A DNA stretch of 42,630 nt from an uncultured Verrucomicrobiota bacterium. Its GTDB lineage: Bacteria; Verrucomicrobiota; Verrucomicrobiia; Verrucomicrobiales; Akkermansiaceae. Positions within the stretch are counted from its first letter, which is position 1. Each line of letters begins with the position of its first letter. The stretch spans positions 1 through 42,630 of the forward strand of contig CALMKO010000084.1 in assembly GCA_937867415.1 (NCBI GenBank), given 5' to 3'. A model generated the notes under the pieces. That model saw only the letters and a program-made list of their open reading frames with translations. It did not search any database and was not told the DNA's origin. Positions 1 to 42,630 of the stretch are shown piece after piece. The position numbers and the translations under genes are program-made.

Positions 1-190
1 CAGAAGCATTGGCAGCAAACCAGACGTTAGAGCCCCAGCCCGTGCCGCCGTTTTGAAGGCTAAGGCCGCCGTCAGCATAGGTGAACGTATCCTGAATGAT
101 GATCGCCGCTTGTGACATGGCGGCGGATCCGAGAATGGCTGCGCAGGCCAAGGCGGCCGTGTGGGTTTTGTTTGGGTGTTTCAATTTCAT
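1..190 (-). CDS. secreted LamG-like (PEP-CTERM-style) protein, N-terminal fragment cut by window edge
   Basis: Reading the minus strand from the ATG at 188-190 gives about 63 codons that run off the window. They begin MKLKHPNKTHTAALACAA, a basic n-region followed by a hydrophobic stretch ending near SQAA, which looks like a Sec signal peptide. The mature part starts IIIQDTFTYADGG and continues with Gly/Trp-rich sequence (GGTGWGSNVW). That opening is typical of secreted LamG/PEP-CTERM-sorted proteins of Verrucomicrobia, and it resembles the domain nested in the neighbouring 1791-residue protein (ESFAYPAASSLSGQAGG). A copy of the bipartite promoter-like motif lies 92 bases upstream. The C-terminus, where a PEP-CTERM anchor would be, is outside the window, so the sorting class is inferred. 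Confidence 0.68.
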   Translation of the reverse strand, partial: MKLKHPNKTHTAALACAAILGSAAMSQAAIIIQDTFTYADGGLSLQNGGTGWGSNVWFAANAS

Positions 191-281
191 TGGGTTGCTT
201 TGGATTTGTGTTTTTCGATGACAGGTTTTCAAGGTGGGCGGCCTCATGGTGAAGCTGGAAATGCCCCCTCTCGCCTCCTAG

Positions 282-310
282 ATCGTATTTCCCCCGGCCA
301 ACCCGACATG
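282..310 (-). promoter_or_regulatory. bipartite promoter-like motif, copy 1
   Basis: On the minus strand CATGTCGGGTT (310-300) is followed by exactly 9 bases and then AAATACGAT (290-282). It sits 92 bases upstream of the start codon at 190. A long A/T tract (about 317-334) lies just upstream of the first half, where an UP element would be. Two more copies with the same 9-base spacing occur at 5897-5925 and 6033-6061. All three continue with CT or TCT and an AGGAG a few bases later. The layout suggests -35 and -10 elements of an alternative (ECF-like) sigma factor; the assignment is inferred. Confidence 0.6.
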
Positions 311-446
311 GATTTGAAAAAAAATTTATTTTTTGAGTTCGGCCCGGGCGGGGGCGGTTTTAATGGTTGATCATCAAGGGCTTGGGAAGAGTGTCAGGCA
401 ATCGCCCAGATCGGGCGCTGCCGCATGAGGATGGGGGCGAGGAGGT

Positions 447-3400
447 TCATGGGGCGAGGTCGATGATCTTGATTCGGCGAAATTCCGTCCGCCCGATGCC
501 CGCGCCGTGGGAGTTTTGCAGGCCGATGACGCCGCGGTCCGACCAGGGGAAGCCGGGATGGCTGAGGCGGACGTCGGCTTGATCGACGGTGGTGACGCCA
601 TCGACCTTCACGCGGATGCGGCCGCCGATCATGAGCACTTCCAGGCGATGCCAGACCGAGTGAGTGGCGGCGGCCGCAGGTTCTGCGGGGATGCGGTCGT
701 AGAGCGAGCCGGTCGAATGGATCGGCAGGCGGGATTCGTGGGTGAGCTGGATTTCGCTGCCGGTGACCCAGGGGTAGCCGGTGGTGGCGGACCGCACGAA
801 GACGCCGGAATTGCCATTTTCGGATAGGCGGTAGTCGAGGCTGAGTAGGAAATCGCCGTATTCCCCCGGGAAATGGAGCCAATCCGAGGGTGCGGCGGTG
901 TCGTGGCGGAGGATGCCGGTGGTGGCATCGTAGGTCCAGCCGGCGCTGCCGCCGCTGAAGCTAAGTCCGGCAAGGCCGTTGGCAAGGGGATCGATGCCAT
1001 GGGCGGCAGGCCAGCCGCCGCCGATGCGCCAGAAGTGCCGCGGAGTGGCGGCGGGGCGGGTGAGCGGCCATTCGTTCCAGCTTTCGAGGAAGCTCATCGG
1101 CGCGGCGAGGCTTTGTTTCTCAAGGGTCCACTGGGAGAGATTTGGCGAGGTTTCGATCCAGTAGAGATTGCCCGGCAGGGTGGCGGAGGTGAGGAGGAAA
1201 TCCCGGGGGCTTGATCCGGGGCCGAAGATCGGGCTGGTGCCACTGCTGCCGAAGTAGGCACCGGGGTGGATCGGGCCGAGTGGATCAAAGCCGAGGCGGC
1301 TGGCGGTGGCGTCGTCGGTGCCGTCGGCATTGCTGTCCAAGTGGCCCGCGCCGACCCAGACGAGCAGGGGCTGCGAGCGGGCGAGCCCGTTGCTGTCGGT
1401 GGCTCGGACGCGAAGGCGGTGGAGCCCGGCAGGAAGGACGGAGGCGGCTGTCAGGCGGTTGCCATCGATGGTGAAAGAGCTGTTGTTTGCGTCGCCCTCG
1501 CCCGCGACCAGCGCGAAGTGCGGGAAGTCCACCGGGTGCGGGGTGACGGAGTTCCAGGTGTTGCCGATGCGCAGTTCATCGATGGCTGGCATGGAGGTCT
1601 CCACGTAATCACTGAAGCCGATCCGGTCGAAGGCGAGCGAGCCGCCGGTTTCTGCGGGGGTGAAGGAGAGGTCGGGGGTGGGTGGCTCGGAGCTGAGCGG
1701 CGGGTCGATCCAGACCGAGACCTGGTCATGACCTGCGAGGTGCTGGATTTTAATGACGAAGAAATGCGAGGCGGAATCGGAGGTGGTGAAGAACTTGTTG
1801 TTCACATTCCGCACGCGGACGCCGAAGCCGTCTTCGTTGCCGAGTTGGAGCACGCGGGTTGCTTGGTCGGAGCCACCGTTCCAGAATTCCACGCCCCAGA
1901 AGTGGACGTTGTTGGAGGGATCCGCGATGAAGCTGGTGTAGGTGGTGGTGCCGTCCGCACCACGGGCACCGGCGAGCAGGCGGTGGCTGCGGGAGCCGGG
2001 ATCGGCGCGGCCGTGGTTGCCGGAGCTGTCCAGGGTGAGACCGGCGGAGTCGGTGTAGGAGAGCGAGCCGCTGAGCACGTTGGCGGGGCCGCCCTGCCAT
2101 GCTCCGGAAAATCCGCTGCCGCCCGCTTGGCCAGATAGGCTGGAAGCGGCGGGATAGGCGAAGGATTCCTCGACCACCGCGCCCGACGCGCCGGGCTGTA
2201 AGGGGATGCTCGGGAGGTCGCCGAGGTCGGCGTCATCGATCAACAAGCGGCCGACGAGCGCTCCCGCCGGGTGGTCCGGCGGGAGCACGGAATTGGTGAG
2301 CAAGATGCGGCGGGGTGCGCTTTCCGGAGTAACATCACTGACGGCGATGTGGAAAGTTTCCTCCGAGAAAAGGCCGGCCGGGCTGGTGACGCGGACGCGG
2401 ACTTGATAGGAGCTGCGGCGTTCGTAGTCGAAGGGTGATGCCGTGGTGAGGACTCCGCCGTTGATGGAAAACAAGGCGTTCTGCGCGACCCCGGCGGGCA
2501 GGGAGAAGGTGAGCGCATCGCCGCTGATGTCGTGGGAGGCGGAAAGGGTGCCCACCGGGGTGCCGGAGGGCTTGTTTTCCGGGACGATGCTGCTGCTGAG
2601 TTGCAGGTTGTAGGGAGTGCCCGGGATCTCGTTGAGCGTGTACCAGACTTCGCTGGAGTGGATGAGCGAGCCGCTGTCAGAGACGGGGTTGCTTTTCAGA
2701 TAGACGACGTGGCCTTTTTCCAAGCCGGGGATGACGAGGGTGACGCGGGTGCGATCGGCCGAGGCGGTCGCGCTGCTGACGGTGAGCGCTTCCTCGCCGA
2801 TCTTGGGCCCACCGTAGTCGGCGGTCGGCTGGTAGGACCACTGGCGGACGGTGAAATTCGCGGGGTTCTCGAGTGTCGTTTCGGGGATGGGCAAGGTGTA
2901 GGCGATTTCAAAACCCGTCGCGGTGGCGGTGACCTTGGCGACCTCGAAGGTGACGGGATTTCCCGACTTGGGCGTCAGGCGCTGGAGGCCGGTGGTGGTC
3001 TCGTTCCAGGCCCAATTCCCGCCGCCGCCGATGCAGCCGACGTAGAGGGTGCCGTTGGGGCCCCAGGCGAGTCGATTGACGCCGCCTTCGAGGCCCTGGG
3101 TGAAGCGATAGATGCAGCCCTGCCAGACGCCGCCGATTTTTTCGAGCGAGACCCGGTTGATGCCGCCGAGGGTGATGTCACCGACCAGCAAATCTCCCGC
3201 GAAGGGGCCGTCGGGAATCGACAGCGGTTGGGAGGGCGAGTTGGCGATCTCGTTGTGCGGGAACCAAACGGCGGGCGGCGACGGGGCTTGGTCGGCGAAC
3301 AAACTCGGGCTGCCGCCTCCGGCGGTGGTGTTGTAGTGGCCGTAGAATTTCCCGGGCTGGAGGTGGTTGAGGCGGGAGGCGGGCATCCAGGAACCTTGGT

Positions 3401-5822
3401 TGTCGGTTTGGAAAATCTCGCCTTGCGGTCCGAAGCCGATGCCGTTGGGCGTGCGCAGGCCGCCGGCGAGGAAGGTGACTTCACCGGTGGCGAGATTCGT
3501 CCGCAACAGCGTGCCGCGGTTCGGCGGGTTGGGGCCGGAGAGACCGGGGAAGTCCAGGTGGATCGCGGTGGAGAGGGTGGAGTAGGCAAAGCCGTCGCGC
3601 TCGATGAGGCCGAAGTGGAAATGGTGGTAGTTGTCAGAAATCCAGCCGCCGCTGATGTCGTCCTTGGTCTCGAAGTAGCCGTCGGAATTGGTGTCGCGGA
3701 GGCGGGTGAGCGTCGTGCGCTGGGTGACGTAGAGCTCGCCATTGATGAATTTCATCCCGAGCGGCTCGAACAAACCTGCGGCGACTTCGGTGACGGTCAC
3801 CGCCTCGGGGTCTTCGCCCTGGGTGTTGGTGAGCGCCCAGACTTTTCCATCGCCGCCGAGCAGGGAGCCCGGGTTGTAGAAGCCGCCTTGGTTCGGATCG
3901 AAGGTGGTGATGAAAAGCCGGCCGTCGGTCGGGTGCACGGCCATCGCGCCGACCTTGGGGTTGAAGGATGCCGGGTGGACGGTGGTCACCCGCCAGGAAG
4001 GATGCACTGCGACGAGCGGTTGGCCGTTGCCGGGGCGCGAGTTGTCGCCCGGGGTGATGATTTGCTTTTTCCCGGGAGCGACGACGCGGGTGACGCCTGC
4101 CGGGGTGAGGAAGGCCGAGGCGGGGACGGTGACGTAGGCGGGGGTGCCGGGTGGTCGCCATTCCAGCTTGAGCGAGAAGCCGCCACCGCTTTGGAAAAAG
4201 CGCAGCTTCAACGGATGGAGACCGGCGCTGAGGGTAATGCTGCCGTCCATCGGCGTAGCGGCGTGCTCACCGTCGTGGTCGATCACGAGCGTCTCGCCGA
4301 TCCACAATTCCGAGCCGTCGTCCGAGATCAGGCGAAACTCGTAGGACCCGGCGGTCGGGACATTGAGGCTGGCGAAGCATTCGACGAGGAATTGCGCGGA
4401 GTAGCCGGCGAAGTCCGTGCTGGTGGACCAGTCGATGGTGCTGCGTTTCTGATCCACGTTCGGCGTTTGGCCGGGCACGAGGGGATAGAGCTGGTCCATC
4501 GGTTCCTGGATGTCGTAGAGGCGGAAGGTGAGGCCGCTCTCGTATCCGGTGACCGTGTTCGCGTAGGTAAGGGAACCATTGTTTTCGGAGAAGGTCCACT
4601 TGGCCCCGCCGATGGCGAGTTCCCAGGTGCCGGGGCTGATTTCGCCGAAAGCGCCGAGCGAGCTGGTCACCGCGGTTGGATTGAGTATCGGGGCCGGGCC
4701 GCTGAAAGAACTGAGATGGAAGAGGTTCCAGAAATTTCCATCGGCGGTGGTGGCGGCGGAAAGATCCAGCACCACCGTGCCGAGAAAAGAGAGGGAGGAG
4801 TTGGTCGAGCCGCTCACTGCATTACATTGGCCGGCGGTGGTGGGAAGAAAGCGCAGGCTGCCGCCTGAGGCGATGGTGAGCCCACCTTGCTGGACCGTGG
4901 TGTTTCCGAGGAAGGTATTCGCGCCGCTGAGGGTGAGCGTGCCGGTGCCGAGCTTGGTCAGGGAGAAGGAGTTGTCATTGCTCCCCGCGCCGCCGAGGAT
5001 ACCGGCGAAGGCATGGGAATCGGCCATATTCAGGATCAGGCTGCCGGGCGCAGTGCTACCATTGCGAATATGGTGGGCTCCCGATCCATTGATGGCGGAA
5101 AGCGTCTGGGAGAAACCGTTGAGAAACAGGTCCGCAGTATTGAGGGTGAGAGCGGTGGCGGCTGGAAGGGCGTTGCTGGCTCCGAGGAAGAGCTGGGATT
5201 GGGCAGGGAAACCATACAAATCGCCCGCCGCGCGGCCGTTCACCGTCGTGCTGCCGGAAAAGTCATTGCTGCTGCCGCTGATGATGAATCTCCCACCGGC
5301 AGGATCGCCGTGTGAAAGGGAGGTCGCACGGTCAAGGATCAGGCCGCCCGGACCAGTGATTTTACCTGAGATTTCAAAGGTCTTGTCGTTCCACCAGGTG
5401 GCGATGTTGGAGGTGGCGGCAAGAGTCACTTGGCCGCTCTGCGTGCGCAGATTGCCAGCTGGCCCGTCGCCGCTGACCAACGCTCCGCCGGAGGTGATAC
5501 CATTGAGCGTGATGGGATTCGATACGGTCAGGCCGTTCAAAGTCAGCCAAAGCTGCCCACCCGCGCCGATGTTGATGGCCGCGTTGCCAGTGATGCCGGC
5601 ACTCACTTCAACACGTCCGCTTGGGATCGTGGCCGTATCGCCAGAAGTCGGCGGGCCGCCGTTCCAAGCACTGACTGAGGTATCGGTCCAGTTGAGATCG
5701 CCCCCACCCCAAGTGTAGTCCGCAGCGGGGGCCGAAGCAAAAAGCCCGAGTATCGCAACGACAGACGACACAGAAAAAATATGGAAGGTATTGACGAGCA
5801 ACGAGGGTGATCTGAGGTTCAT
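447..5822 (-). CDS. giant extracellular multidomain protein: PATR repeat, PA14, beta-propeller, cadherins, LamG-like, DUF1080
   Basis: This 1791-residue secreted protein has a signal peptide at about 1-34. Residues 35-400 are a beta-solenoid with an autotransporter-associated beta-strand repeat (GTGTLTLSGANTFLGNTTV, about 292-310). A PA14 domain spans about 430-570 (SDDGSELWIG), a probable carbohydrate-binding module. A six-bladed propeller of the glucose/sorbosone dehydrogenase type follows at about 605-950. A cadherin-like repeat lies at about 1070-1165, and a second (1172-1490) is split by a LamG-like domain (about 1218-1435). The C-terminus (about 1605-1791) is a DUF1080/3-keto-disaccharide hydrolase-type jelly roll (GNSGVFVRS, GVIGLQNSHG). 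No PEP-CTERM or T9SS tail is visible. A role in extracellular glycan binding or breakdown is likely; the substrate is unknown. A promoter-like motif lies 75 bases upstream. Large ORFs on the opposite strand are shadows. Confidence 0.85.
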   Translation of the reverse strand: MNLRSPSLLVNTFHIFSVSSVVAILGLFASAPAADYTWGGGDLNWTDTSVSAWNGGPPTSGDTATIPSGRVEVSAGITGNAAINIGAGGQLWLTLNGLTVSNPITLNGITSGGALVSGDGPAGNLRTQSGQVTLAATSNIATWWNDKTFEISGKITGPGGLILDRATSLSHGDPAGGRFIISGSSNDFSGSTTVNGRAAGDLYGFPAQSQLFLGASNALPAATALTLNTADLFLNGFSQTLSAINGSGAHHIRNGSTAPGSLILNMADSHAFAGILGGAGSNDNSFSLTKLGTGTLTLSGANTFLGNTTVQQGGLTIASGGSLRFLPTTAGQCNAVSGSTNSSLSFLGTVVLDLSAATTADGNFWNLFHLSSFSGPAPILNPTAVTSSLGAFGEISPGTWELAIGGAKWTFSENNGSLTYANTVTGYESGLTFRLYDIQEPMDQLYPLVPGQTPNVDQKRSTIDWSTSTDFAGYSAQFLVECFASLNVPTAGSYEFRLISDDGSELWIGETLVIDHDGEHAATPMDGSITLSAGLHPLKLRFFQSGGGFSLKLEWRPPGTPAYVTVPASAFLTPAGVTRVVAPGKKQIITPGDNSRPGNGQPLVAVHPSWRVTTVHPASFNPKVGAMAVHPTDGRLFITTFDPNQGGFYNPGSLLGGDGKVWALTNTQGEDPEAVTVTEVAAGLFEPLGMKFINGELYVTQRTTLTRLRDTNSDGYFETKDDISGGWISDNYHHFHFGLIERDGFAYSTLSTAIHLDFPGLSGPNPPNRGTLLRTNLATGEVTFLAGGLRTPNGIGFGPQGEIFQTDNQGSWMPASRLNHLQPGKFYGHYNTTAGGGSPSLFADQAPSPPAVWFPHNEIANSPSQPLSIPDGPFAGDLLVGDITLGGINRVSLEKIGGVWQGCIYRFTQGLEGGVNRLAWGPNGTLYVGCIGGGGNWAWNETTTGLQRLTPKSGNPVTFEVAKVTATATGFEIAYTLPIPETTLENPANFTVRQWSYQPTADYGGPKIGEEALTVSSATASADRTRVTLVIPGLEKGHVVYLKSNPVSDSGSLIHSSEVWYTLNEIPGTPYNLQLSSSIVPENKPSGTPVGTLSASHDISGDALTFSLPAGVAQNALFSINGGVLTTASPFDYERRSSYQVRVRVTSPAGLFSEETFHIAVSDVTPESAPRRILLTNSVLPPDHPAGALVGRLLIDDADLGDLPSIPLQPGASGAVVEESFAYPAASSLSGQAGGSGFSGAWQGGPANVLSGSLSYTDSAGLTLDSSGNHGRADPGSRSHRLLAGARGADGTTTYTSFIADPSNNVHFWGVEFWNGGSDQATRVLQLGNEDGFGVRVRNVNNKFFTTSDSASHFFVIKIQHLAGHDQVSVWIDPPLSSEPPTPDLSFTPAETGGSLAFDRIGFSDYVETSMPAIDELRIGNTWNSVTPHPVDFPHFALVAGEGDANNSSFTIDGNRLTAASVLPAGLHRLRVRATDSNGLARSQPLLVWVGAGHLDSNADGTDDATASRLGFDPLGPIHPGAYFGSSGTSPIFGPGSSPRDFLLTSATLPGNLYWIETSPNLSQWTLEKQSLAAPMSFLESWNEWPLTRPAATPRHFWRIGGGWPAAHGIDPLANGLAGLSFSGGSAGWTYDATTGILRHDTAAPSDWLHFPGEYGDFLLSLDYRLSENGNSGVFVRSATTGYPWVTGSEIQLTHESRLPIHSTGSLYDRIPAEPAAAATHSVWHRLEVLMIGGRIRVKVDGVTTVDQADVRLSHPGFPWSDRGVIGLQNSHGAGIGRTEFRRIKIIDLAP

Positions 5823-5896
5823 GGGGCGGGCTTGCGAGGATGGCTTGAATCCTTCGAACCAAAGTCAATCGATCCAAGCCAAGGGTGCTCCTGAGA

Positions 5897-5925
5897 ATCG
5901 TATTTAAGCGCGGAAACCCGACATG
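5897..5925 (-). promoter_or_regulatory. bipartite promoter-like motif, copy 2
   Basis: On the minus strand CATGTCGGGTT (5925-5915), 9 bases and AAATACGAT (5905-5897) lie 75 bases upstream of the 1791-residue extracellular protein. Both halves are identical to copy 1, while the 9-base spacer differs completely (AAGCGCGGA against CCCCCGGCC on the plus strand). This is what a two-part protein-binding site would look like. An AGGAG follows a few bases downstream, too far from the start codon to be its ribosome binding site. Confidence 0.62.
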
Positions 5926-6377
5926 AAGCATGCGGAGCTGGAAGATTTTCCGAGGGCACAGGATTCCGTTGATTTGACAAAATCTCGTTCGTCCCTTCCC
6001 CGCTTGGAAAAATCGAGCGGTTTCCCATTTCCCATGTCGGGTTTGACGAACGAAAAACGATCTTCGTAGGAGAGTGGCAGTTCGTTGGGTCTCGCAAAGC
6101 CGTCGTTAGACTTTCGTGTCGCTTCCTCGCGTTAAAAAATGATAATGTAAATACAAGTCAAGCATGCGGCGGGTGGTCGAGGTCGGCAGCTCGGTCATGC
6201 TGCCCTCCGGAACCGAAAACTCCAGAAGATCGCGGGCATTTTTCAATCGATATGGCAATCCACCCACGCTTCCGCCAGACATCATACGAACCCAACCGGG
6301 TGGTTCGCACCTTGGCCAAGCCGGAGGCTCCAAAGCATCGGGTCTTTTCTCTTGTGACCCAGATCACCCCGCAGGCC
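5926..6377. other. divergent intergenic/leader region
   Basis: The stretch between the minus-strand giant gene and the plus-strand unit holds motif copies 2 and 3 back to back, then about 310 bases of leader before the preferred start at 6378. An A/T-rich patch lies at about 6133-6158. No tRNA, strong hairpin or riboswitch was recognised. Short ORFs on both strands between 6106 and 6333 show no recognisable family. If copy 3 is the promoter, the first gene has an unusually long untranslated leader, unless the in-frame ATG at 6252 is used. Confidence 0.5.
6033..6061 (+). promoter_or_regulatory. bipartite promoter-like motif, copy 3
   Basis: On the plus strand CATGTCGGGTT (6033-6043), 9 bases and AAAAACGAT (6053-6061), followed by CTTCGTAGGAG. 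It differs from copies 1 and 2 by one base in the second half (AAAAACGAT against AAATACGAT) and keeps the same spacing. It points at the seven-gene unit beginning at 6378 and is divergent from copy 2, so both strands would be served from a 165-base region. Confidence 0.58.
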
Positions 6378-9300
6378 ATGTCAAATGGCGGGCGACCTCG
6401 GCAAAGGCGGCACCAGGCTACCACCGCCCAAAGTGGCTTCGCTTTGATTGTGACACTCAGCCTGATGGTGCTGCTTGCCGTCATCGCCGTAGGTTTATTG
6501 GCGCTTTCCTCCATCTCCCTTCGTGCCTCGGCGACCGGCCAGGCCCAGGCCATGGCCCGGGCGAACGCGCGGCTCGCAATGATGTTGGCAATCGGGGAAC
6601 TCCAGAAGAGCATTGGTCCGGACCAGCGAATCACCGCACCATCGGGCATCCTCGATTCCGATCCCACCACCCCCGCCGAGAATGGCGTTTCTAACAAACA
6701 CCTCACCGGCGTGTGGAATGCGCGTGACGCCGCCACCGAAACCCTGGATCGCTACAACACCACAGCGCCCGACTACAACCGGGATAAACCAAACTTCCGA
6801 AGTTGGCTCGTTTCCAACGCAAAGCTGGAAGACGTCGAACAGCTCGGCTTCGCGAGCAATGGCGTCTTGATCAATCCAACCAATCTCCAAGGCTCCAGGA
6901 ACCCCGATCTCGTAGTCCGCGCCGGCAAAGTTCCAGTCAAGGGTGGTTCCTACGCATGGTGGGTGGGTGATGAAAACTGCAAGGCTCAGATCAATCGGCG
7001 CGATCGATTGGCCCGGCAAGGCAACCCCGCGATCACCGAACTGTTAGCAAGCTTCGGCTCGCCCGGTCCCCACGGGATCAAAGCTCTGGAAAAACACGAA
7101 CTCTTCGAATCCAACTCACCCTCCAGCGACAAAATCATCACCCGTGACTCGCTGGACATCCTTACTCCGCCTGGCATCCAACGCGGTGAATTGTTTCACG
7201 ACCTCACTCCCTACGCACGAAGCGTCCTAACCAACGTCACCACCGGCTCCCTCCGCAAAGATCTCAGCCTTTACCTTGAACGCAGCGACATCCACTGGCT
7301 GAGGGACTGGAAGAACCGGAATTGGCAGCAGCAGGGGCCGCTAGGACCCAACGGAAGGATCGCCCTCAGTCCCTTGGATGAGTATGACGTTCTGGCTTGG
7401 AAGACCCTTCATCACTATTATAACATGCACCGGCAAGTCAGCTACGTGGGCAACCGACCCAGGGTCACCGCGATCGACAGCAACCCGGTCACTCCCCCAT
7501 ACATCCCCATTGATCCGGTGAGTAACCCCGAGTGGAACAACGGCGTGACTTCCATCAATCCGGTGATCGTCCGCATGCAATACCTCTTGTCTTACGCTGT
7601 TAGAAAAAATGGCCAGGACTATGATCTCTTTGTTTACAGTTATCCCGTGGTCACCCTGTGGAACCCCTACAATGTCGACATGAGGATCAACGGTTATAAC
7701 ATCTGGCTCCACAACCTTCCCCTATCCCATAAAATCTACAGAAACAACGCCGCCACTCCGATCCGCGATTTCAACTGGAGATTCGATACCTCCCTGAACG
7801 GCGGCACCCTGGTCATGCGTTTCGGTCAGCCCGACGGAAGCCCTAATCAACCCATCCTTCTCAAGGCGGGCGAAATGAAGATCTTCAATCACAAAACCAG
7901 CGGTTACGGGCGCCGCGGCTATCCCGCCGCCAACATGGCGGAGAACACCGACGCCACCTCGTTCTACTCCACCGCCAATACCGGACACCCGAGGTTCGTT
8001 GGGAAAATCACCGGAGCACGGGAGACCGACACCATTGCGCTCGAAACAAGAATGGGCAACTCAAGAACCGTTGAGGAGACTTGGTCGGGATGGCAATCGA
8101 CCTTCGAGGTGCGCTCGGAACCGCGCGGCGACCACACCGGGCACGACGCCAGAATGAACAGACAATTGCTCAGCTCCAGCTACGCGTGGCGCTTCGAAGC
8201 CTCAAGCCCGACCTCCAACCAACTCTCCAAAGACAATTTTCCCGCCAAACCACTCCGAGAACTGGTAAATGCACCCACTCCGTTCTGCTTGACAGATGTC
8301 AGGCTGAAGCCGCTCGATGAGCTCCAGCTCCCGAATAAAACATGGCTGCACAACATGCCCGCACTCACCTATGCCGCATGCCATTCCACCACCCAAGGGG
8401 CCGATGCCAAGACGCCGTTTTTCAGTCACCCCTACACGGTGACCTTCGACCAGCGGACCACCGTGATCGGGCTCTTCTCGTCAATTCCCTACATGGGCCC
8501 CAGCTATACACCCGGCGGCCAGCGCTTCATCGCGGACCGGGAAATCCCCCAGGTGCCGCTCTGCTCGCTGGCCCAGTTGCAGAATCTGCCTCAGCAATCA
8601 ATGGAAGCCATGAACTGGAGCGGCCACCTCCAGCAAAACCATGCCATCGGCAACTCATATGCATCACCAGGCGTCCCCTCCGACAAAATCAAAAGCGGCG
8701 GGTGGCCATTTTACATCAACCCCTATATCAACTCCGGCGGCAATCTCGCCGGACAGACATTTCGAGATGATCAATGGACCTCAGGAATTCCTAACATTGA
8801 TCGGAGTTATGCTGCCAACCATCTGCTCTGGGATGAATTTTTCTTCTCATCCATCGCCCCACAAACCAGCACGTTCTATCAAAGATTCGGAAGAATCCGG
8901 ACACTCAAGACCGTGGTGGACGAATTCTATGGCGAAATCAAGGCGCTGCCCAATGAGGCCTATCTTCCCCATCTTGCGGGCATGAACGCCAAGACCGTTT
9001 CGGAATCCCTGATCAACCCGAGCGGTAACCCGCTCGCGAATGCCCACCTGAAATCCGCCGCACACCTGATCGTGGACGGCGGATTCAACATCAATTCGAC
9101 CTCCGTGCCAGCCTGGACGATCCTGCTTGCATCCAGCCACCTCAAGCGTCCCGTGATCATGGACTCCGCCGGCACCGGCACCCCGACGGCCCAGCCCCAA
9201 GGAAACTTCGCCGTCAGCCGCTTCGCCATGCCCATCGGTGGCGGCGGCGGCCGGATATCCGACGAAGGCACACGCTGGCGCGGCTACCGCGAGCTCACCG

Positions 9301-9857
9301 TGGATGAAATCCGCCAGCTGGCCGAAGCGGTCGTCCGGCAGGTCAAGCAGCGCGGACCATTCCGTTCCCTTGGCGAGTTCATCAACCGCCGCCTTGTCGC
9401 CAGCGACAACGAGATGGCACTCTACGGAGCACTCCAAGCCGCGCTGGAAGATCCCCGCGTCGATATGAACAAAGACTACCGCGACAAGAAAATCACCAAC
9501 GCTGACTTGAACGGCACAAACTATGTTTTCAAGCAAGCGGCGCTCGGCCCCCGTTATCAGGGAACTCCCGCCTACATTTCCCAAGCAGACATCCTGCAAC
9601 CGCTCGCGCCGGTCATCAACGCCCGTTCCGATTCATTCCTGATACGCACCTGCGGAGAATCTCTCGCGCCGGACGGAAAAACCGTCTTGGCCCGGGCTTG
9701 GTGCGAGGCGGTGGTGCAGCGCTATCCCGAATACATCAACCCGCAAGACCCTCCGGAAACTCCTTTCAACACCCCGGGCATTCTATCCGAAAACAAGATC
9801 TTTGGCCGCCGCCTCATGATCCAACATTTCCGCTGGCTCAGCCAGAATGAAATCTGA
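6378..9857 (+). CDS. pseudopilin-like giant protein, Verru_Chthon cassette protein A type (first copy)
   Basis: The frame opens at 6252, but ATG 6378 gives 1159 residues, close to the paralogue at 17290 (1192). It also places a short basic leader (MSNGGRPRQRR) directly before a prepilin-type N-terminus: G-F-A-L-I-V-T-L-S-L-M followed by about 20 hydrophobic residues. Position +5 after the cleavage Gly is Val, not Glu, as in GspK/PilX-type minor pseudopilins. Downstream come a Pro/Asn-rich body, a FNINSTSVPAW motif, a helical segment with RGPFRSLGEFINRRL, and a conserved C-terminus (QADILQPLAP, AWCEAVVQR, HFRWLSQNEI). These motifs recur in the second copy, so the two are paralogues. It is probably an inner-membrane-anchored, periplasmic or surface fibre-associated protein processed by a prepilin peptidase. 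The B, C and D cassette members do not follow. Function is unknown. Confidence 0.78.
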   Translation: MSNGGRPRQRRHQATTAQSGFALIVTLSLMVLLAVIAVGLLALSSISLRASATGQAQAMARANARLAMMLAIGELQKSIGPDQRITAPSGILDSDPTTPAENGVSNKHLTGVWNARDAATETLDRYNTTAPDYNRDKPNFRSWLVSNAKLEDVEQLGFASNGVLINPTNLQGSRNPDLVVRAGKVPVKGGSYAWWVGDENCKAQINRRDRLARQGNPAITELLASFGSPGPHGIKALEKHELFESNSPSSDKIITRDSLDILTPPGIQRGELFHDLTPYARSVLTNVTTGSLRKDLSLYLERSDIHWLRDWKNRNWQQQGPLGPNGRIALSPLDEYDVLAWKTLHHYYNMHRQVSYVGNRPRVTAIDSNPVTPPYIPIDPVSNPEWNNGVTSINPVIVRMQYLLSYAVRKNGQDYDLFVYSYPVVTLWNPYNVDMRINGYNIWLHNLPLSHKIYRNNAATPIRDFNWRFDTSLNGGTLVMRFGQPDGSPNQPILLKAGEMKIFNHKTSGYGRRGYPAANMAENTDATSFYSTANTGHPRFVGKITGARETDTIALETRMGNSRTVEETWSGWQSTFEVRSEPRGDHTGHDARMNRQLLSSSYAWRFEASSPTSNQLSKDNFPAKPLRELVNAPTPFCLTDVRLKPLDELQLPNKTWLHNMPALTYAACHSTTQGADAKTPFFSHPYTVTFDQRTTVIGLFSSIPYMGPSYTPGGQRFIADREIPQVPLCSLAQLQNLPQQSMEAMNWSGHLQQNHAIGNSYASPGVPSDKIKSGGWPFYINPYINSGGNLAGQTFRDDQWTSGIPNIDRSYAANHLLWDEFFFSSIAPQTSTFYQRFGRIRTLKTVVDEFYGEIKALPNEAYLPHLAGMNAKTVSESLINPSGNPLANAHLKSAAHLIVDGGFNINSTSVPAWTILLASSHLKRPVIMDSAGTGTPTAQPQGNFAVSRFAMPIGGGGGRISDEGTRWRGYRELTVDEIRQLAEAVVRQVKQRGPFRSLGEFINRRLVASDNEMALYGALQAALEDPRVDMNKDYRDKKITNADLNGTNYVFKQAALGPRYQGTPAYISQADILQPLAPVINARSDSFLIRTCGESLAPDGKTVLARAWCEAVVQRYPEYINPQDPPETPFNTPGILSENKIFGRRLMIQHFRWLSQNEI

Positions 9858-9876
9858 GACCTCGACTCTAACAATA

Positions 9877-10545
9877 ATGATCCGCATCCTTCTTGACATT
9901 CTTTTCATCACCCTGCTCTCCAACCAACTCTTTGCCCAACCCGGAAAGCAAGCGACTCAAATCAGCTTCTCCGTCACGCGCTTCGACCCCATGGATCGCC
10001 CCGCCCCTGACTTCGTGGTAAAAAATGGTAACAAGGAAACCGCGCTGCAAGCACCCCTCACCTACATCGCCGGCCCCTTCACCGCCACCTTGAGAGACGG
10101 TCAACACCTGGATTTCTTCGCACCCGGCGGCCTCCTGCCGGTCATCTCCACGGCGGTCCCGCCGGAATTACACAAAGACCTGCTCATCGTCTTCGTCCCG
10201 CAGAAGGAATCCTATGAGATCCTCAAAATCCATACGCCACCCTCCACAATCAAAGGCGGCGATCACTACGTGATCAACGCCGCCCCTCACGACGTCGCCA
10301 TCAAACTTGGCAGCCTTGATCCTGTGCTCATCCCATCCAAAAAATCAGCCCTTCTGCATGACGCCGCAGCAGGAAACGCCCTGACCTTACCCGTGATCAT
10401 CCGGCAAAAAGACGGCGAACAATGGAAGCTGGTCACCACCGAAAACTGGCCGCACGACACCCGCTTCCGAACGTTTCTCTTTCTATACACCTCCATGCGT
10501 GACCAGCACATGGCATTCCATGGGATCACCCAGCGCGTGGACTGA
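9877..10545 (+). CDS. secreted ~222-residue partner of the pseudopilin-like protein (first copy)
   Basis: A frame opens at 9847, overlapping the upstream stop, but ATG 9877 gives a clean signal peptide (MIRILLDILFITLLSNQLFAQ) and starts 19 bases after that stop. The mature protein is beta-rich with no cysteine cluster or enzyme motif I recognise. A core strand LLIVFVP, an Asn-containing strand (YVINAAPHDVAIKLG), a P-S-K-K-S turn and a C-terminal FRTFLFLY strand line up with the protein at 20914-21600 (ILLFFY, LIYNLSTAAVSAKLG, P-G-K-S, ARQFLFIV). The two are therefore distant paralogues, each directly behind a pseudopilin-like giant. I infer a periplasmic or extracellular partner of that protein. 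No known family name can be given. Confidence 0.8.
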   Translation: MIRILLDILFITLLSNQLFAQPGKQATQISFSVTRFDPMDRPAPDFVVKNGNKETALQAPLTYIAGPFTATLRDGQHLDFFAPGGLLPVISTAVPPELHKDLLIVFVPQKESYEILKIHTPPSTIKGGDHYVINAAPHDVAIKLGSLDPVLIPSKKSALLHDAAAGNALTLPVIIRQKDGEQWKLVTTENWPHDTRFRTFLFLYTSMRDQHMAFHGITQRVD

Positions 10546-10628
10546 ATCCATGGATCTTGTAATTCGAAATGAATCTGAATCCGCGCACGATCATCCAACT
10601 GGACCTCACCCTGAAACCTACCACTCTC

Positions 10629-12047
10629 ATGACACCACCTAAATTCCCAACGCTGTTAGCCACCATCCTGCTCACCGCCACCGTTCATGCGGAAATAGCT
10701 GCGGCACCCGCGCCGTTTCTGCCAGTTCCTAACCCGGCCCAACTCCGCTGGCACCGCGCGGAGTATATCATGTTCGCCCACTTCGGCATGAAAACCTACT
10801 ACCCGAGCAATGACCACCTCGGAGATGGCAACGAAGATCCCAAACGCTTCAATCCGGTCAAATACGACGCCAACCAGTGGGTCGCCGCCGCCAAGGCCGG
10901 CGGGTTCAAAGGCATCGTCCTGACCACCAAACACCACGACGGATTCTGCAACTGGCCCACCGACACCACTAACCACTCCGTCAAATCCTCGCCATGGAAA
11001 AACGGCGGGGGTGATATCGTCAAGGAACTCGCGGATGCCTGTCACAAGGGTGATATCTATTTGGGCCTCTATGTCTCCATCATCGACAAACATTTCGAAA
11101 AAGCCGGCTCGCCCAAGCACAGCGCCTACGGGGATTTCTACTTCGATCAACTCAAGGAACTCAGCACACGCTACGGCACCATCGATGAATACTGGTTCGA
11201 CGGCTTCGATTCGGAAAACCTCAAGATGGACTACCCGAAGATCGGCCGCATGATTGCCGAGACCCAACCCGAGGCCGTGGTCTATGATTCCGGCGTGTTG
11301 GTGAAGACCCTGCCCGACCGCTGTCTGGCCTGGCCTAACCAACACGGCGGCGTAAGCCCGGATCAGAACTACCGCACGGAAATCGACGGCGTGATGCGCT
11401 GGTATCCCAACGAGCCCTCCATCATCTTCCAAGGCAACTGGTTTCACACGGGTGAACCCGCTGTCAGCACCACTCAAATGCAGGAGGAATACCTCAATTC
11501 CACCGGCCACGGCGTGACGCCTCTCCTGAACTTCGCGCCGAATCAGGACGGCCTCATCGATGACGACGCCGTAGCCAAACTCACCGAATTCAAAGCCTGG
11601 GTGGACCGCATCCACTCCAACAACCTCGCCCGCCTACCCGGTGCGAAAACCACCGACACCGGCCACCGTGGCAACAACCAGAACTACGCCGCCGCCATGG
11701 CCACGGATGCCAATGACGAAACCTACTTCGCCACCGACGACAACGTCACCACCGCCGTCATCGAGGTGGAACTTGCCAAGGTCCAGCAACCCGCCGGCTT
11801 CATCATCCAGGAATATATTCCTTTGGGCCAACGCGTGGACGGCTACACCATCGAGTGCCGCGTGAATGGCAACTGGCAGAAGGTTTTCTCAGGAAAGAAA
11901 ATCGGCTACAAGCGCATCATTCACGCCGGTCGCTCCTCCGCCAAGGACCTCAAACTGCCGCCTTGCGATGCCGTGCGCCTCCGCATCGACAACTCGCTTG
12001 CATGCCCGCTGATCAACAACTTCCAAATCATCGGCACCGAGCCATGA
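10629..12047 (+). CDS. alpha-L-fucosidase, GH29, secreted
   Basis: GH29 enzymes release alpha-linked L-fucose by a retaining mechanism. ATG 10629 is preferred over 10569 because it begins a signal peptide (MTPPKFPTLLATILLTATVHA). The mature protein shows family hallmarks: WHRAEYIMFAHFGM near the N-terminus, KHHDGFCNW in the barrel, and EYWFDGF, whose Asp (residue 191 from this start) is the expected nucleophile. HFGM and the HHD motif line the fucose pocket in the family. After about residue 345 comes a discoidin-like C-terminal module (ATDANDETYFATDD, LRIDNS). Length 472 is typical. Its stop overlaps the next start (ATGA), so the two are probably translationally coupled. Linkage specificity and the general acid/base cannot be read from sequence alone. 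Confidence 0.92.
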   Translation: MTPPKFPTLLATILLTATVHAEIAAAPAPFLPVPNPAQLRWHRAEYIMFAHFGMKTYYPSNDHLGDGNEDPKRFNPVKYDANQWVAAAKAGGFKGIVLTTKHHDGFCNWPTDTTNHSVKSSPWKNGGGDIVKELADACHKGDIYLGLYVSIIDKHFEKAGSPKHSAYGDFYFDQLKELSTRYGTIDEYWFDGFDSENLKMDYPKIGRMIAETQPEAVVYDSGVLVKTLPDRCLAWPNQHGGVSPDQNYRTEIDGVMRWYPNEPSIIFQGNWFHTGEPAVSTTQMQEEYLNSTGHGVTPLLNFAPNQDGLIDDDAVAKLTEFKAWVDRIHSNNLARLPGAKTTDTGHRGNNQNYAAAMATDANDETYFATDDNVTTAVIEVELAKVQQPAGFIIQEYIPLGQRVDGYTIECRVNGNWQKVFSGKKIGYKRIIHAGRSSAKDLKLPPCDAVRLRIDNSLACPLINNFQIIGTEP

Positions 12048-14371
12048 CCCGGAAGCGGGAGGCGTTTAAGACAAGCACCCGCCGCGCGGCTCCGCTTCAT
12101 TTCCGCTCAGGCCGCTGGGACATCCCGATCCATGGCGTGGGAGGCGGATTGCTGCTCGGCTTCGGATTATCCGTCGCTCCATTGGTGGCCGCTGATTTTT
12201 TTGTCAGTCCGCATGGCTCCGATCAACATCCAGGAACCCTGGACTTGCCATTTGCCACGTTGCACCAGGCGGTCAGGGCCCTCAAACCGGGTGATGTCTG
12301 TTATCTGCGGGAAGGCGTCTATCGGGAAGTCCTGCGTCCCATGACATCCGGCGCTCCCGGCAAGGAAATCACCTTCACCCCCTATCGGAACGAACAAGTC
12401 ATCCTGACCGGTGCGGACCCGATAGCGGGTGGAACTCACGAATCCGATGGCAGCTACTCGGCCCCCATGCCCTGGTCACTCGACGACGGCAACCAGGTTT
12501 TCGCTGATGGAGAAATGCTCACCGAAGCATGTTGGCCGAACCCGGGCGAAAGCGCGCTTTTCCAACCGATTCGCGCGGTGGCGGCGGCCGGCAGTGAAAC
12601 CAGCCTCGTCTGCCCCGAGATCCCGGGTCCCGCGGATGCATGGAAGGGCGCACAGCTCTGGTGCGCGGGCGGCTCGGCATGGATCTGTTGGACGTCGACG
12701 GTCACCTCATATGATGAAATGACCCACACGCTGACCTTCGACAAGGCCCGGGAATCCTGGTATACGCCGACACGCGGCAGCCAATTCTCCTTGCGCGGCA
12801 TTCGTGCCGCCATGGACGCCCCCGGCGAATGGATTTACGACACCCGGCAGAAACGCATCATCCTCATTCCTCCCGCCCGAAAAGCAGGTGCCAAGACAGT
12901 TTCACTCGAGGCCAAGCGCCGCATGGACGTGATCGACCTGGCGGGTTTGTCCCACATCCACATTCATGGAATCCAGTTCCGCGCCGGGGGCATCCGGATG
13001 GACAAGAACTCCTCGCATCTTGTTCTGAAAAACCTGAGGGGCAAGCATGTTTCCCACTCCTATCAGAATAACACCAGCACCCATTCCGGCGTGCTGATTG
13101 ATGGGAAAAACAACCTGCTGCTGAATTGCGAGCTCGGCTATAGCTCCTCTTCCGTGCTGAGCGTGACCGGCGAGGATCACCGCATCATCAATTGTCATAT
13201 CCATCACGGAGGTTACGCCGGATTATGGCGGGGCACCGTGAGCCTTTCCGGCCGGAGGATCCTCTTCAGCCACAACACCGTCCAACACGCTGGCAGAGAT
13301 CTGGTCAACACCCATGGCCTGATGGAAAGTCTCGTGCAGTTCAATCAAGTTTCGGATGCCGGTTGGCTGACCAAAGACCTCGGAATGTTCTATGGGCACA
13401 ACACCGACTACGCCAACACCCGGTTTTGCTACAACCTAGTCCATGACAACCATGCGGACCACTGTGCGATGGGTATCTATTTCGACCACCTGAGCCACAA
13501 CGCCATCGTCGATCACAATGTGATCTGGAACGCCGCGTCCGACCCGATCCGTATCAACAACCCGAGCTATAACTGCCTCGTGTTTCACAATTCCTGCTGG
13601 CAATCCGGTGGGGTCACCACCTTCGACCATACCAAGCGCAATGATCTCTTCGGCTCACGCTTTACCTGGAACATCTTTAACCAACCCATCCAGCTGCCTG
13701 CTCACGTCATCCTCGCAAACAACCTGGTCTCCGCCACGCCACCATATGCCGATGCCGCGAAGCAAGATTTCCGCATCGCCGCTGGCCATGGACATCAAGC
13801 GGGTGCCTACCCGCCGGGTGCGCCCCCTTGGAAAGCCGGTTGTGATTTGAATGATCCCCCCACCCCGCTTCCCGTGTATGTGGCACCTGCCATCCCATGG
13901 ATGAACGCCATCCAAAACGCCTGTTTCGAATTTGGAACCCTCGAAGCATGGCAGCGAACCGATGCGGAGAATGCGCTCCTGGTTACTGGCAATGGCTGGG
14001 GGAATAACCATGGAAAAACAAACGAACACGCCACCGGCACTTCAAAACATGAACTCAGGCTAGGCCCCGGGCGCGACGGCGTCAGGCAACTCATCCGCGG
14101 GCTTCTTCCCGATACCCGCTACACCCTTTCCGCTTGGGCGAAGGTTTCTGCCGGGGAGACGCTCGTGCTTGCAGTGAGCGGCCACGGCGCGCCGCCGGTG
14201 GAGGAGACGCTCGCGTCATCAGAATGGAAACGCCTGAGCATCGAATTCAAGACCGGTTCCCACGCCCATGAAGCCATGATTTTCCTCCTGAAGTCTTCTC
14301 ACGGAAACGGCTCAGCCTGGTGCGACAATCTCACCTTGCCCATGACGCCGGAATCAACGGACCCGCGATGA
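12044..14371 (+). CDS. secreted right-handed beta-helix protein with C-terminal carbohydrate-binding module
   Basis: A start at 11855 would lie inside the fucosidase gene; ATG 12044 overlaps the fucosidase stop by four bases and is preferred (775 residues). The N-terminus has an unusually long basic n-region of about 30 residues before a Gly/Leu-rich hydrophobic segment ending near VAA. Next comes FFVSPHGSDQHPGT, the entry strand of DUF1565-type parallel beta-helix carbohydrate-active proteins, and right-handed helix coils to about residue 580 (HIHIHGIQFRAGG, HRIINCHIHHGGYAGL, NAIVDHNVIW). Residues about 620-775 resemble a CBM4/9-22-type jelly roll (NACFEFGTLEAWQR, TRYTLSAWAKV, AWCDNL). It is likely a glycoside hydrolase or lyase acting on the same glycan as its neighbours. 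The CAZy family was not identified. Confidence 0.82.
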   Translation: MTRKREAFKTSTRRAAPLHFRSGRWDIPIHGVGGGLLLGFGLSVAPLVAADFFVSPHGSDQHPGTLDLPFATLHQAVRALKPGDVCYLREGVYREVLRPMTSGAPGKEITFTPYRNEQVILTGADPIAGGTHESDGSYSAPMPWSLDDGNQVFADGEMLTEACWPNPGESALFQPIRAVAAAGSETSLVCPEIPGPADAWKGAQLWCAGGSAWICWTSTVTSYDEMTHTLTFDKARESWYTPTRGSQFSLRGIRAAMDAPGEWIYDTRQKRIILIPPARKAGAKTVSLEAKRRMDVIDLAGLSHIHIHGIQFRAGGIRMDKNSSHLVLKNLRGKHVSHSYQNNTSTHSGVLIDGKNNLLLNCELGYSSSSVLSVTGEDHRIINCHIHHGGYAGLWRGTVSLSGRRILFSHNTVQHAGRDLVNTHGLMESLVQFNQVSDAGWLTKDLGMFYGHNTDYANTRFCYNLVHDNHADHCAMGIYFDHLSHNAIVDHNVIWNAASDPIRINNPSYNCLVFHNSCWQSGGVTTFDHTKRNDLFGSRFTWNIFNQPIQLPAHVILANNLVSATPPYADAAKQDFRIAAGHGHQAGAYPPGAPPWKAGCDLNDPPTPLPVYVAPAIPWMNAIQNACFEFGTLEAWQRTDAENALLVTGNGWGNNHGKTNEHATGTSKHELRLGPGRDGVRQLIRGLLPDTRYTLSAWAKVSAGETLVLAVSGHGAPPVEETLASSEWKRLSIEFKTGSHAHEAMIFLLKSSHGNGSAWCDNLTLPMTPESTDPR

Positions 14372-14753
14372 AATCTCTGGAGCATGTGACCAGATCCCGA
14401 AGGCTTCACCCGCCGGAACACAATTCTCTGCACGACGCCGCGGTGTCCGTGCACAAGTTGTCGCCCGAAATGCAAGCGGTGTCGTTGATTGCCGGCTCCT
14501 GCTGGTCTACCCTAACACATCACGAGGTGATTTCGGAACCATTCGGATTCACCAGCAACTATTGTTGCCCTGCCGCCCGCGAGCCACCCTGACCTCACCA
14601 TGAAACCACGTCCTGAAGATTCTATTCCATCGAATAGGCCCCGGCTCCCCGCTCCGCTTTCAACCTTCAAGCGTTGATCGAAAGCCCGCGACCTTCTCCG
14701 CCACCATGCCAGCACCCCATCATATTTTACCCCGATCCCATACCATTCTACCG
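14372..14753 (+). other. gap inside the seven-gene unit
   Basis: These 382 bases between the two beta-helix genes are the only large gap in the unit. A 75-codon frame starts at 14368 with an ATGA overlap, but its product (MKSLEHVTRSRRLHPPEHNS and on) matches nothing I know and has no signal peptide. A small hairpin, CTATTC-CATC-GAATAG, lies at 14622-14637 without a T-run. The ATG at 14706 is in frame with the next gene but gives a poor signal peptide. A second promoter in this gap is possible; I could not identify one. Confidence 0.4.
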
Positions 14754-17258
14754 ATGATCCAAAATCTGCCCCTTGCCATTTGTTGCTCCACCCTGATCGG
14801 GATGGCGTGCCCGTCATTGCTTGCCCAGGCTGAACAGACGCTGCCTCGTGAATTCTTTGTCTCGCCCACCGGTTCGGACGCCAACCCCGGAACCCGCAGC
14901 AGTCCATTTCAAACGCTTGAAAAAGCACGGGACTCCGTTCGTGCGGCAATTCCTTCAGCGCAAGGCGACATCATGGTGACCATCCGCGGCGGTATCTACC
15001 CGGTCCGCAAAACCATCGTCTTCAACCACCAGGATTCCGCACCAGGCAAGCAACGCATCACCTACCGCGCTGCTGCCGGGGAAAAACCGCTGTTCACCGG
15101 CGGCGTGCCCGTGACAGATTGGAAGCCTTACAAGGATGGCATCTGGAAGGCGCCGCTGGACCGCTCCGAAAAACTCCGCTCCCTCTATGTGGACGAGTCC
15201 CGCGCCGTCATGGCTAACAGCGGAAAAAAAATCCGCGCCCAAGGGGGATGGGGCACATACACCGTCACCGCAGGACAGGCACCCTGGGCCTGGCAAAGCG
15301 GCCAAACCGCCGACGGCATCCAATACAACGTATCCGATCTCCCCAAGATCACCCATAACATCTCGGATGTCGAGATCGAGAACCAGACGACCTGGAACAA
15401 AAACTTCGTCGGCATACGGGAAATCGCCACCGAGGGCGACAAGTATATCTTCAAACTCCAACAACCCTACGGTGCCATCGCCCAGCAAATCGGTTGGGAC
15501 GCAGGGCTCACCCTCAAGAGCGAGCAAATCATCCACAACGCCCTCGAACTCCTTGATCAACCCGGTGAGTTCTACTTCGATCGCGATGAAAAAACCGTCT
15601 ACTACATCCCACGCGCCGGCCAGAACATGCAGACGGCCAAGGTCGTGGCCCCCGTCACACAAACGCTCCTCCAACTCGAAGGCAAGCCCATCAAAAACCG
15701 CCTCCGCAACCTCACATTTGAAGGACTCAGCTTTGCCTACACCGACTATAACCTCATGGAGATTGATGGTTCCCACGGCACGGCCACCCTCCAAACCGCC
15801 TGTATCAACACCGCGTTTGCCAATCCCAACTGGCATTATGATGTTTACCGCTCCTACGATGTCCTTCCAGCCGCGATCATTGCAAATGCCGTCGAAGGAG
15901 TTGAACTCAAACGTAACACGATCGCCCACACCGGCTGCCAGGGCATCGTCATGAGCAACGACATCCACGACGTCCGCATCATCGGCAACTTCATCCGCGA
16001 CACCGGCGGAAGCGCCATCACCCTGGGCCATCCTCAGCACGTATACGAAAACGACACACCCGACCTCAAACATCCGGAAGGCGCAGGCATCGAACACGAA
16101 AAATTTCCCGCGGGCACCGAGTCGATCCCGCACCGTGTTTTGATATCCAACAATTTCCTGCCAGATAACTCAGCACTCTTCAACGGCCACACCATTATCA
16201 CGGTCTTTTTCTCAAAACACGTGAAGATCGAACACAACTGGATCGAAAACGCACCCTATACCGCCATCCATCTCGGCTGGGGTTGGTGCGATTTCGACGG
16301 CTACGAGGGCACCAATCACCCGCAATGGGGAAAAGCGCCGCGGCCATCGGTTTTTCCCGGCAAGCCAACATCAGTCGCCGGAAACAATCGGGTGGGGGCA
16401 AACCGCATCGAACGCTCAATGACCATCCTCGACGATGGGGGCGGCATCTACACACTCGGCCGCCAGCCCGGCACCCTCATCGACCGCAACTACATCCGCA
16501 GCACCACCTTCGGAGTGTATAATGACGAGGGATCCACCGGGATCGTCAACCGCGCGAATATCGTTCAGGGGCCCTATCAACGGGTTCACACCACCGGAGA
16601 CCACGGCCGCAAACACGACATTGACATCGAAGGATACTACGTCACGGATGATGTCTGGTTCGTTTCCTCACCTAACACCCGCGTCACCAACAACACCATC
16701 TGCCCCAACGCGGTTTGGCCGCCCCAAGCGCAGGCGATCATCCACGAAAGCGGCCTCGAACCGGAGTATAGAAACATCGTTCCAGCCGATTGGCAGCCTT
16801 ACAACTTTGATCTCGAGGGAGTGGATCCGGAATGGGCAACGGGGGCCGTCGACTTCGCCGTTCCCGGCACGCCCAGCGAATCCTCGCGGCTCGTTTCCCA
16901 GAAAGGTTCTCAAACTGGTCCGGCCAACGGCAGGATATTCCGCCAAGGCGATGAGCTCTGCTATCGAATGAAATTTCCCGTTGGTAAGAAATCCCAGCTT
17001 GTCGCTACCTACTGGGGCGAGGAAGGAAACAAGCGCAGATTCAGAATCTATATCAACGACCAGCTTCTCGCCACCCAGGAACTATACCAAGCGCATCCGG
17101 GGAAATTCTTTGACCAGGCTTACCCGATCCCACCCGCCATGCTTCCCGCCGGAACCCACGGCGAAACCACCTACGCAGTCATCCGCTTCACCGTCGAGCC
17201 AGACGGTGGCACCGTTGGCGGACTGTTCGGACTCAAGGTATTACCCCTGCCACAGTAG
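14754..17258 (+). CDS. GH141-like parallel beta-helix hydrolase with DUF6805 tail
   Basis: ATG 14754 begins a signal peptide ending SLLAQA; total 834 residues. The mature N-terminus (FFVSPTGSDANPGTRSSPFQTLEKARDSV in outline) and a GGIYPV strand open a right-handed beta-helix of about 315-620. The stretch ILDDGGGIYTLGRQPGT (558-574), followed by VYNDEGSTGI (588-597), is characteristic of GH141-type proteins, which include an alpha-L-fucosidase and xylanases; the Asp pair 560-561 and Asp 591 are catalytic candidates. Residues about 705-834 resemble DUF6805, found as a C-terminal beta-domain on glycan hydrolases (VATYWGEEGNKRRFRIYIND, YPIPPAMLPAG). Next to a GH29 fucosidase, a fucose-containing substrate is a reasonable inference. 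Family assignment is from memory of motifs, not a search. Confidence 0.72.
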   Translation: MIQNLPLAICCSTLIGMACPSLLAQAEQTLPREFFVSPTGSDANPGTRSSPFQTLEKARDSVRAAIPSAQGDIMVTIRGGIYPVRKTIVFNHQDSAPGKQRITYRAAAGEKPLFTGGVPVTDWKPYKDGIWKAPLDRSEKLRSLYVDESRAVMANSGKKIRAQGGWGTYTVTAGQAPWAWQSGQTADGIQYNVSDLPKITHNISDVEIENQTTWNKNFVGIREIATEGDKYIFKLQQPYGAIAQQIGWDAGLTLKSEQIIHNALELLDQPGEFYFDRDEKTVYYIPRAGQNMQTAKVVAPVTQTLLQLEGKPIKNRLRNLTFEGLSFAYTDYNLMEIDGSHGTATLQTACINTAFANPNWHYDVYRSYDVLPAAIIANAVEGVELKRNTIAHTGCQGIVMSNDIHDVRIIGNFIRDTGGSAITLGHPQHVYENDTPDLKHPEGAGIEHEKFPAGTESIPHRVLISNNFLPDNSALFNGHTIITVFFSKHVKIEHNWIENAPYTAIHLGWGWCDFDGYEGTNHPQWGKAPRPSVFPGKPTSVAGNNRVGANRIERSMTILDDGGGIYTLGRQPGTLIDRNYIRSTTFGVYNDEGSTGIVNRANIVQGPYQRVHTTGDHGRKHDIDIEGYYVTDDVWFVSSPNTRVTNNTICPNAVWPPQAQAIIHESGLEPEYRNIVPADWQPYNFDLEGVDPEWATGAVDFAVPGTPSESSRLVSQKGSQTGPANGRIFRQGDELCYRMKFPVGKKSQLVATYWGEEGNKRRFRIYINDQLLATQELYQAHPGKFFDQAYPIPPAMLPAGTHGETTYAVIRFTVEPDGGTVGGLFGLKVLPLPQ

Positions 17259-17289
17259 CACGCCGCAGGGACTAGACCTATTCCAAGTT

Positions 17290-20200
17290 ATGAACTCACC
17301 CCTCGCCATCGATCACACACCACCTGAGCACCTCCCGCACCCATCGGAAAAGGGCTTCGCGTTGGTGGCCACGCTCAGCCTGATGATTCTGCTCACCATC
17401 ATCGCGGTGGGTCTGCTCTCGCTTTCAAGTATCTCACTCCGCGCCACCTCATCTTCGCATGCCATGAACCAGGCAAGGGCGAATGCAAGAATGTCCATGA
17501 TCATGGCGGTGGCCCAGCTTCAATCGCTCTCGGGCCAGGACACCCGGGTCACGGCCAGTTCACAGCTCCGGACTCCTTCCAGCGTCCCAACGACCGGTGT
17601 CTGGAGAAGCTGGGAAGGGAACGATCATGCCGCAGACGGCAAGCCAATCCGGCCCGATTACGCATCCAAGAACCGCCCTGGTGATCCATCCGTCCCGCCT
17701 GAGCGCGCCTCCAACAACACCGGTCGGTTCCTTGGCTGGTTGACATCCACAGCTGCCGCAGCCACACCGGATGCCAATCGAATCCCGGATGTGGCATCTA
17801 CAGGTGCTCCGGGATTGGTGAAGCTCGTCGCAGAAGGTAGCGCATCCGCCAGCCATCACCACGTATTCATGAGACCAACCATGATCCATGACAACCAAGG
17901 CTCCATCGCCTGGTGGACCAGTGGTGATAACTCAAAAGCGATGATCAACATCGACCGCGAGGCACAAGCATCCTCGATCGTGCAATCGCAGCAACGGGTG
18001 AGAAGCAACGGCCGGGCCGATGCCGAAACATTCGGCCTGGGAGCAATCGATAGTGATCCCGGCACTTATCCGCCGGGCCGCAAGGAGCTTCCCAGCACCG
18101 GCAATCTCAAGCTGGCGGCTCCCAGGCAGGATCTGCGGAAGATTCACGATCTTACCGCTTATAGCAAAGGGCTTCTTACCAATACCGCCACCGGTGGCTG
18201 GAAAAAAGATCTTTCCATCATGAGTGAGAATTACGCATCCTTGCCTGCTGCGAACCTCCCGTTTTTCACAATCGCGCCCGGCAGGGATTTACTCTATACC
18301 AAAAGCCAGCCAACCGGAACCGGTGGAAGACCTTTACTATACCCTTGGGACAACTATCGTGCCGGCGGGTGGTGGGCGGCATCACCTCCGATCTCCAGTT
18401 GGAACGCATTGGTCAACTATACCCAGCAATACCGGAACTTCCCCCCGAATGCACAACCGGCGAGGACGGCGATGAGGCAAGGTGCCGCCTTTGGCCGGCC
18501 TGATGACCGGGTCGGATTCAATGAACAAGTACGCAGAATCCCGCAACTCGCACGAATCCAGTGGATCTATTCCATCGGCTCGCGCAGGGTGCCAGGCACG
18601 GATCCTTCAGCCCCGGCAACCTATAATCCCGGCATCCTTGTCACCCCGGTTCTTACCCTCTGGAATCCATATAATGTCGAGATGACGGTTAACAATTATT
18701 GGGTGGCCGTTCGCTACCAGCCCAATCCCCTCGAATTTGAAATGAGATTCAACCGCGGCACCCCGTGGAGATTCGCCAGCAGGAACTTCATGACAGATCG
18801 AACACGGATCAATGAAATCTACTTCCACTTGTTGATCAGCAATCCATTCACACTCGCACCGGGCGCTACCATGATCTTCTCGCTTGCCAACAGAAACCCA
18901 GTGGTCAACCCGGCCAGTACCGATCTGCTATTGCAGCCCGGCTACACTTCAGGCGGTGGCAATCTATACACCCGGATCGGCCCCACAAGGAATGAAATCA
19001 CCGCCACAGCCTCGGATCATTTTGAAATTTCAAGAATCACCTATGAAAGAACCGACGTCCGGGACTGGGGCGGTAATGGCGAAGGCTTCGGAATGTTTTT
19101 CAATGTGATGGTCAACGCTCCCAGCCTGAACACCGCGGGTTATAGTGATGACACGGGGACCGCGGTGTATATCACGCCCCATCGGATGAGAGTCGCGCCA
19201 TTCAGCGGTCTCGGAGGCGATGCCGCGTTCTCAAGAATCTATCCACCGATCACCAGCCCTGTTTCCAGGCCTGTTTCCTCGATCGATGTCGCCACCATGA
19301 ATGCCAGACCTTTTGCCACGGCATTGTTTGGCTACCGCGCTGTCAGCCCGTTTTTTGCCGGAAGCAGGTTCCGGCATTTGTATTCGAAAGGGCTGCTGCA
19401 AACCAATCCTCTTTGCGGCTATACGGATGATACGGGCTATCCCCTGCGGGCACCTTACAGTTTTGCATTTATGGAAATGGATGGCTGGAACACGGATGCC
19501 GCCCCGGAGTTTGAGAGATCTACCAATAGCAGCTATATCGTCTCCGGCCTCAATTCGCGCAACGGGCTCACCCGCTGCGTCATGGTGGAGTTGCCAACCC
19601 GACCTTTGCAGAGCCTTGCGGACTTGCAGCACTTTGATGCACGAAACAACAATCCGCACCCCCCGCATCAACTCAACCTCATCGCCAACGGCTCCGCGCA
19701 TCCGCAATTCGCGCCGGTGCAAGCGATCGGAAGCGACAAGTCGAACGACGACAGCTTCTTGCTGAACCATTTGCTTTTCGATGATTGGTTTTGCTCGTCC
19801 ATTGCGGATGACGTCACCGATTTTGGATCAGCTTCCGAGCGGACTGCGGAGCAGGTTTACCAGGATCATCTCACGCGGACCCAGCCCTTGCCAAACCGCC
19901 TCTACGAACCGGCGCCCGGCGCAGCCTCCCCGAATCTGCGTGATTCGGTCGCGGAAGCGGCTGTCTCCGGCGCGAGGGCTGGCGTCCCGGACTCCGTAAC
20001 CGGGAAGTTCTCCTTCGAATCCATCGCGTCCAAGCTGGTGGTCAACGGCATGTTCAACATCAACTCCGTCTCACTTGAGGCGTGGAGGTCCATTCTCCGT
20101 CAAAGTCGGGAAACGGCGGTGCCCTATCTGGCGGCAGATGGCAGCACGCGGCTTGGTGCCAGAACATCATTCTCATACCCACGGACGTCCATTGCTGGCG

Positions 20201-20868
20201 ATCAGGGATCCAATTCCGGATCCACGGATTCAAACCCCTTGTTTCCCGGCGCTGCGGAGTTCGCCGGCCATCGGGTGCTTACCGAGGTTCAAATCGACGC
20301 CCTAGCGGAACTCATTGTTGGAGAAATCCAAAGGCGCGGCCCGTTTTTGTCACTTGCAGAATTCACGAACCGCCAACTCACCAGCGACAGGGATCTGGCC
20401 ATCGCTTCACCCGTGCAGCGGGCACTTGATCGGCTTGCAGCGCTGGGGCCATCCGAGAGGAATCCTTTCGCCGGAATCCAGTCGATTGCCCAGGAGATTA
20501 CCGAACCGGCGCCGGGGATTCCCGGCTATGGATTCCCGGAGGCCGCTTTGGGATCCTCCGCCTTCGGAGTCCCCGGCTGGATCCGCCAGGCGGACATTCT
20601 AAGACCACTTGCTCCGATCATTTCAGCCCGGGATGACACCTTCACCATCCGCGCTTACGGGGATTCACGCGATCGCGCGGATCCATCCAAGATCGTGGCC
20701 AAGGCATGGTGTGAGGTCGTTGTCCAGCGGCAGGCCGCCTATGTGGATCCCATTGACTCCGCCGCAGTCGCCCCTTATTCGACCTCCATGTCGTCCCCGG
20801 TCAACAGGCGCTTTGGGCGCCGCTATCAGATCGTTTCGTTCCGGTGGCTCGTCGATTCGGAAATCTAA
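17290..20868 (+). CDS. pseudopilin-like giant protein, Verru_Chthon cassette protein A type (second copy)
   Basis: The frame is open from 16981, but that part overlaps the upstream gene; ATG 17290 (31 bases after its stop) gives 1192 residues. After a 22-residue leader ending E-K-G comes FALVATLSLMILL and a membrane segment very like the first copy, again lacking Glu at +5. Shared landmarks follow in the same order: TRVTASSQL, LTLWNPYNVEMTVN, LVVNGMFNINSVSLEAW, RRGPFLSLAEFTNRQL, QADILRPLAPIISARDDTF, KAWCEVVVQRQ and FRWLVDSEI. Between landmarks the two copies have diverged widely, so this is not a recent duplication. Predicted to be cleaved by a prepilin peptidase and anchored in the inner membrane or a pseudopilus. 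Role unknown. Confidence 0.8.
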   Translation: MNSPLAIDHTPPEHLPHPSEKGFALVATLSLMILLTIIAVGLLSLSSISLRATSSSHAMNQARANARMSMIMAVAQLQSLSGQDTRVTASSQLRTPSSVPTTGVWRSWEGNDHAADGKPIRPDYASKNRPGDPSVPPERASNNTGRFLGWLTSTAAAATPDANRIPDVASTGAPGLVKLVAEGSASASHHHVFMRPTMIHDNQGSIAWWTSGDNSKAMINIDREAQASSIVQSQQRVRSNGRADAETFGLGAIDSDPGTYPPGRKELPSTGNLKLAAPRQDLRKIHDLTAYSKGLLTNTATGGWKKDLSIMSENYASLPAANLPFFTIAPGRDLLYTKSQPTGTGGRPLLYPWDNYRAGGWWAASPPISSWNALVNYTQQYRNFPPNAQPARTAMRQGAAFGRPDDRVGFNEQVRRIPQLARIQWIYSIGSRRVPGTDPSAPATYNPGILVTPVLTLWNPYNVEMTVNNYWVAVRYQPNPLEFEMRFNRGTPWRFASRNFMTDRTRINEIYFHLLISNPFTLAPGATMIFSLANRNPVVNPASTDLLLQPGYTSGGGNLYTRIGPTRNEITATASDHFEISRITYERTDVRDWGGNGEGFGMFFNVMVNAPSLNTAGYSDDTGTAVYITPHRMRVAPFSGLGGDAAFSRIYPPITSPVSRPVSSIDVATMNARPFATALFGYRAVSPFFAGSRFRHLYSKGLLQTNPLCGYTDDTGYPLRAPYSFAFMEMDGWNTDAAPEFERSTNSSYIVSGLNSRNGLTRCVMVELPTRPLQSLADLQHFDARNNNPHPPHQLNLIANGSAHPQFAPVQAIGSDKSNDDSFLLNHLLFDDWFCSSIADDVTDFGSASERTAEQVYQDHLTRTQPLPNRLYEPAPGAASPNLRDSVAEAAVSGARAGVPDSVTGKFSFESIASKLVVNGMFNINSVSLEAWRSILRQSRETAVPYLAADGSTRLGARTSFSYPRTSIAGDQGSNSGSTDSNPLFPGAAEFAGHRVLTEVQIDALAELIVGEIQRRGPFLSLAEFTNRQLTSDRDLAIASPVQRALDRLAALGPSERNPFAGIQSIAQEITEPAPGIPGYGFPEAALGSSAFGVPGWIRQADILRPLAPIISARDDTFTIRAYGDSRDRADPSKIVAKAWCEVVVQRQAAYVDPIDSAAVAPYSTSMSSPVNRRFGRRYQIVSFRWLVDSEI

Positions 20869-20913
20869 CGGTCGCGGTTCCCTTTTTCTGCTGTTCTAAC
20901 GTATTTCATCGGT

Positions 20914-21600
20914 ATGCATCACCATCTATTCACGATCCACGCTTTCTGTTTCTTCCTGACGGGCAACCTCGTTACCGCGAAATGCAGCACCAAGGCCATC
21001 TTCATTCAACCGCCCGGCGAGGTCCCTGAAACCGCCGTGCTTTGTGTAAACAAGGAGTTTATCGATCTCAAGCTACCCAAGCGCCACCTTTCGGACCCCA
21101 TCGATTTAGATTCGGGCAAGACTGTCATCTTTGTCATTCCACAGCGGCCTTCCGGACCGGATATCCCGCTGGGAGCTCCGCAGTTCACTATTCCTGAAAC
21201 GTGGACCAGTTGCATTTTGCTCTTCTTCTATGACGCCGAAAACAAGCTCTTTCCGGCGCGGATCATCCCTGTGAATACGTCCAGCGCCGATTTTCCGATG
21301 GGAAACACCCTGATCTATAATCTATCAACTGCTGCTGTTTCCGCCAAACTCGGCACGGAATTTGTGAGAGTGTTTCCTGGTAAATCAGCGGTTGTAAAAC
21401 CTCCGCGTTCAGGTTCGGGAGACTATCCGGTTGATATTGATTGTGCCTTCCCAGGGGACAAGCAACCCACTGCCCTGTCCCGTTCCTCATGGCACCATGA
21501 GGCGAACGCCCGGCAGTTTCTTTTCATCGTCCCACAAGCCGAATCCAAGGTTCCCCGCGTTTGGGGGGTCCTCGATCACAACGAATCCAACGCATACTAG
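20914..21600 (+). CDS. secreted ~228-residue partner of the pseudopilin-like protein (second copy)
   Basis: Starts 45 bases after the second pseudopilin-like gene. The N-terminus (MHHHLFTIHAFCFFLTGNLVTA) is a plausible but weak signal peptide. The rest is beta-rich with no recognised enzyme motif. Strands ILLFFYDAENKLFPARIIPV, LIYNLSTAAVSAKLG and ARQFLFIVPQ match the order and spacing of the equivalents at 9877-10545, including Asn in the middle strand and L-G at its end. It ends VWGVLDHNESNAY. The repeated position behind the giant protein suggests an obligate pair. Last gene of the unit; transcription converges with the PDZ gene. Confidence 0.8.
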   Translation: MHHHLFTIHAFCFFLTGNLVTAKCSTKAIFIQPPGEVPETAVLCVNKEFIDLKLPKRHLSDPIDLDSGKTVIFVIPQRPSGPDIPLGAPQFTIPETWTSCILLFFYDAENKLFPARIIPVNTSSADFPMGNTLIYNLSTAAVSAKLGTEFVRVFPGKSAVVKPPRSGSGDYPVDIDCAFPGDKQPTALSRSSWHHEANARQFLFIVPQAESKVPRVWGVLDHNESNAY

Positions 21601-21637
21601 TGCCGTCTTTGGAATATCTAACATTTTGGTGATGGAT

Positions 21638-21826
21638 TCATCCTGGAATCCGCAGTCGGAATTCATAAAAGTCACGGACTCGGCGGGTAATCCATGAGTG
21701 ATGATGAAATCCGATTTCAGCGATCAAATGAAGACTAGTCGGTTTCTCGATTTCCGAGTCATCCGTAAAATCCGTCACGCCGAGGATCTGCACCGGCTGG
21801 GCAAGTTTTAACGATCTGAGGGACAT
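21638..21826 (-). other. possible dispersed-repeat or gene remnant
   Basis: In the 242-base gap between convergent genes, the minus strand keeps an open frame of 62 codons with natural-looking composition (LGVTDFTDDSEIEKPTS, WITRRVRDFYEFRLRIPG) but no recognisable family or signal peptide. The DNA has the look of degenerate intergenic repeats built from words such as ACGGATTTTACGGATGACTC and GTGACTTTTATGAATTC. I cannot say whether it is expressed. No clear terminator hairpin with a T-run was seen for either flanking gene. Confidence 0.3.
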
Positions 21827-21842
21827 CCCCGGACCTACGTCA

Positions 21843-22568
21843 CTATGGGTTCTTTTTTCGTTTTTTTTCGCTCAGCCAACGGCGGAAGTAGGCTTCCTTG
21901 GCAGCACGTTCGGCTGCTAGAAGATCGATGGACTCTCCTTGGAACCTTTGTAAGTCCGCCGCAACCGGCCTTCTGCCGAGAATGACTGCGACATCCAGAA
22001 TTGTGTTCCCCCTGAGGATCTTGAGCTGGACTTTTTGGTTGGGCTTCATCGACCGGATTCGTTTCATGAAGGGCTCTGAAGCTTTCACATCGTGCCAGAC
22101 TTCATCGTCCAGTCCGACGATGAGATCATTTTGCTGGATGCCCGCCTTGGCCGCCGCCGTGTCGGGCATGGCAGCGATGACGCGGATTACGCTCCTGGGT
22201 TTTCCATCGCCCGGCACCAGCGAAGTATCATCCCCCATATTGATTCCGATGTATCCCTCGCCTTCCCTCGAATAGTCGTCGAAGACCAATGCCCGCAGAA
22301 TGGAAAGACAGCGGATCCTTGCTTCGGGGTCTTCGGCAGAGTGGTATTGTTTGAACAGCTCCTCCTTGGCCGCTTCTGGCTTCATCCTACACCATTCCAA
22401 CAATTTGGCCTCGGCGGCTTCCCGTTTTTGAAATTCAGGCGAGCTCAGGGAAGTAAAAAGATCTCCAGGAAGCGGGGCGCAGAAGACGGCTTGGCTACCC
22501 ATGAAAATCAGGACCGCCAGTCCCAGCCAGAACGACCGGGGGGCTTGGCGACTCTTGGAAGTTTTCAT
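21843..22568 (-). CDS. PDZ-domain protein of the exopolysaccharide locus
   Basis: ATG 22568 (MKTSKS) is preferred over the ATG two codons upstream. The product has 241 residues. A signal peptide or anchor covers about 1-30. Residues 33-90 form a charged helical segment that resembles a HEAT/ARM-like repeat (SSPEFQKREAAEAKLLEW, DPEARIRCLSILRAL). Residues about 100-190 are a PDZ domain with a GYIGINMG entry and AKAGIQQNDLIVGLDDE, the ligand-groove region. No protease domain is present. The basic C-terminus (EKKRKKNP) is unusual for a periplasmic protein. It follows the wza-like gene after 66 bases, so it may scaffold or tether parts of the exporter. Function otherwise unknown. Confidence 0.78.
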   Translation of the reverse strand: MKTSKSRQAPRSFWLGLAVLIFMGSQAVFCAPLPGDLFTSLSSPEFQKREAAEAKLLEWCRMKPEAAKEELFKQYHSAEDPEARIRCLSILRALVFDDYSREGEGYIGINMGDDTSLVPGDGKPRSVIRVIAAMPDTAAAKAGIQQNDLIVGLDDEVWHDVKASEPFMKRIRSMKPNQKVQLKILRGNTILDVAVILGRRPVAADLQRFQGESIDLLAAERAAKEAYFRRWLSEKKRKKNP

Positions 22569-22634
22569 AAGCAAGCCGTCATCGATCCGTGGAATTGCAC
22601 CGCAAATCGGGAAGGCGGTATGGAGTGGCCTGGA

Positions 22635-23195
22635 TTATCGGTTGAAAATATTTTTACGTGGCACCTCGATCGCGTCATTCCGTTGTAGAGGAATTTGTTT
22701 AAACTGCGGTTGGGTGACATCATAGGACTTCTGGGCGCCGTTGCGGGTGAGTTTCACCCGGTTGATCGCGCCAAACTCCGTTTGCCCACCGGCCGCTTGA
22801 ATGGCACCCCAGAGAGTCAACTCGGGGGTGAAGGGCTTGGGTCCGGGACTTCTCACATCTCCGCCGACGGTCACAACCTCCTGGTTAGGGCCCGCGCCAA
22901 TGACATTGTTGATCACCTGGATGGTCGGGTTCGTGAAGATCTGTGCGCTTTTGAAACGGCTTTGGAGGATGCTTGCCAACGCTTCAGGGCGTAGCCCAGC
23001 CGCCTGGACCTGACCGATGTGCGGCATATTGATTATCCCGCCCTCGGAAACCGGATAGAGGCCGTTGATTTGGCCCTTATCGCTTTCGGGCACACCCGAA
23101 ATCGTGATGTTGATCGACTTGCCCGCTTGGATTTGTGCGCTTGCCATGATGCTGGAGAACACCAAGGCCAATAATCCGAATAGAATGGTTTTCAT
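22635..23195 (-). CDS. polysaccharide export protein, Wza/SLBB family
   Basis: Secreted protein of 186 residues with a signal peptide (cleavage near MASA). Residues about 24-100 match a polysaccharide export (Poly_export) domain: NITISGVPESDKGQINGLYPVSEGGIINMP in outline, then a helix AEALASILQSRF-like. Residues about 108-165 form one SLBB-type domain (VTVGGDVRSPGPKPF, LTLWGAIQAAGGQTEFG). Outer-membrane Wza proteins are longer lipoproteins with several SLBB units. This one has no lipobox Cys and no C-terminal amphipathic helix, so it may be a reduced periplasmic form relying on the barrel protein for the outer-membrane pore. It lies 24 bases after the kinase gene, surely co-transcribed. Confidence 0.87.
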   Translation of the reverse strand: MKTILFGLLALVFSSIMASAQIQAGKSINITISGVPESDKGQINGLYPVSEGGIINMPHIGQVQAAGLRPEALASILQSRFKSAQIFTNPTIQVINNVIGAGPNQEVVTVGGDVRSPGPKPFTPELTLWGAIQAAGGQTEFGAINRVKLTRNGAQKSYDVTQPQFKQIPLQRNDAIEVPRKNIFNR

Positions 23196-23219
23196 CTTCG
23201 TATATTCTTTCGTTAGGGA

Positions 23220-25376
23220 TTAGTAGAGTTCGGAGTCATTTCCACGAGGCGCGGCCTGTGGCTTTGTTCCAGCCGTCGGTGGTCCGACAGCTGGACCGAC
23301 TTGCGACTCGGCAGGCGCGTAGTAGGTGTAGTAGCTGGTATAGTATTGATACTGGCTATCACTGCGGACATCCACGTTGTTGAGGACCACACCGATGACA
23401 TTGCCGCCGACATTTTCAACCGCTTGCTTCACCCGGAGCAGCATGTTCCGCGGGAGTTTACGATGTTGAACGACGATCATGGTGAGGTCCACCTCGCTTG
23501 CAAGCACCGAGGCATCACTCACGCCGAGGATCGGCGGGCTATCCACCAGCACCAAGTCAAAGCGTTGTTTGACATCTTGAATCAGCTCGGACATCCGGCG
23601 CGAGTTCAAGATTCCGGCAGCGTCGGCAGGAAGAATTCCGGACGGCATGAAGTAGAGGTTGTCTACCGGGGTTTGGAGAATCACATCTTCAAGCATCAAC
23701 TCGGTGGTGAGATAGTTGGTGAGACCTACGGAGTTATTGATATCGAAAAACGTATGCAGGCGGGGACGACGCAAGTCGGCGTCGATCATGAGGGTGGTAT
23801 AGCCGCCTTGGGCGCAGATATACGCGAGGTTGACGAGGGTGGTGGACTTTCCTTCACCCGCACCACCGGAAACCACCGTGATCGCGTTGTCTTCCGGGTT
23901 TTTCCGGTTGAACTCGATGTTGGTTCTCAGGATCCGGTAGGCCTCCGCATCCGGGCTCATGCCGCTTTGTTTGTAGAGCACACCCACATCCTTGGGAATG
24001 ACTGCCAGGACCGGGACTTGGAGGTAGCGTTCCACATCTTCGAGACTCTTGACCGAGGTATCAAGATATTCGAGGAAGAATGCGATACCTACACCGAAAA
24101 TCAAGCCCACCACGGCACCGAGCACGAGATTGAGGGTGACATTAGGGCTGACCGGGCTTTGTGAGATCTGGGGTTCTTCATGAACGACGATGCTTTCGTC
24201 GATGGTTTTCTGGGCGATGGTTTTTCCGACTTGTTTGAGCCGGAGAGACTGCAACAGCTGTTGGTCGGTTTCGAAGTCGCGCTTTGCGTCCACGTAGTCC
24301 TGGGCGTCGAGGCCGCGTTTGATCGCTTCTTCGCGGGAGTCATCTTTCATGACCTCCACGTTTTTCAAGCGGTCGGTGGCCATGTCAAGCTGGGCTTGCA
24401 AAGTGGCTCTCAAGTTTACCACACCCTCGTCGAGTTGGAGTTTCATCCGTTCGATTTGATCGATGGCGGAGAGCACGGTCGGGTGGCGTTCGCCAAGACC
24501 ATTGATCTTGAGCGACTCGAGAGAGCGCTTCGCTTCCTGATACTGGGGAAGAAGGGTCTTGATGATGTTGTCCGGCAGGTCGAGGCCGGCGGCGTAGACC
24601 ATCAACTGATCGCTGTTATACTTAAGCAAGCTGTTGATCTGGCTTTCGAGCTGCATTTTACTTTGCTCGAGTTCATTGAAAGTCTGGAGGGCGGTTCGTG
24701 CGCCTTGATCTTCATCCACACCGGATTGGCCGTAGAATGAATCCTGGCCTTTGTAGATGATCCCTTTTGTTCTGACGATGATTGCGAGGAGTTTGCGGCG
24801 TTCTTCGACTTTATCCTCCTGGTCTTGCACCGCTTTGTTCAGTTCCTTGAGTCCGCGGTCTGCGTCATGGTTTTCGATTTCCGTGCGGTATTCCTTATAG
24901 GCGCGTGCTACCTCGGCGGTGACGTTCCGAGCGTCTTCCTTGTCGGTGTGGCGGACGGTGATCGAGATCAAGTCGGTTCCACGGATGTTCTGGGTATTGA
25001 CGATTCCTTTGAGGATCTGGACGGCGGTGTCGGCATCGACTCCCCATTTGGTGGTCAATTCAAGCGACTTTACGACTTTTTCGAGGGATTTGGCACTTTT
25101 GATTTTTTCAAACTCCGTTCCGAAGAACTGTGGGGTCATCGGGGTGCTTCCATAAGATGAGCCTCCTTCAAATGGAGACATTTCTGGTGCACGAGGTTTG
25201 ACTTCGATGGTCGCGGAGCTTTGGTATTTCTTCGGCATCACATAGGTGATGACTGCTGCGGTCATGAACACCAACAGGAGTGTTAGCAGGATGATTCCGT
25301 AGCGATTTTTGATCACCTGCCAGTAGTCCACCGCATGGAGTGCGGCCTCGTTTTGGGGTTGGGCTGAAAGATTCAT
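23220..25376 (-). CDS. polysaccharide copolymerase / tyrosine autokinase, Wzc type
   Basis: ATG 25376 is chosen; an upstream in-frame ATG at 25433 lies inside a terminator hairpin. The product has 718 residues. Transmembrane segment 1 lies at about 28-46, a periplasmic Wzz-type domain with long coiled coils at about 170-400, a Pro-containing motif (SPVSPN) before segment 2 (414-436), then the cytoplasmic BY-kinase. That carries Walker A GGAGEGKST (504-512), Walker A' MIDADLRR (530-537) and Walker B LVLVDSPP (608-615). A C-terminal tyrosine cluster (eight Tyr in 676-686) and a final Tyr718 are the expected autophosphorylation sites. It sets chain length and controls export of an extracellular polysaccharide together with the Wza-like protein downstream. 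No polymerase, flippase or glycosyltransferase lies in the window. Confidence 0.93.
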   Translation of the reverse strand: MNLSAQPQNEAALHAVDYWQVIKNRYGIILLTLLLVFMTAAVITYVMPKKYQSSATIEVKPRAPEMSPFEGGSSYGSTPMTPQFFGTEFEKIKSAKSLEKVVKSLELTTKWGVDADTAVQILKGIVNTQNIRGTDLISITVRHTDKEDARNVTAEVARAYKEYRTEIENHDADRGLKELNKAVQDQEDKVEERRKLLAIIVRTKGIIYKGQDSFYGQSGVDEDQGARTALQTFNELEQSKMQLESQINSLLKYNSDQLMVYAAGLDLPDNIIKTLLPQYQEAKRSLESLKINGLGERHPTVLSAIDQIERMKLQLDEGVVNLRATLQAQLDMATDRLKNVEVMKDDSREEAIKRGLDAQDYVDAKRDFETDQQLLQSLRLKQVGKTIAQKTIDESIVVHEEPQISQSPVSPNVTLNLVLGAVVGLIFGVGIAFFLEYLDTSVKSLEDVERYLQVPVLAVIPKDVGVLYKQSGMSPDAEAYRILRTNIEFNRKNPEDNAITVVSGGAGEGKSTTLVNLAYICAQGGYTTLMIDADLRRPRLHTFFDINNSVGLTNYLTTELMLEDVILQTPVDNLYFMPSGILPADAAGILNSRRMSELIQDVKQRFDLVLVDSPPILGVSDASVLASEVDLTMIVVQHRKLPRNMLLRVKQAVENVGGNVIGVVLNNVDVRSDSQYQYYTSYYTYYAPAESQVGPAVGPPTAGTKPQAAPRGNDSELY

Positions 25377-25421
25377 AGAGTTAAATATATCACGATTTTT
25401 GGTATGTTCCAGTTGAAATAG

Positions 25422-25454
25422 AAACTCCCGCAATGAAATTCATTGCGGGAGTTT
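25422..25454 (-). terminator. strong hairpin, terminator between barrel and kinase genes
   Basis: A perfect 16-base inverted repeat (AAACTCCCGCAATGAA and its complement) around one central base. On the minus strand the right arm ends GTTTCTATTT, so it can act as an intrinsic terminator about 60 bases after the beta-barrel gene stop. On the plus strand the T-run is short. It lies 45 bases upstream of the kinase start, so the kinase gene either has its own promoter between 25377 and 25421 or relies on read-through. Confidence 0.82.
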
Positions 25455-25511
25455 ACGATCAGTTAAGCGATGTTTGCAATAATGGCTTTTGATTCAATGA
25501 TTTTTGTCTCA

Positions 25512-26768
25512 TCAGAACTCCGCATTGACACCCAAGGAGATCCGGTTGCGGTCGTAGTCTTGGTACTCGAGGTCATCGGACATTGCAGTCGTGTAGTTAT
25601 AAGCGACTGTGCCGGTGAGCATCTCGTTAAACCGAACCGAAAGCCCGATGTTCGCATTCAAGAGTTCGTTAGATAGATCCGGGGTGCTTCCACCGGGCGC
25701 ATTGAGGAGCTGGCCACCTGAATAGGAGGTGGGGATATAATCTACGCCTCCGAAAATCGAAACCATTGGGGAGAATGCATACTCGCCGGATACACCAATA
25801 CGAAGCGTCTGGGTGTCGTTAAAAACCACTAAATCATTGGTGGGGAGCACTTGAACGGCGTCGACTGACTCAATACCATAACGCGCATAGGCGCGCACGC
25901 TAAATTCCTGGGTCAACTGCGAATTCAGAGCAGCTTCCAAGTATGGGCTAGTAAAGGTTTCACCTTCTTCAAAGATGGCATCGGGCGAAGAATCGATTTC
26001 ACGGAATTGCGCACCTGCCCGGATGATTCCAAGCGTAGTAGGGCTAAACCGATGTTCGGCACCGAGAAGGAAGAATTGATCCGTTGACTCCGGAGCAAAG
26101 CCACTTGAAGTGGTTTGTCCATAACGGTAGTCAGCAGTCAACACGGTTTGTGGTGAGATCTGGTAGCGGAACTGATTGTAGAAGGTCCACGTGAAGATAT
26201 CGTTGTTGTTATTATCTGCGTAGGAAAATGAATTGAGAATCAGGCCGGTGTATGTTCCCAAGCGCTCAGTCCAGCGGTAGCCGATCGAATTGTCTGAGGT
26301 CCAGAAGAAGGTCTCGCCAACCTGCGCAGCATTCGCAACACCCACGGAGTAATCTGGATTCAACTCGTAGGAAATGAAATTTCTGCTCGAGAAACGAAGG
26401 CGCTCGTTGAAACGGTGAGTCAAGTTCACGCCCGCTCTGGATTGGCTGTTGGTGGCGTTGACACCTTCTGGAGCATCGAGGTAATAAACCAAACCCAATC
26501 GCACGAATACGTCCCACGTGGTTTGTGGGTTTGTATTGATGAAGGAGAGCCCTACATAGGGGTTAAAGCCTGCAGTTCCTTGGTCCTCAACCCCGAAAAA
26601 TGGGTTTCCGGCATTGACGTTGTCGTCGTAGAAAGCGGCGACGCCAGCGGTCCAGCGGAGAGGAAGTGATTCCTGAGTTTCACTACCACCGATGTAGTAG
26701 AGACCTTGGGCGGATGCAGCTCCGGCGAGGAGCAACGTCGTGAAAGCAAATGAAAAGTGATTTTTCAT
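25512..26768 (-). CDS. outer-membrane beta-barrel protein of the exopolysaccharide locus
   Basis: This 418-residue protein has a signal peptide (MKNHFSFAFTTLLLAGAASA). The whole mature part alternates polar and hydrophobic residues with aromatic girdles (YLDAPEGVNATNSQSRAGV, FTWTFYNQFRYQIS, RNRISLGVNAEF), ending in a C-terminal Phe, the usual BAM recognition residue. It resembles putative beta-barrel porins (BBP2-like) found in exopolysaccharide loci of PEP-CTERM bacteria, where they are thought to serve as the outer-membrane passage. This fits with the short Wza-like protein nearby, which lacks a membrane-spanning part. It is separated from the kinase by a terminator. Exact family name uncertain. 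Confidence 0.82.
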   Translation of the reverse strand: MKNHFSFAFTTLLLAGAASAQGLYYIGGSETQESLPLRWTAGVAAFYDDNVNAGNPFFGVEDQGTAGFNPYVGLSFINTNPQTTWDVFVRLGLVYYLDAPEGVNATNSQSRAGVNLTHRFNERLRFSSRNFISYELNPDYSVGVANAAQVGETFFWTSDNSIGYRWTERLGTYTGLILNSFSYADNNNNDIFTWTFYNQFRYQISPQTVLTADYRYGQTTSSGFAPESTDQFFLLGAEHRFSPTTLGIIRAGAQFREIDSSPDAIFEEGETFTSPYLEAALNSQLTQEFSVRAYARYGIESVDAVQVLPTNDLVVFNDTQTLRIGVSGEYAFSPMVSIFGGVDYIPTSYSGGQLLNAPGGSTPDLSNELLNANIGLSVRFNEMLTGTVAYNYTTAMSDDLEYQDYDRNRISLGVNAEF

Positions 26769-26870
26769 GGGTGGATGGGGCGACTGAGTGAAGGATGTAG
26801 GGGTCGTTTGAGAGGATTGAAGGGCTGGAGCGTGCCGAAGGGTACTTCAGAGCTCGGCCAGTGGTTGGAG

Positions 26871-27479
26871 CTAGGCACCTTGGGAGAATGCCGGAACCAC
26901 AAAATCCGTCTCGGTGACGTTGTCGGGTGGTTGAGGAAGAACGGGAGGGGTGAGTGGAGGGCCCATGGGTCCTGGAGGATTTCCCGCAGTGGGCGGGACA
27001 TTGGTGCCGGAAGGGATGTCGAGAGGATTGAATGGAGCCTCTGCGGCAGCCACTTCACCCTTTGCGTCCTTCGCATCCTTTGCGCTTTGAGCGGATTCAC
27101 CGAGATTTGGATCGAGCTTCGCGAGCACGGCCTGCACTGCACCGAGTGCATCGGGGGCTGCGGCCACGGCACACTGGGAAACCAAGCGCATTTGTTCAGG
27201 GGCGGCAATGGAGGCGGCTTCGACGATGGCTGCCACGGTTTCAACGCTGGCCTTGGAACCCTCGATGGCTGCTTTGACGACTTCGCAAGCGCAGTCAGGT
27301 GCAGCGCCGACTTCAGTGGCGACGATCTGGAGGACCTTTGATTGGTCTGCAGTCACGGCCGCTTTGACCGAAAGAGTGAGAACACCACAATCCACGGCAG
27401 CGTTCTCTGCGGTGGCAACGAGTGTCGGCAGCAGTCCGAGGGCGGTGCTGAGGAGAAAGAATCGTGCGTTGATTTTCAT
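26871..27479 (-). CDS. small secreted protein with Pro-rich tail, heading the exopolysaccharide locus
   Basis: ATG 27479 gives 202 residues and a clear signal peptide (MKINARFFLLSTALGLLPTLVATA). The open frame extends upstream through the tRNA gene, which cannot be coding. Residues about 25-120 are Ala/Val-rich helices with Cys in DCGVL, DCACE and SQCAV, arranged like two imperfect helical repeats. Residues about 140-202 are Pro/Gly/Asn-rich and disordered-looking (PPTAGNPPGPMGPPL). Similar proteins occur next to polysaccharide export genes in Verrucomicrobia as far as I recall, but no function is known. It starts 33 bases after the tRNA 3' end and is followed after 102 bases by the barrel gene. 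Confidence 0.78.
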   Translation of the reverse strand: MKINARFFLLSTALGLLPTLVATAENAAVDCGVLTLSVKAAVTADQSKVLQIVATEVGAAPDCACEVVKAAIEGSKASVETVAAIVEAASIAAPEQMRLVSQCAVAAAPDALGAVQAVLAKLDPNLGESAQSAKDAKDAKGEVAAAEAPFNPLDIPSGTNVPPTAGNPPGPMGPPLTPPVLPQPPDNVTETDFVVPAFSQGA

Positions 27480-27512
27480 GACCGAGGATAGTTTATGGGG
27501 AGGAAATAAGAA

Positions 27513-27586
27513 TGGAGCGGGCAGCGGGAATCGAACCCGCATGTCTAACTTGGAAGGATAGCGCTTTACCACTAAGCTATGCCCGC
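27513..27586 (-). tRNA. tRNA-Gly (anticodon TCC), CCA encoded
   Basis: The minus strand folds as a cloverleaf: acceptor stem GCGGGCA/TGCCCGC, D-arm GCTTAGTGGTAAAGC, anticodon loop CTTCCAA with anticodon TCC, T-arm GCGGG-TTCGATT-CCCGC, discriminator T and genomic CCA (27513-27515). It decodes GGA and GGG. The anticodon stem CTATC/GTTAG contains a T-T mismatch at the fourth pair, the only irregularity. Total 74 bases including CCA. Confidence 0.97.
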
Positions 27587-27599
27587 CTCTGCAAGAAAG

Positions 27600-27628
27600 A
27601 TCAAACCGCTTTCTTCTCATTCCGGCAA
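27600..27628 (-). promoter_or_regulatory. putative housekeeping promoter of the tRNA-Gly gene
   Basis: On the minus strand TTGCCG (27628-27623), a 17-base spacer and TTTGAT (27605-27600) resemble sigma-70 -35 and -10 boxes (4 of 6 matches each). They end 13 bases upstream of the tRNA 5' end. Plausible from position and spacing only. Confidence 0.4.
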
Positions 27629-27824
27629 GACAAATCTAAGGTTTTTTCAATTTATTTTGAGGACCTTGTTTGCGATGATAAGTCATTCAATGTGAGTGTA
27701 TAACCCATTAAATTCCGGAGAGATTCGATGATATTTGAGCGAAAGTTGATAAAATCTTTGGGTTTGGTGGAAATTTGTTCAAACATTTATAAGATTATTT
27801 AGATGATCAACTTTTGGTGATTTC

Positions 27825-28580
27825 CTAGATTCCTGTAGGATAATCTGAGAAGTGCCAAGGGATGTGAAATTGTTCTTCGAGTGCTTGTGCCAGGGCTTTG
27901 ACGCCCGAGGTTTCCGTGGCGTAGTGGCCACCGTAGATCAGATTGATTCCAAGCTCCTGGGCGAGGGGGAAGCTCCAGTGCGGGCCTTCGCCGGTGATGA
28001 AGGTGTCCACGCCGAGGGCGGCGATCTGGGCGACTTCGCTGCCGGCGCCGCCGGTGACGATGGCGATTTGAGAGACCCGTTCGGGTCCGCCCGGGGAGAG
28101 GTGAGGGCGTGGGCCGAGGAATTTCTGGAGATGATCGAGCAGATCGGCGCGGCTTCCCTGCCATTGACCGCGGAGGCCCATGGTGTTTCCCTTTTGATCG
28201 GGGAATGGCGTGATCTGTTGCAGGTGGATCGCTTGCGCGAGTTGGACGTTATTTCCCCAGTCGGGATGGATGTCGAGGGGGAGGTGGGAGGAGTAGATTG
28301 CGAGGTCGGCCTCGATGGCGATTTTGAGTTTCCGGTAAAACGCGCCTGTCACAGGCTGGGCACCTTGCCAAAACATCCCGTGATGGACGATGAGCAATCC
28401 GGGTCCAGCGGCGGCGGCAGCTTCAATGACAGGCAGGGAGGCATCGACCGCAGCGATGACGCGGGGGATTTTCCCGCTGTTTGCCAATTGCAGGCCATTG
28501 ATGGCACCTGGGTAATCGGGAACGGAAGCGGTCTTGAGTTCGCGATCCAGGTAGTTTACGATCTCGTCCAAGGAGGGCAT
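27825..28580 (-). CDS. NIF3/YbgI-family dinuclear metal protein (GTP cyclohydrolase 1 type 2 family)
   Basis: This 251-residue protein is the usual length for short NIF3-family proteins, which assemble into hexameric rings with a dinuclear metal site. Metal-ligand motifs are visible: HHG at 66-68, SSHLPLD at 97-103 (usual form HTnLD) and GGHYATE with His219 and Glu223. GEGPHW (197-202) is also typical. The in vivo role is not settled; the GTP cyclohydrolase name is inherited from annotation. It is eight bases downstream of the pseudouridine synthase stop in the opposite sense of coordinates, that is, upstream of it on no shared evidence beyond closeness; both are on the minus strand with rluA-type first. 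Confidence 0.9.
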   Translation of the reverse strand: MPSLDEIVNYLDRELKTASVPDYPGAINGLQLANSGKIPRVIAAVDASLPVIEAAAAAGPGLLIVHHGMFWQGAQPVTGAFYRKLKIAIEADLAIYSSHLPLDIHPDWGNNVQLAQAIHLQQITPFPDQKGNTMGLRGQWQGSRADLLDHLQKFLGPRPHLSPGGPERVSQIAIVTGGAGSEVAQIAALGVDTFITGEGPHWSFPLAQELGINLIYGGHYATETSGVKALAQALEEQFHIPWHFSDYPTGI

Positions 28581-28588
28581 GGCAAACG

Positions 28589-29386
28589 CTATTCATGGCG
28601 GCTCCAAATGACAAGTCCGGGCGTTCGGGTGAGTGCCTTGCCTCCGATGAACTCGACGAGGTCAGTGGGTAGTGGGGCTTGCCACCGCCGTGTTTGTCCT
28701 TTCCAATCGATTTCCAACGCGGCGGCATGGAGCGCGTGACGGGGGAGTAACAAGCGCTCTTCGAGCATGGGAGTCCAGCCGGTCTCCATCCATTCCAGGT
28801 ATTCCTGGCCATCGGCAGCGTATAGCTTGTCGCCCACGATCGGGTGTCCACCGCAGGCGAGATGAACACGGATCTGATGCATCCGGCCCGTTTCAGGAAA
28901 ACACCGGATTTGGGAGAATTCCTGCCCGTTGCGGTGAAAGCGCTGCTCGACTCGGAAGCGGGTCCGGCAAGCACGGCCTGTGGGATGCGGTATCTGCTTC
29001 ACCCAGATTGGTGATGGGGCCAACTCGCCGGCGCGCAGGAGAGGCTCGTCACATTCCCAGGAATCTGCGGCGGGCCAGCCGCGCACGATTGCGAGGTATT
29101 CCTTCCCGGCTTCCCGCCGCTCGAAGATCCCGCCCAGTTCGCGGGCAGCGGCGAGAGTCTTGGCCACCAGGACGACTCCGCTGGTTTCCCGGTCGAGCCG
29201 GGTAATGATTCCGAGGTGTCCGCCTGTTTGAATTTCGAAGGCGAGCAGGTGCTCCAAGCCGCCTAACAAGGTGGGTTCCGGTTTCCGGTTCGCCGGATGC
29301 ACGATTAGCGGGGCAGGCTTATCCACGACGATCCAGTCCTCCGACTCGTCGATGACCTGAAAACTGGCGAGCACATGCAGACTCAT
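28589..29386 (-). CDS. RluA-family pseudouridine synthase
   Basis: This 265-residue protein converts specific uridines to pseudouridine in rRNA or tRNA. The catalytic motif is TRLDRETSGVVLVAK, with Asp65 as nucleophile; family members usually have H or G before RLD. A C-terminal motif GRMHQIRVHLACGGHPIVGDKLY is the second hallmark of RluA-type enzymes. There is no S4 RNA-binding domain at the N-terminus, so it resembles short RluA/TruC-like members. The exact target cannot be told. The NIF3 gene follows after eight bases, so they are likely one transcript. An intrinsic terminator just upstream separates it from the COX24-like gene. Confidence 0.93.
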   Translation of the reverse strand: MSLHVLASFQVIDESEDWIVVDKPAPLIVHPANRKPEPTLLGGLEHLLAFEIQTGGHLGIITRLDRETSGVVLVAKTLAAARELGGIFERREAGKEYLAIVRGWPAADSWECDEPLLRAGELAPSPIWVKQIPHPTGRACRTRFRVEQRFHRNGQEFSQIRCFPETGRMHQIRVHLACGGHPIVGDKLYAADGQEYLEWMETGWTPMLEERLLLPRHALHAAALEIDWKGQTRRWQAPLPTDLVEFIGGKALTRTPGLVIWSRHE

Positions 29387-29414
29387 CGGCTTGTTTTCCG
29401 CTTGAACACAGAAA

Positions 29415-29442
29415 GCCAGAGATCCGCGAACGGATCCCTGGC
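29415..29442 (-). terminator. intrinsic terminator with UUCG tetraloop
   Basis: The minus-strand RNA folds as GCCAGGGATCCG-UUCG-CGGATCUCUGGC, a 12-base-pair stem with one G-U pair and a stable UUCG loop, followed by UUUCUGUGUU. It lies about 29 bases after the stop of the 34-residue COX24-like gene. On the plus strand the wobble becomes an A-C mismatch, so it favours the minus strand. Confidence 0.85.
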
Positions 29443-29470
29443 CATGAAGATCATGGATCGATCCTAGAGA

Positions 29471-29575
29471 CTAGGACTTGTAGCGGAGACGCTTTTTATG
29501 GCGGTTCTGCTTCATGCGCTTCTTGCGCTTGTGTTTGTTGATCTTGGTCTTACGACGTTTTTTAATGGAGCCCAT
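29471..29575 (-). CDS. 34-residue AURKAIP1/COX24-domain ribosomal protein
   Basis: The minus strand encodes 34 residues starting MGSIKKRRKTKINKHKR and ending RLRYKS, about half of them Lys or Arg. The pattern K-K-R-R-K-T-K-I-N-K-H-K-R-K-K-R matches the COX24/AURKAIP1-domain proteins annotated in Bacteroidetes and PVC bacteria, related to mitochondrial mS38 and to small extra 30S subunit proteins (bS22-like). It presumably binds 16S rRNA. It lies 31 bases after hisG and is followed by a UUCG terminator. The gene is short enough to be missed by most gene callers. No clear Shine-Dalgarno sequence is seen. Confidence 0.83.
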   Translation of the reverse strand: MGSIKKRRKTKINKHKRKKRMKQNRHKKRLRYKS

Positions 29576-29606
29576 ATTCGGTTCGGGGTTGGTTGGTGGT
29601 GCTGGA

Positions 29607-30491
29607 CTAGGGGACGATTTTGTTGAGTGGATATTCGATAATCCCCTCGGCCCCCAGACGTTTCAGTTCTGGGATGATGTCCCTGACGACGATTTCGTCA
29701 ATCACTGTCTCAACCGCGACCCAACCTTCTTCGGAAAGCTGGGAAATGGTGGGACGGCGAAGTGACGGTAGTTTTTCGAGGAGATCGGGTAAACGAGCAC
29801 TCGGAAAATTCATTTTGAGCCCGACTTTGCCACGAGCGCAGAGCGCGGCTTTGAGGAGCAGGGCGATGCGATCCATTTTTTCCTTTTTCCAAGGATCTGC
29901 CGCAGCAGTCGGGTTCGCGTAAAAGTGAGGAAAGGAGGTGAGGAGGGTATCGACGATCCGCAAGCGGTTGGCGCGGATCGAATCGCCGGTTTCTGTCACA
30001 TCGACGATGGCATCGACCAGATCCGGCACCTTGACTTCCGTGGCACCCCAGGAAAATTCGACATCGGCCTGGATTCCGCGTTCTTTCAGATAGCGTTGGG
30101 TGATGCCGACGCCTTCGGTGGCGATGCGCTTGCCTTGGAGGTCCTCGGGTTTCCGGATGGGTGAATCCTCAGGCACGACGAGAACCCAGCGGGTGGGCCG
30201 TGTGGTTGCCCGCGAGTAGGGCAGCTCGGCGAGATCCACCAGTTCGACATCATTTTCGTAGGCCCAGTCGTAGCCTGTGATTCCGCAGTCGATGAAGCCT
30301 TGACCGAGGTAGCGGCCGATTTCCTGTGCGCGGATCAGGTAGAGGTCGAGTTCCGGGTCATTGGAGCTCGGGCGAAGTCCGCGAGAGGAGACATAGACCT
30401 CATAACCTGCCTTAGCGAGGAGTTCGATGGTCGGGTCCTGAAGGCTCCCTTTCGGGATCGCAACTTTCAGAGTTCTTGAAGGGTCGGGCAT
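29607..30491 (-). CDS. hisG: ATP phosphoribosyltransferase, long form
   Basis: Catalyses the first step of histidine synthesis, joining ATP and PRPP. The 294 residues fit the long HisG form: a catalytic part with IPKGSLQD near the N-terminus, CGITGYDW (periplasmic-binding-protein-like fold) and the PRPP-binding region DLVDAIVDVTETGDSIRAN, and a C-terminal regulatory ACT-like domain (about 225-294: VAVETVIDEIVVRDIIPELKRLGAEGIIEYPLNKIV in outline) that binds histidine in the long form. No HisZ partner is therefore needed. No other his genes lie in the window. The COX24-like gene follows closely. An aldo/keto reductase is divergent upstream. Confidence 0.96.
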   Translation of the reverse strand: MPDPSRTLKVAIPKGSLQDPTIELLAKAGYEVYVSSRGLRPSSNDPELDLYLIRAQEIGRYLGQGFIDCGITGYDWAYENDVELVDLAELPYSRATTRPTRWVLVVPEDSPIRKPEDLQGKRIATEGVGITQRYLKERGIQADVEFSWGATEVKVPDLVDAIVDVTETGDSIRANRLRIVDTLLTSFPHFYANPTAAADPWKKEKMDRIALLLKAALCARGKVGLKMNFPSARLPDLLEKLPSLRRPTISQLSEEGWVAVETVIDEIVVRDIIPELKRLGAEGIIEYPLNKIVP

Positions 30492-30546
30492 GAGCGGGCG
30501 GGGGTTTTAGCCCGAAAGTTGGTGGAATCAAGCCAAGTTTTGAATA

Positions 30547-30574
30547 TTTACACACGGGGTGGTTAAAATTTTAT
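30547..30574 (+). promoter_or_regulatory. possible promoter of the aldo/keto reductase gene
   Basis: TTTACA (30547-30552), a 16-base spacer and TTTTAT (30569-30574) lie in an A/T-rich patch of the 137-base divergent gap between hisG and the aldo/keto reductase. Position is suitable; the match is only moderate. Confidence 0.3.
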
Positions 30575-30628
30575 CATTCCCGCTCGGTTGAGCTTGGCAA
30601 GCGGCGGCGGACGACGCAGTTTTTGCGC

Positions 30629-31639
30629 ATGTTTGACGCCGCACGTTATGAGGGTCGTATGCCGTATCGGCGCTGCGGCGATTCAGGAGTCCTTCTGCCG
30701 GAGATATCCTTGGGATTTTGGCACAATTTCGGTCATATCGATGATTTCCAAGAATCACGGAGAATCATGCGGCGGGCGTTCGATCGGGGGGTGACCCACT
30801 TCGACCTTGCCAACAATTACGGCCCGCCGCCGGGGTCGGCCGAGGAGAACGTGGGGCGGATTCTGGTGGAAGACTTCGCCTGCCACCGGGACGAGCTCAT
30901 CATCACCACCAAGGCCGGTCACGCGATGTGGAACGGCCCGTATGGTCAAGGCGGGTCGCGCAAGCACCTGCTGGCATCGCTCGATCAATCGCTCAAACGG
31001 TTGCGTGTGAACTACGTGGACCTATTTTATTCCCACTGCCCGGACCCGGATACCCGCTTGGAGGAGACGATGTCCGCCTTGGCGACGGCCGTGCACAGTG
31101 GCCGCGCGCTCTATGTCGGGCTCTCGAAGTATCCCCTCAAACGGCTGAAAAAAGCCGTGAGAATCCTCAAGGAGATGGGGGTCCGTTGTTTGATCTATCA
31201 GGCACCGTATTCCATCCTGAACCGCTGGCCGGAAGCCGAGGGTATCCTGGATTATCTGTGGGATGAGAAGATCGGTTGCGAGGTTTTCAGCCCGCTTGCG
31301 CAGGGGATGCTCACGCCGAAGTATCTCGATGGCATTCCGGAAGGTTCGCGTGCGGCGCGCGAGGAAGGATTTTTACAAGTGGATCAGGTCCTGGCAGAGC
31401 AGGAAAAAATCCGGGCGCTGGGTGATCTGGCACAATCCAACGGAATTTCCCTGAACCACATGGCCCTTCAGTGGACGTTGCGCTCGCCTGCGGTCACCTC
31501 TTCGATCATTGGCGCACGCACTGTTGCGCAGTTGAATGACTCGCTGGACGCATTGCAAGCGGCAGCGCCCGATGAATCGATGCTTGCTGCAATCGACATA
31601 ATCGCTCCGCTCCAAAAGAAAAAGCATGCGGAGGGATAG
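30629..31639 (+). CDS. aldo/keto reductase, YghZ-like
   Basis: ATG 30629 gives 336 residues; a TTG two codons upstream is less likely. NADPH-dependent carbonyl reductase with a TIM barrel. The catalytic tetrad is visible: Asp in HFDLANNYG, Tyr in the same motif, Lys in ITTKAGHAM and His in FYSHCPD. The insertion GPPPGSAEENVGRIL and the segment MWNGPYGQGGSRKHLL are typical of the YghZ/L-glyceraldehyde-3-phosphate reductase and Kv-beta-related subgroup, which acts on aldehydes such as methylglyoxal. NADPH-binding residues near SSIIGARTVAQLNDSL are conserved. It runs toward the DUF5069 gene 20 bases downstream. Substrate not predictable from sequence. Confidence 0.92.
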   Translation: MFDAARYEGRMPYRRCGDSGVLLPEISLGFWHNFGHIDDFQESRRIMRRAFDRGVTHFDLANNYGPPPGSAEENVGRILVEDFACHRDELIITTKAGHAMWNGPYGQGGSRKHLLASLDQSLKRLRVNYVDLFYSHCPDPDTRLEETMSALATAVHSGRALYVGLSKYPLKRLKKAVRILKEMGVRCLIYQAPYSILNRWPEAEGILDYLWDEKIGCEVFSPLAQGMLTPKYLDGIPEGSRAAREEGFLQVDQVLAEQEKIRALGDLAQSNGISLNHMALQWTLRSPAVTSSIIGARTVAQLNDSLDALQAAAPDESMLAAIDIIAPLQKKKHAEG

Positions 31640-31659
31640 AATTTGTATTAACGGTAGGT

Positions 31660-32175
31660 ATGAGCTGGAACGAAATTTTTCTTGCCCTTTTTGACCGCTG
31701 TGTGGCGGAGTTCCGATCGGGCAATTCGGCATACGAGAGTTATTATGATGCGCAGGACCTGTCGTTTCTGGCGGGGATTGGTTGCAAGCCGCGCGAGTTT
31801 TTCGACTTCGTTGAAGATTATTGTGGTGAGGGGGAGCCCGCCATTTCCACCGCCTTGCTGGTGGCGGCGGCACGACGCGATTATTTCCTGGCGGTGCAGA
31901 AGGGAATCCCAAGTGGAGAATCGATCACGGCGGCCGACCTGCCAACCTTCGGTGATGAGTTCAAGGGCATCGCCTATCTTCCGCGCATCCTTGCCAAGGG
32001 TCGGGCTAAACTTCGGGGTGAGTTGGATCCGGACCTGATGTTTGGCTGCGGGGGAGATCGGAACTTTTTGAGAAACCAAGGGAACATCCCCATGGCGGAT
32101 TTCCTCAGGAATCTCTGGGCGGCCGGGGACGATGACGAAAAAATCACCCACTGGATTCTCGAGCAGCAGGATTGA
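31660..32175 (+). CDS. DUF5069-domain protein
   Basis: This 171-residue cytoplasmic protein has no signal peptide or membrane segment. The second half (about 88-165) matches DUF5069, a domain of unknown function common in Planctomycetes and Verrucomicrobia: KGIAYLPRILAKGRAKLRGELDPDL and GGDRNFLRNQGNIPMADFLRNLW in outline. The first half is helical, acidic and aromatic (YESYYDAQDLSFL). It starts 20 bases after the aldo/keto reductase and precedes efp by 71 bases; context gives no functional clue. Confidence 0.8.
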   Translation: MSWNEIFLALFDRCVAEFRSGNSAYESYYDAQDLSFLAGIGCKPREFFDFVEDYCGEGEPAISTALLVAAARRDYFLAVQKGIPSGESITAADLPTFGDEFKGIAYLPRILAKGRAKLRGELDPDLMFGCGGDRNFLRNQGNIPMADFLRNLWAAGDDDEKITHWILEQQD

Positions 32176-32246
32176 CTTCCAGCCCTATCCCAAAAACTCC
32201 GTGCTTGCCTCCCTGCTCGTCGCGGCCTATCCCGAGCCCACAAATC

Positions 32247-32810
32247 ATGGCCAGCACACCTATCATCAACCTCCGCAAGGGACACGCCGTCCGCCACAAC
32301 AACGAAGTCTGCCTCGTCATCGACCACGAGCTCAAGACTCCGCCACGGATGGCCTCTTACGTCCAAATGTCCATTCGCAGCGTCGCGACCAAGAAGGTCT
32401 TCAACCTGCGCATGACCTCGAACGACAGCGTGGAAGGCGTGGTTCTCGAGCGCACGCCACACGAGTATTCCTACAAGGACAGCAGCGGCTACCATTTCCT
32501 GGATCCGAACACCTACGAGGATGCCGTCGTTTATGAAGACCTCATCGAAGGGGTGAAAAACTACCTTATTGAAGGGCAGATTTACAACCTGATGGTCGCG
32601 GACGGCATCGTGGTGGCGGTGGATCTTCCGCTCTCCATGGTCATGACCGTGGCTGAATCTTCTGAAGGCGTCAAAGGCGACTCCGCCAACAACGTTTACA
32701 AGCCCGCAGTGATGGAAACCGGTCTGATCGTTCAGGTTCCGCTGTTCATCAACGTGGGTGAAAAAATCAACGTCAAGACGGAGGATAACTCCTACACCGG
32801 CCGCGCCTAG
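32247..32810 (+). CDS. efp: elongation factor P
   Basis: EF-P relieves ribosome stalling at polyproline stretches by entering the E site. The ATG at 32247 gives the standard length of 187 residues; the frame is open upstream to 32172 but that part has no family similarity. The three OB-like domains are recognisable: an N-terminal KOW-like domain, NDSVEGVVLERTPHEYSYKD at about 60-80 in the middle domain, and a C-terminal domain with GDSANNVYKPAVMETGLIVQVPLFINVGEKI in outline. The tip loop reads KTPPRMASYVQ: Arg34 appears to stand where the modified Lys of the common KPGKGQA loop sits. Confidence 0.96.
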   Translation: MASTPIINLRKGHAVRHNNEVCLVIDHELKTPPRMASYVQMSIRSVATKKVFNLRMTSNDSVEGVVLERTPHEYSYKDSSGYHFLDPNTYEDAVVYEDLIEGVKNYLIEGQIYNLMVADGIVVAVDLPLSMVMTVAESSEGVKGDSANNVYKPAVMETGLIVQVPLFINVGEKINVKTEDNSYTGRA

Positions 32811-32927
32811 GGCCCCGACTTGTTGGGTGGGTCGAGGCAAGAACCGTGTCGGCGATGGCCGGACCTTGTTAAGGTTGGCTAGATTTCGCTTGATGTTGAT
32901 CAATAATTTTGGCCCACTTCGAACGAC

Positions 32928-33887
32928 ATGAAGTTAAGCCATCGGATGATTGCGTCTTTGCTGCTCACCGCATCCCCTGCGGCGATCGCAAACACTGAGT
33001 TGGAGACCCTGCGTTCGCGCTGCTTGGAGCAGGAGCGACAAATCCGGCATTTGGAGGATGAAAACTCGAAGCTGCGTTCTCTCGCAGGAGAGCAACGCTC
33101 GGCAGCGCCGGCTCCGACTCCTGCGAAGACCGCAACAGAGGGCCTCGTCGGGAGCAGTGGCGCCGAAGCTTCCACTTACATCGTCAAGCCAGGGGATCAC
33201 CTTGAAAAGATTGCGCGTCAGCTCAGGGTGAGTTCCGCGCAATTGGCGAAGACAAACGGCCTGAAAGGCAGTTCCGTGCTCCATCCCGGCCAAAAACTGA
33301 AAGTTCCCGGCAAGGTCGGCACGGCCACAGCCACCCCATCCGAAGCGCCGGTTGCGGCACCCGCACAGGCAGCCGCCACGCCCTCATCCTCCACACCCAG
33401 AACCCATAAGGTGAGGGCCAACGAGACTTACTCGAGCATTTCCAGGAAATACAAGATCAGCGCTGACACTCTGATCGCTGCGAATCCCAAGGTCAAACCG
33501 ACAGCCCTCCGTGAGGGTCAAGTCATCAATCTTGAGCGGCAGGTCGCCTCTCCGAGCCAGCCGACAGGTGTTCCGACCCCTGCACCTGCACCTGTGCCTG
33601 CTCCGCCAGCGGCCGAGACAGCAGTTGCGCCTGTGGCATCCTTGCCAGCACCCGAGCCGCAGCAAGGCGCCGGGCCCTCTCCTGAGGCAGCAGCCGAAGT
33701 TCCTGCCAAGGCACCCGGTAATGATCGAAAAGTCCGCCCCATCGTGATTGAAGAAGAAATGACTTACGGTGATTTCGCCACCAAACACGGCACGGATGCC
33801 GAGCGCCTTAACGCGCTAAACGGGCTAGACCTGACCCCATCCACGGTCCTCGCAAAGGGCTCGGAACTCTACGTGCCAGGAAATTAA
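32928..33887 (+). CDS. secreted LysM-repeat protein
   Basis: This 319-residue protein has a signal peptide (about 1-22, ending AIAN) followed by a short coiled coil (about 23-55, LETLRSRCLEQERQIRHLEDE in outline). Two clear LysM modules follow at 83-127 (TYIVKPGDHLEKIARQL) and 159-203 (HKVRANETYSSISRKYKIS). A Pro/Ala-rich linker (205-265) leads to a third, degenerate module at about 274-317 (MTYGDFATKHGTDAERLNALNG). LysM domains bind GlcNAc in peptidoglycan. No catalytic domain is attached, so this is probably a cell-wall anchoring or scaffold protein. It converges with the L,D-transpeptidase gene 16 bases away; a functional link is possible. Confidence 0.88.
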   Translation: MKLSHRMIASLLLTASPAAIANTELETLRSRCLEQERQIRHLEDENSKLRSLAGEQRSAAPAPTPAKTATEGLVGSSGAEASTYIVKPGDHLEKIARQLRVSSAQLAKTNGLKGSSVLHPGQKLKVPGKVGTATATPSEAPVAAPAQAAATPSSSTPRTHKVRANETYSSISRKYKISADTLIAANPKVKPTALREGQVINLERQVASPSQPTGVPTPAPAPVPAPPAAETAVAPVASLPAPEPQQGAGPSPEAAAEVPAKAPGNDRKVRPIVIEEEMTYGDFATKHGTDAERLNALNGLDLTPSTVLAKGSELYVPGN

Positions 33888-33903
33888 GGCATGCGAGGCG
33901 GTC

Positions 33904-34611
33904 TCAGCGGTAAAACACCGGCACTCCATCGCGATACGTCACCGACTCCGCACTTCCGGCTCCCAAGCGCGCCGGACGGGCGAATGGGTCCGGACTGGCC
34001 AGAGGAATTTCAGGTTCACGCGGGCCGTGTTTGCTCGGGGCATGGGTGATGACCACGGGCGTTCCCACAAGAACCGCATCAAACAGCAAAGGCACGAACT
34101 CCTTGGGCATCCGGATGCAACCGTGAGATGCAGGCTTCCCAGGCTCGGGAATCAAACCGCCATGCATTCCCACGCCGTAGGAAGTAAGGCGCATCCAGTA
34201 AGGCATTGGTGCAGGAACATACACCATCCCTGGAGGAACTCGATCACTGGCCTTTGCATCACCATCCGTCACGTTCCCAAACTCATCTTCAAACCAACCG
34301 TAAATGTTTGAGTACTTATCCGCGACTTTTTCGGTGATTTTATAGGTCCCATCCCGGGTCGAGTGACCCTCCTTGCCCGTCGCTACGTAGCACCAGCCAA
34401 TATCACGCCCGCCACGGGTGAATTCCGCGATTTGATCCGTCAGACTGATCCGAACCGCCACCTTCCCCGACCCCTGATCGTCATTCCATTGATAAAGGAC
34501 CCGCTCTGACCTTGGACGGGATGGGGGGGGGCTTGCAATCCCACACGACCCTAAAAAAGTCGCAGAAAGCGCGATAACAAGGGTAAATTGGATGGCTGAG
34601 CGTAACGGCAT
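33904..34611 (-). CDS. L,D-transpeptidase (YkuD), lipoprotein
   Basis: ATG 34611 gives 235 residues beginning with a lipoprotein signal peptide, lipobox L-G-S-C with Cys23; an upstream ATG at 34659 would bury it. The YkuD domain carries the usual active site: MHGG with His150 and SHGCIRMP with His163 and Cys165. These enzymes form 3-3 cross-links in peptidoglycan or attach proteins to it. The domain starts at about residue 50. The insert with FEDEFGNVTDGDAKASD is Asp-rich and not part of the core. The C-terminal tail (about 195-235) is low complexity and ends in VFYR. Confidence 0.9.
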   Translation of the reverse strand: MPLRSAIQFTLVIALSATFLGSCGIASPPPSRPRSERVLYQWNDDQGSGKVAVRISLTDQIAEFTRGGRDIGWCYVATGKEGHSTRDGTYKITEKVADKYSNIYGWFEDEFGNVTDGDAKASDRVPPGMVYVPAPMPYWMRLTSYGVGMHGGLIPEPGKPASHGCIRMPKEFVPLLFDAVLVGTPVVITHAPSKHGPREPEIPLASPDPFARPARLGAGSAESVTYRDGVPVFYR

Positions 34612-34630
34612 TATTTCAAAAAATTTTTCG

Positions 34631-34659
34631 TATCTATTGATAGGGAAGGTATCGGTCAA
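34631..34659 (-). promoter_or_regulatory. putative promoter of the L,D-transpeptidase gene
   Basis: On the minus strand TTGACC (34659-34654), a 17-base spacer and TAGATA (34636-34631) precede the start codon at 34611. This is a good -35 box and a weak -10 box, giving a leader of about a dozen bases. It lies in the A/T-rich gap between divergent genes. Confidence 0.38.
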
Positions 34660-34738
34660 GACTCGGTCCGGATATTTGTAGAGCCCTTTGTTTCACCGTC
34701 CTTGCACATTCCATTCCACGAGCCTACGAAAAGGGGAG

Positions 34739-35374
34739 ATGATTCGATTTTCAGTTTTGGGTATTCCGATCGAGATCCAGCCGTTCTTTTGGCTGACCTT
34801 GGTCATTCTCGGAGGGGCCAGCGGCGCGGACTCGCCGGAACAGATTCTTGGAATCGGACTATTTGTCATCGCCGGCTTCATCTCGATTCTGGTGCACGAG
34901 CTGGGCCATGCGTTGACAGCGCGTCATTTCGGAGCTCAGCCACACATCGCGCTCATCGCCTTTGGAGGATACGCTGCCTACTCGGGTGTCCGGATGTCAC
35001 GCCGCCAAAGCTTCCTGATCACCGCCGCCGGGCCAACCATCCAGCTTGTTCTGGGATTCGCGGTCATTCTTCTTTCCCTTGCCCTCCCGCCCCTCAGCCT
35101 GCACGGGGAATACTTCCTTGGGACCCTGATCTGGATCAGTTTCGCCTGGGCGATTCTCAACCTGCTGCCGGTGCTGCCTCTGGATGGCGGGCAGATGTTG
35201 GAAGCCGCGCTTGGCCCGCAACGCCTCAAAATCACGCTGTGGGTCACCATCATCGTCTCCGTCGTGGCTGGCCTGGCCATTCACGAAAAAACCGGATCAT
35301 GGATCTTCCCGATTTTCCTCGGAATGTTCGGATGGCAGGCCTTCCAGCAACTCAAGGGCCGGAGTTGGAGGTGA
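34739..35374 (+). CDS. site-2 protease family (M50) membrane metalloprotease
   Basis: ATG 34739 (211 residues) follows an AAGGGGAG purine stretch; the earlier TTG at 34688 adds a non-conserved leader. The protein has about five or six membrane segments. The zinc motif HELGH (53-57) lies in one, and NLLPVLPLDGG (141-151, Asp149 as third ligand) in another, as in M50 site-2 proteases of the short FtsH-independent/SpoIVFB-like group. There is no PDZ or CBS domain. Substrates could be a membrane-bound anti-sigma factor, but nothing nearby encodes one. It converges with the TauE/SafE gene with a gap of six bases. Confidence 0.9.
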   Translation: MIRFSVLGIPIEIQPFFWLTLVILGGASGADSPEQILGIGLFVIAGFISILVHELGHALTARHFGAQPHIALIAFGGYAAYSGVRMSRRQSFLITAAGPTIQLVLGFAVILLSLALPPLSLHGEYFLGTLIWISFAWAILNLLPVLPLDGGQMLEAALGPQRLKITLWVTIIVSVVAGLAIHEKTGSWIFPIFLGMFGWQAFQQLKGRSWR

Positions 35375-35380
35375 TCCTCA

Positions 35381-36136
35381 CTACCAGAAAATCATCCGTA
35401 GCCCCGCCAAGGTAGCAAATATCACGACCATCCACTCGAACACAGCCTGCGGAACGTATTTCAACAACCACTTCCCGCCAAAAATCCCCAAGGCCACCGC
35501 AGGGACCAGCTTGAGGTTCTCGATCAAGCTTGCCTCAGTGATCAGCGCCAGCCGGGCGTTGAGCGGGACCTTGATAAGATTGATCAACAGAAAAAACCGC
35601 GCGCCGATCCCGATCAACTCCATCTTCGGCACCTTCCTCGCCATCAGATAAAGCTGGATCACCGGCCCGGCGGCATTCGCAAGCATCGTCGCAAATCCTC
35701 CCAATACCCCGGCAGTGACACCAAAGCCCCGGGAGTCCACCAAGCGGTCAAACCCGACCGGCTGCCAGCGCCGGAACGCCTGCAAGCCCACCATCATCAA
35801 TACACAGCCGCCGATCACCTGCCGCGCGGCGGAGTCGGAGATTTTCCCCAGCAGCCACCAACCCAGCGCCACCCCTACGAGGGCAGGACCTAACAACTTC
35901 CAAACCGGCCGCCACGAGCCATGTTTCAAGAACGCAGGATAGGCCATCAAATCCGCCGCGATCAATAATGGCAGCGCAAGGCCGACCGAGGCCTTAGAAC
36001 CATAAATATCCGCTAACAGGACCACCGACACCATTGAAATCCCGCTGAAGCCCGACTTCGACAAGCCGATGCAAAACGCCGCCAACCACGCCAACAGGTA
36101 AACTCGCGGATCCGACAACATTTCCGCCCGAACCAT
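35381..36136 (-). CDS. TauE/SafE-family membrane transporter
   Basis: Anion (sulfite/sulfonate) exporter-like membrane protein with about eight predicted hydrophobic segments and the typical opening segment (WLAAFCIGLSKSGFSGISMV). A second half-repeat is visible around FGVTAGVLGGFATMLANAAGPVIQLYLMA. Starts at 36196, 36136 or 36121 are all in frame; the membrane part begins near residue 30 of the longest form, and 36136 or 36121 is favoured because the extra leader is not hydrophobic or conserved. The substrate is unknown. It is divergent from the agmatine deiminase gene with a short gap. Confidence 0.85.
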   Translation of the reverse strand: MVRAEMLSDPRVYLLAWLAAFCIGLSKSGFSGISMVSVVLLADIYGSKASVGLALPLLIAADLMAYPAFLKHGSWRPVWKLLGPALVGVALGWWLLGKISDSAARQVIGGCVLMMVGLQAFRRWQPVGFDRLVDSRGFGVTAGVLGGFATMLANAAGPVIQLYLMARKVPKMELIGIGARFFLLINLIKVPLNARLALITEASLIENLKLVPAVALGIFGGKWLLKYVPQAVFEWMVVIFATLAGLRMIFW

Positions 36137-36218
36137 CCCGAATTTCCACCATACGACAAGCTCAATCCGGTCAAATGAATGCTGGATCTGCGCCACCGCA
36201 CCAGTTCATCCTCCCGCC

Positions 36219-37265
36219 ATGACTGCCTCAGCTGCCGGATTTTCCATGCCACCCGAATGGGCCCCTCAAGAAGCGGTGTGGCTGTCATGGCCGGTCGAGG
36301 ATCCGCGCCACTGGGGTGGGGCCAAGCGGCAGATGATCTGGGCGAAATTCGCCGAAATCGCCGCGGCCATCTCCCACTTCGAGCCCGTCCGGATCAATGC
36401 TCCCAAGGCCGACCACACCGCCATTCTCAGCGCCTGCAACGCGGCAAAAGCCGTACCCGAACGAATCGAACTCTTCGATCACCCCCACAACGACGTCTGG
36501 TGCCGCGACCATGGACCCATCTTTGTCAAACACGCCACCACCGGCGAGGTGGCCGTGACCGATTGGGACTTCAATGCCTGGGGCGGCAAGTTCCCACCCT
36601 GGGACCTCGACAATGCCATCCCCGGAAAAGTCGCCACCGCCCTCGGAATGCGGCTCTTCAAAGGCGGAATGATCCTCGAAGGCGGCGCCATCGAAATCAA
36701 TGGCACGGGCCAACTCCTCACCACCGAGGCGGTGCTCCTCAACCCGAACCGCAATCCTCACCTGCAACGGGAGGAAATCGAAAAACTCCTGTGTGCCGGA
36801 CTCGGAGCATCCGAGATCCTCTGGCTTCGGCAGGGGATCGAGGGCGATGACACGGACGGCCACATCGACGACCTCGCCCGCTTCATCGATCCACAAACCA
36901 TCCTCGCCTGCACGGACTCACGCGCGGGCTCACCTAACACATCCATTCTGGCAGAGAACCTTTCACGCCTGCGTTCCTTTCTGGCACCTAACAAACGTCC
37001 TTTCGAAGTCCTGGAAATCCCCCTTCCTGAAGCCTGCGAGGTCCCCGGCTGGCGACTGCCGGTCTTGCCGGCGTCCTACGTGAATTTCCTCATCGTCAAC
37101 GGCGGTGTCCTAGTGCCGACATTCCGCCAGACGAAAAATGACGATCGCGCGCTGGGAATGATCCGCGAACTGTTCCCGACCCGTGAAATCCGCGGAATCG
37201 ACTGCCTCGAGCTGGTTGAAGAGGGCGGCACCTTGCACTGCATCTCCCAACAACAACCATCCTGA
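36219..37265 (+). CDS. aguA: agmatine deiminase / PAD-type deiminase
   Basis: Hydrolyses agmatine to N-carbamoylputrescine and ammonia, part of arginine-to-putrescine conversion. The 348 residues carry every family landmark: DVWCRDHGP (92-100), GGMILEGGAIE (149-159), DGHIDDLARF with His215, and GGTLHCISQQ with the nucleophile Cys341. No signal peptide, unlike the extracellular Porphyromonas-type peptidylarginine deiminase that shares the fold. No N-carbamoylputrescine amidase gene lies next to it. It converges with the cytochrome-LRR gene 15 bases downstream. Confidence 0.93.
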   Translation: MTASAAGFSMPPEWAPQEAVWLSWPVEDPRHWGGAKRQMIWAKFAEIAAAISHFEPVRINAPKADHTAILSACNAAKAVPERIELFDHPHNDVWCRDHGPIFVKHATTGEVAVTDWDFNAWGGKFPPWDLDNAIPGKVATALGMRLFKGGMILEGGAIEINGTGQLLTTEAVLLNPNRNPHLQREEIEKLLCAGLGASEILWLRQGIEGDDTDGHIDDLARFIDPQTILACTDSRAGSPNTSILAENLSRLRSFLAPNKRPFEVLEIPLPEACEVPGWRLPVLPASYVNFLIVNGGVLVPTFRQTKNDDRALGMIRELFPTREIRGIDCLELVEEGGTLHCISQQQPS

Positions 37266-37280
37266 CTCTCTAACAATCTA

Positions 37281-38816
37281 TCAGGCCTCGATGCCAGCGA
37301 TGATCTCGCAGCCCGGAAGTTTTTCCTTAAGCGCCTTGATGGCCTCCGGACTCACCGCCGTCTGCCAGAGGTAGAGGCGCTTGAGATTCGGCATGGCGGA
37401 AAGCTTGCTGACACCCGCATCCGTGACTTTCGTTCCGTAGAGATTGATGGATTCCAAGGAAGGAATCTTCAGCAAGGTATCCATCGCCGCATCGGTGATC
37501 CCCGTCTCGGCCAGACGGATCATCTTCAGGTTCTTCGCCGGGGCCAGCTTGGCCACGGCTTGATCGGTGATCCTGGTGGCTGATAGATCGACCGTCACGA
37601 GGTGGGGAATCACCGGGTCCAACTTTTGGAAAATGGTGTCATCCAGATTCGCACGCAGCGAGACCGCCGTGAACGTGAGCAGGGCGGATTGCTGGGATTC
37701 AAAGGTCAAGGCCCCGGGAAACTCTTTGGCTAGACCCGCAACGGCGGCTTTGAGCGCGTCATCAGGCCCGACCGGCACCGGATCAGACGTGCTTGCATCC
37801 GCCCCGCCTTTGGCCGGCGGCACGAGCTTTGAAATCGCCTCCTGAATGGGTGCCGGGACCACATAGTCCGCCAGAACCTTCGCAGGGTCGGCACCGTTGT
37901 CGATCCACCACTTGAGAATGGCCACCTCGCCGTCCGTGAGGTCCGGCTTGCCCTCGGGCGGCATGTGCTCCTCATCATCCATCGGCAGGTCGATCCGGAC
38001 GATGATGTTGCTCTCTGCGGACTTGCCGGGGACGAGCCCGGGCCCTTCCTTGCCACCTTTCACGAGCAGTTCATAGGTATCCATCCGGAATTTACCCTTG
38101 GCCTTGCCCTCCTTGTGACACTGCACGCAACGCTGTTCCAAGATAGGGGCCACCACGCCTGCATAGACGGATGCCGCGACCGGAGCCGCCGTGGGTTCTT
38201 TAAGTTTGGGTTCACTCGGCTTGAGGCCTAACACCTTCCTGACAGGAACCGGCGCAAACTCGGTTAGATAATTCTCACCATGGGTGATCGACGCCCCGTC
38301 ATGGCTTGTGAAGCCCATCACACCCACGCTCCCGAACAGCAACACCCGGTAAAACACCGGCCGGCCGCCCGTCGAAAGCGTCCACGCCTTCGTTAAAAAG
38401 GTCACCACCGCCGCGACTGCGAAAGCCAAACCGCCCCACAGATGCCGCTCGACCAAGGCACTTCCCACGAATTCCTCCCCTCCTTGATAGAGTAAAAATC
38501 CCGCGAGGACTGCGACGATCGCACTCGCCGCCCCGAAAAACAACGGCACCAGGGAAGCCCGCTCCTCGCCCTCGGAGCGACGCCTGAACATCGCTGCCAA
38601 TTCCTGAAACACAATCAACGCAAAGACCCCGATCGGCAAATGCAGCAAAACCGGGTGAAAACGGCCGATGAAACGCACCGCATCCGGCATCTTCTCGGGA
38701 GCCGGAGTCCCCGCCAGAAACGGCATCGCGATCAAGCCCGCCGCAGTGAGGAGGCCAAGGAACGTAAGCGCCCATGGTTTTCTCCGCGGCACTGGGGTGG
38801 AATTCGGGTCGGACAT
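37281..38816 (-). CDS. DUF2231 membrane protein fused to PSC cytochrome c and leucine-rich repeats
   Basis: This 511-residue fusion starts with a basic N-terminus and a membrane segment (15-35), then a DUF2231-like four-helix membrane domain (about 50-175; RFHPVLLHLPIGVFA). Residues about 215-310 form a planctomycete-type cytochrome c (PSC) domain with haem motif CVQCH (230-234) and candidate axial Met285 in HMPPEGKPDL. The C-terminal part (about 395-500) has leucine-rich repeats of the ITDAAMDTLLKIPSLESINLYG type. PSC domains usually sit before PSD1/DUF1549 modules in giant secreted proteins; here the LRR replaces them. Possible role: electron transfer at the inner membrane with a protein-interaction platform. 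No signal for partner oxidase genes here. Confidence 0.85.
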   Translation of the reverse strand: MSDPNSTPVPRRKPWALTFLGLLTAAGLIAMPFLAGTPAPEKMPDAVRFIGRFHPVLLHLPIGVFALIVFQELAAMFRRRSEGEERASLVPLFFGAASAIVAVLAGFLLYQGGEEFVGSALVERHLWGGLAFAVAAVVTFLTKAWTLSTGGRPVFYRVLLFGSVGVMGFTSHDGASITHGENYLTEFAPVPVRKVLGLKPSEPKLKEPTAAPVAASVYAGVVAPILEQRCVQCHKEGKAKGKFRMDTYELLVKGGKEGPGLVPGKSAESNIIVRIDLPMDDEEHMPPEGKPDLTDGEVAILKWWIDNGADPAKVLADYVVPAPIQEAISKLVPPAKGGADASTSDPVPVGPDDALKAAVAGLAKEFPGALTFESQQSALLTFTAVSLRANLDDTIFQKLDPVIPHLVTVDLSATRITDQAVAKLAPAKNLKMIRLAETGITDAAMDTLLKIPSLESINLYGTKVTDAGVSKLSAMPNLKRLYLWQTAVSPEAIKALKEKLPGCEIIAGIEA

Positions 38817-38864
38817 AGATTTACCCCCACCATACGTCGGAGCGGCGTCAGGTCTTTCTAAAAT

Positions 38865-39089
38865 TCAAACATCGATCGGATCACCCGACACTCTGGATTT
38901 CGACGCCTTGCCCCGCTTGAAAAACGGCACCCAGCGGGTCACATCGTAACCGAGATACGCCATCGACTTCACGAAGATGAGCAAGGCCGTCGCCTCGTCG
39001 ATCAAAGGAATCGGATCCGGGAGCGGCCCGGCGATCAAAAGATACAGCCCTGATAAAATCGCGAAGAACCAAGCAAATTTGCGCTTCAT
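38865..39089 (-). CDS. small membrane protein, DUF1232-like
   Basis: A 74-residue protein with two hydrophobic stretches ([17 protein letters not shown] and [16 protein letters not shown]) joined by [11 protein letters not shown], which resembles the P-D-x-I-P-x-x-D signature of DUF1232/YkvA small membrane proteins. The C-terminus is basic and polar. It lies between the GH13 gene and the cytochrome-LRR gene on the same strand, 37 bases downstream of the former's stop. Function unknown. Confidence 0.7.
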
Positions 39090-39126
39090 AAAATGGAAGG
39101 TAGCATCAATCCCACCCGATGCAACT

Positions 39127-40935
39127 TCAAGGGTCCTGCAAGATTTCCAAAATCATGGCGCTGCAGGGCGCGAGATCAGGCAGCGCGATTTCTCCAGCTT
39201 TCGCCAGCCCGGACCACTCGCCATCAAGCCGATTGGTGAATTTCCATCCGTCACCCGGCTTGCGCCCGATGAAGTTCCAAGCATCGTCCGGCAAGCTTAC
39301 TTGAACGTCTCGCAGTGTTTCCGAGCCGTGGAAATTCGCCACCACCAGGAACGACTGGCCGCTCTTCGCATCGTGGCGGAGGAACGCATACAGCCAGTGA
39401 CCCGATGAAGTCTCGGCACCCAAGCGGCCGAATTTCGGATTCTCAAGATTCGCGTGGTTGAGGCCATAGAACTCGCCCGCCGTAAAGGCCGGTCCCTGAA
39501 TCGCACGGATCAACTTTCCATACCACTCGCGCAAATCCTTCTGCTCATCACTCAACCGACCACCATCGAAGCGCCCCCCGTTCACCCACTTGGTAAACTC
39601 GGGCATCGACCAGTAATCAAAAATCGTCGTGCGCGCATCATCCCCACCGAAGCCTTCCGTTCCCGCTGCCGGCTCACCCACTTCCTGGCCGTGATAAAGC
39701 ATCACCGGCCCGCGCCCCATCGCGAACAACACCGCAGTAACCGGACGCCCCACCTTCATCCCGAGGCCCCCCCATTCCTTCGGGCTGGCAATCCGCACCT
39801 CGTCATGATTCTCCGCATAGCGCAGTGACTGATGGAAACGCGCTCCGGTAAAGGTGATCGGGTCGAGATCATTCGCCCATTTTCCCGAATCATAAAGCCC
39901 CTCTAACACATCATAACTCGGATCATCATACACCGCATCGAAACCCGCCTTGATCAGCTCATCCAGCACATGCCCGTCGGTGAGTTTCGCGGGGTCATTG
40001 TCATAGGCCTCCGCAGAGAAAAAAACATCCGCCTGCCGCGCCCGCGCCCGCTTCACCGCCCAGGCCCAGAACTCGATGGGCACCATGTGCGCCATGTCCA
40101 CACGGAACCCATTCACTCCCAGCCCCTGCCAATAGCCGAGAATCTCATCCATCGTCCGCCAGGTCTTGGGAACTTCTGTTAGATCGGCGTCCGGCCCCGG
40201 AAGATGACCCGTTGCCCGACCTTGGGTGAAGTCATGTCCGTAGTTCAACTTCACCGTCTCATACCAATCGTGGATGGATGGTGCCCATGAAATCACGTTG
40301 TTGCCCGTGACCCGCCCATGGTGCTTTTCCGGGGCGAAGGAACCCTCACAGCCCGGCATCCCCAGCGTGGGCAGCTTGAGCGGCGCGCCTCCGCCCGGAT
40401 CTCCCGGACCCAGATAGTAAAAATGGTTGTCGCGATCAAAAAAAACATCCCGCTTGTCACCCTGCCCAAATGACGATTCCGGCCTCACGTCCGAGTCATA
40501 AGATCGCGCCACATGATTCGGCACGAAGTCGATAAGCACCTTCAGGCCCAACGCATGACAACGTTTCACCAAAGCCTGGAACTCTTCCAAGCGCTTTTCC
40601 GGCTCCACTGCATAGTCCGGGCAGACGTCGAAGTAATCTTTAATCGCATAAGGACTTCCCGCGATGCCTTTGAGAATATCCGGGCTATCCGCCGGGCGTG
40701 TCGGGTAGGCCGTTCCGCTCGCCTGCTCCAAAACCCCGGTGAGCCACAGGTGGGTGAATCCCATTCCTTTCAAGGATCTTAAAGCAGCGTCATTGATTTC
40801 AACAAATTTCCCACAGCCATTTTCCGCTAGTGTCCCGTTGGTCTTGCGGGTCTCGTTGGTGTTGCTGAAAGTCCGAACCATCAGCTGATAGATCACGGGA
40901 CGTGGAGCTTCCTCGGCGCGGCAAAAACTGCTCAT
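39127..40935 (-). CDS. alpha-amylase family protein, GH13
   Basis: 602 residues with the GH13 (beta/alpha)8 barrel motifs in order: DFVPNHV (136-142), GFRVDMAH with nucleophile Asp280, SAEAYDN with acid/base Glu309, and AENHDE with the transition-state Asp378. A C-terminal beta-sandwich follows (about 510-602). It likely acts on alpha-1,4-glucans or related oligosaccharides. The N-terminus ([18 protein letters not shown]) begins just before the catalytic domain and looks like the end of a lost signal peptide: an in-frame TGA lies 18 bases upstream of the ATG, so no longer form is available. The enzyme is therefore cytoplasmic or the leader was truncated. Confidence 0.92.
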
Positions 40936-40993
40936 CGCCGGGAAACCTAATCAGCGCGGGATACTTTGCCAAGTCATGGTTCTCCCGACGTTA

Positions 40994-41278
40994 TCATTTC
41001 CGAGTCTTCGAGCGCTCCTCACGGATCACAGCCAGCGCATCATACAGCGCGAATAAAATCACCACCACCGTCGCCGCCGCGCAGCCACCCCACCAGAAAA
41101 TCACCCGCCACGGGCTGGTCCAGATCCAGTCGTTGAGCACCCACAACCCGGTGACCATCATTGCCAGCGGAAACAATGTCAGCCGCCCGAGCCATTTCCT
41201 GCGCTCATGCCGATGATGCAGAATCGCCCGGGCCAAGCCCTTGCTATCATCCCATGGCCCACGTTGTTGATCGTTCAT
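40994..41278 (-). CDS. small two-TM membrane protein
   Basis: A 94-residue protein with a charged N-terminus (about 1-30) and two hydrophobic segments (about 32-50 and 58-80, including VIFWWGGCAAATVVVILFAL), ending in a basic tail (REERSKTRK). No family recognised. It starts 12 bases after the prepilin peptidase stop, so the two are probably one transcript. Confidence 0.65.
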   Translation of the reverse strand: MNDQQRGPWDDSKGLARAILHHRHERRKWLGRLTLFPLAMMVTGLWVLNDWIWTSPWRVIFWWGGCAAATVVVILFALYDALAVIREERSKTRK

Positions 41279-41290
41279 CCCCCTGAAAAA

Positions 41291-42448
41291 CTACGGCATC
41301 CCCAGCGGCGCAAGCGTCGCCATATACCATTCCCAAATCCGCCATGCACCAAACAACCAGGCCGCCGCACCCATCGCCAAAAATGGACCGAACGGCAGCT
41401 GCTTGCCAAACCCAATGCGTCCGATCACCGCCGCGACAATCGCAAAAACCGATGCACCGAACAGCGAGAAAAACACCCCGCTCCAGCCGAAAAACGCGCC
41501 GATCATTCCCAACAAATGCACATCCCCCATCCCCATCGCCTCGCGCGGGATCACCGTGCTGGTCGCGCTTCCATCCAGCGACTTGATCTTCGATAGGGCA
41601 TGCACCGTCCCGTCCGGCAGTTGGATTTCCGTGTCGCGGATGATCAAGGTCCCCGCAGCCACCGCCTCACCGCTCACCCGGATCTCGGTGGCCTCCACGA
41701 TGAGACGATCCGACTTCCGAGAAAAAATATCCCACCACGCGATTCCCTCGCCATCGATGACGAACTCCATCGGATCCTGATCGTTCTCCGGTTCCTTCAA
41801 GTGCCAGTCCACTGCCTTGTCGAACTTCAGCGCCTTTTTCCCGAATGCCATTTTCCCAAACTCGACCACCAACCACAGCCCAAGGAAACCCGCGAGCCAA
41901 CCCATGACACCTTGTTTCAGCCCCTCCAGCCAGTTTCCCGCCTCACCGGCCAGCACCGGCAACTGCGGCCACACCATACAAGCCCCAAGCCCCAGGACCG
42001 AGCCCGCCCACGTCAGCGAAGTGGGGATGATCAAGTGCTCGGCATCGATGAATGTGATCGACACCAACAAGGCCATCAGCACCCACAAGAACACGATCAC
42101 CCCGATCGATTGCGAGGCGAACAGCCACCACACCACGGTGAAAAGAATCGCCGTAAGCAGCTCCACACCGAAGTAGCGGAAAGCGATCGGAGCCGCACAT
42201 TCCCTACATTTTCCCCGCAACCAAAGCCAGCTGATCATGGGAAAATTCAGCCACATCGGAATTGGCTTTTTACAAAGCGGGCAGAACGAACGCTTCGGCT
42301 CATTCACCGACATCCCCAGCGGAACCCGATAAATGACCACGTTTAAAAACGAACCGATGCAAGCGCCGATCAGAAAGGCCGGAACCAGCCAAATCCAATG
42401 CTCAAAGGATGGGTAAAATAATGAGTCAGGCAAAGCTCCGCCATTCAA
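41291..42448 (-). CDS. prepilin peptidase (A24) with ~100-residue insertion
   Basis: Membrane aspartyl protease that cleaves, and often methylates, prepilin-type signal peptides. The N-terminal part has GACIGSFLNVVIYRVP (28-43) and a zinc site of four cysteines (CPLC 56-59, CREC 81-84). Catalytic Asp135 lies in FIDAEHLIIP and Asp309 in GMGDVHLLGMIG, the two A24 motifs. Between them, residues about 203-303 form a soluble, beta-rich insert (VDWHLKEP, IVEATEIRVSGEAV, RDTEIQLPDGT) not seen in PilD or GspO of proteobacteria. It is the likely processing enzyme for the pseudopilin-like giants elsewhere in the window; the link is inferred. Confidence 0.93.
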   Translation of the reverse strand: MNGGALPDSLFYPSFEHWIWLVPAFLIGACIGSFLNVVIYRVPLGMSVNEPKRSFCPLCKKPIPMWLNFPMISWLWLRGKCRECAAPIAFRYFGVELLTAILFTVVWWLFASQSIGVIVFLWVLMALLVSITFIDAEHLIIPTSLTWAGSVLGLGACMVWPQLPVLAGEAGNWLEGLKQGVMGWLAGFLGLWLVVEFGKMAFGKKALKFDKAVDWHLKEPENDQDPMEFVIDGEGIAWWDIFSRKSDRLIVEATEIRVSGEAVAAGTLIIRDTEIQLPDGTVHALSKIKSLDGSATSTVIPREAMGMGDVHLLGMIGAFFGWSGVFFSLFGASVFAIVAAVIGRIGFGKQLPFGPFLAMGAAAWLFGAWRIWEWYMATLAPLGMP

Positions 42449-42513
42449 TCCGACCCACTCCGCCTGCCAAGGACAAACGAGCGAAATTTCCGAATGATTG
42501 CGATCGTGCGCAC

Positions 42514-42603
42514 TGTAGCGGCGCGTCTGCGACCGCCGATGTGACTGAAGAGGCGGTTCCCTCTTTGTTCATCCGCTCGGGCGCTCACAGAGACGCCCCT
42601 ACA
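42514..42603. repeat. REP-like imperfect inverted repeat
   Basis: Left arm TGTAGCGGCGCGTCTGCGA (42514-42532) and, in reverse orientation, right arm TGTAGGGGCGTCTCTGTGA (42603-42585) differ by a few bases and one indel. Between them a smaller hairpin, GACCGCC and GGCGGTT, is visible. It lies upstream of the prepilin peptidase and near the window edge. It resembles bacterial REP/BIME elements in form; family and copy number are unknown. Confidence 0.6.
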
Positions 42604-42630
42604 AGCAACCCAGGCGCGATTCGCGAAGGG

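Follow-up and report, generated by a model that had tools for sequence, protein, structure and literature searches.

A GspK-like giant and its partner form a conserved two-gene module in Verrucomicrobiota

We identify a widespread and conserved two-gene module in which the gene for a giant GspK-like protein is followed directly by the gene for a smaller partner, and comparative computation shows that the two have long been inherited together. Two copies lie in the window, by which we mean the whole 42,630-nucleotide stretch of DNA analysed (Table 1). The first giant models as a minor pseudopilin of GspK fold that carries a large variable insertion.

Gene layout and conservation of the pair

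The earlier note had placed two giants here, each with a small secreted-type gene directly behind it, and the ORFs are present where it put them, with 45 bases between giant 2 and partner 2 and either 19 bases (ATG 9877) or an 11-base overlap (ATG 9847) between giant 1 and partner 1. The GH29, beta-helix and GH141-like genes that it saw between the pairs on the same strand all have Pfam matches. Its description of short gaps or overlaps throughout holds for most junctions, including a 4-base overlap with the GH29 gene if the beta-helix protein begins at its likely start, ATG 12044, but not for the junction 14371/14706, where 334 bases intervene. Genes were tabulated with a custom longest-ORF caller, not a gene finder, and identifications given below as made by eye were judged from the N-terminal sequence alone. 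The window also encodes, outside the pair region, a prepilin peptidase, the type of enzyme expected to cut the giants' leader.

Table 1. Features of the window
Feature	Position	Strand	Evidence or remark
Giant 1: GspK-like putative minor pseudopilin, 1159 aa from ATG 6378	6378..9857	+	ORF open from 6252
Partner 1: predicted two-lobed beta-sandwich protein	9847..10545	+	ATG 9847 or 9877; N-terminal helix taken as signal peptide
GH29 alpha-L-fucosidase-like protein with F5/8C domain	10569..12047	+	PF01120 119.6 bits (cut-off 25.2), PF00754 33.0 bits
Right-handed beta-helix protein with CBM4_9	12044..14371	+	PF13229 30.6 bits, PF02018 28.3 bits; ORF open from 11855
GH141-like protein	14706..17258	+	PF21231 GH141_M 42.5 bits (cut-off 27)
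Giant 2: GspK-like putative minor pseudopilin, 1192 aa from ATG 17290	17290..20868	+	Sequence; ORF open from 16981
Partner 2: shares profile family with partner 1	20914..21600	+	Profile
Prepilin peptidase (A24)	41291..42448	-	PF06750 105.1 bits, PF01478 46.6 bits

The two partners are barely alike when compared directly (19%, E 2e-4), yet a profile built only from relatives in named genomes recovers both, at 106.7 bits for partner 1 and 169.0 bits for partner 2. All eight intact giants of the genome that contains the window (nine giants in all) have a partner gene behind them, and since all eight partners also match the named-only profile, at 54.7 bits or more, the pairing in the window is more than chance. 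These eight pairs are scattered over the genome. The same arrangement was found in all 12 giant loci fetched from a relative, G004, and behind 81 of the 87 giant ORFs that had room downstream. Across 24 genomes, our own included, 97 of 116 partner matches lay downstream of a listed giant at a distance of no more than 1 kb, an undercount because giant matches were only partly listed; 19 of the 116 had no listed upstream giant, 13 of them on contigs without any listed giant, and 32 of 124 merged giants had no listed partner. The pattern named in advance as speaking against a two-gene module, partners standing mostly without a giant, thus failed to appear.

A survey of 387 genomes of the phylum, in which two rounds scored just the first 7 and the first 2 candidates per genome, gave a partner match in 65, every one of which also had a giant match (Fisher p 7e-52), and the partner was present in 35 of 197 genera. 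No partner match was found at E 1e-5 in 28 of the 93 giant-bearing genomes; a locus from one of these, L226, does have a partner by iterated profile. The figure of 19 of 20 from a set of loci hand-picked for spread is no free estimate, because every genome except that of G135 was already partner-positive. The named loci are the best 80 of 258 matches to peptide patterns from the N-terminal helix; among their carriers is the record Haloferula sp. BvORR071, which bears no MAG label and has the module at L120 and L138. The giant and partner trees mirror each other (r 0.92, n=80, against a shuffled maximum of 0.10) and give an identical nearest neighbour for 53 of 80, a likeness that includes common species history.

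Local duplication of the pair within the window was considered and rejected, as the window's giants belong to separate clades when 55 giants are placed in one tree. Giant copies from distant genomes intermix in this tree, which carried warnings for long branches and odd composition.

Sequence and predicted folds

BLAST aligns the two giants over two stretches, 54-511 at 30% identity and 850-1201 at 34% (E 2e-47), both numbered along the first ORF, and finds no alignment between their middle regions; residues 301-700 are variable and the core is conserved. Giant 1 has a prepilin-type site between G20 and F21 and lacks Glu at +5. Among 77 giants of set A6 Gly/Phe stands at the cleavage site in all and Glu at +5 in none, a motif that is partly built in, given that the search for the named loci used GF-containing peptide patterns taken from the N-terminal helix. 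In the 51 giants that were recovered with a profile instead, Gly stands at -1 in 49 cases, Phe at +1 in 44 and Glu at +5 in none. Nor is GspK known to carry Glu5.

The AlphaFold2 (AF2) model of giant 1 (pTM 0.86, pLDDT 79) has as its closest solved structures the type II secretion system (T2SS) pseudopilins GspK (3ci0_K; Z 11.3, rmsd 3.1, 237 residues aligned to a target of 280) and XcpX (5vtm_X; Z 11.2, rmsd 3.0, 219 aligned), the next structure reaching only Z 3.9. Foldseek alone gave just E 0.09 against 3ci0_K, and a search of the giant sequence against the PDB returned no match up to E 1. The curated GspK model NF037980, with a cut-off of 130 bits, scores the giants at 22.1 and 21.1 bits over profile positions 1-65 and 1-71, the N-terminus only, and we therefore name them GspK-like and do not class them as GspK. 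The fold was computed on giant 1, and giant 2 is placed with it by sequence. Weak structural neighbours of the giant 1 insertion include lamin-tail Ig, GH2-sandwich and CBM3 domains, all below Z 4 and too weak to weigh.

The giants thus resemble GspK and XcpX (PDB 3CI0 chain K, 5VTM chain X) in a prepilin-type leader without Glu at +5 and, by the model, in body fold, and their operonic relatives share the position behind prepilin genes. Unlike these proteins, they have a large variable region that makes them about four times as long as the solved chain, occur as several dispersed copies per genome, have a partner behind them and fall short of the curated GspK model. We know of no T2SS operon that contains a partner gene.

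The partners match nothing in Pfam or NCBIfam, and the sole PDB match by sequence is 6fwv_A at E 0.42. The AF2 model of partner 1 (pLDDT 91) predicts two beta-sandwich lobes, which resemble those of the PepT1/PepT2 extracellular domain (PepT2 7pmy_A; Z 13.2, 176 aligned, rmsd 3.3) and, for one lobe, of AlgF (6d10; Z 8.5). No sequence relation between the partner and PepT1/PepT2 or AlgF was found, and a common fold shows no function.

Operonic relatives, dispersed copies and glycan loci

In one family of loci, f9, giant and partner stand at the end of a prepilin operon. Prepilin genes adjoin the giant in 10 of the 13 loci examined, these ten being all the loci of f9, and at L215 their best matches are GspG, GspH, cassette B and cassette C. 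Nine operonic giants group on one side of a branch with support 99, and three giants of the operonic clade, at L227-L229, have no adjoining prepilin gene. The other loci examined for gene order were likewise picked, from a list of the phylum survey; of their 25 motif genes at least one is false by eye (L222:3-1223), as are two of the four E5 motif genes in the named loci.

The E5 prepilin motif was seen in none of 90 genes around our own genome's giants, where genes of the B, C and D type might have stood, and in one of 123 around those of G004; no H, I or J genes precede the giants in the window. An H-I-J trio with no K gene behind it was found instead on another contig of our genome (C86) and in G004, that is, in both genomes examined, the proteins being 42-52% identical. 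The link between the trio and the operonic relatives leans on the J proteins, which matched at E about 1e-5 where just a few dozen prepilins made up the database; H reached E 0.02 at best and I gave nothing useful. On C124 our genome also holds what by eye is an ordinary-looking T2SS operon, its GspK 312 aa long, and on C410 a third pseudopilin set, so the trio is not proven to be the giants' machine. The genome has two secretin matches against nine giants.

Coupling of the pair to glycan-degrading genes, as the earlier note proposed, is borne out in part. Six of the nine giants in our genome lie near glycan-hydrolase genes (neighbours hand-picked), and in G004 LacI-type regulators occur within 5 kb of 5 of 12 giants (expected 0.63, p 0.0014). 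Sulfatases, tested with the 63 of 79 G004 matches that were listed, show no significant enrichment within 5 kb (3 of 12 giants, expected 1.9, p 0.29) and some within 15 kb (8 of 12, expected 4.0, p 0.03). Counted by gene, LacI-type regulators and sulfatases each make up 5 of 76 neighbours of G004 giants; control genes include 1 sulfatase in 92 and, among the families listed, no LacI-type regulator. In the named loci, PATR (8 of 96) and sulfatase (5 of 96) recur among the nearest genes against at most one each in 68 far-end control genes from the same loci, a comparison that is suggestive only because 96 of 116 nearest genes were scanned (the longest dropped) and just the 25 commonest families listed. 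Far-end genes also include glycan hydrolases (GH116, GH106, GH30 and GH130), and the immediate neighbours of the pairs are diverse.

A multiplied pseudopilin has been described in another verrucomicrobial genome, that of Verruconatronum alginivorum, which encodes an expanded PulG-like pseudopilin with 67 homologues, one of them inside an alginate cluster and reported as up-regulated on alginate, and whose T2SS was proposed as alginase exporter; these proteins are PulG-like, and the accessible part of the report describes no GspK-like giant or partner (PMC13274419). The modular type IV pilin PilB of Streptococcus sanguinis is bimodular, with a functional module on a pilin, and belongs to a type IV pilus, with no GspK or partner gene described in the accessible part of that source (PMC8179133).

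Proposed mechanism, alternatives and significance

We see an even chance that the pairs are exchangeable tip modules of one shared T2SS-like pseudopilus, serving local cargo or substrates. Prepilin peptidase would cut the short leader of the giant, whose helix would pack at the pseudopilus end, and the predicted GspK-fold body would bear the large, fast-changing insertion. The partner, exported by Sec, would most likely bind the giant encoded with it once both are in the periplasm, serving as a chaperone, a cap or an adaptor for cargo. The K-less H-I-J trio elsewhere in the genome would be the common base, onto which one or another K-partner module would plug. Such modules would lie within particular glycan loci and probably share their regulation, and a given tip would recruit, export or display the secreted proteins of its own locus. 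Assembly on the trio, contact between giant and partner, specificity for cargo or substrate, export and tip exchange are the steps that we infer. More tentatively, and a little short of an even chance in our judgement, secretion may be cartridge-style, with one K-less H-I-J base per genome taking any of about a dozen interchangeable GspK-like giant tips. Every tip would then have a partner of its own and would be encoded in, and regulated along with, the glycan locus that supplies the products for it to export or display.

A rather unlikely, if credible, alternative is that the giant sits as an adhesin or sensor at the tip of a fibre resembling a type IV pilus, its insertion binding polysaccharide and the partner forming a cap or second binding lobe, so that the pair would export nothing and would fix the cell to its food, co-regulated with the matching enzymes. 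The LacI association, the glycan loci and a variable insertion with Ig-, GH2-sandwich- and CBM3-like neighbours are consistent with this; however, those neighbours are the matches already set aside as too weak, the closest solved folds to the core are GspK and XcpX of the T2SS, and the operonic relatives run from prepilins, with best matches to GspG and GspH, to the giant. We consider it improbable that the copies are redundant house-keeping GspK-like genes spread by transfer and duplication, lacking specificity for cargo or substrate and with the partner simply the giant's folding chaperone. The intermixing of distant genomes' copies in the tree, the diverse immediate neighbours and the in-frame stops in some partner copies of the 24-genome survey point that way, but in G004 the giants lie close to LacI-type regulators more often than chance would give, glycan loci are frequent around our own giants, and giant and partner have long been co-inherited, all of which argues against it.

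Least probable by far is a reading in the frame of the earlier note, which saw cassette A-like proteins here: that the giants belong to Verru_Chthon cassette A and that the partner takes the place of members B, C and D. The giants share with cassette A (TIGR02600) their length, a matching N-terminal helix, a verrucomicrobial host and, through the operonic relatives, a pseudopilin context, for canonical A genes also stand beside prepilin genes; the giant profile weakly picks up canonical A proteins in 5 of 8 canonical loci fetched (E 4e-7 to 6e-6), and a remote common origin is likely. The likeness stops at the helix, where the giants score just 14.8 and 23.6 bits against a cut-off of 332.3; none of the eight TIGR02600 matches in our genome reaches that cut-off, and the profile-profile alignment is confined to 69 columns. 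Canonical A proteins exceed the cut-off in 2 of 145 genomes, no partner match was found in the eight loci fetched from canonical-A genomes, and at L194 the canonical cassette shows, by eye, three prepilins and likewise lacks a partner match. We therefore reject membership of cassette A, and GspK-like is the better description. Nor does the partner replace B, C and D: f9 loci have prepilins, giant and partner in one row, and the H-I-J trio of our genome stands elsewhere.

How the T2SS chooses its substrates is an old open question. The tip complex is critical in substrate recognition and binding, according to the accessible part of one source (PMC6211770). If the pairs are indeed exchangeable tips, they would offer many natural tip-subunit variants, several beside different sets of secreted enzymes, making substrate choice testable by tip swaps. 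The partner adds a family with no Pfam or NCBIfam match and a confidently predicted fold, a family that accompanies this putative tip subunit in 65 of the phylum's 387 genomes surveyed. That several copies of the pair occur per genome, often beside enzymes that degrade sugar polymers, points to bacteria exchanging tips on a single shared machine. Were the cartridge arrangement true, secretion specificity would be set by tip swaps and not by signals that one unchanging machine recognises, and the module could help explain specific export in Verrucomicrobiota rich in secreted glycan-degrading enzymes.

The giant and its partner as one unit

Both giants of the window (large GspK-like pseudopilin candidates), the small partner gene behind each, and the three genes between the pairs were all confirmed as ORFs at the positions where the earlier note had seen them. 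Pairwise alignment relates the giants to each other at either end, over residues 54-511 and 850-1201 (E 2e-47), with their middle regions left unaligned, and finds the partners barely alike (E 2e-4).

Features of the window, and of other loci in its own genome and in relatives
Feature	Location	Position	Strand	Remarks
PATR protein	window	447-5822	-	lies divergently to giant 1; 1791 residues, with domains PA14, cadherin and 3-keto-disaccharide hydrolase besides PATR repeats
Giant 1	window	6378-9857	+	ORF
Partner 1	window	9847/9877-10545	+	two candidate starts
GH29 + F5/8C gene	window	between pair 1 and pair 2	+	domain matches
Beta-helix + CBM4_9 gene	window	between pair 1 and pair 2	+	domain matches
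GH141-like gene	window	between pair 1 and pair 2	+	domain match
Giant 2	window	17290-20868	+	ORF
Partner 2	window	20914-21600	+	ORF
Polysaccharide export protein and Wzz/AAA chain-length-determinant genes	window	22635-25433	-	
tRNA-Gly (tcc) gene	window	27513-27586	-	
Prepilin peptidase (A24) gene	window	41291-42448	-	about 20 kb from pair 2
Third pseudopilin set	own genome, contig C410 (L040)	862-4757	-	
Prepilin gene (GFTLVE motif)	locus L109	13560-14282		beside pair, opposite orientation
Prepilin gene (GFTLVE motif)	locus L110	5360-6082		beside pair, opposite orientation
Partner match	relative G004, C1	411457-412113		one in-frame TGA; perhaps a decaying copy
Partner match	relative G004, C1	1655485-1656159		one in-frame TGA; perhaps a decaying copy
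2074-residue ORF	genome G018, locus L195	7958-14182	-	start by eye like a separate secreted protein, later part scoring above cut-off as canonical Verru_Chthon A; either a fusion or a stop missing between neighbours

The genome that the window comes from (4.9 Mb in 470 contigs, completeness 95.75%) has giants dispersed over nine places, eight of them intact and one broken by a contig end; a weak giant match on C410 was set aside as a different, shorter protein. Behind all eight intact giants lies a same-strand protein of about 225-265 residues, overlapping or after a short gap. The partners on contigs C2 and C217 were initially chosen by position, and a profile whose only input was relatives from named genomes recovered all eight (54.7 to 225.9 bits). 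The earlier note had proposed checking whether the partner always follows a cassette A-like gene. Of 87 giant ORFs that are complete at the 3' end and leave 900 bases free downstream, 81 have a partner behind them, the 87 being drawn from the own loci and 78 named loci (from the best 80 of 258 hits, titled Akkermansiaceae, Verrucomicrobiaceae, Prosthecobacter, Akkermansia, Haloferula and similar). In plus-strand gene order, one partner stands behind 69 giants, two behind 10 and three behind 2. In the own genome and 23 relatives taken together, 18 of 24 genomes encode giants and 16 encode partners, with 97 of 116 partner matches at most 1 kb downstream of a giant among the giant matches listed; in G004, a relative assembled as one contig, a partner was present at 12/12 giant loci fetched.

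The two genes are also inherited together. Giant and partner trees of 80 pairs mirror each other (r 0.92; maximum of 2000 shuffles 0.10), with an identical nearest neighbour for 53/80, and in a phylum survey of 387 genomes all 65 with a partner match fell within the 93 with a giant match. Giants had no partner match in the other 28, from one of which a partner was found with an iterated profile (locus L226). Giant and partner are one conserved unit. Locus L202 (genome G135) holds two divergent giants, neither with a partner by profile; the second is followed by a gene of 285 residues, judged by eye to encode a signal peptide, that scores 3.1 bits and may be a very divergent partner or unrelated.

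Identity of the giant and the partner

The earlier note's reading of the giants as cassette A-like did not survive comparison with the Verru_Chthon cassette A model (TIGR02600): at 14.8 and 23.6 bits they fall below its cut-off of 332.3, which rules them out as members, and the giant profile aligned with that of six canonical members over 69 N-terminal columns and no more. Canonical cassette A exceeded the cut-off in 2/145 genomes; in eight loci from these two, five canonical proteins were weak matches of the giant profile (E 4e-7 to 6e-6), and the partner profile had no match at E 1 or better. Several of these loci (L194-L197, by eye) have prepilin genes adjoining canonical A.

In structure comparison, a model of giant 1 made with AlphaFold from 77 sequences (pLDDT 79, pTM 0.86) is closest to two chains: enterotoxigenic E. 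coli GspK (3ci0_K) at Z 11.3, with 237 residues aligned at rmsd 3.1, and XcpX (5vtm_X) at Z 11.2. Every other match has Z of 3.9 or below; Foldseek alone also ranked 3ci0_K top, yet at E 0.09. Residues 301-700 are variable, unlike the GspK-like core, which is conserved. Glu at +5 is absent from all 77 giants in the alignment, where the motif was partly fixed by the search pattern, and from all 51 found by profile independently of that pattern; among these 51, 49 carry Gly at -1 and 44 carry Phe at +1. As the giants score below the cut-off of the curated GspK model, we call them GspK-like rather than GspK.

The partner has no Pfam or NCBIfam match, and nothing better than E 0.42 among PDB sequences. 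Its model (pLDDT 91) has an N-terminal helix followed by beta strands. In structure comparison its top match is the extracellular domain of PepT2/PepT1, which has two lobes (Z 13.2, 176 residues aligned); AlgF and transthyretin resemble the partner's C-terminal lobe as well. Since 81/82 partners have a hydrophobic N-terminal stretch and 6/82 a lipobox-like motif, most are taken to be exported and soluble.

Free-standing pairs, operonic relatives and a trio without K

Pairs in the lineage of the window are free-standing: a prepilin motif with E5 was found in 0/90 genes around our own giants, 1/123 in G004 and 4/761 in the named loci (two false by eye). Among the 96 nearest genes of the named loci, two have an N_methyl match and two SBP_bac_10. 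On contig C124 the own genome also has what by eye resembles a standard T2SS pseudopilin operon, its K gene encoding 312 residues. The set on C410 encodes a K-like protein of 882 residues and, behind it, two small proteins: by eye one has a signal peptide, and the other is a weak partner match (E 5e-4). The two small proteins score 14.0 and 9.3 bits against the named-only partner profile; with the K-like protein they are possibly a third version of the pair.

Thirteen weaker-scoring giant loci were examined, ten from f9 (a family of genomes in the same class) and three from other families (L227-L229). Prepilin genes lie beside the giant in 10/10 f9 loci and in 0/3 of the others; f9 giants are shorter (962-1040 residues where complete), and a partner lies behind the giant in 11 of the 12 loci with an uncut end. 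At locus L215 four prepilin genes precede the giant, best matching GspG, GspH (then cassette D), cassette B (also GspI) and cassette C, each under its own cut-off, with the general prepilin model over cut-off for three of the four. From this gene order and these matches we infer that the cassette letters probably correspond as A = K, B = I, C = J and D = H, and that the partner would be the sixth gene of a G-H-I-J-K-partner row. In the giant tree, nine operonic-labelled giants and the three of L227-L229 fall on one side of a branch with support 99, where branches are long.

Own contig C86 and G004 have in common a prepilin trio (H, I and J) that follows a by-eye galE-like gene (identities 42, 50 and 52%); neither genome has a K gene after the trio. 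Beyond each other, its J proteins best match f9 J proteins (E about 1e-5 in a small database), and H and I have no useful match in that database. The trio may represent a base without a tip, and the giants many tips without a base.

Glycan-gene neighbourhoods and a possible mechanism

The expectation that CAZymes would be enriched near the pairs holds in part. Glycan-hydrolase genes lie near 6/9 own giants, the 20 neighbours outside the window being hand-picked: both window pairs, C313 (GH43, GH16), C2 (GH43), C217 (GH43, raffinose-synthase-like, GH9, GH116, SASA, LacI) and C251 (GH106, two GH29). The domain scans covered some neighbours of every own giant but that on C255: the three on C215 gave F5/8C and PATR, no GH, and the single one on C56 gave PATR. 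In G004 a LacI-type regulator lies within 5 kb of 5/12 giants (expected 0.63, p 0.0014); among the matches listed, sulfatases lie within 5 kb of 3/12, without enrichment (expected 1.9, p 0.29), and within 15 kb of 8/12 (expected 4.0, p 0.03). PATR (8/96) and sulfatase (5/96) occur among the nearest genes of the named loci and neither among families listed for the 68 far genes, which include several glycan hydrolases. A genuine link to glycan-degrading and PATR proteins exists at some loci without being a rule.

Within full-text literature, most subscription papers being outside its scope, nothing was found for Verru_Chthon, TIGR02600, or Verrucomicrobi, GspK and glycoside hydrolase together, nor any description of a GspK-like giant with a partner; for pseudopilin with polysaccharide utilization loc, PMC13274419 was the sole match. 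According to that paper, Verruconatronum alginivorum has 67 homologues of a PulG-like pseudopilin, one such gene lying in an alginate cluster and reported up-regulated on alginate (one proteome replicate per treatment), and PMC12487129 describes pilins and pseudopilins as enriched in two Verrucomicrobiae populations.

We propose that the giants would cap a pseudopilus built on the H-I-J trio, that giant and partner may bind each other, and that the insertion or the partner could select cargo or substrate. PMC6211770 places XcpX atop the T2SS tip complex and describes that complex as critical for substrate recognition; exchange of tips would therefore be a sensible route to changed specificity.
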